46,098 nt of DNA, taken from positions 1 to 46,098 of the forward strand of contig PKXJ01000034.1 of NCBI GenBank assembly GCA_003132305.1, in the 5' to 3' direction. Numbering within the stretch: the first letter of the stretch is position 1; each line of letters starts with the position of its first letter. The position numbers were made by a program, and so were the translations under genes. The notes under the pieces were generated by a model. That model saw only the letters and a list, made by a program, of their open reading frames with translations, did not search any database and was not told where the DNA came from. This DNA is from Acidimicrobiaceae bacterium (GTDB taxonomy: Bacteria > Actinomycetota > Acidimicrobiia > Acidimicrobiales > RAAP-2). Shown here one piece after another: positions 1-46,098 of this stretch.

Positions 1-531
1 ACAAAAACCCTCGGAATCCGCATCAAAAGCACTGAGCGTCTCTTCGTCCAAGGGCACAGCGCGCTCCGTGTCGAACTTTCCGACCGGCACCCGCAGCCAC
101 GTCCCGCGTCCCGAAAAATCGAGCAGACAGTCGATCTCGAGATCGAGCAGCTCGCCAAGGCGCAGGGCCGTCCCGCGAAAGATCCGGATGGCGCCGTGAG
201 CCGCGACGTCCTCCAGTCGAGCGACCGCGGCCATGAGCGCGAGATCGTCCGTGGGCGTCAGCGCCCGCGGAACGTGCTCCAAGAGCCTCGGCAGATCGCT
301 GATGTGCAGGAGTGGGCGAGCGGGCCGGTCCGGCCACTGCCAGAAGATGAGGTCGTTGATAAAGGTGCGCAGCACCGACACCGCCTGGCGCTGGCGCGAG
401 ACGCTGACCGGCTCGCTGCGGCGCCGTCGCCCGTAAGAGGGCCGGCCGTGGTTGCAGACCAGGAACTCCTCGACGACGCGACGATCGAGGCCCGGGAGAC
501 GCGAGATCTCGGGGTGCTCTTGTGCGAGTCA
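1..531 (-). pseudogene. tyrosine recombinase/integrase fragment, 5'-truncated and running off the left edge
   Basis: Read leftwards from an in-frame TGA at 529-531, the minus strand stays open to the window edge. It encodes a recombinase-like sequence: an N-terminal helical part (NDLIFWQWPDRPARPLL), then the start of the catalytic domain with FRGTALRLGELLDLEID, which resembles the 'TGLRxGELxxL' box that carries the first catalytic Arg of phage-type integrases, and a strand region with VPVGKFDTERAVPLD. The family makes site-specific strand exchange through Arg/His/Tyr residues; the later boxes lie outside the window. No ATG or GTG sits at a sensible place for the full domain, and nothing homologous was found upstream of the stop. 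I read it as an internal piece of a large actinobacterial transposon-type recombinase, probably dead. A longer ORF in another frame at 23-604 is a shadow. Confidence 0.6.
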
Positions 532-799
532 GGTAAAGAACAGCACGAGGTTCACCGAAATACGAAGAGAGCAGCGACAATCTACGTTGGACGCCGCCTA
601 TCAAGGCAGCCCCATCCGCTTTCGACGACTCGCGCAGAGCGGCCGTCGATACCCGAGTTGGTGTGGATCAACCCACCGGAACTGGGGGTTGCCGCTATCA
701 ACTAAATTCGACTGCGTGTCTCATTCGACCTGAGAGGTTCCGGATCGCGGTAGCGACATTGTCCGTCACGCTAGGAATCGGCACGAATGCTAAGCAGTT

Positions 800-1714
800 T
801 CAGACGGTGCGTTGAGCGACTAAGTGAGCGACTGCCCAATCCTGCACGGCGATTCCGACGCTCTTGAAGACTGTCCAAGGTGTGTGATTCGGTGGTTGCT
901 GCAAGGCGAGTCCTAGCGGAACCAGATGGCTCGCAGCCAAGATCCCTGAAGCAACCGCCTCAATTATCTCACCAGCCTCGGCGAGAACCGATGCGGGATC
1001 ATCCACAACGACGGTTGCCGCCGCAAAAAGCTCATCTGGGAGTTCTCGCATGCCTGGCTTAAATGCACCGATGGCGTTCACGTGGACCTTAGGGGGGAGC
1101 GAGTCGATCGAGAACAGGGCTCTGAGAGATGTGGTGGCGCAGTTAACAATTTCGGCATCGATGAGTGCCTTGTTGCCATCGAGTTCAACACTGACGCTAG
1201 TGGAGGGAAGCAAGATTTCCAGTCTTGCAAGAAGGCGCTCCGCACGAAGGGGGTCAAGATCTACCACCTTGACATGGGTCAACGGTCGAACCACGTTCAC
1301 GGCCTGAACCTGGAAGTATGCCTGAGCGCCGGCGCCGAACATAGCGAGTCGACTCGCCTCAGGCGGTGCGAGGAGATCAGTGGCGACCCCTACGGCGGCC
1401 CCAGTTCTCAGCGCGGTAATGGCCTCTGCATCAATGATTAGACCATTGGCGTCGGACAGCTCGATCCACAACACAGCTCCTGCTATGGGTGGAGTCCGAT
1501 CAAAATTCAGACTTAGAGACTTGATGACGGCCGAACCAGTTGGTCGATGATACGTGGGCATGATAAGGACCTGGCTTCCTCCGAGCGCGATACGAGTAGG
1601 CATCTCAAACATGCCGGATTCAAAGTCTACGAAGGCCCTCCGAACAGCGTCTATCGCATCCTTCATTTGGACAAGTTCAAAAACACCGTCGTAATCAATG
1701 GTTCTGAAGGGCAC
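800..1714 (-). CDS. ornithine cyclodeaminase / mu-crystallin family protein
   Basis: The 304-residue protein has the normal length for the OCD/mu-crystallin family, whose members are NAD(P)-dependent enzymes acting on amino acids or imino acids (ornithine cyclodeaminase, alanine dehydrogenase, ketimine reductase). Visible are the substrate-side segment ALRTGAAVGVATDLLA (about residues 102-117), the Rossmann glycine loop MFGAGAQA (about 124-131), NAIGAFKPGMRELP (about 216-229) and the terminal family motif VFKSVGIAVQDWAVA. It is the last gene of a leftward operon, 32 bp after the decarboxylase-fold gene. Next to an asparaginase-like enzyme, a role in amino-acid turnover or reduction of a cyclic imine is plausible. 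The exact substrate cannot be told. Confidence 0.9.
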   Translation of the reverse strand: MPFRTIDYDGVFELVQMKDAIDAVRRAFVDFESGMFEMPTRIALGGSQVLIMPTYHRPTGSAVIKSLSLNFDRTPPIAGAVLWIELSDANGLIIDAEAITALRTGAAVGVATDLLAPPEASRLAMFGAGAQAYFQVQAVNVVRPLTHVKVVDLDPLRAERLLARLEILLPSTSVSVELDGNKALIDAEIVNCATTSLRALFSIDSLPPKVHVNAIGAFKPGMRELPDELFAAATVVVDDPASVLAEAGEIIEAVASGILAASHLVPLGLALQQPPNHTPWTVFKSVGIAVQDWAVAHLVAQRTV

Positions 1715-1746
1715 GTATTGCCTCTCTCGAGCAGACTCGGTCCTAC

Positions 1747-2568
1747 CTACAAATCCGATGCCGAGATTCGCTTCATCAGGCGTGGCGAGACTTGGGTGGT
1801 CGACAATACATGCCCCAACGCTCCTCGGAATACACCTGTGAAAAAGTCGGCATGGACTGGTTTGCCGGAACTCAACCAGGCAAGATCGTCAACTTCGGCC
1901 GGAGCATCTCGATACTGAATGGCCGGCTGCGCTTTGACGGCGTGTAGATTGGAAGACTGAGAAACGTCCCTACTGATGACCTGCTCAAGAAGTACCGAGT
2001 TCGGAGCTTCGACGTCTGGAATGACTTGTAGAAGCAGCGTGGGGTTCCTGACCGCAAAAGATGGGTCCGTGGCCGGGTCGTCAGAAATGACGACAGAAGC
2101 ATCGTAACGAGCGGTAGGGCAGGACACCATTGCCGTGGCAGCACGTCCTGTCCGGTGCACTTGGACCTTCGCAGCCTTCACGGGAAAGCCAGCCATTTCG
2201 CGCCCCAATGCGGCGCTGTAGTCCTTGTTCTTATAGCAATGAGCATAGTAGCCGCCGAGCGAACCTTGATAACTTACGGGTATGACCACACCAAAGACGG
2301 CATACTGATCACCGAAGTGATCAATATATGTCGAGAGGCCTCGAAGCGTGGGGTAAGTATAGAACTCAATCCACGCGTGATTCGTAAAGTATTCAAACGG
2401 AGTAGGGGCGAGCACTGATTCGACGGCATCTTGGGGTAACTCAAGTAGAATGGAAAGACCATCACAGTCTCCCTCATAAGCATTATCGGTGATATATAGC
2501 GGCGAGTGGAGCGGCATACTTACTGGTGAATCCCCGGTCAATGCCATGACGATATCTCCCTTACTCAC
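1747..2568 (-). CDS. acetoacetate decarboxylase (ADC) fold protein with altered active-site residues
   Basis: The 273-residue protein matches the ADC family in length and layout: WIEFYTYPT near residue 67, IPVSYQG at 96-102, and the family signature GREMAGFPVKAAKV at 122-135. In clostridial ADC the matching signature reads GREL..YPKKL, where the first Lys is the Schiff-base Lys115. Here that place is Val130 and only the second Lys (131) remains. The partner Glu76 also appears to be Val91, while Glu61 is kept as Glu68. The residue mapping is from my recall of the reference protein. It is therefore probably an ADC-fold enzyme with other chemistry (aldolase, hydratase or lyase) rather than a decarboxylase. 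The GTG start overlaps the upstream stop as TAGTG, so translation is probably coupled to the asparaginase gene. Confidence 0.85.
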   Translation of the reverse strand: MSKGDIVMALTGDSPVSMPLHSPLYITDNAYEGDCDGLSILLELPQDAVESVLAPTPFEYFTNHAWIEFYTYPTLRGLSTYIDHFGDQYAVFGVVIPVSYQGSLGGYYAHCYKNKDYSAALGREMAGFPVKAAKVQVHRTGRAATAMVSCPTARYDASVVISDDPATDPSFAVRNPTLLLQVIPDVEAPNSVLLEQVISRDVSQSSNLHAVKAQPAIQYRDAPAEVDDLAWLSSGKPVHADFFTGVFRGALGHVLSTTQVSPRLMKRISASDL

Positions 2569-3479
2569 TAAAGCTGCAACGCAGAGGACGATGTTTCAAA
2601 CGCTCGTCGCGGAGCATCGTTTGAGTCACAAGCCAGTGCGATCGCCAGTCTCATTCGGGCTTCGCGGGCGGTCAGCGATACGCCGCTATAACATCCTGCG
2701 GATAGCAATCCATGCGAGGTTCCGGGAATGTTTGGATAGCTGGATTTCACGCGACTATGATGCGAAAGAGAAGTGATCACGATATGGGCGCCGGAAGCCA
2801 GATATGCCTCCAGAGATTGGACGATGTCGGGAGGAACATCTCCTGAACCATACGCCTCAAGTACAAGCCCTGCGCTCGGCACTAACTCGATTAGTTGGCG
2901 TGCCCAAGTCCCGCAACCGATTCCGACAGAGAGAACAGGGACGGTTGGCATTACTGGATCGAGTCGGCTCGACGCAGGGACGCGCCACGGTGGCATCATC
3001 GTGTCCGGCGAGGCGGGAAAGTCCCAACGATCTCCTGCCCATCGCTTCTCGAAGGGAACAGAGTATGGAATCCCATCGACGAAGAGACGCAAACGACTGT
3101 CTCCGTCTGAGCGCAGCCAGGTTAGGGCAGCGTCGATTCCACGAACTGGTTTACCCCGCGACGCAGTCTGGAGCGAGACCAGAAGCGCTATTCGGATGTC
3201 GGGAGGGGCGGCCAAGTGGAGGAAGTTACCGACGTCCTCCACTGTGTCCGTTCCCGTAATGACCACGGCTTGATGCTCGCCCCCTTGCGACATGGAGAGT
3301 AACTCTGCCCGCAGCGCTAACAAGTGTGTCCAACTGAGTTCATTGCTCTGAACAGGTTCAAGCTCAACGACCGCGAGGTCTGACTCTCCTAGCAACTCCG
3401 TGCCACTCAAAGTGACGGGCCCAGCCTCGTCGTACGAGAGGGCGATCGTCCCGCCCAGGTTCATGACCTTCGCTGTCAC
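2568..3479 (-). CDS. asparaginase/glutaminase family protein
   Basis: This 303-residue protein carries both asparaginase signatures: the N-terminal nucleophile loop MNLGGTIALSYDEAG (Thr11) and the second Thr-Asp pair in VVITGTDTVEDVGNFLHL (Thr77-Asp78). Family enzymes hydrolyse the side-chain amide of Asn or Gln, and relatives attack other amides. The middle region that usually reads 'GSMRP...DGP.NL' is divergent (LVSLQTASRGKPVRGIDAAL), so the substrate may not be asparagine. No signal peptide is seen, so it should be cytoplasmic. The GTG start at 3479 gives the usual short leader before the GGTI loop; the internal ATG five codons in is an alternative. It is first in a three-gene leftward operon with its own promoter at 3534-3563. 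Confidence 0.85.
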   Translation of the reverse strand: MTAKVMNLGGTIALSYDEAGPVTLSGTELLGESDLAVVELEPVQSNELSWTHLLALRAELLSMSQGGEHQAVVITGTDTVEDVGNFLHLAAPPDIRIALLVSLQTASRGKPVRGIDAALTWLRSDGDSRLRLFVDGIPYSVPFEKRWAGDRWDFPASPDTMMPPWRVPASSRLDPVMPTVPVLSVGIGCGTWARQLIELVPSAGLVLEAYGSGDVPPDIVQSLEAYLASGAHIVITSLSHHSRVKSSYPNIPGTSHGLLSAGCYSGVSLTAREARMRLAIALACDSNDAPRRAFETSSSALQL

Positions 3480-3533
3480 CCTAGCCCACGTAGATCCGTT
3501 GAAAACTCTTGCACTTGCACATTCATATGTACC

Positions 3534-3563
3534 ATGTTACGTGTTACTTTTGAATCATGTCAA
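3534..3563 (-). promoter_or_regulatory. sigma-70 type promoter of the asparaginase operon
   Basis: On the minus strand a perfect -35 box TTGACA (3563-3558) is followed after 18 bp by TAACAT (3539-3534, four of six matches to TATAAT). The predicted start of transcription is near 3527, giving a leader of about 48 bases before the GTG at 3479. Short direct repeats lie in and after the promoter (GTAACACGTAAC, and TGCAAG twice in the leader) and could bind a regulator. The -35 box is only about 45 bp from the end of the IS21 remnant. Confidence 0.6.
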
Positions 3564-3607
3564 GTGCACTCGTTGATTCACGAAAGATGCCCGCGTTGAA
3601 CTCATGG

Positions 3608-3657
3608 TGTCAACGCGCATCCAAAACAGCAACACCTGCGCATCGAAAACAGCAACA
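3608..3657. repeat. terminal repeats at the IS21 end
   Basis: Two direct copies of a 20-bp unit, GCGCATCSAAAACAGCAACA (S = C in the first, G in the second), lie at 3615-3634 and 3638-3657. The first is preceded by TGTCAAC at 3608. IS21-family ends start with TG and carry several such internal transposase-binding repeats, so 3608 is taken as the outer edge. A target duplication cannot be checked because the other end is missing. Confidence 0.65.
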
Positions 3658-3708
3658 TGTGTTCATTAAGTGAGTCTGCCTCAGAGTCGTGGCTGACGCC
3701 ACTTTCTG

Positions 3709-4477
3709 TCAGGGCTTTCTCGTTCGGGACCGTCTCGTGGCGTCCTGAAGTCTGTAACTTTCTCCCTTCGTCTCGATGATCTTGCAGCGATGGGTCAACC
3801 GGTCCAGCGTGGCCCCAGTGAGTCGTTCTGAGCCGAGGACTTTGGTCCAGTTCTCGAAGGGCAGGTTGGTCGTGACCATGACGCTGGAGCGCTCGTAGGC
3901 GGTAGCGATCAGTTCGAAGAGCAACTCCGCGCCGACCTTGGTGGTGGGCACGTAGCCAAGCTAGTCGAGCACCAGCAGGTCCAACTTGGACAGTTACGTC
4001 TTGAGCCGAGCAAGCTGTCGCTGCTCCTTGGTCATGTGTGCGGTCAAGTTCAACTTCCTGGATCGTTCAGCTATTCGATGCTGAATCACCAAGTGTTGCG
4101 CTCGCCCCTTGAATCCGCCGAGACTTTCCGGTGCCGGGGTTGCCGATGAAGAGCACGTTCTCTCGTTCGTCGATGAACGAACAGCGCGCGAGTTCGAGCA
4201 CCATCATCTTGTTGACGCTCGGTCTCGCCAGGAAGTCGAACGTGGCGAGTGACTTGGTGGTCGGGAACTTGGCTGCCTTCATCCGACGCTCGGCGGACTT
4301 GCGCTCGCGCTCGAGGAGTTCAAGCTCACAGAGCTGCAACAGGTAGTTCAGGTGGTCCACGTTGTCACTCGATGCCTGGACGGCGACCTTCTCGCACTCG
4401 CTTCGGATCGTGGGCAGTCGCAGGGCCTTCAGGTGGTGACGCAGCAGCACCATCGACTTTGCCTCGAGGCGCTTCAT
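3709..4477 (-). pseudogene. istB: IstB-type helper ATPase of IS21, inactivated
   Basis: IstB is the AAA+ ATPase that helps the IS21 transposase choose its target. The start is the ATG at 4477 (MKRLEAKSMVLLRHHLKALR...), overlapping the istA stop. The N-terminal helical domain and the Walker A motif GNPGTGKS are intact to about 4120. After that the reading frame is lost and part of the usual sequence is missing. It resumes as RLKT*LSKLDLLVLD*LGYVPTTKVG with two nonsense codons, TAA at 3994-3996 (expected Gln) and TAG at 3961-3963 (Glu of the Walker B-side DELGY). The C-terminal part ENWTKVLGSERLTGATLDRL is well kept to 3709. The decay is clear, so no active protein is expected. Confidence 0.85.
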
Positions 4478-4558
4478 GAGTTCACCGCCGTCAAGGCGCG
4501 GTATCGAGAGAGATCGGGAGAGTCGACGTGGACACTGCGCAGATGGACGTGGTCGTCG
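4475..4558 (-). pseudogene. istA: 3' end of an IS21 istA transposase gene
   Basis: Upstream of istB on the minus strand, a frame ending in DSPDLSRYRALTAVNS and a TGA overlaps the istB ATG as ATGA. The 'PDLSRYRAL' wording fits the extreme C-terminus of IstA proteins. Only about 27 codons remain before the sequence joins the IS1634-type remnant. The tail is short, so the assignment leans on its position next to istB. Confidence 0.5.
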
Positions 4559-5252
4559 AACCCCGATTGTCACGGCCGTCGCCAGTAGACAGCTCACCGG
4601 CGCCGACAAGATCGGGCTGCGCCTGGGCAAGGTGATCGACAAGTGGAAGATGGCCAAGCACTTCGATGCGGCGGTCACCAACTCGACGCTCGTGGTCGAG
4701 CGGCGCCAGGGAGCGATTGACGCCGAAGCGGCTCTCGACGGCATCTACGTGCTGCGCACCACCCTCAAAGACGACGAGATGGACGCCCCCGGCGTGGTCG
4801 CGGCCCATAAGGAACTCGCCCACGTGGAGCGCGACTTTCACCATATCAAGGTCGACGATATCTCACTACGTCCGATCCACCACCGCCTGGAAGCCCGGGT
4901 TCGCGCCAACGTCTTCATCTGCATGATGGCCGCCTACCTCGTGTGGCACCTGCGCGAGGCACTGGCGCCGCTCACCTTCACCGATGAGCACCCACCAACC
5001 CGAGAGAACCCCGTGACACCGGCGGTGCGTTCCGCGTCGGCGTCAACGAAGGCCGCCACGAAGCGCAACGAGACCGACGAAGAGGTTCGAGGGTTTCGTG
5101 AACTCCTCGTTCACCTTGGCACGCTCACCCGCAATACCGTCCGCGTCGCCACCGACACGACCAACTCGTTCGAACTGCTCTCGACACTCACGCCCACCCA
5201 GCGCCGGGTCTTCGAACTTCTCGGGGCGCCGGTGCCTCGGCGACTGAAGTAG
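4559..5252 (+). pseudogene. IS1634/IS4-type DDE transposase, C-terminal half
   Basis: From about 4562 the plus strand encodes TPIVTAVASRQLTGADKIGL, followed by a DGIYVLRTTL block, then AHKELAHVERDFHHIKV and RLEARVRANVFICMMAAYLVW, which carries the final catalytic-domain Glu region of IS1634-like transposases. It ends normally at 5252 (TAG). The N-terminal half with the first Asp residues is absent. The upstream in-frame ATG at 4476 lies inside IS21 sequence, so it is not the true start. The fragment abuts the istA tail almost base to base, so one element was cut by the other or a deletion joined them. Confidence 0.8.
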
Positions 5253-5584
5253 ACAGCACGCGCTGAGCCAACGACCCGATTCCCCTTACGGAAACTGGCT
5301 CCCATGCCCAGGTCAACTTAACTTCGGACTAAATGCGCACACTCGGTTGCAATCGCGGTTCGACGACGACGACGACGCCCTACAGCCGCAGCCAGCATTT
5401 CATTCATCGTGGGTGGCCAGCAGGGCCATCGGCACAAATACAGCCTTGCCTGATATCGACGCGCCACCATCGGTCGACCAGGTCCGCAGACGCCCTCGCG
5501 AGTCAGTTCTGCACTACTTCAATCGCGTCGGGCGTGGGCAAGTGCGATTAACAAGCTCTATCCAATAGCGCGGTCAGGGGCCAC
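5253..5584. other. non-coding stretch after the transposase fragment
   Basis: I see no convincing gene here. Short plus-strand frames (5333-5551, 5347-5568) lack family features. A small CGA repeat run (five copies, 5361-5375) is present. The IS1634-type outer terminal repeat may lie just after 5252, but I could not recognise it. Confidence 0.4.
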
Positions 5585-6226
5585 TTATTCCGCCTGCCCG
5601 GCCCAAATTCCCCTGGTGTGTCGAACGTGCTTGCTGATGAACTCACCAACGTTCTCATCACCAGACACAACCGCCTTCAAGAGTTGTTCGTGTTCATCCG
5701 CCGAGGCAACCAATTGGTACTCTCGGGCCAAATTTGGAAGTCCAAGTAGCCGTGTCTCGTCTCTAAGTCGATCCACGATCTGTACAAGCCTTTTGTTGTG
5801 CAACGCTTCCAGCAGTCTCAGGTGAAATGCGCGATCCGCTTCCAAGAAGCCCTGGAGATCACCGCGACTCGCAGCAAGCCGACAGATTTCGACGAACTCA
5901 GAGCACGCGGCTTGGTCGGCAGGTCCGACATGCCCGCTTAGTCGCTCAATCGCGGGCACTTCTAGCATGAGGCGCAACTCGAGAATCTCGTCCAGATCGT
6001 GTACGGTGAGTTCACGGACGACGAAACCACGGTTGCGCACAATATCGACGAGTCCCGCGTGACCCAAGTCTGCCAATGCTTCCCGGACCGGTGTCGCCGA
6101 AACTTCGAGCTTTTTGGAAATCTGACTAATCGGATACAGCTTGCCCGGAACGAGTTCGCCGGTGACGATGCTTGTTCTCACAGCGCTGCGGACCTGCTCT
6201 CTGAAGCTTAAGTACTCAATCGGCAT
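5585..6226 (-). CDS. GntR-family regulator, FadR/FCD subfamily
   Basis: This 213-residue DNA-binding repressor or activator has an N-terminal winged helix (FREQVRSAVRTSIVTGEL, then ISQISKKLEVSATPVREAL as recognition helices, about residues 8-55). A helical FCD ligand domain follows (LEILELRLMLE-like stretch near 80-90, FLEADRAFHLRLLEA near 143-157, HEQLLKAVVSGD near 180). FCD regulators usually respond to small carboxylates or amino acids and control adjacent transport and catabolic genes. It is divergent from the ABC transporter at 6410 and shares a 183-bp intergenic region with a palindrome at 6338-6353. Regulation of that transporter and of itself is the likely role. Confidence 0.9.
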   Translation of the reverse strand: MPIEYLSFREQVRSAVRTSIVTGELVPGKLYPISQISKKLEVSATPVREALADLGHAGLVDIVRNRGFVVRELTVHDLDEILELRLMLEVPAIERLSGHVGPADQAACSEFVEICRLAASRGDLQGFLEADRAFHLRLLEALHNKRLVQIVDRLRDETRLLGLPNLAREYQLVASADEHEQLLKAVVSGDENVGEFISKHVRHTRGIWAGQAE

Positions 6227-6337
6227 TGGCTCTGTCTCAATCTCAATCTTTCGTCAAGGCGACACGCTGTCCGCACTAGCCCATTGACGTCGAAATCCCT
6301 AATGACAGTTCCCTCCCAGAAGAGCCGCACTCACAAC

Positions 6338-6353
6338 GTAATATGCAAATTAC
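6338..6353. promoter_or_regulatory. palindromic candidate operator between the GntR gene and the ABC transporter
   Basis: GTAATATGCAAATTAC has perfect 5-bp arms (GTAAT/ATTAC) around a 6-bp spacer, in an AT-rich patch 57 bp before the permease start. Size and position suit a GntR-type dimer. No clear -35/-10 pair could be fixed here. Confidence 0.4.
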
Positions 6354-6409
6354 CGTAACATTAAAATCTTCGTTGATGCGACGCAAGCATAGAGGGGACA
6401 GGTGGGAAG

Positions 6410-7363
6410 ATGGGACGCTATATCTTGAAGCGCCTGGGCCTGGCCATCCTCACGCTGCTGCTCCTGAGTTTGATCGTGTTCCTCGCGGGCCAGGTTCTCC
6501 CCGGCAACCCCGGGCGTTTGATTCTCGGCAACTTCGCATCGCAACGGTCGGTAGATATTCTCAATCGGCAGCTCGGACTCGACCATCCAGTGCTGCTCCA
6601 GTATTGGGAATGGGCCACGAGGATCATGCATGGCAACTTCGGACGCTCCTACCAATTCCAGGCGCCAGTTATCTCCTTCCTCTTCCCTGCGGCCGGCCGT
6701 TCACTCAAGCTGGCCTCCTTAGCGTTCGTGATCGTCGTGCCTCTTTCCATCTTGGGCGGAGTGGTAGCTGCGCTTAACCGGGGTCGGACAGTCGACCGGA
6801 TCATCAGCACGATCGGTCTTTCGCTTTCCACTCTCCCGGAGTTCGTCTCGGGGATCGTACTCATCGTCGTCTTCGCCATCGAGTTGAAGATTCTGCCTGT
6901 CAGTGCCAACGCACCGCCCGGCTCCGGCGTCCTCATTCAGCTGCGGTACTTGTTGCTGCCGGCCATCCCGCTGGTGCTCGTGCTTTTCGGTTACATCGCC
7001 CGCATCGCCCGGGCAGGGACCGTCGAAGCTCTCGAGTCCGACTATGTGCGGACGGCGACGCTCAAGGGTCTCCGTCGGCGGACTGTTATCGTGCGCCACA
7101 TGCTGCGGAACTCGATGCTTCCGACCATGACCGTGGTCGCTACCCAAACCGGCTACCTGATCGGCGGTCTCGTCGTAACGGAGACCCTCTTCAACTACCC
7201 CGGTCTCGGCCGGCTGATTTACAACGCAGCCGTTGCGAAGGACTTCCCAATGTTGGAGGCGGGTGTCCTCGTGATCGGTGTCGTCTACTTGACAGCGACG
7301 CTCCTCGCGGATCTGCTCGCCACTTTTCTGAACCCGCGCGTCCGACTGCAGGGGTTCGAGTGA
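6410..7363 (+). CDS. peptide-type ABC transporter permease (DppB/OppB family)
   Basis: A 317-residue inner-membrane permease starts with the family N-terminus MGRYILKRLGLAILTLLLLS (first membrane helix), followed by the long extracytoplasmic loop with LGLDHPVLLQYWEW. About five more hydrophobic segments follow, with the cytoplasmic EAA loop EALESDYVRTATLKGLRRR that docks on the ATPase. DppB/OppB proteins form a heterodimer with DppC/OppC for import of di- and oligopeptides, nickel chelates or related compounds. It is the first gene of a tightly overlapping operon with the next permease and the fused ATPase. The ribosome-binding sequence is weak (gggaag before the ATG). Confidence 0.93.
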   Translation: MGRYILKRLGLAILTLLLLSLIVFLAGQVLPGNPGRLILGNFASQRSVDILNRQLGLDHPVLLQYWEWATRIMHGNFGRSYQFQAPVISFLFPAAGRSLKLASLAFVIVVPLSILGGVVAALNRGRTVDRIISTIGLSLSTLPEFVSGIVLIVVFAIELKILPVSANAPPGSGVLIQLRYLLLPAIPLVLVLFGYIARIARAGTVEALESDYVRTATLKGLRRRTVIVRHMLRNSMLPTMTVVATQTGYLIGGLVVTETLFNYPGLGRLIYNAAVAKDFPMLEAGVLVIGVVYLTATLLADLLATFLNPRVRLQGFE

Positions 7364-8337
7364 TGTCTGGAACGGGTGACGAGGAACCGGGCGGATTGGG
7401 CCGCCTCGGCCGTGCCGCCGTGGACTCCCCGACGGCCGTCGATCCGTTGCTCACCCTGATACTTCCGGTTGACCACGGCCACGGCGCAGTGCTCGGGTCG
7501 TCGGCCAAGCAGGTGCGGCGCCAGCAGTTGGGGCTCCTGCTGCGATCTAGGACTTTCCTCGTCGGAGCTGCGATACTTTTGCTCTGGATCGTGTGCGCGA
7601 TCTTTGGCGGAATGTTCCGTCCCTACGACCCACTGGCCGTGAATCTCTTTACGACGAACGCGCCCCCATCGGGGGTGCACCTGTTTGGTACAGACTCCCT
7701 CGGGCGGGACGTGCTCTCCCGGGCCATCATCGGCTCACGTGAGATCCTGTTCGTGGCGCCCTCTTCTGCCGCCCTCGGCACCATCTTCGGCACGGTCATG
7801 GGTCTCGTCCAGGGCTATTATCGGGGCCTCGTCGACATGATCACAGGACGGATCATTGAGGCGTACCTTGCTCTACCTCTGGTGATTGCAGCCTTCGTGT
7901 TCATCGTCGCCCTTGGACCGTCGATTCTGACTCTGGTCCTGGTGATCAGTATCACTTTCGGCTTTCTCATCTCCCGCACCGTCCGTACTGCAGTGCTGCT
8001 GGAGCGCGATCTGGACTACGTCGCTGCAGCCCGGCTACAAGGTGAGGGCGCGATGCACAACATGTTCGTTGAGATATTGCCAAACGTGATGGGTCCGATC
8101 ATCGTGGAGTTCACCGTGCGCCTCGGCTACGCCATCTTCCTGGTCGCCACCCTCTCGTTTCTCGGATTCGGGGTTAGCCCGCCGACACCCGACTGGGGCG
8201 CTGACATCGCTGCCAACTACCAGTACCTCGTCGCCGGCTACTGGTGGGAGACCCTGTTCCCCGCCCTCGCCATCGCGTCGCTGATCACGGCGATCAATCT
8301 GATGGGTGACTCAATAGAGACCGTGGTCATCCAATGA
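7363..8337 (+). CDS. peptide-type ABC transporter permease (DppC/OppC family)
   Basis: This is the partner permease. A hydrophilic head of about 55 residues precedes the first helix (FLVGAAILLLWIVCAIFGG), as is common for DppC. The family block HLFGTDSLGRDVLSR follows. Further helices and the EAA loop region (LDYVAAARLQGEGAMHNMFV, ILPNVMGPI) end in SFLGFGVSPPTPDWGADI, a strong DppC signature. The ATG at 7363 overlaps the preceding TGA as TGATG; a GTG one codon upstream is an alternative start. Translation is probably coupled to the upstream permease. Substrate specificity cannot be read from the permease. Confidence 0.92.
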   Translation: MSGTGDEEPGGLGRLGRAAVDSPTAVDPLLTLILPVDHGHGAVLGSSAKQVRRQQLGLLLRSRTFLVGAAILLLWIVCAIFGGMFRPYDPLAVNLFTTNAPPSGVHLFGTDSLGRDVLSRAIIGSREILFVAPSSAALGTIFGTVMGLVQGYYRGLVDMITGRIIEAYLALPLVIAAFVFIVALGPSILTLVLVISITFGFLISRTVRTAVLLERDLDYVAAARLQGEGAMHNMFVEILPNVMGPIIVEFTVRLGYAIFLVATLSFLGFGVSPPTPDWGADIAANYQYLVAGYWWETLFPALAIASLITAINLMGDSIETVVIQ

Positions 8338-10394
8338 CGGAGATTGCATCGGGCGTCGGTCGCGCTATCGCCGAGAGCGCCAACGCCTTAGAGGTTGACC
8401 ACCTGGACGTCGCCTACCGCGTGCGCGGCGTGGACCACCTAGCGCTGCGCGACATCGGCTTCAATATCGGTCAGCATGAGTCGTTTGGCCTCGTAGGCGA
8501 GTCGGGTTGCGGCAAGTCGACGACGGCGCTTGCCATAACCCGTTACCTACCCCGCAACGGCCGCATCACCTCCGGCCGCATCGCCTTGAGCGGTCGTGAT
8601 GTGATGTCGATGAGACAGGAGGAGTTGCGCCTGCTGCGTGCCCGCTCGATCTCCGTCGTCTACCAAGATCCGGGACGAGCGCTAAACCCGTCCATGCGTA
8701 TCGGTCGCCAGGTGGCCGAGGTATTCGAGATCCTCGGGATGAAGAAGCGGGAGGCGCTCGAGCGTGCCGAGGAAGCGCTTCGGACGGTGCAGATCGCCGA
8801 CCCCGGCCGCATCATGAGCGCCTATCCACACCAACTGTCAGGCGGGATGCTCCAGCGCGTTGTGATCGCCATGGCGATTGCCGTGGAGCCTACCCTCCTC
8901 ATCCTCGACGAGCCGACGACCGCTCTCGACGCGACCGTCGAGGCGGAGGTGCTCGACCTGGTTTCCGGCTTGCGTGAGCAGTTCGGCACGGCCGTATTGT
9001 TCATCAGTCACAACCTGGCCGTGATCGCAAAGATGTGCGACCGGGTCGGGGTCATATACGCGGGCGAGATCGTAGAGCAGGGGCCAGCTCGCCAGGTCTT
9101 CGATGACCCTCGCCATCCCTACACCGTCGGGCTGCTCCGCTGTGTGCCCCGGCGCGGTCGTCGCAAGGATCTCCATCGCCTGGACACCATCCCGGGCTTC
9201 CCACCGACACCGGGTGAGGTCCCGAGCGGCTGTATCTACGCCGATCGCTGCGCCCTCGCCGACGACCAGTGCCGGGCGGAGACGCCCCCAGTGGTGGATC
9301 TAAGCGCGGGCTGGACGTCTCGCTGCTTCAAGTATGCCGAGGCACCGGAGCTTCCTTGGGCCACGCCCGAGCACTTGGCGACCGGCGCAGGACGCCGGTC
9401 CGATCACCCGGTAATTTCGATCGAGCACGTCTCCAAGACGTACGCCGGCCGGCACGGTGAGGTCGTTCGCGCGCTGGTAGACGTCAACCTGGAGCTGTTC
9501 CCCGGCGAGACCCTCGGGGTGGTTGGTGAGTCCGGCTGTGGGAAGACGACCCTCGCCCGGGTGATAGTCGGACTTACTTCCGCGGATCCGAACTCGGGCG
9601 TAAAGGTCGCCGGCCGCCGGGTCGGTTCGGTGGCGGAGCGAACGCCGGAGGAACTGCGCCTCGTCCAGATCATCTTTCAGAACCCCGACTCGGCTCTGAA
9701 TCGCCGCCACAGTGTGCGCTACATCATCACCCGGGCGCTGACGAAGCTCACCCACTTGAAAGGTGAGGAGCGCGACGCCCGACTGATGACGATGGTCCGA
9801 TCCGTCCGATTGGAACCACGCCACCTGTCGATGCGCCCGGCGCAGCTTTCCGGTGGTCTGAAGCAACGAGTGGCTATCGCTCGGGCATTCGCGGGCTCAC
9901 CGGCTGTTCTCGTCTGCGACGAGCCGACTTCTTCGCTCGACGTATCAGTCCAGGCTGCTATCCTCAACCTGCTCGTCGACCTCCAGACCCGCGAGGGCGT
10001 TACGTACGTCTTCATCTCGCACGACCTCGGGGTCGTCCGATACCTGTCGGACCGGATCGCTGTGCTCTACCTCGGTCGGATCATGGAATACGGACTGGCC
10101 GAGTCGGTCTTCTCCGGACCGCACCACCCCTACACGGAGGCACTCCTTTCTGCCGTCCCGACCCTCGACGGCACCGAGCCGGAGCGGATCCGGTTACGGG
10201 GCGAAATCCCGAGTCCGGCAAATCCGCCGCCGGGCTGCGTGTTCAACACTCGGTGTCATCGCCGCCTCTCCGACGGAACGTGCGAGACGGTCGAACCGAT
10301 ACTACGCGAGATCGAGCCGGGGAAGTTCATGCGCTGCCACCTGCCCATCGAGCAACTTGCGCGGCGTGAGCCGACCGAGGCCAATGAATTCTGA
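8334..10394 (+). CDS. fused double ATP-binding protein of a peptide-type ABC transporter (DppD-DppF fusion)
   Basis: A 686-residue protein joins two complete nucleotide-binding domains. Domain 1 has Walker [13 protein letters not shown] (about residue 56), signature LSGGMLQRV and Walker [13 protein letters not shown]. Domain 2 has [12 protein letters not shown] (about 398), [13 protein letters not shown] and [12 protein letters not shown]. Each ends in the Opp/Dpp C-terminal Cys-containing extension ([15 protein letters not shown] and [11 protein letters not shown]...C). One chain thus supplies both ATP sites that are normally split between DppD and DppF. The ATG overlaps the permease stop by 4 bp (ATGA). 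Such fusions are common in actinobacteria and proteobacteria. Confidence 0.95.
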
Positions 10395-10479
10395 GCGCCC
10401 GGCGAGGGCCGACCAGCTCGATGTCGAGCCACCGTTCACGGGGAAACCGACGCTAGTGATCTTGCCGGCGTCGGCACCG

Positions 10480-10975
10480 GATGGAAGGAATTCTCTCGGT
10501 CTCGCCTCCGGGCTGACCGGGTCCGCCGAGGAGCTTGTGCAGGGAGGTCCGAACCGACTCCCTCGCGGCGGCTGACGCTGAGCTCGCGCTTAGCGCACAG
10601 AGCAATGGCGTGTCGATCTGACCGGGGTAGATGCGATTCTCGAGGATTCCGTCGCACCAGTGGTCGAACTCGATGGCCCGGGTCAGAGCGATGGCCCCGC
10701 TCTTGGCTGTAGCTCACAAAGTTCTGCTCGGTTCTGCCCGCCCCGCCGAAGTGCCCGCTCTGTGAGCTCACGTGAATGACCCAGCCGCCCCGGTCCCGCA
10801 GGACGTGGGTACCACCACCCGCGGCGCGAGGAACACGCCGGTCAGGTTCACCGTCATGGTCCACTCCCACTCGTCCTCCGTTGGCGCAGTAGATTCACCG
10901 GACCGGCCGTCCGAGCCGATGATGTTGACGATGGCATCGAGCTGGCCCAACTTGCCGGCTTGCATCGGCCCGCAG
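10480..10975 (-). pseudogene. short-chain dehydrogenase/reductase remnant, several frameshifts
   Basis: Pieces of an SDR can be read leftwards in different frames. They are LGQLDAIVNIIGSDG (the 'D.LVNNAG' strand), EWTMTVNLTGVFL (NAG-helix Asn region), WVIHVSSQSG with NFVSYSQ (the Ser...Tyr part of the catalytic triad), and finally IEFDHWCDGILENRIYPGQIDTP ('NxIxPGxxxT'). At least two frame changes separate them, and the nucleotide-binding N-terminus is missing or unrecognisable, so no enzyme can be made. It lies antisense between the ABC ATPase and the binding-protein gene, separating the two parts of the transport locus. Confidence 0.7.
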
Positions 10976-11193
10976 CGCTCCCGCAGCCTTCGAGCCGGGT
11001 ATCGCAATGATCGACGGGGCCGGCCGTCGCCCCTTCGGTGCCAGAGCTTCGAGTCGCGTCCAGACCGATCTCGGACGCGGCCTGCGAGATGAGCACAGTA
11101 AGTCGCTGCCTGGTGCGTTCTGGGTCGACCGGCGGTCCGCGGCGGGCGACTAACCAGCCGCTGAATGAGGCCGGCCTGGCTGCCGCGTTAAAC

Positions 11194-11222
11194 TTGACAG
11201 GCGGCGTCATGTTAGATACCAT
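11194..11222 (+). promoter_or_regulatory. sigma-70 type promoter of the binding-protein gene
   Basis: TTGACA (11194-11199) is spaced 17 bp from TACCAT (11217-11222, four of six consensus matches). Transcription would start near 11229, about 108 bases before the ATG at 11337. This gives the binding protein a promoter separate from the permease/ATPase operon, which makes sense given the broken gene between them. Confidence 0.55.
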
Positions 11223-11249
11223 GTTTTATGCCTTAACTTGGCCCTGGTG

Positions 11250-11278
11250 GAGCGCACTCCGACCCCCTGGGTGCGCTC
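11250..11278 (+). promoter_or_regulatory. stem-loop in the 5' leader of the binding-protein mRNA
   Basis: GAGCGCAC (11250-11257) pairs perfectly with GTGCGCTC (11271-11278) across a 13-base loop containing a C-rich run. It falls in the untranslated leader predicted from the 11194 promoter. It may stabilise the mRNA or tune expression. No T-tract follows, so it is not a classic terminator. Confidence 0.45.
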
Positions 11279-11336
11279 TCAGCGGATCAATGCTTTAACG
11301 ATGTAGCGAGCGTGCTTTCTAGAAAGGGTACCTACG

Positions 11337-13055
11337 ATGGACATTGACCACGAGCGGTTGGACGATCTCAGGAGCGGCCGAGGCCCAATCCCCGAACATG
11401 TGATTGACGAGTATGTCGGCGGCAGGCTTTCCCGGCGCGACTTTGTCCGAGTGGGCGCAATGTTCGGCCTATCCCTCCCTGTCATCACGGGCATCCTTTC
11501 CGCCTCGAAGATGCCCGCCTACGCGGCGTCCAAGCATGGGGGTTCGAATTCAGCGAGCCTCTTGTCTAGCCGAGTCGGCCAAGCTGGTGCCACCATCAAT
11601 GCAGGTATTCTTGCGCCATCGTACGCCCCCAACCCGTTGATCAACAACGACCCTGGCGCCATCTCGCTGTTAAGCCAGGTCGGCGAGATGCTCGTTTATA
11701 TCGGACCCAACAACGTGCCCAAGCCGTGGCTGGCCACTAGCTGGAGCCCGAACGCCAGTGCCACCGTGTGGACCTTCAAGATCAGACAGGGCGTTAAGTT
11801 CAGTGACGGGACCCCGATGACCGTCGACGACGTCGTCTACACATTCCAGATGCTGTGCGATCCGAAGGGTACCGCCAACAGCCTTTCGTTGTTTGCCGGC
11901 GTTCTTGTACCGGCCGGCGTGGTGAAGGTCGACGCAGAGACAGTGGCGTTCCATCTTGAGGCACCGTACGGGGCTTTCCCCGCTGCCACGGCGTCTAACG
12001 CGAACTACAACGGGATCATTGTCCCGAACAACACGAATTACCCGACCTGGGGTAAGACGTTCATCGGCACCGGACCGTTCATGATGAAGTCGTTCAACCA
12101 AACTACGGGTGCCAGTTTCGTGAAGAACCCCGCCTACTGGGGGACGCCCGCTCTTCCCGCCGCGATCGAGATGACGTTCTTCACCGGGGAGCCCTCGATG
12201 GCGGCGGCCCTAGAGTCGGGAGCGATCGACTGTTTGGAGCAGTTCACGGTTTCGACCAGCCCACAGCTGCTTAACGGCGACTACAACGTGACCGTGAGGA
12301 AGAGTAGTGCCATGAGGGAGTGCTCCATGCGCAACGATGTATCGCCGTTCACCAACAAGTACGTGCGCCAGGCCGTCGCGCTGACCTTAGATCGTCCGGC
12401 CATCGTAAAGGCGCTATTCAAGGGTTACGCCGCGATCGGCAACGACAACCCGTTCGCCCCGTCGTTCCCGGAGTCGGACTTGAAGATCCCTCAGCGCAAG
12501 CAGAATCTCAAACTCGCCAAGCAGCTTTTGCATAAGGCTGGTCTCCATCGCGGTTTCCACGCCGACTTATACACCGAGCAGTTGCAAGAGATCCCCCAAC
12601 TCGCTCAGATCATCAAAGCGAGCGCGGCGAAGATCGGAGTGGATATCACCCTCCATATCACCACGGATGGCGAGTATTACGGACAGGGGGTGTTCGGGAA
12701 GTCGAATTGGCTGGATGGCGAAATGAGCCTCGTCGACTTCCTGGGGCGAGCTGTTCCGGACGTCCTTCTCCAGGCGCCGCTGCAATCACGAAATGCCAAG
12801 ACCGGACAAGGATCGTGGAACGCCGCTCACTTCAAGAATCCGACCTACGACAAGCTATCGAAGGAGTACGTGGCCACCGCCGACCTGTCGACGCAGCGCA
12901 AACTGGCCGGTAAGATCGAGACTCTGCTCCTCGACGAGACTCCGATCATCCTCCCCTACTTCTACGACTACCTGGCTGCGAGTCGGAAGAATGTGTACGG
13001 AGTCAACCCCGAGGTAGGTGATGTGTTCTACCTCAACAACGTAACTAAGGGTTGA
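11337..13055 (+). CDS. Tat-exported solute-binding protein, peptide/nickel family (SBP family 5)
   Basis: This 572-residue extracytoplasmic binding protein feeds a peptide-type ABC importer. A 30-residue head is followed by the twin-arginine motif LSRRDFVRVG (Arg33-Arg34), a hydrophobic stretch to about residue 58 and a likely AYA-A cleavage site. Family blocks include ATSWSPNASATVWTFKIRQG, VKFSDGTPMTVDDVVYTF, GTGPFMMKSF and the C-terminal LPYFYDYLAASRKNVYGV. The start is supported by AAAGG nine bases upstream. Substrates of the family range from peptides to opines and glycosides, and the sequence does not settle which. The permease/ATPase genes at 6410-10394 are the natural partners, and a TatA homologue follows. 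Confidence 0.93.
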   Translation: MDIDHERLDDLRSGRGPIPEHVIDEYVGGRLSRRDFVRVGAMFGLSLPVITGILSASKMPAYAASKHGGSNSASLLSSRVGQAGATINAGILAPSYAPNPLINNDPGAISLLSQVGEMLVYIGPNNVPKPWLATSWSPNASATVWTFKIRQGVKFSDGTPMTVDDVVYTFQMLCDPKGTANSLSLFAGVLVPAGVVKVDAETVAFHLEAPYGAFPAATASNANYNGIIVPNNTNYPTWGKTFIGTGPFMMKSFNQTTGASFVKNPAYWGTPALPAAIEMTFFTGEPSMAAALESGAIDCLEQFTVSTSPQLLNGDYNVTVRKSSAMRECSMRNDVSPFTNKYVRQAVALTLDRPAIVKALFKGYAAIGNDNPFAPSFPESDLKIPQRKQNLKLAKQLLHKAGLHRGFHADLYTEQLQEIPQLAQIIKASAAKIGVDITLHITTDGEYYGQGVFGKSNWLDGEMSLVDFLGRAVPDVLLQAPLQSRNAKTGQGSWNAAHFKNPTYDKLSKEYVATADLSTQRKLAGKIETLLLDETPIILPYFYDYLAASRKNVYGVNPEVGDVFYLNNVTKG

Positions 13056-13148
13056 ACGAAGAGTTGGGCTGGATGAGTCCTGGTGTGATCCTCTCCCGCC
13101 TCCGGGGCCATCCTCTAATGCTTGGTCGCCACGCGCGCCACACCTTTG

Positions 13149-13198
13149 GTCCCGACCGTGAGGGACACCCTCAGCGCATCGCGCACCGACGTGCGCTG
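13149..13198 (+). other. tandem stem-loops between the binding-protein gene and the tatA-like gene
   Basis: GTCCC/GGGAC (13149-13153 with 13162-13166) and CAGCGCA/TGCGCTG (13172-13178 with 13192-13198) form two consecutive hairpins. The second can also refold as GCGCA/TGCGC (13181-13185 with 13192-13196). There is no T-tract. Such intercistronic hairpins often protect the upstream message or set the ratio of two products. Confidence 0.4.
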
Positions 13199-13266
13199 CA
13201 GCTTAAGCGGGACCCTCGCCAACCTTGGGCGTTACGTTCGTTCCAGGCACATCAGAGGAGCCGACC

Positions 13267-13425
13267 GTGTTTGTAGGCGAGATCTTTGGACCCGACTTGC
13301 TGATCGTTGTCATTGTGGTAGCGGTTCTCGTCTTTGGTGGCTCGGCGATCCGCAAGTTGGCCCTCAACCTCGGCTCGGCCAAGACCGAGTTCGAGAAGGG
13401 TCTAAACGAAGGTAAAAGCGTTTGA
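13267..13425 (+). CDS. tatA: TatA/E-type twin-arginine translocase subunit
   Basis: A 52-residue membrane protein has the complete TatA design: a short periplasmic N-terminus, one membrane helix (PDLLIVVIVVAVLVFGG), the helix-breaking hinge with the diagnostic FG pair, and an amphipathic helix (AIRKLALNLGSAKTEFEKGL) with 'LGSA..EFEKG' typical of the family. TatA oligomers form the passage for folded proteins carrying RR signals. The GTG at 13267 is chosen because AGAGGAG lies six bases upstream and the protein then begins as most TatA do; the longer in-frame GTG at 13225 adds unrelated residues. It directly follows a Tat-dependent binding protein, and no tatB/C is nearby, so it is probably an extra paralogue supplementing the housekeeping Tat system. 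Confidence 0.88.
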   Translation: MFVGEIFGPDLLIVVIVVAVLVFGGSAIRKLALNLGSAKTEFEKGLNEGKSV

Positions 13426-13449
13426 AACTCGGTTATTCGCTGGTCATCG

Positions 13450-13971
13450 CGCATCATTGCGCACGGCGAACGTGCGCCACCGCACGACCGCGGCACGGTG
13501 CTCACCGGCGGGGGCGAGAGCTGCGCGGACATTGAGCACCTGCGCCTGCAAAGCGATCTGTTCGGCTCTGTCGCCAGTGACTCGACGGTTCACTGGACCT
13601 TCCATGAACTCGACGCCGAAACCCTGGGCGAGCTGGCGAAGGCGACCGCCGAGGTGCGCGCCACGGTGAGGGACCGGCTGGGACTCAACGCCAAGAAGGA
13701 GCCCGTCACCCTCGACATCGACGCGTCCATCGTGGAGATCCACTCCGAGAACAAAGAGGGCGCCGCCCCTCACTTCAGGGGCGGGTTCGGCTTCTATCCA
13801 ATGTTCTGCTTCGCTGAGGCTTCCGGCGAGGCGTTGTCCGCGAGACTGCGCCCGGGCAACGCCAGCGCCAACACCGTCGCCGATCACGTGGCCGTGCTCG
13901 ACGGCGCGATTGAACAGCTGCCCGCCGCGGTCGACTCGGCCGGCTGCACCGAGGGGTTTGTCAACAACTGA
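13450..13971 (+). pseudogene. IS1380-family transposase fragment
   Basis: The plus-strand frame contains GGGESCADIEHLRLQSDLFG, VASDSTVHWTFHELD, VTLDIDASIVEIHSENKEG (first catalytic Asp region) and RPGNASANTVADHVAVLDGA, all standard IS1380 blocks. A few residues before GGGES appear deleted, the N-terminus is missing, and the frame stops at 13971 after CTEGFVNN, well before the remaining DDE residues. The fragment is dead. The sizeable leftward frame opposite it is a shadow. Confidence 0.82.
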
Positions 13972-14058
13972 GTGGTCCAGAACCCGATCGGAGCACCTGA
14001 ACGGCGACCACACGGCTTTCGATAATTTTCTCGCTCGTGGTGAAGTAGTACCCTGAGC

Positions 14059-15231
14059 GTGGAAAATCTTCGAGTTTATCTGACATTGGTGCGTTTGCCT
14101 GGCGCGCGGCGAGCAATCATTCCCGCGCTGGTGGCGCGATCCACGTTCGCAACCGCCGGACTGACGATTCTCCTCCTGGTTCATAGCAGAACCGGGTCTT
14201 TTAGTCGTGCTGGCCTAGTGGTGGCACTATATGCCATCGGTGCCACCCTGAGCACACCAGTGATGGGCAGGGCGACAGATCGCTTCGGTCCGCTGCTCGT
14301 TCTCACGCCGTTGGCAATCGCCTATTCGGTCGTGCTTCTTTGTATGCTCGCGTTCAGGAACGATCTTGTCATGTTGACTTTGGCGGTCCTGGCTGGCGCA
14401 ACGCAGCCGCCAGCCGGGGCGGCGATGCGAGCACTCTGGCCTCATTTGACGACAGACCAGTTTCTGATCGCAAAGGCTTACAATTTTGAAGCGGTGCTAG
14501 TCGAGACGGCCTTCGCTCTCGGTCCGTTGCTTGTCGGTCTTTTCGTGACGATCTTTGGTCCGGAATTCGTCGTTATTCTTCCAGCTGCAACAATGGGACT
14601 CGGCACTCTAGCATTCGCGTCGGCCCCGGTTGTGCGCGGGCTGAGTGGAAGCGGTGCAGGTAGGCGTGTGGGACGCCCAATCTCTTCATCAGGAGTTAGA
14701 TCACTTCTCGTTATGCAGACCCTCACTGCGGTTGCTTTTGGATCACTTCAGTTGGCTGTGACCGCATTCTGCGTAGCACGCGGTCACGCCGGTCTTAGTG
14801 GTTTGATGCTTGGCTGCTGGGCAACAGGTAGCCTATTCGGCGGCCTACTCTATGGCTCAAGGAGATGGCAGATTGAGGAGCCTCGGCGCCTTTTGCGTCT
14901 CATGGTATGTCTACCAGTTACCCTAATTCCATTGTATTTTGCAACCAATATCGTTGAGCTTGCACTATTCTTGTTGGTCACTGGCGCTACCGTGGCGCCG
15001 ACATATACCGAACAGTTTGCGCTCGTTGCCAGGCATTCGCCGCCGGGAACCGCTACTGAGGCCTTTGCTTGGGTGAGTGCGACAATAACGGCAGGAACGG
15101 CGGTCGGAAGCGCGATTGCAGGATCATTGGAAGCGCGATCAGGAGTGAGAGCTGTATTCCTCTTGACAGTGGTGGCCGCGTTTGCAGCCCTCCTTGTCGC
15201 ATTTCAGTCCCGTCATAATCTAGCGGCCTAG
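14059..15231 (+). CDS. major facilitator superfamily transporter
   Basis: The 390-residue integral membrane protein has the 12-helix hydrophobic pattern of MFS carriers. The family loop between helices 2 and 3 is present as MGRATDRFGPLLVL, and a central hydrophilic stretch (VRGLSGSGAGRRVGRPISSS) divides the two halves. The LVARHSPPGTATEAFAW block near residue 325 is often seen in sugar- or drug-efflux type MFS proteins of actinobacteria. The start is a GTG without a strong ribosome-binding site. It stands alone between an IS1380 fragment and a broken dehydrogenase. Substrate and direction of transport are unknown. Confidence 0.88.
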   Translation: MENLRVYLTLVRLPGARRAIIPALVARSTFATAGLTILLLVHSRTGSFSRAGLVVALYAIGATLSTPVMGRATDRFGPLLVLTPLAIAYSVVLLCMLAFRNDLVMLTLAVLAGATQPPAGAAMRALWPHLTTDQFLIAKAYNFEAVLVETAFALGPLLVGLFVTIFGPEFVVILPAATMGLGTLAFASAPVVRGLSGSGAGRRVGRPISSSGVRSLLVMQTLTAVAFGSLQLAVTAFCVARGHAGLSGLMLGCWATGSLFGGLLYGSRRWQIEEPRRLLRLMVCLPVTLIPLYFATNIVELALFLLVTGATVAPTYTEQFALVARHSPPGTATEAFAWVSATITAGTAVGSAIAGSLEARSGVRAVFLLTVVAAFAALLVAFQSRHNLAA

Positions 15232-15263
15232 AAAACAGAATGAAGGTTTACTTATTGGATTTC

Positions 15264-15284
15264 CGAAATTGTTGTAACATTTCG
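15264..15284. promoter_or_regulatory. 21-bp inverted repeat before the broken dehydrogenase gene
   Basis: CGAAAT and ATTTCG (15264-15269, 15279-15284) flank a 9-bp centre, TGTTGTAAC, 37 bp before the ATG at 15321. It could be the operator of the former dehydrogenase gene. No clear promoter boxes accompany it. Confidence 0.35.
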
Positions 15285-15320
15285 CGCAGCGATGGAGAGT
15301 TTTCAGAGGCTTAAGAAGGG

Positions 15321-15641
15321 ATGCGCATGAAAGTTCGTCCTCGTGTAGTAGTGGTCACCGGTAGTGCTGATGAGTCTCTGTTCCCAGCCTTCGCTGCGAT
15401 AAACGACCGTGCAGACCTTGTGGTTACGAAGTCGGCTAGAGGCATTCAGACTCAACTTCAGCAAGACGATATTGTCCTGGTGTGGGATTTTCGCTTCGAT
15501 CAACTTGACTCACTGTTGTTGGCTTTGCCAAACTTGAAGGGGATCCACGTGGCGGGTGTGGGTATCGATCGCATTCTCACGCCGGACCTATTGGCAAGCG
15601 ACATTATTGTTACCAATTCGCGTGGTATGTTCCACGCTTAG
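15321..15641 (+). pseudogene. D-2-hydroxyacid dehydrogenase, N-terminal fragment
   Basis: The 106 residues match the N-terminal substrate-binding half of D-isomer-specific 2-hydroxyacid dehydrogenases: VLVWDFRFDQLDSLLLALPN, then LKGIHVAGVGIDRILTPDL and IIVTNSRGMF, the block that normally leads into the NAD-binding domain. Instead the frame stops after GMFHA at 15641. In another frame just downstream, LGFVMLSGKS... and GAEIDGKAL may be the decayed continuation. A full enzyme of about 320 residues with the NAD loop and the catalytic Arg/Glu/His is absent. The start and an AAGAAGGG ribosome-binding site are intact. Confidence 0.75.
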
Positions 15642-16259
15642 GAATCTCCATCGGTGAAGGTTCGAATTCCATCGCAGTGCTGGGCTTCGTCATGTTGTCG
15701 GGTAAATCGAGCGCCCACGCCGCCGATCCGCGACTCTCGGCGACCTATCTCGGCGCCGAGATCGATGGAAAGGCTCTCTGAGTCGACACCAGCCAGATCT
15801 TGCGCGTGCGACCCTCCGTCCTTGGCGATCGTGGGTCGTCGCGGGACAATTACGTTGGACGCGCTGGATGGAGGTACTGATGTCGTGGTTCTACAGACGG
15901 AGTTGTCGCGGCGAACGACGCTGGCGTGGCCCTTGTGGCGCGATTCCGTAGGGAGATCGAAACCTGGGAGAGAACGAACCTCAAGACGAATCCCCGTGGG
16001 TCGGTTTTGTTTACCGGCCGAATGTATGAGAATATCTGCTTGATGGCAGGTGGTGGATCGTCACCAGGGACTTGATCTGGCGACTACGGGTGGCCGCTTC
16101 GCTCGCGCTGGGGGCGGTTGGCGAACAAAGTATACGATGGAGAATATGTTTTTGCATACCGAAGGGTATCCTGATACTGTCACTTTTGATTTACCCGCTT
16201 GGCACTGGGCGGCGAGGGTCCGTCGTCGGGATGATTTCTAGCGTAATTGGGAGGGACCT
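15642..16259 (+). other. decayed sequence after the dehydrogenase fragment
   Basis: No intact gene is seen. The first 150 bases hold a weak trace of the dehydrogenase (see the preceding entry). The rest contains short frames without family features. A good ribosome-binding site (GGGAGGG) just before 16260 belongs to the next gene. Confidence 0.4.
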
Positions 16260-17336
16260 GTGGACGCGCCCGTGTTTGACTACATGCGACGGTATAACTT
16301 CAAGAAGCTCGTACTGTGCAACGACAGCGATTCGGGTCTGCGGGCGGTAATTGCGATTCATTCGACCGCACTCGGGCCAGCGACCGGCGGGACGCGGATG
16401 TGGACCTATGCCTCTGAGGAGGCGGCCATCATGGATGCTTTGCACCTCGCGCGCGGCATGACTTACAAGTACGCGGCGGCAGGGCTTGATTTTGGCGGAG
16501 GCAAGGCCGTCATCATCGGTAATTCGAAGAGGGATAAGAGTGAGGCGCTATTGAGGGCATTTGGTCGCATGATTAACCAGCTCGGCGGCGAGTACCAGAC
16601 CGGTGAAGACGTTGGGACGACACTCGAAGACATGGAGATCATCTACTCCGAGACCGATCACCTTGTCACGCTGCCCGTGCACTGCGGAGGCGCGGGTGAC
16701 ATTGCACCGGCCACCGCCCTCGGCTCGGTTGAAGCCATGCGCGCGTGTGCTGCCCGCGTGTGGGGTGCCCCAGAGTTGAAGGGTCGTCGCGTGGCGCTCC
16801 AGGGCCTCGGGGCTGTCGGTTGGTCTGCTTTGGGGATGCTCCTCGAGCAAGGCGCGGAGGTCGTGGTTTGCGACACCGACCAGGAGAAGGTTGCTCGGGC
16901 TGTGAAGGACTACGGCGTTCAGGCCGTCTCGCCGGCGGAGATCTACGACCAGGACGTTGACATCTTTGCACCGTACGCGCTGGGCGGCATCATCAATCCG
17001 GAGACTATTCCTCGCCTGAAGGTGAAGATCGTCGCGGGCTCTGCCAACAATATTTTTGCGGACGAAGAGCGAGACGCGGCTGCGCTCGACGGTCGTGGGA
17101 TTGTGTACGCGGTCGACTATGTTGCGAACTCAGGTGGCACGATCCTCGATACGGACCGCTTTCGTAAAGGCGGTTTTCAGCCCGAACGTGCAATGGCCAA
17201 TGTGCGGACCATATTCAAACGCACCGAAGCGGTGTTTGAGATTGCCGACCGGGAGGGAATCTCTGCTTATCTAGCCGCGAATCACATGGCCGAAGCTCGC
17301 ATCGAGGCTCTTAACCGTGTCCGGCTTCTCGGTTGA
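16260..17336 (+). CDS. Leu/Val/Phe-type amino acid dehydrogenase
   Basis: The 358-residue NAD-dependent enzyme oxidatively deaminates a branched or hydrophobic L-amino acid to its 2-oxo acid and ammonia. The N-terminal domain holds the glycine-rich substrate pocket GPATGGTRMW and the two catalytic lysines in MTYKYAAAGLDFGGGKAVI (Lys70 and Lys82). EDVGTT follows, then the NAD fold with LQGLGAVGWSAL and its terminal acidic residue at VVVCDTD. GSANNIF and VDYVANSGG are typical of leucine/valine dehydrogenases. Length fits the family. GTG is used as start behind GGGAGGG. It is immediately followed by a GntR regulator. Its position suggests it handles an amino acid released by the neighbouring oxidases. 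Confidence 0.93.
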   Translation: MDAPVFDYMRRYNFKKLVLCNDSDSGLRAVIAIHSTALGPATGGTRMWTYASEEAAIMDALHLARGMTYKYAAAGLDFGGGKAVIIGNSKRDKSEALLRAFGRMINQLGGEYQTGEDVGTTLEDMEIIYSETDHLVTLPVHCGGAGDIAPATALGSVEAMRACAARVWGAPELKGRRVALQGLGAVGWSALGMLLEQGAEVVVCDTDQEKVARAVKDYGVQAVSPAEIYDQDVDIFAPYALGGIINPETIPRLKVKIVAGSANNIFADEERDAAALDGRGIVYAVDYVANSGGTILDTDRFRKGGFQPERAMANVRTIFKRTEAVFEIADREGISAYLAANHMAEARIEALNRVRLLG

Positions 17337-17349
17337 ATTCTCAGTCGCC

Positions 17350-18090
17350 ATGGAGGACGATGCAATCAGGATGAGCGAGGTGGCTGCGAGGAATGCTTTG
17401 ATACGGCCAGACCACAATTCAGGGCCGGACGGTCTGGGCGATGAGCCGGGGTCGGAGAACGTCTTGTTGTCGCAGGTGGCCCACGAACGACTACGTCTCG
17501 ATGTTCTCTCGGGTGTGCTGCGCCCGAACCAACGTCTCGTAGAAAAGGAACTGAGCGAGCTTCTCGGGATGAGTCGGACACCGGTTCGATACGCCCTTGT
17601 GCTACTTGCGGTCGACGGTCTGGTCGACCGAGGTAAGCATGGCTGGACAGTGCACGAGTACTCACGCGAGGAGCTCGTCGCCATCTACGAAGTTCGAGGG
17701 GCTCTTGAGGGCTACGCGGCGCGCCTGAGCGCTCTTCGAGCGACCGAGGAGGAGTTGGACGTCATTGAGCGCACGCTGGACTTGGAACGTGGCGAACTTG
17801 ACTCGGCCAAACCCGACTCAAGTGTGAATTTGAACATTGAGTTTCACTCGATGGTGGTTGACTGCTGTGGTAACCAGCGCCTCATCGATTTGGCCGTTCG
17901 CAATGCCGGTTTTTACTTCAACTTCCGCGTCGCCTCAATGTATACCGAGGATGAGTACCAGCGATCGATCGACGACCACTATCGGCTTCTTGCGGCGCTG
18001 CAGCACCACGACGCAGAGTCCGCCGAGCGAACGATGCGTGAGCACATCGCGAAGAGTTTAAAGGTCTTGCTCACTAAGGGTCGATGGTGA
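17350..18090 (+). CDS. GntR-family regulator, FCD subfamily
   Basis: This second FadR-like regulator has a winged helix LSQVAHERLRLDVLSGVLRP followed by LVEKELSELLGMSRTPVRYA, and an FCD domain with YEVRGALEGYAARLSA, NIEFHSMVVDCCGNQRL and DDHYRLLAALQHHDAES (metal/ligand-binding helices). A basic residue in the usual 'TPVREAL' recognition helix is altered to TPVRYAL. The start is uncertain: ATG 17350 is given, while GTG 17317 (overlapping the dehydrogenase end) and ATG 17371 are alternatives. The palindrome at 19422-19434 before the flavoprotein gene is a likely target, which would make this the regulator of the catabolic cluster. Confidence 0.88.
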   Translation: MEDDAIRMSEVAARNALIRPDHNSGPDGLGDEPGSENVLLSQVAHERLRLDVLSGVLRPNQRLVEKELSELLGMSRTPVRYALVLLAVDGLVDRGKHGWTVHEYSREELVAIYEVRGALEGYAARLSALRATEEELDVIERTLDLERGELDSAKPDSSVNLNIEFHSMVVDCCGNQRLIDLAVRNAGFYFNFRVASMYTEDEYQRSIDDHYRLLAALQHHDAESAERTMREHIAKSLKVLLTKGRW

Positions 18091-18154
18091 GTGCGCAGGA
18101 ATATAGCCGCATGCAATGGTGCACGGGCTACGCGACGATAGATGAGGTCTGGTT

Positions 18155-18415
18155 GTGAAACAGTTAGGCCAGCGTTTTGCGGACAAGGTCGTGATCATCA
18201 CGGGTTCGAGTAGTGGCTTCAGGCTCGAAATGGCGAAGAATGTCGCCGAAGATGGAGCGATGGTGGTGACCATTAGTCGGTCCGAGCATCGCGCCGACGC
18301 AATCATCGCCGCCGCTGAGGCGAGATTTTTCGTTGGGTGCGTCGCCACCACGACGTGCCGAGAGTGGGGAGAATCTGAAACGTTAACGGGAGAGTGGGTA
18401 ATACGCAGTAGGTAG
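18155..18415 (+). pseudogene. short-chain dehydrogenase N-terminal fragment
   Basis: The frame starts with FADKVVIITGSSSGFRLEMA, the dinucleotide-binding start of an SDR. The usual TGxxxGIG loop is damaged (GFRLEM instead of GIG..), and only the first two strands (MVVTISRSEHRADAI) follow. From about residue 58 the sequence no longer resembles the family, and it stops at 18415. The catalytic Ser-Tyr-Lys part is absent. This is a second, independent SDR remnant in the window. Confidence 0.65.
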
Positions 18416-18536
18416 TAGGGGCAACCCGGAATAGATGCGGACTTATCAAGGGAACTGAAGGCGGCGTGCTTGCAAGGGCGAGCGTGGCTAGAGAGTTCGA
18501 GGAGCACCAAGATGGGAGCGAGATGAAGGGAAAGCG

Positions 18537-19343
18537 ATGATGATCAATTCACCGGCCGCTTCGGTGTCCAACGACTATCCCGCCGGCCCCTGGGTGGGCG
18601 GGATAGTATCCAGAGCTCGCCAGGACCAACTCGGCTACGGGATCTCAATTGGGATCTTGATGCTCGACTGCCACATCCCCTTCGTTCCAGGTGACGTCGG
18701 CAACGCGTCGACGTACGACTTCCCTGTCCTTTTCCAAAAGGTTCAAGGTGCCACTGGCGATGCGGTCATCACTCGCCAGGACCCCGCGATCACTCCGTAC
18801 TTTGTCGAAGCAGCCCAACTGCTTGAGGCGCAGGGCGTGCGTGCCATCACCGGTGACTGCGCGTACATGGGTGCATACCAAGCGGCCGTTGCGGAGGCGG
18901 TTGAAGTGCCGGTCTTTCTTTCCAGTCTCATGCAAGTCCCGTTGGTGGTGGCCATGCTTGGCCGCCACCAGAAGTTGGCGGTACTCGTGGCTAACGGGAG
19001 CTCGGTCAGCGACCGCCTGCTCGTTCCCGTGGGGATTACTGGTGCCATGCGAGATCGATTGGTCATCCGCGGTCTGGAGGATAAGGAGCACTTCCGCTCC
19101 GTCATTCTTGATGAGAGCGGCGAGTTGGACTTCTCTCGGATGGAGACCGAGGTGGTTGAGTCAGCCATAAGGGTGCTGAAGGACGAACCGTCGGTCGGCG
19201 CCTTCTTGCTGGAGTGCTCCGACCTGCCCCCCTACTCGCACGCCATTCATCGGGTGACGGGGTTACCGGTCTTTGACTGGATCGGTTTCATCAACTATGT
19301 CCACCACGCGGTGGTACCACGCCCTTATCAGGGATTTTTCTAA
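18537..19343 (+). CDS. Asp/Glu/hydantoin racemase superfamily protein
   Basis: The 268-residue enzyme of the two-cysteine racemase fold has both catalytic cysteine sites: AITGDCAYMGAYQ (Cys108) and FLLECSDLPPYSHAI (Cys227). The family includes aspartate/glutamate racemases, hydantoin racemases, maleate isomerases and arylmalonate decarboxylases. A longer N-terminus than the smallest members carries GISIGILMLDCHIPFVPGDV. The start, with tandem ATGs, follows AAGGGA. In this cluster it may racemise or isomerise an amino-acid-related substrate for the amine oxidases downstream; that is inference from context. Confidence 0.85.
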   Translation: MMINSPAASVSNDYPAGPWVGGIVSRARQDQLGYGISIGILMLDCHIPFVPGDVGNASTYDFPVLFQKVQGATGDAVITRQDPAITPYFVEAAQLLEAQGVRAITGDCAYMGAYQAAVAEAVEVPVFLSSLMQVPLVVAMLGRHQKLAVLVANGSSVSDRLLVPVGITGAMRDRLVIRGLEDKEHFRSVILDESGELDFSRMETEVVESAIRVLKDEPSVGAFLLECSDLPPYSHAIHRVTGLPVFDWIGFINYVHHAVVPRPYQGFF

Positions 19344-19421
19344 GTGGGTGATTGAAGCTGAGTTGAGTGGAGCGTTGGACAGAGCAATGAGGAAGTTACG
19401 AGCGAAAGGAAGTTTCCCACG

Positions 19422-19434
19422 TGGTCACTGACCA
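19422..19434. promoter_or_regulatory. perfect 13-bp palindrome, candidate GntR/FCD operator
   Basis: TGGTCACTGACCA is a perfect palindrome around a single central base, ending 12 bp before the ATG at 19447. It resembles the TGGTC...GACCA half-sites of FadR-type regulators, with slightly wider spacing. A bound regulator here would block translation-proximal transcription of the flavoprotein gene. Confidence 0.5.
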
Positions 19435-19446
19435 AAGAGGCGTGAA

Positions 19447-21444
19447 ATGACAGAGGAATCGCAGTGGGAGAGAATCGACGTCGGATCGATCACGCAGAAT
19501 GTATGGTTCCCGTACCTTTTCTCGCCGCTCAGGGTGGGCCCGATCACTCTGAAGAATCGTATCGTGAACTCCGCCCACCAGACGGGGTTCGCCCACCATG
19601 GTAGTTATACGTCTCAGCTTCGCGCCTATCACCGGGAGCGTGCCCGCGGCGGTGCCGCAGTGATTCTTTCCCAGGCGACCAATGTCGTTCCCGGCTACCT
19701 TGACCTCTGGAATGTCGACGACACCATTATCCAGCAATATCGCGAGGTCGTTGCCACCGTCGCTGAGTACGGGGCCCACTATTTTGCTGAACTTTCGCAT
19801 CCCGGCCGTCAGAGTCACTACACGGGTCCCGAGACGGACTTTTACGAGGCACCTTCGGCTACGCCGCTACTAATCGACGGCGTTGACTGGCGGGTGCCGC
19901 ACGCGCTCGAGACCGAGCGCATCCGCGAGATCATTGGGGCCTTTGGTGAGGCCGCAGGACGCTGTCGAGAAGGCGGCGTGACCGGCATTGAACTGCACTT
20001 CGCGCACGGCAACCTCGTCGAGCAGTTCATGTCGCCACTGACGAACCACCGGGTCGACGAATGGGGAGGCTCACTCGAGAACCGTTTGCGATTCGCGAAG
20101 GAGGTCGCGACGGCGGTGCGCGCTGCGGCCGGACGGGACCTCGCGGTCGGTGCCCGGATCACCGGTTCGGGTCTCGATGTTGGCGAGCCTAGCCAGCTCG
20201 ACATGCTTGAGATTGCCGGGACCATCGACTCGTGGGAACTCCTCGACTACATGTCGGTCACCATGGGTCACTACGCCGACGAGTTCAACACTGTCCGAAA
20301 CATCCCCAACATGACGTTCGAGCCCGGCCTGTGGTCGCGTTTCGGCAAGGGCGTGAAGAACGTAGTTGACGTCCCCGTCTTTCTCGTTGGGCGCGTCAAT
20401 CATCCGCGGGTGGCCGAGGAACTGATCGCGGGAGGCAGTTGCGATGCGGTGGTGATGGCCCGAGCGCTCATCGCGGACCCGTACTTTCCTGTAAAGGCCG
20501 AGACGGGAAGGGTGAACGATATCCGGCCGTGCGTGGGCGCGATGAACTGCTTGCGGCATCTCTACCGAGGCAACGGTATCCGCTGCATCCATAACCCCAC
20601 GGTGAGTCGGGAAGAACGTCTGGGCGGCGAGTTGACGCTCGCGAATGTTCGACGGCGTGTCGTAGTTGTTGGGGGAGGCCCGGGTGGGCTCGAGTGCGCC
20701 CGGGTCGCCGCTCTGCGCGGACACGAGGTCGTTCTTCTCGAACGCGCCGCCACTTGGGGCGGGCAAGTGCGTGCTGCATCACGGCTGCCTGGACGCAGTG
20801 AACTCGCCCAAGTGGTCGACTGGCTGGGCGGCCAGTGCGAATCGGCTGGGGTGACCGTCAAGTTCGGCATCGAGGCGTTGCCGGACATGGTGGCCTCGTA
20901 CGGTCCTGACGCGGTCGTGGTGGCGACGGGCTCGGCCATGGCGCCGGCGAGTTTGCCGGGTGAGATTGCCGTATACGGCGCGCTGGATGTGTTCGACGAT
21001 ACAAAAAACTTCGGGTCTCGGGTGGTTGTTTTCGATGAGTTCGGTGACTGGCAAGGCTTCGGTGTGGCGTACGCCCTCGCCTCGCGCGGCGTTGACGTTG
21101 AGTTCGTCACGCCGACCATCTTTCCTGGCTCCGCCCTCGAACTCACGAACCGGCGTATCGCGTACGAGCGACTGGTAGCACTCGGTGTCGAGTTCCATCC
21201 CGTCGCGACGTTGATGCGTTCGGAGGGAAGTGCCGTCGTGCTGCGCTGTGGCTATGGTGCGGTGGAAAAAGTGCTGGAGGACATCGACGCGGTCATCTCG
21301 GTAACATTTCCTAAAGCGGACGACGCCATCTACCACGCCCTCGCTGGACTGGTCCCCGAGCTACTGCTGGTGGGAGATGCCCTCTCACCTCGCGGGATAG
21401 AGGAAAGTGTCTACGACGGCCATATGGCTGGACGGAGGCTCTGA
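19447..21444 (+). CDS. NADH:flavin oxidoreductase / N-demethylase type flavoprotein (FMN barrel, Fe-S and FAD/NAD domains)
   Basis: This 665-residue multi-domain enzyme has the design of 2,4-dienoyl-CoA reductase and trimethylamine dehydrogenase. The FMN TIM barrel (about 20-350) has FAELSHPGRQSH, HFAHGNLVEQFMSPLTNHR and WGGSLENRLRF. A cluster motif follows, RPCVGAMNC...GIRCIHNP, then FAD/NAD domains starting with RRVVVVGGGPGGLECARVAA (about 402). The usual four-Cys Fe-S motif C-x2-C-x2-C-x11/12-C has Ala in place of the second Cys. As I recall, a CVGA variant occurs in N-methylproline/stachydrine demethylase-like members. Together with the amine oxidases and cupin nearby, oxidative demethylation or reduction of an amino-acid derivative is plausible. 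Ribosome-binding AAAGAGG precedes the ATG. Confidence 0.9.
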   Translation: MTEESQWERIDVGSITQNVWFPYLFSPLRVGPITLKNRIVNSAHQTGFAHHGSYTSQLRAYHRERARGGAAVILSQATNVVPGYLDLWNVDDTIIQQYREVVATVAEYGAHYFAELSHPGRQSHYTGPETDFYEAPSATPLLIDGVDWRVPHALETERIREIIGAFGEAAGRCREGGVTGIELHFAHGNLVEQFMSPLTNHRVDEWGGSLENRLRFAKEVATAVRAAAGRDLAVGARITGSGLDVGEPSQLDMLEIAGTIDSWELLDYMSVTMGHYADEFNTVRNIPNMTFEPGLWSRFGKGVKNVVDVPVFLVGRVNHPRVAEELIAGGSCDAVVMARALIADPYFPVKAETGRVNDIRPCVGAMNCLRHLYRGNGIRCIHNPTVSREERLGGELTLANVRRRVVVVGGGPGGLECARVAALRGHEVVLLERAATWGGQVRAASRLPGRSELAQVVDWLGGQCESAGVTVKFGIEALPDMVASYGPDAVVVATGSAMAPASLPGEIAVYGALDVFDDTKNFGSRVVVFDEFGDWQGFGVAYALASRGVDVEFVTPTIFPGSALELTNRRIAYERLVALGVEFHPVATLMRSEGSAVVLRCGYGAVEKVLEDIDAVISVTFPKADDAIYHALAGLVPELLLVGDALSPRGIEESVYDGHMAGRRL

Positions 21445-21535
21445 CGCAAGTTCTGGATCAAGACGTGAAGGTGCTCGCGGTCGAGCGGATCGCCGAGTTG
21501 GAGAAGGTAAGGCTTCGAGAGAGGGAGGTAGGGCG

Positions 21536-21904
21536 ATGACGCTCAATAATGCCAGTGGAATACGCGTGATGCGCGAGAGCGACGTTCCGTATAGCGGTCT
21601 CGACGGTGCGCCCGCCATGGAGCTCGCGCGTGTGGTGACCGAGGCGGCCACGACCGAATTGGGCGGTGGCTTCATTCGATACCAGAACGCCGACGGGGAA
21701 CTCGCCGATTGGACGCTTAAGTACGACGAGGTCTTGTACATCATTGAAGGCGTTCTGGAGGTCATCTCGAACGACGAAAGTTTTCTAGCCAGGGCCGGTG
21801 AAGTGATGGTCATCCCGAAGGGCGCGACGGTGACGTACCGCGGTGAGATGGGCACGAAGGTTTTCTTTGTGCTGCAACCGCGGGACTGGGCGACGCGGAG
21901 CTAG
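21536..21904 (+). CDS. EutQ-like single cupin protein
   Basis: The 122-residue protein contains one cupin barrel: WTLKYDEVLYIIEGVLEVIS (motif 1 region, Glu-rich rather than His-rich) and RAGEVMVIPKGATVTYRGEM (motif 2, GDxxxIPKGxxxx pattern). It resembles EutQ and related small cupins of ethanolamine-type loci, which lack the full metal-binding His set. The ATG at 21536 is preferred over the long GTG frame from 21407 because GAGGGAGG lies just upstream and the extension is low-complexity. It could bind a metabolite or assist the flavoprotein upstream. Its precise role is unknown. Confidence 0.8.
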   Translation: MTLNNASGIRVMRESDVPYSGLDGAPAMELARVVTEAATTELGGGFIRYQNADGELADWTLKYDEVLYIIEGVLEVISNDESFLARAGEVMVIPKGATVTYRGEMGTKVFFVLQPRDWATRS

Positions 21905-21989
21905 GAAACACGTCTCGAATTGAAGAGGCGAATAGAGCGATGTCGCGACCATCAACGGCATTTCAGAGGTGACGAAGGGAGGGATCGAC

Positions 21990-22241
21990 ATGATCGATGA
22001 CGGAGTTGCGTTACTACGGGTTGAGTGGACTGACGTCGTCACGCCGTGCCCGGGATGCATCATTGGCGTGAATTCTAAGGATTCTTTCGTGTACACGGGC
22101 GACGCGATGCTCGACGAGCTGACGCGCTTCTCCCAACTGGCTGAGGGGGGTCGTCTGCTCCCACGCCAGACCACGGCGCTTGTCGCGGATGAGCCCCTCG
22201 ACCGCGTGGCGCGCGAGAAGACGCCGGCGGAGCGCTCGTGA
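21990..22241 (+). CDS. small CPGC-motif protein coupled to the amine oxidase
   Basis: I do not recognise a family for this 83-residue protein. It starts at ATG 21990 behind GGGAGGG; an in-frame GTG at 21969 would add seven residues. It has one CxxC pair in VVTPCPGCIIGVNSKD (residues 20-23 region), no membrane segment, and a charged C-terminus. Its stop overlaps the GTG of the DAO-type oxidase (GTGA), so the two are made together. Three-part amine oxidases (sarcosine oxidase, HCN synthase, hydroxyproline dehydrogenase types) have small Fe-S or zinc subunits. This may be a reduced counterpart, but that is inference. Confidence 0.65.
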   Translation: MIDDGVALLRVEWTDVVTPCPGCIIGVNSKDSFVYTGDAMLDELTRFSQLAEGGRLLPRQTTALVADEPLDRVAREKTPAERS

Positions 22242-23434
22242 GTAACGGAACGGTTCGTCGCGCCGACACCGTGATCGTGGGCGGTGGCATCGCTGGAACT
22301 GCTCTGGCGTACTACCTTGCCCGAGGAGGCGTCGAGGATATTGTCCTGCTCGAGCGCGACCAGCTCGGCAGCGGCATGACCGCGGCATCCTTCTCCGGCG
22401 TGCGCCAGCAGTTCTCGACGCCCCTTGAGATTGAACTGTCGAAGCGGGGGCTGCGCTTTTGGAAGACGTGTGAGGTGCAGTTCGATTCGCCCTGTCCGTT
22501 CGATCAGTGCGGCTACCTTTTGGTGACGTCGCGTCCAGACGTGATGCAGAAGTTCGCGGAGTCCGCCAAGCTGCAAAGGGGGTTGGGTGCGGGACCCGTG
22601 GAACTCCTTAGCCCTGCGGGGGTAAACGCTGTGGCGCCATGGCTCGTGACGGACGACCTCGCGGGCGGTTCCTACACGCCAGAGGACGGCCGCGTCACGG
22701 GTACCGATGGAGTCGCGGCACTGGCCAAGGGTGCGCGAAGCCACCGTGTCGACATTCGTCAGTGGTCTCCAGTCACGGCAATTGAACGGCGCGGCCATGG
22801 CTATCGGGTTATCGGCCCGAAGGACACAATCGACGCTCGTCGCGTCGTCGTCGCAGCCGGGCTGTGGTCGCCGGTGCTTCTCGAACCGCTCGGTCTAGCG
22901 ATCGACGTCTTCCCGCTCGAGTTGCACTACGCGCTGACCACTCCCGCCCTGGAGGGCAGCACCGTGCCGCTGACTATCGATTTCGACACCGGTTTTTGCA
23001 TTGAACGGGAGGGGCGGGGTCTCGTGGTTTCCATGCTGGTCTCGAAGACACCCCCCAGCTACGGCCAGCATGAGATGCTGGAAAACTGGTTCGACGCCGC
23101 CACGAGACGTGCCCCTACTCTCGTGGACCTCGGAATCTCGCACGTGCTCTCAGCCCCGGTTGACGAGGTGAGCGACGGCCATCCGAACGCCGGAAGGATG
23201 GAGGAAGAGCTCTGGGTCCTCGCCGGGTTCGCCGGCCACGGAGTGATGCACGGCCCGGTGCTTGCCGAGCTCCTCGCACGGATGATGCTGGGAGATCCCG
23301 ACCAGACGGTCGATCTCGAGCCGTGCAATCCGCTGCGCACTCCGCAGCGGAGTCTCGAAAATGAGTGGATGGCAACTCCCATTCGCGAGCGTTCCGTGAC
23401 AGATGTGTTGAGCAAGTCAAGCGAGACCAACTGA
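22238..23434 (+). CDS. DAO-family FAD-dependent amine/amino-acid oxidoreductase
   Basis: The 398-residue protein opens with the ADP-binding fold ADTVIVGGGIAGTALAYYLA, has the second FAD segment RRVVVAAGLWSPVL near residue 205, and ends with VLAGFAGHGVMHGPVLAELL, the C-terminal FAD contact of the DAO superfamily (glycine, sarcosine and dimethylglycine oxidases or dehydrogenases). The length is typical for the single-domain members. The catalytic cofactor may be covalent in some relatives, but no assignment is possible here. The GTG start lies in the stop of the CPGC protein. It probably oxidises a secondary amine or amino acid supplied by this cluster. Confidence 0.88.
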   Translation: MSNGTVRRADTVIVGGGIAGTALAYYLARGGVEDIVLLERDQLGSGMTAASFSGVRQQFSTPLEIELSKRGLRFWKTCEVQFDSPCPFDQCGYLLVTSRPDVMQKFAESAKLQRGLGAGPVELLSPAGVNAVAPWLVTDDLAGGSYTPEDGRVTGTDGVAALAKGARSHRVDIRQWSPVTAIERRGHGYRVIGPKDTIDARRVVVAAGLWSPVLLEPLGLAIDVFPLELHYALTTPALEGSTVPLTIDFDTGFCIEREGRGLVVSMLVSKTPPSYGQHEMLENWFDAATRRAPTLVDLGISHVLSAPVDEVSDGHPNAGRMEEELWVLAGFAGHGVMHGPVLAELLARMMLGDPDQTVDLEPCNPLRTPQRSLENEWMATPIRERSVTDVLSKSSETN

Positions 23435-23562
23435 TGACCAAAGCGAAAGCGACTGCCTTACCGAGGGCCTTCGAGGGCGGGGCGGACCAAGAAACTCCAA
23501 TCAATGCGTGGAAGAACGATGATCTTCTGATGAGTTGGGGTCTGGTTGCGTTGTCGCGCTGA
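23434..23562 (+). CDS. possible 42-residue protein overlapping the oxidase stop
   Basis: A short frame begins at an ATG overlapping the oxidase stop (TGATG), giving MTKAKATALPRAFEGGADQ and ending at 23562 in ALSR. No family is recognised. It could be a small coupled protein, the head of a gene whose remainder has been lost, or chance. The lack of its own ribosome-binding site is not decisive, because coupling could serve. Confidence 0.3.
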   Translation: MTKAKATALPRAFEGGADQETPINAWKNDDLLMSWGLVALSR

Positions 23563-23762
23563 CAGTAGAAAGTTAGGTCGCTTGGCCGTGTCGGACCAAA
23601 CCTGCATCACGCTAGAGCGAGCACTGTTTGCCACTACGCTCTTGGCCTTCTGCGCAGGAACTGGTTACCGCAGCGGATAAGGCCAATCCGCAAGTCTGCC
23701 TGCGGAGATTCCCGTTGCCCCAGGCTGCCAGAACTGTTGAGCGCAATTGCAGATCGGATGAC

Positions 23763-25070
23763 TCAACCCATTACGTTTCCCGATGTAGTGGCGTTGAACG
23801 GTCTCTTGCGGGAAAACGCTCCAAGATTGATTTCGTTGCCGGTATGTTCGCCCACGTAATGCAGTGGTTCTTCGTCGTGATCGTGCCCTGCTTCGACACT
23901 TTCCACCAGCGTGGCTAGAAACCTTCCGACCAGCGGTGCATTCTTGAACTGGTTCCCACTCGTACCAATGGCCACGTAGAAGCCCGCGAGGTCGGTACGG
24001 TCGTAGATCGGCTGCCAGTCGTCGGACACGTCATAGACGCCGGCGACGCCCTTGGGCGTGATCGGCACTCCGAGCGTCGAGAGGCGCCGCGCCGCTCGCG
24101 TGACCTGGCGCTCGAAGCACGATGCCGTGACGCTCGGATTGGACTCGTCAGGATCTTCGATCCAATCCAGCGGATCGCACTCCGGCTCCGTTCCGCCGAT
24201 CATGATCTTGTCGTCCGCAGCGGCCCGGATATAGGTTCCTAGGTCCAAGTCGGCAATGCTCGGGCCCAGGGCGCCGTCCGCGTTGAAGCCGGGTGGTGCC
24301 TGGACGTAATGCACCTCTTGTCGCAGCGGGCGTACGCCGATGGTGAACTCTGCTCCCACTCCGGCCATGCGATTGATCTGACCGGACCATGGCCCAGCCG
24401 CGTTAATCACCACGGGCGATTCGATTTCTTCTCCATTGCTGAGTTCCACGCCAGCGACTCGCTCATCGCGTTGGATGATCTTTGTGACGGTGCGGTTGAG
24501 CAGAAGAGTGGCACCTGAACGCTGCGCGGCAGTTATCAGGTTTTGAGCCGCGAGCTGAGGGTCATTAACGAAACCGGCGTCTGGCATGAAGAGTCCGCCA
24601 ATTTCGTGGTCGGCGTCGTGGAAGAAAGCGTCATCGTCAATCCGCTTGGGTGGCCAGTACGATCTCGCGTCGATGCCGGGAATGCGCGCTCGCAGTGAGG
24701 CGGCATCCCACTCTTCATAGGTCACGCCAACTTGCTCAAAGAGTGCGATGGCTCGCTCACGAGGAGTAATCGGAGTGTCCAACACGATCATCCCCGTCTG
24801 TTGAAACGACGCGAGCCCGTACTCGTCGGCGCAACCCAGGTGTTCGGACCAGGCCTCCCAGCAATGCTTAGCTTCCCAGGAGGTGGCGACTCCGTCTCGA
24901 GTCGAGTAGTTGAACCGGATAATGGCACTTGATGCGCTGGTGGACCCGTGGCCGGGGGCGCCCCCTTTTTCGACTACCACGACGACAAGACCCAGCTTCG
25001 CGAGTTCGAACGCGATGGAGCCACCCATAATGCCGGCACCCACCACGATGGCGTCCGCAGTAAGGGACAT
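23763..25070 (-). CDS. DAO-family FAD-dependent oxidoreductase (sarcosine/dimethylglycine oxidase-like)
   Basis: A 435-residue flavoprotein has MSLTADAIVVGAGIMGGSIA as the FAD-binding start and GAPGHGSTSASSAIIRFNYS, typical of sarcosine oxidase beta/dimethylglycine dehydrogenase members (the Ser/His loop contacting FAD). It continues with VVINAAGPWSGQINRMAG, PLRQEVHYVQAP, GVAGVYDVSDDWQPI and GFYVAIGTSGNQFKNAPLVG at the C-terminal active-site side. It converges on the first oxidase cluster and is the only gene of its transcript. A perfect inverted repeat at 25135-25167 lies upstream. Likely substrates are N-methylated or secondary amino acids. Confidence 0.9.
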   Translation of the reverse strand: MSLTADAIVVGAGIMGGSIAFELAKLGLVVVVVEKGGAPGHGSTSASSAIIRFNYSTRDGVATSWEAKHCWEAWSEHLGCADEYGLASFQQTGMIVLDTPITPRERAIALFEQVGVTYEEWDAASLRARIPGIDARSYWPPKRIDDDAFFHDADHEIGGLFMPDAGFVNDPQLAAQNLITAAQRSGATLLLNRTVTKIIQRDERVAGVELSNGEEIESPVVINAAGPWSGQINRMAGVGAEFTIGVRPLRQEVHYVQAPPGFNADGALGPSIADLDLGTYIRAAADDKIMIGGTEPECDPLDWIEDPDESNPSVTASCFERQVTRAARRLSTLGVPITPKGVAGVYDVSDDWQPIYDRTDLAGFYVAIGTSGNQFKNAPLVGRFLATLVESVEAGHDHDEEPLHYVGEHTGNEINLGAFSRKRPFNATTSGNVMG

Positions 25071-25134
25071 TCAGCCTCCGAACAGTAGTGCGCTGTCTAC
25101 TAAATCCTCACGAAGTCTAAGGGGGCGACGGCCG

Positions 25135-25167
25135 TGATGATGTGGCCACTTGACGGGCACATCATCA
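25135..25167. promoter_or_regulatory. perfect 10-bp inverted repeat upstream of the leftward oxidase
   Basis: TGATGATGTG (25135-25144) and CACATCATCA (25158-25167) are exact reverse complements around a 13-bp spacer that itself contains TGGCCA. It lies 65-97 bp before the ATG at 25070. On the minus strand a -10-like CATAAT (25175-25170) is immediately upstream, so the repeat would sit at or just after the transcription start: either an operator or a leader hairpin. Confidence 0.5.
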
Positions 25168-25581
25168 ATATTATGAGATCATTCTCGAGTCCACCGCTGT
25201 CCGACGAATGTCCATTCGGATTGTGCGTGCATTGATTCATTGCGCCGACGTTGCGATGGTCCCCATGGCTTCAACGTTGTCGTTGAATGGTCGCGATACT
25301 GACTCGAAGGAAGCGGGATCGCCGCTTATTGCTTGACCCTGTCACTTGCGAGTGACTTGTGACTCCGCTGGCTCGCGATGCCGCGCGGCGATGACCGCGA
25401 TCGCCGCAAGTCCCAAGAGGACGTCGCTCGCCTGGAGAAACGTGAGAGGTTGTCCGGGGATGACCATCGCCGCTACTCGTTGCCAGGAGCGGACTCGGGC
25501 AACTGATCACAGAAGAGACCGAGGAGATCTACGCGCGCGTGGTTCGTCCGAATATCTCGCGTCCGGCATTCGGGCGGGGGC
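25168..25581. other. intergenic stretch between the oxidase and REC-EAL genes
   Basis: No gene with family features is seen on either strand. Small frames at 25271-25510 and 25346-25624 look like chance. It should hold the promoter of the leftward oxidase near 25170 and the 3' end of the REC-EAL transcript. No clear terminator hairpin was found. Confidence 0.4.
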
Positions 25582-26787
25582 TCATGGTAGTTCTGGCAAT
25601 GGTCCGGGCCGACCGAGTAAGTAACCTTGACCGTGGGAGACACCGAGATTGAGCAGGGTGGCGCGCTCTTCTGGGGTTTCGATTCCTTCCGCGATAATAA
25701 CGGCGTTCGTGTCCTGGGTGAAAGTGACTAAGGCGGATGCGAGGGCTCGCCTGGCAGGGTCGTGGTCGACACCGCGACATAGTGAAATGTCGAGTTTGAC
25801 GTAGTCAGGGACGAGGTTGAGGATGTGCCGCAAGCTGGCGAATCCGGCACCGGTGTCGTCGACGGACAGGCTGGCCCCAGCGTCGCGTAAGGATTGCAGG
25901 GCATGCTGAATGGAGGCGTAATCCTCGATGAGGACGTGTTCGGTGAGTTCGAGAACCACCCTGTCCCATGGGGTGTGGGCGCCAAGTTGGGTTTGCAGGT
26001 CGGCCAACGCCGTAGCCGGGGAGACGTTGACGGCGAGGAACTCGCCAGTAGTTAGCTGGGGCAGGTGGGTTAGAGCGGCGCGTACGGCTTGCACTTCCAG
26101 GTCGACTCCGAGACCAACGGCGTCGGCTTCGATGAACCATTGGTCTGGTCCACGGGCGGGTTCGTTATCGAAACGGGCCAGCGCCTCGTAGCCAACGACT
26201 CGCTCGGTGCGAAGGTCAACCACGGGTTGGAACACCATGCGGGGCCCTCCGGCGGCGAGTACTCCCTCGATCCGGGTACGGCGCACATCCCACGAATCCT
26301 GCGTAGTTTCCGACAACGAGGCGAATGATTCCAGGTGGTCCTGGAGGCGCGAGTTGTGGCGGCGAAGTTCCAGGTAGGTCATGCGGGTGCGCAGCAGGTT
26401 GCGGACCCGCATGGTGACCTCTTCGACGTCGAACGGTTTGGTCAGAAAGTCGTGCGCACCCAACCGGAGAGCGCGGTGGACCGCGTCCCGAGTGGTGTCG
26501 GCCGTGAGGACCAGCACGGGCAGGAATTGGCCCGCCGCGCGGCGGTTGATTATCTCAAGGAGCGCGAACCCGTCGAGGTGGGGCATGTGTAGGTCCAACA
26601 GAATCAGATCCGGCGAGTAATCCATCAGCAGGGTCGGTACTTCACGCGAGTCGTTGCAGGTTGCGATACTGCCCAGTCCGGCGCGCGAAAGTATCATGGC
26701 CAAGAGAGACGTGTTCGCCTCTTTGTCGTCGACGATTAGTACCCGGGCGTCAACGAAACCGGGCAGCTGGCTCGTTTGGCTCGTCAA
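25582..26787 (-). CDS. response regulator with EAL domain (c-di-GMP phosphodiesterase)
   Basis: The 401-residue cytoplasmic protein has an N-terminal receiver (about 15-130): RVLIVDDKEAN, phospho-Asp in LILLDLHMPHLDG, Thr in VLTADTT and Lys in FLTKPFDV. After a linker helix comes a full EAL domain (about 175-395) with YEALARF, NVSPA, VLELTEHVL, DDTGAGFASL, YVKLDISL, AEGIET and GQGYLLGRP. All metal and catalytic residues that I can place are kept, so hydrolysis of c-di-GMP to pGpG is expected. Translation starts at a TTG overlapping the kinase stop (TTGA), so it is coupled to the hybrid kinase and is its likely partner. Confidence 0.93.
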   Translation of the reverse strand: MTSQTSQLPGFVDARVLIVDDKEANTSLLAMILSRAGLGSIATCNDSREVPTLLMDYSPDLILLDLHMPHLDGFALLEIINRRAAGQFLPVLVLTADTTRDAVHRALRLGAHDFLTKPFDVEEVTMRVRNLLRTRMTYLELRRHNSRLQDHLESFASLSETTQDSWDVRRTRIEGVLAAGGPRMVFQPVVDLRTERVVGYEALARFDNEPARGPDQWFIEADAVGLGVDLEVQAVRAALTHLPQLTTGEFLAVNVSPATALADLQTQLGAHTPWDRVVLELTEHVLIEDYASIQHALQSLRDAGASLSVDDTGAGFASLRHILNLVPDYVKLDISLCRGVDHDPARRALASALVTFTQDTNAVIIAEGIETPEERATLLNLGVSHGQGYLLGRPGPLPELP

Positions 26788-28736
26788 GGCGTTTCACCTT
26801 CAATCCTGAAGGGTTCGTCGAACCAAGCAAGCAACTCTTGGACGTCGACTGGTTTGGTGAGGTAACCGGAGGCGCCCGTGTCTCGCAGGCGCTGGACTCG
26901 CCCGGGAGTGGCATCGGCGCTGATGACCACGATCGGTGTGTTTTCGGTGGCAGATTCGGCTCGCAATCGGCGCAGAACCTCTTCCCCGGACGTGTCCGGC
27001 AGATGCAGGTCGAGCAAGATCAGATCCGGCCTCGTCGAAGACACCAGGTCCAGCCCGACCTGGCCGTGCATCGCGTGCACGAGGCGCACCCCGGGACGGC
27101 GGGCCGCGACCTGCTGCACGAGCCGTAGGCTCGCTAGGTTGTCATCAATGTAAACAACCGTCAACGGACCGTGAAGACCCTGAGCAACGTCCGCGGTAGC
27201 GCGGCCAAGGTCGTTCGTCAGGGGGCTTCGCTCAGCAGCTTGTGGTTCCCCAGCTTCGATCAATGGCAAGAGCACGGTGAAACTGCTGCCGACACCGAGG
27301 GTGGATTCAACTTCCAACCGACCTCCCATTGCCTGAGCCAGAGCCAGGGACAGCGCCAATCCAACCCCGGTGCCTTCCACTTCGGTGTTCTCAGCGCCCA
27401 ACCGGTCAAACGGAGCGAACAACCGATCTATCTCCTCCGGCGGCACCCCGATCCCCGTGTCGGAGACGGTGATTGCGAACATGCCATCCGGTTGGACCGC
27501 ACACGACAAGCTAACCTGCCCCTCGTCCCGGTTGTACTTGATCGCGTTCGACACTAAGTTCAACAACACTTGCTTCAACCGCTGCCGATCAGCCATCACG
27601 TGCTCATCAAACGTCCCAACCGGCGGCAATGTCACCAATAGTTTTCGAGCATCGGCCAGCGGCCCCATGAGGTCTAACACCTCATCTATCACATCCGAAA
27701 CGAACACCGCCTCCGATGACAACGCCATCTGACCCGACTCGATCTGCGAAATATCCAAAACCTCATTAATCAATTCCAGCAAATGTCGCCCACCGCGGTT
27801 GATTTGTTGCACGGACTCCTGTTGATCAGTAGTTAGTTCATCCATCCCCAGCAACTGCGAAAACCCCAATATTACGTTCAACGGCGTGCGCAACTCGTGA
27901 CTCATCCTCGACAAGAACTCACTCTTGGCGTCATTGGCCCGCTCCGCCTCCGCCCGGGCGGCCTCTTCCCCCCGCTGGGCGGCCTTGCGGGCCGTGATGT
28001 CGCTTACGGTTATCGCGACCAGACGCGGTTCACCCGGTGCGGTCTCTACTGGGCGGTACCTGATCCAGAGCCAGCGTAACTCGCCATCAGGACGCACGAT
28101 CCGAGACTCCATTTCGACTCGGGTGTTCCCATCGGCTTCGATCATTTTTGTCCGAATGAAGGCGGCGTCGTCCGGATGAATCACCGTGAAGAAGATCTCT
28201 GGATCGGCAAGAGCTTGGTCGACGGTCACTCCGTAGATCTGTTGCACGGCGGGGCTGACGTAGATATATTTGACCGGGGCCAGAGTCCGAAGCATGAACA
28301 TCTCGTCGATGTTGGCGACCAACTGCTGGAACCTCTCTTCGCTCGCGCGCAATGAATTCCGATGCTCTACCTCAGTAGTCAGGTCATGGACAATGCCGGT
28401 GAACATCGTTTGCCCGTCAATGGCAAACTTCCCAACAGAAACGTGCAACGGGAAACGGGTGCCGTCTTTTCGTAGCCCGGTGACCTCACGGCCCAACCCA
28501 ATAATCCGGGCAACGCCGGACGTCAGATAGTTATTTAGATAGCCGTCGTGCGCACTGTGATCCGGCTCCGGCATCAACAGTGACACATTGCGCTCGATCA
28601 TCTCGCCCGGCTCGTAACCGAACAGGCGCTCAGCCGCAGGACTGAAGGTCTGCACCACACCATGTGAGTCAATCGTAATAATTCCAGACTCGGCCGACTC
28701 AACTATCGAATGAAGTATCTCCGCGGACTTTGGCAC
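26784..28736 (-). CDS. hybrid histidine kinase PAS-PAS-HisKA-HATPase-REC
   Basis: The 650-residue soluble sensor has a FixL-like PAS with PAC (about 6-125: GIITIDSHGVVQTFSPAAER, GLRKDGTRFPLHVSVG) and a second PAS of the IHPDD type (about 130-250). The kinase core has H-box EFLSRMSHELRTPLNVILGF, N-box LNLVSNAIKYN, and G-boxes DTGIGVP and GTGVGLAL. A C-terminal receiver (about 530-645) has VVYIDDN and phospho-Asp in LILLDLHLPDTSG. No membrane helix is present, so it senses a cytoplasmic or diffusible signal, perhaps redox or a ligand in the PAS pockets. The start is GTG. It is overlapped by the REC-EAL gene, so phosphate flow to a c-di-GMP phosphodiesterase is likely. Confidence 0.92.
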   Translation of the reverse strand: MPKSAEILHSIVESAESGIITIDSHGVVQTFSPAAERLFGYEPGEMIERNVSLLMPEPDHSAHDGYLNNYLTSGVARIIGLGREVTGLRKDGTRFPLHVSVGKFAIDGQTMFTGIVHDLTTEVEHRNSLRASEERFQQLVANIDEMFMLRTLAPVKYIYVSPAVQQIYGVTVDQALADPEIFFTVIHPDDAAFIRTKMIEADGNTRVEMESRIVRPDGELRWLWIRYRPVETAPGEPRLVAITVSDITARKAAQRGEEAARAEAERANDAKSEFLSRMSHELRTPLNVILGFSQLLGMDELTTDQQESVQQINRGGRHLLELINEVLDISQIESGQMALSSEAVFVSDVIDEVLDLMGPLADARKLLVTLPPVGTFDEHVMADRQRLKQVLLNLVSNAIKYNRDEGQVSLSCAVQPDGMFAITVSDTGIGVPPEEIDRLFAPFDRLGAENTEVEGTGVGLALSLALAQAMGGRLEVESTLGVGSSFTVLLPLIEAGEPQAAERSPLTNDLGRATADVAQGLHGPLTVVYIDDNLASLRLVQQVAARRPGVRLVHAMHGQVGLDLVSSTRPDLILLDLHLPDTSGEEVLRRLRAESATENTPIVVISADATPGRVQRLRDTGASGYLTKPVDVQELLAWFDEPFRIEGETP

Positions 28737-29130
28737 GAGATCCCCCCCGGATTCAACGTCACTAATCGACCCGCAACGAGTTCCAATAGTGACGATAGCC
28801 CGTGATTCAGCTGCAGATTTGGTTATCCGTTGCTTAGTTATCTTGGTCCAGCCGCCGGGACCTATTGGGCGCGTTCAATAGGAGCTTCGCTAGACACCAG
28901 CCTTAGTTGAACAGCCTTCTCGCGACGGATTTGACTACGAATGTAAGAGCTTGGTGATTGAAAAGTGCTCACCTCCTGAATTCACTGACCTAAACCTTCA
29001 GCAGCCCCGTTGCGTCGGGTCTTCGACGCTTGAGCGCTCCAGGTGATGGGCCGCCAATGCTTGTGCCAGACCCGTCAGGTCGACTTCAGTGAGATCACGT
29101 CCGTCCGGGAATTGGCTTCTTCACTCGTAC
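28737..29130. other. upstream region of the hybrid kinase gene, with an inverted repeat
   Basis: No gene is seen. CCTATTG (28861-28867) and CAATAGG (28876-28882) form a perfect 7-bp inverted repeat with an 8-bp GC-rich centre. It lies about 125-146 bp before the leftward kinase start and is a candidate operator. The rest is featureless apart from the terminator that follows. Confidence 0.4.
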
Positions 29131-29184
29131 GCCCTGAGATGACCGAGCCTCCGGTTTACGCCGGGGGCTCGGTCATCTCAGGGC
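29131..29184 (-). terminator. strong hairpin terminator after the secreted-protein gene
   Basis: A 19-bp arm at 29131-29149 (GCCCTGAGATGACCGAGCC) matches its exact reverse complement at 29166-29184. The interior adds a T-G wobble and CCGG/CCGG, giving about 24 pairs and a 6-base loop. It starts 17 bp after the stop of the leftward gene at 29201. No T-tract follows, which is usual in high-GC actinobacteria. It may also block read-through into the kinase leader. Confidence 0.75.
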
Positions 29185-29200
29185 GGGGTCTTCGGCTCAC

Positions 29201-29845
29201 CTACCCAAGCGTCAACGAACCACCACTGAGCGTGACCTTCGACAAGTGATTAGTCCCGCCGGAGCAGGCTTTCGTGAATGACACCAGAGTGTTCTTGAAT
29301 GATGCGGCAAAGGTGCTCAAGGCACCCTTGTCAGCGCCGGCGAACGAGCCGGTGACGGTTGCGGTGCCCGTGCCGGGAAGAGTGAAGTTCAGCGGGTCAG
29401 CAGTTACGGACCAGGCCTCGCCGGTCGTCTTAAGGGTGCTCGCCTTCACTACGGTGCCACCGGTCGACGTCCACGTGAGTACCGAGTTCGTTGCCAGGGT
29501 GCCAATATTCAGCGACGCGCAGGCGTTCGCTACCTTTGTCTTAGTCGACTTGTGGATTGTCACGGCGAGCGTTCCGCTCACAATGTTCGCAACGTTCGAC
29601 CCAGTCGTCGTGCAGCCCGAGAGGGCGACTTTAAACTTCGTGGTCTCGGTGTTGGAGTTGCCCTTCTTCGTCAGTGCTGGGGAGAACTGAGCCGTCCCAG
29701 TCGCCGTGGTGCACGTGACGCCGCCGGTCGCAACCCCAGACCCTTTCGCGGCCGACAAACTCGCGCCCGCTAATAACACTGGGCCGGTGATCATCGCGCC
29801 GGTGAACACAACGCTAACCAATCCTCTAATCATGGTGTTCTCCAT
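29201..29845 (-). CDS. small secreted beta-rich protein of unknown function
   Basis: The 214-residue protein has a clear Sec signal peptide: short basic start, hydrophobic LVSVVFTGAMITGPVLLAGA and probable cleavage near ASLSAAKG. The mature part is rich in Thr, Ser, Gly and Ala (VTCTTATGTAQFSPALTKKG, WSVTADPLNFTLPGTGTATV) and contains four Cys, suggesting a disulphide-bonded beta-sandwich exported to the surface. ATG 29845 is chosen because AGGGAG lies eight bases upstream; a longer frame to 29878 is unlikely. I do not recognise the family, though similar Thr-rich exported proteins occur in actinobacteria. A strong terminator follows. Confidence 0.8.
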   Translation of the reverse strand: MENTMIRGLVSVVFTGAMITGPVLLAGASLSAAKGSGVATGGVTCTTATGTAQFSPALTKKGNSNTETTKFKVALSGCTTTGSNVANIVSGTLAVTIHKSTKTKVANACASLNIGTLATNSVLTWTSTGGTVVKASTLKTTGEAWSVTADPLNFTLPGTGTATVTGSFAGADKGALSTFAASFKNTLVSFTKACSGGTNHLSKVTLSGGSLTLG

Positions 29846-30537
29846 AGTGACTCCCTGCTGCGATCTTTTCCAAATCAATGGATGAGTAAGTCGCTCAATT
29901 ACGACCGTACGAGCCGAACTTTAAGATTCCATGTGGGAACGCTGCGAAAACCTTGGTGATGCCTGCAATAGCTTTAGAAAATGGTGTGACCGTAGAAACC
30001 TCAGTTTCCACCGTTGAGGCCGAGGGGCCTTATCTCAATGTTCGCGGAGCCCGTAGAAGCACGCTGTACACATCGCGAATCCATCGTTGCAACGTACTCC
30101 CGTAGTCCACGATTACTGATTTGCGAGTCGGAGTCTCTCTAGCCTAAACCTGAGGACATTTCGATCTAGCCGGGCAGTCTCCTGTGCGCGGTAGCAGACC
30201 GGCCACGTCGGGCCCCCGACACCGCCTTCGGCACTACCTGCTTGCTACCAGCGTGTATTCCAACTCCCTTAAGACAACGAGGATCGTATGGCGCTCGCAC
30301 AGAGCCGGTGTGTCGTTTGCGAACACGTTCGCAATAGTGGTGACGAAGGGAAAAGGGAATGGCGACCAATACCTGGCCCACTGTTCTCCTTGGCGCTGCG
30401 CGCCCGTAGCCCAGGGGCGAGGAGTCATTGATTGGTCACAAATACTACGAAGAGACCGGATGCGTAACTTCTCGTGACGTCAAGCCGGTACACGGCTTGG
30501 CCACACGGGGCTCATCGGCCCAGCGTCGACGTGGTCG
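29846..30537. other. non-coding stretch with overlapping hairpins
   Basis: No gene is supported. Around 29995-30038 several short inverted repeats overlap and exclude each other: GAAAC/GTTTC (29995-29999, 30004-30008), CCTCA/TGAGG (29999-30003, 30015-30019), AGGCC/GGCCT (30017-30021, 30026-30030) and TTGAG/CTCAA (30014-30018, 30034-30038). It may hold the promoter of the secreted-protein gene and a structured leader or small RNA. No firm promoter boxes were found. Confidence 0.35.
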
Positions 30538-32607
30538 TTAGCAGTGCAGGTCGCTCAATGCAACGAAGTGACGTGCGACGACAGGGTTCGGTTTGTTCGC
30601 TGGGTACTGACCCCACAGAAGGCCGTCGCCATTGGTCCGAAGTGGCGTCACCAACTGGTTCCCGCTCGCGCGCGCGACTCCTCGTACCCGGCACCACGAT
30701 GACGCCCGGGGTCTGAGCAGGAAGAGACGCACTGGGCTGGCGCCCGAGGTCTCGACGCTGGCCACGAGCGTGTCGTTCGTGGTGAGAACGAGGGAGTCCT
30801 CGAGGCCCCCGGGCGCGCCAAGTCCTGTGAGGAAGGGGAGTCGCACGCTGTGCCAGGTGAGCCCGCCGTCACTCGAGGCGAGCAGGGGGTAGATGGAAGA
30901 CGGATCAGCGAGGAGCTCGGGGCCCGACGCCGTCGCCGTGAGCTGCTGGGAGTAGCAGGTGTCCACCTCGGTCACCCAGCGTGATTCGCTGAAGCTAACC
31001 CCACTGGACGGGCCGCGGGCCGGCCCTACGAGTACGGCTTCGGGTTGGCTCGTCATGGCGCAGTTGTCGGGGGTCAAGGGACCAAAGGTCGTGCAGGGTC
31101 CATCTATCGGACAGCCGAGCGTTGACGCTGACCAGGTGACGCCACCGTTCGAGGTTGTCTCGGTTGCGACCGTTGTCCTGGCGTCGTAGGTGGCGTTCCC
31201 GTTGCGCTTGGCGAAGAGCGCCTCGACGTGGCGGCCGAGGACGTGAAAGCCGCCGAAGTCAGTGTCGGCGTGTCTCGGGGGAGAGGGCACGAAATGCCAG
31301 GTCACACCGCCGTCGGAGGTGTAGAGGCCCGCGAGGGACCCTCGAGGGATCTCGTTGCGTAAAGCGGCGAAGGCCGCAAAGACGTGCTCGGGCGCGCCGG
31401 GCTCGGCGGTAGCTGATAGGCACGGTGAGACGGCCGTCGATCCGGAGGGTGATAGGTGGTTCGAGGCGAGCAGGCGAGCGGCTCCTGTCGTTGGTACTCG
31501 GTACGGGTGCGCGCCTCCGGTGACGACGACGGCGCCGGGCTCACACCAGGCGACGAGTGGTGAGGCCGGCGTGGGGTTGACCGGCGACGGTGACGACCAC
31601 GACGACAGGGTGACGGGGAAGAGGTGAAGTGATTTCCACGTCTGGCCGGGGTCGACGGTGAGGTTGCGCGGGGCGATGGTGGCCAAGTCCTCGGTGACGG
31701 CAATTCCCGTGAAGGCGACGGGGCGACTGCCGAGGTTCGACGAGGACAGGTTGAGCCAGTAGCCCGAGGGTTGACCGATCAGGGTAACGAGTGGTGCACG
31801 GCCGCGCACCTCGACCACGTCGCCGATGGTCGTGCTGGTCGTGCTCAGGCGTAGTGAGCCGCACGGCACGTGCGCCGTGCACCACGTGGCCCTTGGTGCG
31901 ACGAGGTGGACGTGGACCTGGGCGTCAGCCCCTCTTAGGGCGCAGCCACTATTCGAGGCGATGCACTCGATGCCCACGGCATAGGTCCCCGAGGCGAGGG
32001 GGTGGACCGAGGGCCGTCCGTGGTAGACGACGTACCACGGGGCGTCGGGCACGACGAGTGCCGCGTGGAACTCGGTCAATGAGCTCCAGTGCAGGGTCAC
32101 ACCCAGCTCTTGAAGGCCACTTTGACACCCGTTCCAACAGATGGTGACCGAGCTGGAGTTGGCGGGTCGGTGACCGTGCACGTAGTGGCCGCTGATCTCG
32201 ATCCGCTCGCCCGGACGCACCGTGTGCGAGGCGATTGACAAGGTGAAGGACCCGCCCGGTGAGCCCGACGACGACGTCGCCGAGACCTTCGTGGGCCTGA
32301 CGGACCCAGGACCGGTGAGGAGCGCGACGTAGCTTTGCCAGGCGACGTGGAGGGTGGATTGGCGATCGTCGGGTACGCGAAAGCATCCGACGATCGAACC
32401 GTTCAGGGACTGGGTGACGTCGCCTGACATGGTGGCTGACTGGTCGATGCTGTCGGGTTGACCCGGGCACGACGTGGGCCATGACGTACTCGCGTGTCGG
32501 GTCGTCGTCGCATCGGCGCGCGGACCCACGGGCACGAGGACTGCGACTCCGAGGGCTACGACGGCGATCGCGGTGAGGTGAGAACCGATGGTGACGTGCC
32601 GTAACAC
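30538..32607 (-). CDS. large secreted protein with Asp-box (BNR/sialidase-like) repeats
   Basis: The 689-residue protein has an N-terminal signal sequence (LTAIAVVALGVAVLVPVGPRADA). The first half contains Ig-like stretches (SHTVRPGERIEISGHYVHG near 125; LRLSTTSTTIGDVVEVRG near 255). The second half has Asp-box motifs SDGGVTWHF (about 439), SNGGVTWSA (about 499) and SDGGLTWHS (about 598), the turns that mark beta-propellers of sialidases, photosystem-assembly and cell-surface proteins. The sialidase catalytic Arg triad and Tyr/Glu could not be placed, so enzymatic activity is doubtful. It may be a surface sensor or adhesin. The start is GTG. It lies 297 bp downstream of the end of the chemosensory operon, on the same strand but with room for its own promoter. 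Confidence 0.82.
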   Translation of the reverse strand: MLRHVTIGSHLTAIAVVALGVAVLVPVGPRADATTTRHASTSWPTSCPGQPDSIDQSATMSGDVTQSLNGSIVGCFRVPDDRQSTLHVAWQSYVALLTGPGSVRPTKVSATSSSGSPGGSFTLSIASHTVRPGERIEISGHYVHGHRPANSSSVTICWNGCQSGLQELGVTLHWSSLTEFHAALVVPDAPWYVVYHGRPSVHPLASGTYAVGIECIASNSGCALRGADAQVHVHLVAPRATWCTAHVPCGSLRLSTTSTTIGDVVEVRGRAPLVTLIGQPSGYWLNLSSSNLGSRPVAFTGIAVTEDLATIAPRNLTVDPGQTWKSLHLFPVTLSSWSSPSPVNPTPASPLVAWCEPGAVVVTGGAHPYRVPTTGAARLLASNHLSPSGSTAVSPCLSATAEPGAPEHVFAAFAALRNEIPRGSLAGLYTSDGGVTWHFVPSPPRHADTDFGGFHVLGRHVEALFAKRNGNATYDARTTVATETTSNGGVTWSASTLGCPIDGPCTTFGPLTPDNCAMTSQPEAVLVGPARGPSSGVSFSESRWVTEVDTCYSQQLTATASGPELLADPSSIYPLLASSDGGLTWHSVRLPFLTGLGAPGGLEDSLVLTTNDTLVASVETSGASPVRLFLLRPRASSWCRVRGVARASGNQLVTPLRTNGDGLLWGQYPANKPNPVVARHFVALSDLHC

Positions 32608-32903
32608 GGGCCCAGTCTCGCATATTCGACCCTGGTCAGATTAGACAGTCTGCTCACCTGAAGTCTCGTGGCCACGTGGGTGGGTCGTCATTGCGGTCCT
32701 CCCTTTATCCAATGATCGTTGCATTGTGCACCACCGCAAGAGTCGTCGCCAACAACGTCGGTCTACCTCCAGGTAGGACACGACCGCCCTCACAATTGCA
32801 GTCCAATTTCTGGGGGAAAGGTCAGTCACTGAGTTGTGCCCGTTTCGAGGAGCATCTATCGAGTGTTTGCTTAAGGGTGCATTACCTGAAGGTGAGGCAT
32901 CCC

Positions 32904-34439
32904 TCAGCCTGGAAGACGATTGTTGACAAGAGTCCATAAGTCGAGATTGTCAAATGGTTTGTCAATGCACAAATTGTCCATATCCTCGAGAAACTGGCGC
33001 GCCTGAGACGTGAACGCTCCTCCCGTCAAAAAAATCACATTCGACGCTTGATCTGGATCAACCTGCACGAGTCGTGAATGAAACTCCATGCCAGTAATGC
33101 CCGGCATCATCAGATCGCAGAAGATGATGTCGTACCGCATACCTTGAGCGATCCATTCAAGGGCCTCTTCCGCAATTGTTGTCCTCATGACGTCGTGCCC
33201 ATTGAGCACCTTTTGAATAAGTACCCCGATCGATGGTTCATCATCTATCACCAGGATCGCACCGCGTCGAGATGATGACTCGACAACGATTGTTGGGGCG
33301 CTGACCCGCTCGCTGCTCTCAGTGGCTGGTTGGAGTTGTACCTTGAATTCGGTACCTCGCCCAACTTCGCTTTCGACGGTGATGGTTCCGCCAATCTCAT
33401 TGATGATCCGCTGACAGATCGAAAGCCCAAGACCAGTTCCGACGCCGACTGGCTTCGTAGTGAAGAAAGGCGAAAATAGCTTCTTTTTGACTTCCGCTGA
33501 CATGCCCGATCCAGTGTCGCGAACCGTGACAACAACGCCCCCGTCGGGAGCCAGCGCAGTCGAAACTGAGATTTCGTTGTCCTCGATGCTTCCTTCAGTG
33601 ATCGATTGGGCGGCATTGACGATGAGATTCAAGAAGACCTGTCCTATTTTCGATTCGTTCCCAGCCACCGGCGGCACAGGAGCAAACTCCGTGCGCAACT
33701 TCGCCCGGTGTCGGATCTCGTTTTGCGCCATGCGTAACGAAGATTCGATCACAGCTTGGATATCAACTGCGGCGCGGGTTTCGTTGTCCGAACGAGCAAA
33801 GAGTCTGAGGTCGCTAGCGACGTTGCGGATTCGCTCTACGGCTTCGTGGGCTTCGCGAACCTCAGTCACTATGTTATGTAGTTCGCTGATCTCTCCGTGT
33901 GCTCGCGCGAGTATTTCAAGATGTTGAAGCGCGAGGTCGAGGTTGCCGACGGCGACGGCGAGCGGGTTATTGATCTCGTGTGCGACTCCGGCGGCGAGAA
34001 TTCCAACCGAAGCCATGCGATCGGAGATCAGGAGCTGTTCTTGCAACTGAGCGCGCTCGCGACGCACTCCTGCTTCGCGGAGTTCGCGATCCACAGCCGG
34101 TGCCAGCAACGTTAGGCGGTTCTTTGAGAAGAAGTCGTGCGCTCCGCTCTTCATTGCCCTGACAACGAATTCCTCCCCAATCGACCCAGAGACAATGATG
34201 AACGGTATGTCAAGGTCGTGACGCTTAAAGATGTCAAGCGCATCTGTCGCGTCGAGTTCCGGCATGTTCCAATCCGAGAGCACGATGTCCCATTCGCGGT
34301 GCCGAAGAGCCGATTCGAGGTCGGTTTCAGTGTCGACACGTTCGGATTCGAGCTCGTACCCGTGGCGCGTGAGTTCGCGACGAAGAATGTCAGCATCGTC
34401 GCGCGAATCGTCAATAATGAGTACACGGAGCGTTGACAT
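32904..34439 (-). CDS. REC-histidine kinase-REC hybrid protein
   Basis: The 511-residue soluble signalling protein has an N-terminal receiver (1-125: VLIIDDSRDDADIL, phospho-Asp in IVLSDWNMPELD). An NtrB-like kinase core follows with H-box SVGILAAGVAHEINNPLAVA, N-box FLNLIVNAAQSI, and G-boxes DTGSGMS and GTGLGLSICQRI. The C-terminal receiver has ILVIDDEPSIGVLI and IIFCDLMMPGITG. With no sensor domain, it is likely switched by phosphorylation of its own receiver, for example by the CheA upstream in the operon. It is the last gene of the chemosensory operon, 11 bp after the frameshifted receiver gene. Confidence 0.9.
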   Translation of the reverse strand: MSTLRVLIIDDSRDDADILRRELTRHGYELESERVDTETDLESALRHREWDIVLSDWNMPELDATDALDIFKRHDLDIPFIIVSGSIGEEFVVRAMKSGAHDFFSKNRLTLLAPAVDRELREAGVRRERAQLQEQLLISDRMASVGILAAGVAHEINNPLAVAVGNLDLALQHLEILARAHGEISELHNIVTEVREAHEAVERIRNVASDLRLFARSDNETRAAVDIQAVIESSLRMAQNEIRHRAKLRTEFAPVPPVAGNESKIGQVFLNLIVNAAQSITEGSIEDNEISVSTALAPDGGVVVTVRDTGSGMSAEVKKKLFSPFFTTKPVGVGTGLGLSICQRIINEIGGTITVESEVGRGTEFKVQLQPATESSERVSAPTIVVESSSRRGAILVIDDEPSIGVLIQKVLNGHDVMRTTIAEEALEWIAQGMRYDIIFCDLMMPGITGMEFHSRLVQVDPDQASNVIFLTGGAFTSQARQFLEDMDNLCIDKPFDNLDLWTLVNNRLPG

Positions 34440-34450
34440 AGCGCGGTTCC

Positions 34451-34888
34451 TTACTTCACTGGAAAGGGCTCGTTGAGCACGGGCCAGTGTAGCCCAAGGT
34501 GATCGGCGGCTTCGATGAACTGTGCAAAATCAACCGGCTTGCGAACAAAGCTGTTCGCACCAAGATCGTAACTAGCAATCACATCCCTTTCCGCATTGCT
34601 TGAGGTAAGGACAATGACGGGAAGCCGACGCGTGCGTGTGTCCGCGCGCAGGCGACGTAGGACCTGAGCCCACTGACCCTAGGAAACTTCAAGTCGAGCA
34701 GAACGACCGAAGGCGTCCGGCTTGGATCGCGATCAGCGTAAGGTCCGCTCGTGAAGAGATAGTCGAGTGCTTCTTCGCCATCTCGAACGACAACGATCTC
34801 GTGAGCGATGTTGCTTTGCGAAAAAGCCCGAAGCGTCAACTCGACATCGTCATCCGGGTCTTCGACGAGGAGGATGACGCCCCCCTCA
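34451..34888 (-). pseudogene. stand-alone receiver protein (CheY/Rcp1-like), two frameshifts
   Basis: A complete single-domain receiver can be reconstructed: GVILLVED with the acidic pocket, phospho-Asp in SVVLLDLKFPRVSGL, VIVLTSSNAERDV (Thr) and ANSFVRKPVDF (Lys), ending at TAA 34451-34453. Two single-base defects break it. A GTG overlapping the upstream kinase stop (GTGA) is out of frame because the following run has six G where seven would restore the frame. One base is missing around the segment GGGCTCAGGTCCTACG (about 34660-34675). Either the gene is newly dead or the assembly has homopolymer-type errors. Its size and wording resemble the receivers that pair with phytochrome-like kinases such as the triple-REC protein upstream. 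Confidence 0.8.
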
Positions 34889-36862
34889 CGCTGTCACAGG
34901 AGGCAACGCCGAGGACAAGGTAAAGGAAATCGTCGCACCCCCGCCGACTGTTCCTTCCGCCCGCACTTCACCACCGTGGCGCTCGATGATCCGGTGCACG
35001 GTCGCGAGCCCGATACCCGTACCGGGAAAATCTTCCTCGCCGTGCAAGCGCTGAAATGGCTTGAACAACTTCTCGACGTACTTCATGTCGAACCCACTCC
35101 CGTTGTCTCGCAGGAAATAGACCGTGACTCCGTCCTGATCGTAGGCGCCGAATTCAATCTTCGGTTCGGCAACGCGAGAAGTGAACTTCCATGCGTTCTC
35201 GAACAAATTCTCCAACGCCGCCTTCATAAGTCGGCTGTCCGCCAAGGCTTCGGGTCCGTTGCTGATCTCCACGACGACGTGTCGGTCAGGATCGCGTTGC
35301 GCGAGTGAAGTCGTGATGACTTGAGCTATCGCCGAAAGATCCACGTGATCGCGATGAAGTCCCGTCTGACCAACGCGGGAGAGTTCGAGTAGGTCGTCGA
35401 TGAGTTCTCCCATCCGCTGTGCCGCGGCACGAACGCGCCCAAGGTAGTCGACGCCTGTTGCGTCGAGTTTGTCCTTGTAGTCCTCAAGTAAGGCCTGGCT
35501 AAACCCGTCGATTCCACGAAGTGGGGCCCGAAGGTCGTGCGAGACCGAATAACTGAACGCTTCGAGTTCACGGTTCTTGCGTTCAAGTGCGGCTACGAGC
35601 ACGGCCCGAGTCTCAGATAACTCGGCTGCGGCCCGAGCCTCGGTGGCCTCGATCTCCTTGTGTAACAGTTGGTCTCTTATGTTGCGATTCTCATCTTCGA
35701 ATTGCTTGCGCCGTATCTGTGCCCGTACGCGGGCGATCAACACTTCGAACTCGCTCGATTTCTGGATGTAATCGTCGGCCCCGGCGCCGAGCGCATTGAT
35801 CATCGCTTCTCGATCTTCGAGAGACGTCAGCATGATGATCGGTACCTCGCGTACGACGGGAACCGATTTGATCCTCCGGCAGGTCTCCTCACCGGAAATG
35901 CCAGGCATTAAGAGATCGAGAAGGATGCAGTCAACCACCTGCACCGTAACGAGCTCGAGTGCCTCTTCGCCTGATCGCGCCATTACCACGTCGTAGCCTT
36001 CATTGCGCAAGAGCCGGGCGAGCTCGTTCAGATACGTCGGGCTGTCGTCGACGGCGAGAATCTTCTTTGGACCCGACAGGCTTCGCGTGTCTTCGGCTGT
36101 CGCGGACGTGGCACTTCGCAGCAGCGCCGCGAGTCGGGCAAGAACTACGCCAATGTCCTCCTCCTTGCGCACGAAGGCGTCAGCACCGGCGTCGAGCGCT
36201 ACGAGCTCGGCCTGGCGATCTTCCGTGCCGGTGAGCAAGAGGCAAGGCGTACTGCGTAGCGCGGCGTCAAGGCGGAGACGACGAATGACCGTTCCCCCAT
36301 CGACGTCGGGGAGAACACCGTCGACGATGATTGCATTGGGACGCTGTGCCGCAGCAAGGCGCAGACCCTCTGTGCCGGTCTCCGCGGTGAGCACTTCGTA
36401 GCCCGCCTCGCGACACGCCCGTCGCAGTTCTTCCCGAAACGTGGCACTGTCATCGATGATGAGAACCGTTGTCGACTCGCCCGCGGTGCGCGCTCTCGCC
36501 CGATGAAGTTCTTGGGCCCGGGAGACCACGTAGCGGGTGTCATAGGGCTTGCCGACGTACTCGTCAGCACCAGTCTTGAGCGCTCGGACACGGTCGCGCA
36601 CCTCAGCTTCTGTCGAAAGCATCAAGACGACCACGCCAGCGCTTGCAGGCAACGAGCGCAGCTCGGCAAGGAATTCGACACCGTCGGCGTCGGGGAGCAG
36701 AACGTCGAGGATGATCACATCAATCGCCTCACGTGCCAATAGTTCACGCGCCTCCGCGGCCGTGGCGCACGGAAGAGTGCGAAATCGCGCGGCCTCGAAT
36801 GCTTCGACGAGGTCCATGCGGACGGTCAGGCTGTCGTCGAGGATAAGAACCGTCTCGTTCAT
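34886..36862 (-). CDS. triple-receiver histidine kinase (REC-REC-REC-HisKA-HATPase)
   Basis: The 658-residue soluble protein has three receivers in a row: about 4-120 (VLILDDSLTVR, VIILDVLLPDADG), 132-250 (VLIIDDSATFR, AIIVDGVLPDVDG) and 268-385 (ILAVDDSPTYL, ILLDLLMPGISG). A coiled linker is followed by a phytochrome-type kinase with H-box AFSYSVSHDLRAPLRGIDGF, N-box LENLFENAWKFT and G-boxes DNGSGFD and GTGIGLATV. All three Asp sites are present. It has no sensor or membrane part, so input must come as phosphate, most likely from CheA, and the three receivers could count or compare signals. It overlaps CheB by 4 bp (ATGA) and is followed by the frameshifted receiver, its probable target. Confidence 0.92.
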   Translation of the reverse strand: MNETVLILDDSLTVRMDLVEAFEAARFRTLPCATAAEARELLAREAIDVIILDVLLPDADGVEFLAELRSLPASAGVVVLMLSTEAEVRDRVRALKTGADEYVGKPYDTRYVVSRAQELHRARARTAGESTTVLIIDDSATFREELRRACREAGYEVLTAETGTEGLRLAAAQRPNAIIVDGVLPDVDGGTVIRRLRLDAALRSTPCLLLTGTEDRQAELVALDAGADAFVRKEEDIGVVLARLAALLRSATSATAEDTRSLSGPKKILAVDDSPTYLNELARLLRNEGYDVVMARSGEEALELVTVQVVDCILLDLLMPGISGEETCRRIKSVPVVREVPIIMLTSLEDREAMINALGAGADDYIQKSSEFEVLIARVRAQIRRKQFEDENRNIRDQLLHKEIEATEARAAAELSETRAVLVAALERKNRELEAFSYSVSHDLRAPLRGIDGFSQALLEDYKDKLDATGVDYLGRVRAAAQRMGELIDDLLELSRVGQTGLHRDHVDLSAIAQVITTSLAQRDPDRHVVVEISNGPEALADSRLMKAALENLFENAWKFTSRVAEPKIEFGAYDQDGVTVYFLRDNGSGFDMKYVEKLFKPFQRLHGEEDFPGTGIGLATVHRIIERHGGEVRAEGTVGGGATISFTLSSALPPVTA

Positions 36863-37938
36863 GATCGTGCGGGGCTTTGACGCGCGTCAGTCAGCGTCGA
36901 AAGCGCTGGACCAATCTTCTCAAGCGCCAGGATGTGCTCGACCGCGCCGAGTAGCACGGCTTCCCGAGGCATGCCGTACACGACAGATGTCTCCTCGTCC
37001 TGCGCGATGGTGAGCCCTCCATTGTGGCGAACTGCCGCGAGCCCCGCAGCACCGTCTCGTCCCATACCGGTAAGCAGGCACGCAGCGGCGTTGGGGCCGT
37101 ATTCGGTTGCCACCGACTCAAACAAGACATCCACCGATGGCCGACAGAAGTGACGCTCGGGACCGTTCGTAAGGTACAGCCTCGCGCCTCGTATCTCGAG
37201 GTGGTGGTCGGGAGGTGCCATAATGACTCGCCCTACCGCATCACTCATTGGCTGGCCGTCCACCGCGTAGTCCACTCGCCGGCTTGTCTGACCATCGAGC
37301 CAATCGGCGAACGCGGCACCGAAGGACGCACCGATGTGCAAGACCACGATCACGGGAATCATGAAACTTGAGGGGAGTCCCCGAAGCACTTCGACGATGG
37401 CACCGGGCCCCCCGGTCGATGCACCAATCGCAACCATCTCAAAGGGCCCGCGGCCGATTGGGATCGTTGGCGTCGATCGGGTCTTCAAGGCCGCGGGACT
37501 ATCCGATCGATCAAGTCGACCGCGTGGGTGAGTAATGACACGTATCCTCGCGACGAGCGCCACCGTCGCGAGGAAGTCGCGTTCCCACTTGCGGTCCGAT
37601 TCGTCACCGCGCGGCTTGTCCATCACGTCCACGGCACCAGCAGAAAGTGCCTCGTAGGTCTTGAACAGTTCTCCGCGATTAACCGATGCCGAGACGATGA
37701 GGATCGGCGTCGGGCAATGCGCCATGATGTACTCCGTGGCGGCGAGGCCGCTCATCACCGGAAGCATCATGTCCATCGTGATGACGTCGGGACGGATCTG
37801 TTGACAAAGAGCAATCGCCTGCTTGCCATCGGCCGCCTCGCCAACGACGTCAATGTCGGGGTCGGAATCGAGCACGGCGCGCAGCCGTGCGCGCATGGTC
37901 GCTGAGTCTTCGACGATGAGGACCCGGGTGGCGCACAC
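36859..37938 (-). CDS. cheB: CheB chemoreceptor methylesterase
   Basis: A 359-residue two-domain CheB. The receiver (1-120) has VLIVEDSATMR and Asp56 in VITMDMMLPVMSG. The methylesterase domain (about 165-345) holds the catalytic triad Ser174 (IGASTGGPGAI), His201 (IVVLHIGASF) and Asp295 (LTGMGRDGAAGL). It removes methyl groups from, or deamidates, the receptor to reset sensitivity and is activated by CheA. The GTG start lies one base after the CheA stop, and its end overlaps the triple-receiver kinase. With CheR in the same operon, it makes a full adaptation pair for the MCP. Confidence 0.96.
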   Translation of the reverse strand: MCATRVLIVEDSATMRARLRAVLDSDPDIDVVGEAADGKQAIALCQQIRPDVITMDMMLPVMSGLAATEYIMAHCPTPILIVSASVNRGELFKTYEALSAGAVDVMDKPRGDESDRKWERDFLATVALVARIRVITHPRGRLDRSDSPAALKTRSTPTIPIGRGPFEMVAIGASTGGPGAIVEVLRGLPSSFMIPVIVVLHIGASFGAAFADWLDGQTSRRVDYAVDGQPMSDAVGRVIMAPPDHHLEIRGARLYLTNGPERHFCRPSVDVLFESVATEYGPNAAACLLTGMGRDGAAGLAAVRHNGGLTIAQDEETSVVYGMPREAVLLGAVEHILALEKIGPALSTLTDARQSPARS

Positions 37939-37939
37939 C

Positions 37940-40006
37940 TCAGCGCACCGTCAATTCCTTGATGCGCTCGAGAAGTTTGCCCTGATCAAACTCGCCTTTG
38001 GTGACGTAGGCGCCCGCGCCAACATCAATGCCGCGCTGGAGATCCTCGGGCGCAGAGCGCGAGGTCACGAGAATGGCGGGAATGTCGCGCAGCGTCGGGT
38101 CTGCCTTGGTCTGTTCAATAAAGGCGAAGCCGTCCATACCGGGCATTTCAACATCGACGAGAAAAAGTAGATAGCGCGTACTCTTCGCCTTGACAAGACC
38201 TTCCTCTGCCGATGATGCGACTTCGACGCTGTAACTCGCCGACTCGAGAATGCTTTGTTCGAGCATTCGCGTCGTCAGCGAATCATCAATAACGAGGATC
38301 GGGGCGAGAGAAGCGACATCGGCTTCGCGGCGTACCTGGTGTTCGTTGCGTTGTGCCCTGGAAACGAGTCCGTCAGAGTCGAGCACAAGTTGGGGATTAC
38401 CCTCCGCGTCGAGCCACACGCCAGAGACGATCGGGGACACTGATAGGAAGCTCGGGAGAGGCCGGACAACGACATTCGAAGTTCCAAGCAATCGATGCAC
38501 TCCGATCGCGACAGCACCGGAACTTCCCGAGGTGATGACCACCGAACAGTCTCCGTGCATGCGAGGTGCGACTGTCTTGTCGGAGAGTGTCTCGGACAGA
38601 TGCAGGAATGGAAAGACGTTTCCATCGTGGGTCAACGTTTCGCCCTGCACACTCGCGCGAATGTCCTCCGAATCAACGCGCACGGTCTGTACGACGGAGT
38701 CGAGCGGGATGAGTACCGTGACCCCATCGGATTCGACGGCAAGCGCCTCAAAGGAGGCGAGGGAAAGCGGCACCTCGAGCTTGACCGATGTACCCTTTCC
38801 GGTTTCGGTCGTCGCCGTGACTTCTCCGCCGGCGCGCTCCGCGAAATCTCGTACAACGTCGAGTCCAATCCCCCTACCGGACAGTTCGGTAACCGCGCCC
38901 GAGGTGCTAATCCCGCCTTTCAACAGGAGTCGCATGAGTTCGGACGAGTCGAGGGTTGCCGAGTCATCGACGAGGAGTCCCTTCCGTCGGGCGGAATTGC
39001 GGACGGCATCGAGATCGATTCCACGACCGTCATCACGACACGCGAAGACAACATTGCGACCGCGCCGTGCAACCTCGAGGGTCACGTGCCCATCGGACGT
39101 CTTTCCGATTGCGCGCCGCTCATCCTCGGGCTCGATCCCGTGCACCACGGCGTTGCGGACAATATGTTGAAGCGCTCCTTGGGCGGCCGTGAGTAGATGC
39201 ACGTCGAGCCGGATTTCGCCACCGTGACCCTCAAAGACGACACGCTTGGCTTGCGCGTGGGCCGCGTCCCTCGCCGCACGCTCCAAATCAGTGAATAGCA
39301 CGCCTACGGGCACGAGACGCAGCCGTTCGATGCCGTCGCGGATGTCGCCTAGTTCTCGATCGAGTTGCTCGGTGTCACCACTCACGGCCCGTTCGAATGT
39401 TGCGACCGCACTTAAGAGCTCACTCGCCACGCTCTGTAGCCCCTCGGAGTTCTCTCTGTTGACTCGGTGCCCTTTCTCCAGTCCGCGCGGTGCAGCGAGT
39501 TGCGATACCACATGTGAAGCGAGCTCGCGAACGCGTTCGATACCGTGAAGTTCATTCTGCAATGCGCCGAGGCGAGCGTGCGCCTCTCCTACTCCGTCGA
39601 GCAGTACGTCGATCTCACCGATCTCTGCTCGGATCGTGCGAGTGGACGTTTCGGGTTGCGAACGCTCTGACGTGGCTGACGCGACGGTATCGGGAAACGG
39701 CAGTTGCTTTATCAGTGTTCCGATATCGTCAAGAAGCCCCAAGATCGCGTCCAATCGATCTCTCGGCATCGCATCGCTCGAGTCGCGGAAGGGGTCAAGA
39801 ACCTCTTCGATCGCGTGGGCGTGATCGGCGATTTCTCGCTGTCGCACGATACGCGCCGCACCTTTCAAGGTGTGTGCGTGACGAAGCATCTCCGTCGCGG
39901 ATGGCGCGGGCGAGACGCCCTTATCGAGATGGAGCGCGCCCTTGGTGAGCTCATCGAGGAGCTCCTTTGCCTCGACGCGGAAATATCGATAGGGATCGTC
40001 AGCCAT
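37940..40006 (-). CDS. cheA: CheA-type histidine kinase with C-terminal receiver
   Basis: The 688-residue kinase lacks a P2 domain. The Hpt domain (1-105) has its phospho-His in [14 protein letters not shown] (His45). A dimer/linker region follows, then the HATPase (about 275-400) with [25 protein letters not shown] and [11 protein letters not shown]. The CheW-like domain (about 410-545) is followed by a receiver (about 568-688) with [13 protein letters not shown] and phospho-Asp in [13 protein letters not shown]. CheA-REC fusions are typical of non-flagellar (Wsp/Pil/Frz-like) pathways. The ATG overlaps the MCP stop by 8 bp. It should phosphorylate CheB, its own receiver, and the multi-receiver kinases downstream. 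Confidence 0.95.
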
Positions 40007-41486
40007 GGCCCTGACCGGCAGCCCCTGCCTCTACGAGTCGCCCCAGACTCTCCGACAGAGCCGCCAACTGGGACGCCGTCTGGTACGTCTCACTTGAGCT
40101 CACTTCGGCCTCCTTGGTGCTTTGGGCGACGTCCGAGATCGCGACGTTGACCTGCTCGACGGCAGTCGATTGCTGCTTGGTCGACAACTCGATCTCGCGC
40201 GCTGCGTCCGTGGTCGTCGATACGAGCGTGGCGATCTCGTCGAAGGCTTGTGCCACATCGCCGAACTGCTCGCTTCCCGCGTCGACCGCTTTCGACCCGA
40301 TTTCTATTGCCATGACTGTCGTATTCACGGCACTGCGCACGACATCGATGAGGCCGCGGATCTCCTTCGTCGAGTCGGCAACTCGATCGGCGAGCTTTCG
40401 GATCTCGTCGGCAACCACGGCGAAGCGCTTACCGGCCTCGCCAGCACCGGCGGCCTCAATGGTCGAGTTGATCGCGAGGATGTTCGTCTGTTCGGAAAGT
40501 TCGGTGACGATCTCGAGCACCGCGCCGATCCGCTGCGACTTCTCACCGAGCTCGAGCATGTGATCGACTATGACGTCCACCTGGCGACGAATGTCGGTGA
40601 TCGACGTCTGGGCCTTGTTGACGGTCACTTCTCCCTTGCGACCCGCGCCCGCCGTCTGTTCGGCGACTTGCGCCACCCGTTGCGCACTCTCTGCGATCTG
40701 GCGTGACGTGGCGAGCAGCTCACTGATGGTCGTCGAAATCTCATTCATTGCCGTCGCTTGCTCCTTGGCGCCGCTCGCCTGTTGATTGGCGGTGGCTTGC
40801 AGTTCAGCGGACGAACTCTTCATTTCGCCGACCGCGGTGGCGATCCTGCGTCGAAGCGATCGGGTGAGGAAGAACGCGAATATCGCCGCCAAAATGGCGG
40901 CTGCAATTGCGATAACAAGGACCAAGGTGAACGCCGTCGACGTATCATTTGTCGACGCCTGTCGGGCACTCGCGAGCAGTTTCTCCTCATTCGCGACAAA
41001 TGCGCTGATCGCCGCGTCGAGCTGGTTACGCGTCGCGGTGTCGGCCGGAGAAGAAAAAACCAGGTCGATCGCCGCCAGAGAAATACCTGGGGTTCGCAGC
41101 GCGATGGCGGCATCGACCGCTTGAACGTGCCCCTTCTCGGACTGTTGGATTGCGCCAGCCAGACGACGCTCGGTTGCCGTGTTGTTGTTTGCCTGCATAT
41201 CGCTGAAGTTCGTCTGAAATGCTTGGCGCGCGGTTGACAATTGAGTGAGGTACGTCTTCTCTCCGGTCAAGAGGAAACCACGATTAGCCGCGTTCGCCTC
41301 GCTGCTGGCGGTGCTGAGGCTCTGGGCGTCGAGGAGAAGACGGTAGTTGACGTTAATGACGTGATCTTTGCTCGAGACCACGCTGTTCAGCGCAACGACA
41401 GAAATCAAGCCGACGGCGATTATCAGCACAACCATGGCGGAGAATCCCGCAACGATTCTCCGTGAGAACGTCCAATCCTTCGTCAT
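39999..41486 (-). CDS. methyl-accepting chemotaxis protein, without a recognisable HAMP domain
   Basis: The 495-residue receptor has a first membrane helix ([21 protein letters not shown] cut to about 12-32), an extracytoplasmic helical sensor (about 35-185) with NRGFLLTGE, the CHASE3-type signature, and a second helix near 188-210. The cytoplasmic signalling coil has a hairpin tip [20 protein letters not shown] followed by [14 protein letters not shown], the CheA/CheW-binding site. After the second helix the sequence goes straight into the coiled coil ([20 protein letters not shown]) without an evident HAMP. There is no C-terminal CheR-tethering pentapeptide. It starts three bases after the CheW stop. 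It probably senses a periplasmic or membrane cue and forms the core array. Confidence 0.92.
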
Positions 41487-41489
41487 CGT

Positions 41490-42026
41490 TTACGACTCCT
41501 TCTCTTGAGACTCTTTGGTCACATTGATCGCTTCGAGCAGAGCCGGGACTCTCACGATCGGTCGTACAACATCTGCCAACTGTATTGTCTCTTGTGCACC
41601 CAAACGTGTTCCTTCACCTCCAGCATGCGTGGCGATCGCGTCGCGAGACACTCGCAGGTGACCTTCGAATCGATCGAACGCGAACCCGACTGTCGAGTCG
41701 GGGGCAGCGAGGACCAGCCATCGGCTTGGTTCAGTTGCCTCAGCACCGAGCAGGACGCGCAAATCGTAGACGGCGACAATGGTCCCGCGAAAGCCCGCGA
41801 TTCCGAGCAGTTCCGGCGATGTTCCGGGCAGTCTCGTAACGGGCTTGTTGGCGTAGAGGCCCGTAATCTCTGAAAGACGAAGCGCGTAGGGAGCCTGTCC
41901 TACGCCAATTGCCAACAAGTCCTCTGGCGGGTCACCGGCCGTCGGTGGGGCAACGCTAAACGTCGAGTCGAAGGCGTCACGCATCGCTTGGACTCGGTCC
42001 GTCGCGGTTGCGTGATCTTGGGTCAC
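41490..42026 (-). CDS. cheW: CheW coupling protein (second copy)
   Basis: The 178-residue CheW-like protein has an acidic, disordered head (about 35 residues) before the double beta-barrel: LLAIGVGQAPYALRLSEITG, VTRLPGTSPELLGIAGFRGT and IVAVYDLRVLLG. The 'GIAGFRG.IV.VYDL' block is the receptor/CheA interface. It links the MCP to CheA. Its GTG overlaps the CheR stop (GTGA). Having two CheW genes in one operon is normal for Wsp-type pathways. Confidence 0.93.
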   Translation of the reverse strand: MTQDHATATDRVQAMRDAFDSTFSVAPPTAGDPPEDLLAIGVGQAPYALRLSEITGLYANKPVTRLPGTSPELLGIAGFRGTIVAVYDLRVLLGAEATEPSRWLVLAAPDSTVGFAFDRFEGHLRVSRDAIATHAGGEGTRLGAQETIQLADVVRPIVRVPALLEAINVTKESQEKES

Positions 42027-43549
42027 GAGGGCGCTCTGTCGCGCATTTCAGCATGGCAAAGCTCAATCAGCGCATCTCGACCGAAGCCACCTCCGAACAG
42101 GAGGAGACGCGAGGCGTCCTCGTGTTCGAGAAGGGTGATGGCCTGACTGAGCTCACGGCGCATCGCCACGGAATCATTGCTGCGCCGTGCGAGGAGCCCG
42201 AGGTGTAACCGGGGCATCGCGAAGCTCGGGTCGAGGTACACGGCGATCCGGTCATGTTCGACGGCGCCGCTGAGATCGCCCGCACTCTCACGGCACAGTG
42301 CCAGCACGTAGTGCGCGGAGGCGCTGAGTTCATCGAACTTGAGCAGCCGACCACAGACCTCTTCTGCGGTGGAGAGTAAGCCTGTATGGGTCAAGAGCAC
42401 CGCCCGCAGCAGTAGAACGTCAGGATCATCCGCGGAGTCGAGCGGCAGCGTTCCGAGAACGTCGAGCGCTTCTTCAAAACGCTCCTCTCTTAGCAGCACC
42501 AACGCCTCACCGTGGTTCACGCGATGGGGCGCAGACGTGATGTCGAGCGCCCCGCGAGCCGCGCCGGGCGATGGCACCTCGTCGACGAGCTGCTGTACAC
42601 GCTCGCTCGCGGCCCGGATCGCCTCCACCCAGGTATCGGCCCCCTCGACAAACTGGGCGAGAGGAGTTGACTCGCGGGATGCGCGCGGCGTCAACGGTGA
42701 CAAGGCTGAAAGGGATCTATCGTCCTCGGTCCTGCGTTGGTAGTAGAAGGTGCCGTGCGTATGGCACAAGTGGAATGCCTGCGTGACCCCGCGCAGCGTC
42801 TCGGCGTGACCGAGGAATAGAAAGCCATTCGGGCGTAGCGAGCGGGTGATGCGCTCGATGAGCGCACGAGCGCGCTCGGGGGTGAAGTACATCATGACGT
42901 TACGGCAGAAGACGACGTCGTACTGCTCATCGCCCCACAGATCCCGATCGTCTTCAGCGAGGTTGCGCTGCTCGAAGCGCACGGCCGATTTAATCTCGCC
43001 ATCGAGCACGATGTCTCGACCGTCGTGTTTGAACCACCGGTGCTGCGCGGCAAGGGGCGTCTCCCGCAGCGACCACGACGAAAACCGTCCACGCTCGGCC
43101 TTTTGCAGGGCCGATGGGTTGAGATCGACCGCAAGAACCGACGCCTTCCAGCCGGGTTCGAGCACCTCGCGAAGAAGGATTGCGAGCGTGTAGGCCTCTT
43201 CCCCAGAGGCACATCCAGCCGAGAGGATTTGCAGTTGGTTGTTTCCAGAGCGCTCCTTCATGCGTTCGGGCACGACCCGCTCAGAGAACGCGTGGAACTG
43301 CTCGATATTGCGAAAGAAGTACGTCTCGGGAACCGTGAGTTCATTGGCAAGTGCCGCGAACTCCGTCATTGGGCGCTCGAAATTGACGTAATTGAGATAA
43401 CCGGCGCAGTCCTTGTTGGTCGCGACCAACCGTCCGCCGAGCACATCGGCGAGGAACCCCGTCTTGGCGTCTTCGAATTGCAGCCCTAGGCAATCGGCGA
43501 TTGTCTCTCGAAATCGCTCGACGTCTTGCGCACTGAGGTCGACACTCAT
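42023..43549 (-). CDS. cheR: CheR-type receptor methyltransferase with C-terminal TPR region
   Basis: The 508-residue protein begins with a CheR N-terminal helical domain (DVERFRETIADCLGLQFED) and the TVPETYFFRNIEQFHAF block. The SAM-binding fold follows with ILSAGCASGEEAYTLAILL, VLAVDLNPSALQKA and YDVVFCRNVMMYF (normally 'FCRNVLIYF'). From about residue 335 a helical part with TPR-like repeats follows (ALVLLREERFEEALDVLGTL, SAHYVLALCRESAGDLSGAV), as in WspC. TPR-linked CheR proteins methylate receptors that lack a tethering pentapeptide, consistent with the MCP here. Its ATG overlaps the first CheW stop (ATGA). Confidence 0.94.
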   Translation of the reverse strand: MSVDLSAQDVERFRETIADCLGLQFEDAKTGFLADVLGGRLVATNKDCAGYLNYVNFERPMTEFAALANELTVPETYFFRNIEQFHAFSERVVPERMKERSGNNQLQILSAGCASGEEAYTLAILLREVLEPGWKASVLAVDLNPSALQKAERGRFSSWSLRETPLAAQHRWFKHDGRDIVLDGEIKSAVRFEQRNLAEDDRDLWGDEQYDVVFCRNVMMYFTPERARALIERITRSLRPNGFLFLGHAETLRGVTQAFHLCHTHGTFYYQRRTEDDRSLSALSPLTPRASRESTPLAQFVEGADTWVEAIRAASERVQQLVDEVPSPGAARGALDITSAPHRVNHGEALVLLREERFEEALDVLGTLPLDSADDPDVLLLRAVLLTHTGLLSTAEEVCGRLLKFDELSASAHYVLALCRESAGDLSGAVEHDRIAVYLDPSFAMPRLHLGLLARRSNDSVAMRRELSQAITLLEHEDASRLLLFGGGFGRDALIELCHAEMRDRAPS

Positions 43550-44010
43550 GACGATAGTTCTCTGTCGAACGCGGCCCAGACCGAGTCCGATACTAAACGG
43601 GTGCTCTCCAGCACAACCATTAGTTCGGAGTCGAGCGTGCTCAGCGCCGCGATCGCGTCGCCACTGGCGCCATTGAGTAGCGAAGGAATCTCTCGGAGGA
43701 CGTCGTCGCCTACTTCCTGGATGCCCATCACGCTGTCGACTGAGAGCGCGACCACGCGGCCCGCGACATCGATCGTCACGAAGCGCGTCGGTGTGCCGGA
43801 CTCGGCCCCCAGAAGCAGTCCGACATCCAGGACGGGAACTGTCTCACCGTGGATGACCGAGACGCCACGGACGAAGCTTGGGACGGAGGCGAGCGCCTTG
43901 ACCGGCAGTGGCCGCATCGTCTCGGTCACATGCTCAAGCGGTATTCCGCACACGTAGGAACCGACACGACATGCCAACAATGATCTGCCCTCCGTGATGC
44001 TCGACGACAT
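43546..44010 (-). CDS. cheW: CheW coupling protein (first copy, first gene of the operon)
   Basis: The 154-residue CheW has LLACRVGSYVCGIPLEHVTE, VKALASVPSFVRGVSVIHGE, VPVLDVGLLLGAESG and VVALSVDSVMGIQEV, covering the full CheW fold. It is the first gene of the nine-gene chemosensory operon. A small hairpin lies directly upstream of its start (44022-44038) and a larger set of inverted repeats further up (44096-44158), suggesting control of the operon leader. It would form CheA-CheW rings in the array. Confidence 0.92.
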   Translation of the reverse strand: MSSSITEGRSLLACRVGSYVCGIPLEHVTETMRPLPVKALASVPSFVRGVSVIHGETVPVLDVGLLLGAESGTPTRFVTIDVAGRVVALSVDSVMGIQEVGDDVLREIPSLLNGASGDAIAALSTLDSELMVVLESTRLVSDSVWAAFDRELSS

Positions 44011-44021
44011 GCCTAGTCAGC

Positions 44022-44038
44022 CGTCCTTTCTTTGGACG
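44022..44038 (-). promoter_or_regulatory. hairpin covering the cheW ribosome-binding site
   Basis: CGTCC and GGACG (44034-44038 and 44022-44026 read leftwards) pair around a 7-base AAAGAAA loop. The purine-rich AAAGGAC that should bind ribosomes overlaps the 3' arm, about 12 bases before the ATG. The stem is short, so any effect on translation would be modest. Confidence 0.35.
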
Positions 44039-44095
44039 TCTTGTCATGATTCGTTAAATCTACTTGAGTCGCGCCGGTTTTTCGGAGACTGAAAC

Positions 44096-44158
44096 CCTTG
44101 AGTGGGTGTCTTCATGTCAGGACCAACCCGATACTCACCCGAGCTTCCTGACTCAAGG
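44096..44158. promoter_or_regulatory. nested inverted repeats in the divergent region before the chemosensory operon
   Basis: CCTTGAGT (44096-44103) matches ACTCAAGG (44151-44158), and GTCAGGA (44116-44122) matches TCCTGAC (44146-44152). A shorter pair GGGTG/CACCC (44105-44109, 44136-44140) competes. Together they can fold as one long, bulged stem about 60 bases long. It lies 86-148 bp upstream of the leftward cheW start, so it may be in its leader, or it may be a binding site for a regulator. Confidence 0.4.
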
Positions 44159-44182
44159 TGCACGAGCATGTCCTTCACGGTG

Positions 44183-44199
44183 GTGTGATATCATGACAC
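44183..44199 (+). promoter_or_regulatory. imperfect palindrome overlapping the probable -10 box of the antitoxin-like gene
   Basis: GTGTGATATCATGACAC has GTGT/ACAC ends and a TGATATCA core (44186-44193). TATCAT at 44189-44194 is a good -10 hexamer only 6 bp before the ATG at 44201, and no ribosome-binding site is present, so transcription probably starts at the ATG (leaderless mRNA). Ribbon-helix-helix proteins usually repress themselves through such palindromes. Confidence 0.5.
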
Positions 44200-44200
44200 T

Positions 44201-44410
44201 ATGACGAAGAACCTCACCATTCGAATCCCCGACGACGTGGCGGCCAACGCCGAGGCGATTGCTCGCGTGGACGGGGTCAGCCTTAACGAGACGGTCAAGC
44301 AGTCGCTGGTTGAGGCCATCGAGCGACGCAGGCAAAATCCAGAGTTCAAGACTCGGCTAAAGAAGATCATCGAAGAGGATCGCGAGATGCTCGAACGTCT
44401 TTCGAAGTGA
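44201..44410 (+). CDS. ribbon-helix-helix antitoxin-like protein, orphan
   Basis: The 69-residue protein has a beta-strand NLTIRIPDDVAANAEAIARV and helices SLNETVKQSLVEAIERRRQ typical of Arc/MetJ-type DNA-binding antitoxins (the strand inserts in the major groove). The C-terminal tail EFKTRLKKIIEEDREMLERL is acidic and helical, as in toxin-binding tails. No PIN, RelE or other toxin gene follows. Instead, after its TGA, the same frame continues into a PhzF remnant. It may be an orphan antitoxin, a remnant of a module, or a plain small regulator. Confidence 0.75.
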   Translation: MTKNLTIRIPDDVAANAEAIARVDGVSLNETVKQSLVEAIERRRQNPEFKTRLKKIIEEDREMLERLSK

Positions 44411-44881
44411 GCGTCCACTATCCGGACCTCACCGCTCGACGACGCCACCCTTGACGCAACGGTTGCAGCGCTCTACATCACGCGTGACTCTATTATCGAC
44501 GCAGCATGGATCGACAACGGCCCGGACTGGTTGGGTGTTCTCCTGGATTCCGCCGAGGAAGTGCAAGCAATTACGACCTCAAACACACACCTGAAGATTG
44601 GCGTCATCGGCCCCTACGAAACCGGGTCACCGGTCGTCTAGGAAGTTCGAGCCTTCTTCCGCGCGGGTGACACCACCTTTGAAGATCCACTCACTGGCAG
44701 CCTCAATGCGTCCGCCGAAGAGTGGCTGATTGGTTCAGGTCGCTTGACGCCGCCCTTCGTTGCGTCACAGGGCACAGCGCTCGGTCGTGCTCATCGTGTT
44801 GACATCAGCGTGGAGGAGGACGGGCAACTCTGGATTGGTGGCGACGCCGTTACCCGCGTGTCGGGAACCGTTGAGTTGTAA
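44408..44881 (+). pseudogene. PhzF-family (phenazine biosynthesis-like isomerase) C-terminal remnant
   Basis: In the same frame as the antitoxin-like gene, after its TGA, a PhzF-like sequence reads AAWIDNGPDWLGVLLDSAEE, HLKIGVIGPYETGSPVV, then a TAG at 44640-44642, then EVRAFFRAGDTTFEDPLTGS, FVASQGTALGRAHRVDISVE and GGDAVTRVSGTVEL to TAA at 44879-44881. The block EDPLTGSLNA and SQGTALGR are strong PhzF signatures (epimerase/isomerase fold). The N-terminal half with the catalytic Glu is missing and the nonsense codon interrupts the rest, so it is dead. Confidence 0.8.
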
Positions 44882-45153
44882 TCCCGGTACTCTCGGTCGG
44901 CACAAGTTTGTTTTTCGCTCGTGAGTAGACGCGGGACTTTCGCTCAGACGAGGGCACAAGGCTCGAGCAACTGGAACGCGAGAACAATGGTCTTCGAGAC
45001 GTCGGGGAAGTCAACTTCACAAAGCCACGCCACCGTGAATGCCCGACCAAGAGTTCACTTTTTAGAGTTCGTACTGCGAGATCTCCAACCTTTCACGTGG
45101 GGGAGGAGCCAGCAGAACAGGTGATGAAAGGCCCGGAGCGATCTAACGCGGTG

Positions 45154-46098
45154 CTAGGGAGAACGAAGAACGCCTTCGACGGCGGCGGCCACGGCGGTAA
45201 CGACGTTCGCGTTAAACACCGTGGGTACGATGTAGTCCGGCGAAAGTTCCGTTGCTTTCACCACGTCGGCGATGGCCCGGCCGGCCGCGATTTCGACTTC
45301 CTCGGTGACGCGCTTCGCGCCAACGTCGAGTAGTCCTCTAAAGATGCCGGGAAAGGCGAGGACGTTGTTTATCTGATTCGGCTCGTCGCTTCTGCCGGTA
45401 GCGACGATTGCCGCGTAACGTCGGGCCACGACGGGGTCAACTTCGGGCTCGGGGTTCGCCAAGGCAAACACGATGGAGTCCTTCGCCATGAGTTTCAGAT
45501 GCTCTTCAGTGACGAGCTTCGGTCCAGAGACGCCGATGAGCACGTCCGCGCCGGTCATGGCGTCGGCGAGACCGCCCGATCTCTTACGCGCGTTGGTGTT
45601 CGCGGCCAACCAACGTCGCGCGTCGTCGAGTCGAGAATCATCTTCTCGGAGGATCCCATTGCGGTTGACGCCGATGATGTCACCGACGCCTTCGGCCAAA
45701 AGTAGTTTGCTGATCGCCACGCCGGCGGCACCAACGCCGAGCACGACAACGCGGATGTCCTTCATCTGCTTTCCGACGACGCGAAGAGCGTTGAGTAGCG
45801 CGGCGTAGACCACGGTCGAGGTTCCGTGCTGATCGTCGTGAAAGACCGGGATGTCCAAGAGCTCACGAAGTCGTGACTCGATCTCGAAGCACCGCGGTGC
45901 CGAGATGTCTTCTAAGTTGATTGCTCCATAGACGGGAGCGATGCACTCCACAATGCGCACGATCTCATCGACGTCCTGTGTCGCCAAGCACACTGGCCAC
46001 GCGTCGATCCCCGCGAATCGCTTGAACAGAAGAGCCTTACCTTCCATGACCGGTAGCGCGGCCGCGGGACCAATATTGCCAAGTCCAAGAACCGCGGA
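45154..46098 (-). CDS. NAD(P)-dependent malic enzyme, 5' end outside the window
   Basis: At least 314 residues of a malic enzyme (malate oxidised and decarboxylated to pyruvate) run to TAG at 45154-45156. From the window edge the frame reads SAVLGLGNIGPAAALPVMEG, the start of the malic-domain substrate region, then KALLFKRFAGIDAWPVCLAT, the metal-binding stretch INLEDISAPRCFEIE, FHDDQHGTSTVV, the NAD fold VVVLGVGAAGVAISKLL, and LANPEPEVDP with RSDEPNQINNVLAFPGIFRG. This is the bacterial ME type. The real start lies to the right of 46098; the ATG at 46047 is internal. It is a likely housekeeping gene just outside the accessory region. Confidence 0.93.
   Translation of the reverse strand, partial: SAVLGLGNIGPAAALPVMEGKALLFKRFAGIDAWPVCLATQDVDEIVRIVECIAPVYGAINLEDISAPRCFEIESRLRELLDIPVFHDDQHGTSTVVYAALLNALRVVGKQMKDIRVVVLGVGAAGVAISKLLLAEGVGDIIGVNRNGILREDDSRLDDARRWLAANTNARKRSGGLADAMTGADVLIGVSGPKLVTEEHLKLMAKDSIVFALANPEPEVDPVVARRYAAIVATGRSDEPNQINNVLAFPGIFRGLLDVGAKRVTEEVEIAAGRAIADVVKATELSPDYIVPTVFNANVVTAVAAAVEGVLRSP

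Follow-up and report, generated by a model that had tools for sequence, protein, structure and literature searches.

A possible relocation of the catalytic lysine in an actinobacterial protein of the acetoacetate decarboxylase family

The window, i.e. the whole stretch of 46,098 nucleotides that was analysed, encodes a member of the acetoacetate decarboxylase (ADC) family that carries a valine where the Schiff-base lysine is found in other members. A new lysine occupies a column that corresponds to a reported pocket residue. We propose that the catalytic lysine of this ADC-fold protein has moved, so that the key residue would be relocated and the enzyme would not be dead, a reading to which we give slightly less than an even chance. 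More tentatively still, the case would represent a natural migration of the catalytic lysine in the ADC fold, leading to a new Schiff-base enzyme in an actinobacterial cyclic-imino-acid or peptide-derived pathway.

The open reading frame runs on the minus strand from 2568 down to 1747 and encodes 273 residues from a GTG start. An ATG at residue 8 is a likelier start, since both relatives described below can begin there. Read on the plus strand, the same coordinates contain seven stops. The protein matches the Pfam profile PF06314 (ADC) with 68.3 bits for a cut-off of 29.8 and misses the cut-off of the NCBIfam subfamily PRK02265 (42.3 bits versus 150). It is a real minus-strand gene and a Pfam ADC member. 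The motif GREMAGFPVKAA and the block DQYAVFGVVIPVS, on which the initial annotation of this DNA was built, are both present in the protein.

That annotation held that the Schiff-base lysine and its partner glutamate were both replaced by valine. In phmmer comparisons with solved structures, the segment GFPVK falls on GFPKK or AYPKK of 3bgt, 3c8w and 3bh2, the last of which we take to be the acetoacetate decarboxylase of Clostridium acetobutylicum. A recount of the 3bh2 alignment equates Val130 with Lys115, Lys131 with Lys116, Val91 with Glu76, Lys113 with Leu98, Cys111 with Met96, Glu68 with Glu61 and Cys35 with Arg29. Val130 (codon GTG, 2179-2181, minus strand) is placed on Lys115 by three methods, phmmer, MAFFT and a profile built without the window clade. 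In the profile alignment, this column contains Lys in all 142 other ADC-family rows and Val in the three rows of the window clade. An earlier set of 84 distinct rows gave 81 Lys and three Val. Lys131 (codon AAG, 2176-2178, minus strand) does not fall on the Lys115 column, an outcome that the annotation itself had named as contradicting it; the residue sits on the Lys116 column in both the profile alignment and the 3bh2 recount. From these alignments, loss of the canonical Lys115 in favour of Val130 is firmly supported, as the annotation had claimed.

The case of the glutamate is less clear-cut. Val91 (codon GTC, 2296-2298, minus strand) is aligned with Glu76 by phmmer and by the profile, where the column is Glu in 123 of the 141 other rows having a residue there. 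MAFFT, run with 13 sequences, aligns Asp83 (2320-2322) with Glu76 instead, because it places the 8-residue insertion of the clade elsewhere. Replacement of Glu76 by Val91, the second part of the claim, is therefore probable. A few other family members keep Lys115 without Glu76 (L064, L065, L052, L060, L058, L062 and L063), having Gly, Ala, Leu or Val in the Glu76 column. Thus, it is the missing lysine that sets the clade apart, since the glutamate is missing elsewhere too.

The window clade has three members. The two relatives come from a Thermomonosporaceae MAG (contig L001, 10,754 bases) and from Dactylosporangium sp. AC04546 (L002), and their proteins are 74% and 70% identical to that of the window. 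Since they were found by scanning one genome per species with short exact peptide patterns, there are at least two relatives. Val130 is found in three separate assemblies. A search of 396 genomes of the phylum for a further ortholog found none; four genomes had any match, one of them being the window's own and the others giving weak, partial matches. Five genomes of the same genus gave no match to the protein. Among 150 genomes of the Dactylosporangium family (four with matches) and 394 of its class (three with matches), one match was each time that of L002, the others were weak and partial, and no further ortholog was seen. Three scans of viral contigs, for orthologs or for a deeper alignment, gave no relative. 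In two plasmid searches, all members found were below 60% identity (40 of 40 and 39 of 39 records, with 25 from Rhizobium in each). A 3-hydroxybutyrate dehydrogenase gene lies near the ADC gene in three of five plasmid neighbourhoods; of the other two, one is the Shinella locus described below and one carries no annotation. The three clade sequences probably descend from a single event on a long branch, so that the two changes do not count as independent of each other.

The rows used for comparison were drawn from phylum genomes (PF06314 matches in 145 of the 396 sampled), plasmids and related genomes. The final set contains 145 distinct rows taken from 142 loci; the profile used to align them was built on 82 sequences without the window clade. 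The 142 other rows are a non-random sample that leans to better matches, with the best 30 loci and 99 chosen among the matches listed; beyond those 129 places, rows come from L003, L011, L013, L014, L016-L020 and L096. Second gene copies (L004-L010, L012, L094) were excluded, as were extended or different stretches (L090-L093, L098-L103), and L015, L095 and L097 had no profile match and are not counted. The tree was calculated from match columns only, with one short row of L070 omitted.

Three lysines, at positions 113, 115 and 131, are invariant in the three clade sequences. In the profile alignment, the corresponding columns contain Lys in 0, 21 and 70 of the 142 other rows, and Lys113 is thus the only one of the three that is clade-specific. 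In those rows, column 113 contains Val (103), Leu (20), Glu (7), Met (6), Ile (4) or Gln (2). Lys113 (codon AAG, 2230-2232, minus strand) is placed on the Leu98 column by the profile alignment and the 3bh2 recount. According to PMC4520260, the pocket that surrounds Lys115 and Glu76 includes Phe26, Gly71, Tyr74, Met96, Leu98 and Tyr113. With Lys113 on Leu98 and Val130 on Lys115, the catalytic lysine and the commonest pocket residue at column 113, valine, have therefore in effect swapped places. The canonical lysine is lost and a clade-specific one is gained at a position of the reported pocket (PMC4520260), while the scaffold positions of the motif are retained, and covalent Schiff-base chemistry may therefore persist with the lysine moved.

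The other clade-specific residues lie mostly in the same region. As a control for the long branch, the residues invariant in the clade were compared with the other rows. Among 115 match positions invariant in the clade, seven (71, 111, 113, 126, 130, 132 and 150) show residues unseen in the 142 other rows, and five of the seven are clustered within 111-132. Six columns, out of those with at least 120 residues, are at least 85% conserved in the other rows; the clade keeps four of them (89, 122, 127, 129) and changes two, 91 and 130, which are the catalytic pair. With clade-only residues limited to 7 of 115 positions and the changes in conserved columns confined to 91 and 130, the pattern looks like focused active-site remodelling rather than decay.

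Two AlphaFold models of the protein were obtained, with input alignments made of the three clade proteins, and their mean pLDDT values are 35.5 and 31.8. Because both models failed, the residue numbers of one paper are what places Lys113 in the pocket. The numbers given there for Tyr74, Glu76, Met96, Leu98, Tyr113 and Lys115 match the numbering of 3bh2; Gly71 does not, since 3bh2 has Leu71 between Gly70 and Gly72, and Phe26 falls beyond the stretch covered by the alignment (PMC4520260). If the published list is taken at face value, the positions of Glu76 (Val91) and Leu98 (Lys113) are both inside the pocket. The model with a pLDDT of 35.5, at low confidence, has strands at 91-100 and 103-112, which would be compatible with a two-residue hairpin turn at Q101-G102. 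With such a turn, residue 113 would not share a face with residue 91. Because of the Gly71 mismatch, and because the low-confidence strands speak for this unfavourable register, we have slightly lowered our estimate for a migrated lysine.

The same residues can be read in other ways. The protein may be a pseudoenzyme or a binding protein, in which a carboxylate ligand would be bound with Lys113 as salt-bridge partner and which would act as a carrier, a regulator or an enzyme partner without covalent catalysis. We consider this rather unlikely. Both catalytic positions are changed, subject for Glu76 to the Asp83 alternative given by MAFFT, and in DUF2071, an ADC-like family related to this one, Lys115 is reported to be missing as well (PMC4520260). 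Against it, the pocket motif is strongly conserved in three genomes and the new lysine is at a listed pocket position.

A non-Schiff-base enzyme using the same pocket, such as an isomerase, a lyase or a hydrolase in which the acid/base or nucleophile would be Cys111, His110, Lys113 or Glu68, appears less probable again. Cys111 (codon TGC, 2236-2238, minus strand) is found in the window clade only, on the Met96 column by the profile alignment and the 3bh2 recount, a position that also belongs to the pocket listed in PMC4520260. Together with Cys150, another clade-only residue, it fits a different chemistry and thereby counts against a relocated Schiff base. Glu68 aligns with Glu61 of 3bh2. However, His110 and Glu68 occur in 28 and 2 of the 142 other rows, respectively, and neither is special to the clade.

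Takeover of the Schiff base by Lys131 is very improbable. This residue is adjacent to the lost lysine and invariant in the clade, but in its column, that of Lys116, 70 of 142 members have a lysine in addition to Lys115, and Lys131 was set aside as the replacement lysine on this count. In the Clostridium enzyme, Lys116 presumably points away from the cavity, which we also counted against Lys131. Finally, that the protein is an ordinary acetoacetate decarboxylase, with an apparent loss due to misalignment or sequencing error, would agree with its membership in PF06314 but is largely refuted by the agreement of three separate assemblies and of three alignment methods on Val130.

The neighbouring genes fit the amino-acid-type operon suggested by the initial annotation, with asparaginase-like, ornithine-cyclodeaminase/mu-crystallin-like and oligopeptide-type ABC transporter genes close to the ADC-like gene. 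On the minus strand of the window, the order is asparaginase-like, ADC-like and ornithine cyclodeaminase (OCD)/mu-crystallin-like. The asparaginase-like hydrolase (2568-3479, minus strand, 303 residues) overlaps the ADC-like gene by one base, and the OCD/mu-crystallin family protein (800-1714, minus strand, 304 residues), which is reductase-like, lies 32 nt after the ADC-like gene. A GntR/FCD-type regulator is encoded at 5585-6226 (minus strand). The transporter genes are on the opposite strand, past insertion-sequence remnants. They comprise an oligopeptide/nickel-type permease (6410-7363, plus strand), whose best NCBIfam match is below the cut-off, a second permease named by sequence reading (7360-8337, plus strand), a fused double ATPase that belongs to this transporter (8334-10394, plus strand) and a family-5 substrate-binding protein (11337-13055, plus strand). 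Relatives of both permeases adjoin the two other ADC-like genes.

In the Dactylosporangium locus, all genes run one way: substrate-binding protein, two permeases, fused ATPase, amidase, asparaginase-like, ADC-like, OCD-like and a CehA/McbA-type metallohydrolase. In L001, the ADC-like and OCD-like genes come after transporter genes. The ketimine-reductase-like (OCD-like) gene adjoins the ADC-like gene in all three loci, which also all have oligopeptide-type transporter genes, and an asparaginase-like neighbour is found in two of them. The asparaginase-like gene was not found in the L001 contig or genome, and it is therefore no fixed part of the set, unless the MAG has a gap at this place. Between the enzyme and transporter genes of the window lie an IstB/IS21-type fragment (4067-4744, minus strand) and a transposase-like ORF (4476-5252, plus strand) recognised by sequence reading and having no Pfam match. 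Because these remnants intervene while the L002 genes run one way, a rearrangement driven by insertion sequences is likely in the window.

Some features of the three loci stand apart. The second permease gene of L001 (1258-2188) matches in two pieces, which suggests a frameshift or an assembly error. Downstream in L002 are a PucR-type regulator and a proline dehydrogenase, both named by sequence reading, and an aldehyde dehydrogenase, which may form an unrelated proline operon. A second amino-acid-type block of the window (16260-25070) contains a Glu/Leu dehydrogenase-like protein, a GntR/FCD regulator, an Asp/Glu-racemase-like protein (below the cut-off), an old-yellow-enzyme-type oxidoreductase, an EutQ-type cupin and two DAO-type oxidoreductases.

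The nearest solved structure of the OCD-like protein is the pyrroline-2-carboxylate reductase 6t3e (E 1.3e-28), and all NCBIfam equivalog matches of the protein score below their cut-offs. It has IGAFKPG where alanine dehydrogenase 1omo has IGADGPG, with Phe for Asp. This Asp of 1omo is presumably at the place of cyclodeaminase Asp228, a residue that the OCD-like protein lacks on this assignment. Because 6t3e is the nearest structure and Phe replaces the 1omo Asp, an imino-acid reductase appears more likely than a cyclodeaminase. The asparaginase-like protein of the window has both NLGGT, with the asparaginase nucleophile Thr, and GTDT, and comparison with the asparaginase proper of this genome agrees that the nucleophile is present. 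The Thr of GGT is presumably the nucleophile and the Asp of GTDT the catalytic Asp90. The L002 protein (5995-6972), 59% identical to that of the window, keeps NLGGT and has GTGT in place of GTDT.

A pathway built around a relocated Schiff-base lysine may be drawn from this gene order. The Opp-type transporter would import an amide- or peptide-like compound, which the asparaginase-like hydrolase would open in the window organism and in Dactylosporangium, the latter having also an amidase. The ADC-like protein would act on the opened compound. Lys113 would project into the old hydrophobic pocket, now with Val91, Val130, Ala126 and Cys111, and a 2-oxo or 3-oxo acid would be bound to it as a Schiff base. 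As the carboxylate of Glu76 has probably been lost, this covalent intermediate could be steered to aldol-type cleavage, dehydration or cyclisation. The OCD/mu-crystallin-like reductase would then reduce an imino acid, possibly cyclic, to an amino acid such as proline or pipecolate.

Acetoacetate is probably not what the protein decarboxylates, and the idea of the initial annotation that another reaction is catalysed is plausible. The substrate is likely a keto or imino acid. Since homology makes the partner an imino-acid reductase, formation or opening of a keto or imino acid from an imported amide is favoured. Relocation of the lysine is argued for by the column counts, with Lys lost at 130 (142/142 in the other rows, Val in 3/3 of the clade) and gained at 113 (0/142 versus 3/3). 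It is also argued for by identity across the clade, since the values for the ADC-like protein resemble those of its neighbours (72 and 67% for the OCD-like protein, 71 and 71% for the first permease). Further arguments are the reductase-like OCD relative beside the gene in three of three loci, and the precedent for a migrated functional lysine in the kinases WNK1 and POMK.

Acetoacetate decarboxylase is a textbook case of a pocket tuning the pKa of a lysine. If the proposal is true, a lysine on another wall of the cavity would test directly whether the pocket, and not the exact position of the residue, makes it reactive. The case also warns that a lost catalytic residue need not mean a dead enzyme, and it marks a small actinobacterial gene set around an ADC-like protein.

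The window protein shares with the acetoacetate decarboxylase structures 3bgt, 3c8w and 3bh2 the PF06314 fold, a motif of the type G-[FY]-P-x-K or like, and Glu61, equivalent to Glu68. It differs from 3bh2 by the exchanges of Lys115 for Val130, probably Glu76 for Val91, Leu98 for Lys113, Met96 for Cys111 and Arg29 for Cys35, and by the 8-residue insertion near the Glu76 strand. The nearest branch of the tree (support only 0.744) contains Asp76-type proteins of L013, L014 and L016 (two in the latter) and Glu76 proteins of L016 and L019. The Asp76-type proteins keep Lys115, and they have Glu at positions 96 and 98, where the window clade has Cys and Lys. Those of L016, a Shinella plasmid (641-1405 and 1682-2422), are near an amino-acid ABC transporter and a gene annotated proC, which one of them adjoins.

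The active-site lysine of MppR presumably sits at the canonical place. MppR, an ADC-like cyclase of enduracididine synthesis, is described as using this kind of lysine (PMC10367076); what it has in common with the window protein is an ADC-like fold in amino-acid-type, probably non-decarboxylating chemistry. DUF2071 (PF09844), a member of the ADC-like clan, is reported in PMC4520260 to be devoid of Lys115 and to keep Glu76, whereas the window clade has probably lost Glu76. The window protein has no PF09844 match at E ≤0.01, PF06314 alone being reported. Within the literature searched for ADC-family proteins with a missing or moved lysine and for the gene set, most subscription journals being outside its scope, this description of DUF2071 was the sole relevant statement seen. 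A likeness for the lysine itself comes from another fold. In WNK1 and POMK, according to PMC10211241, the essential lysine is found on an adjacent strand within the active site and mutation of this migrated residue abolishes activity; the likeness is that of a migrated lysine, the kinase fold being unrelated to the ADC fold.
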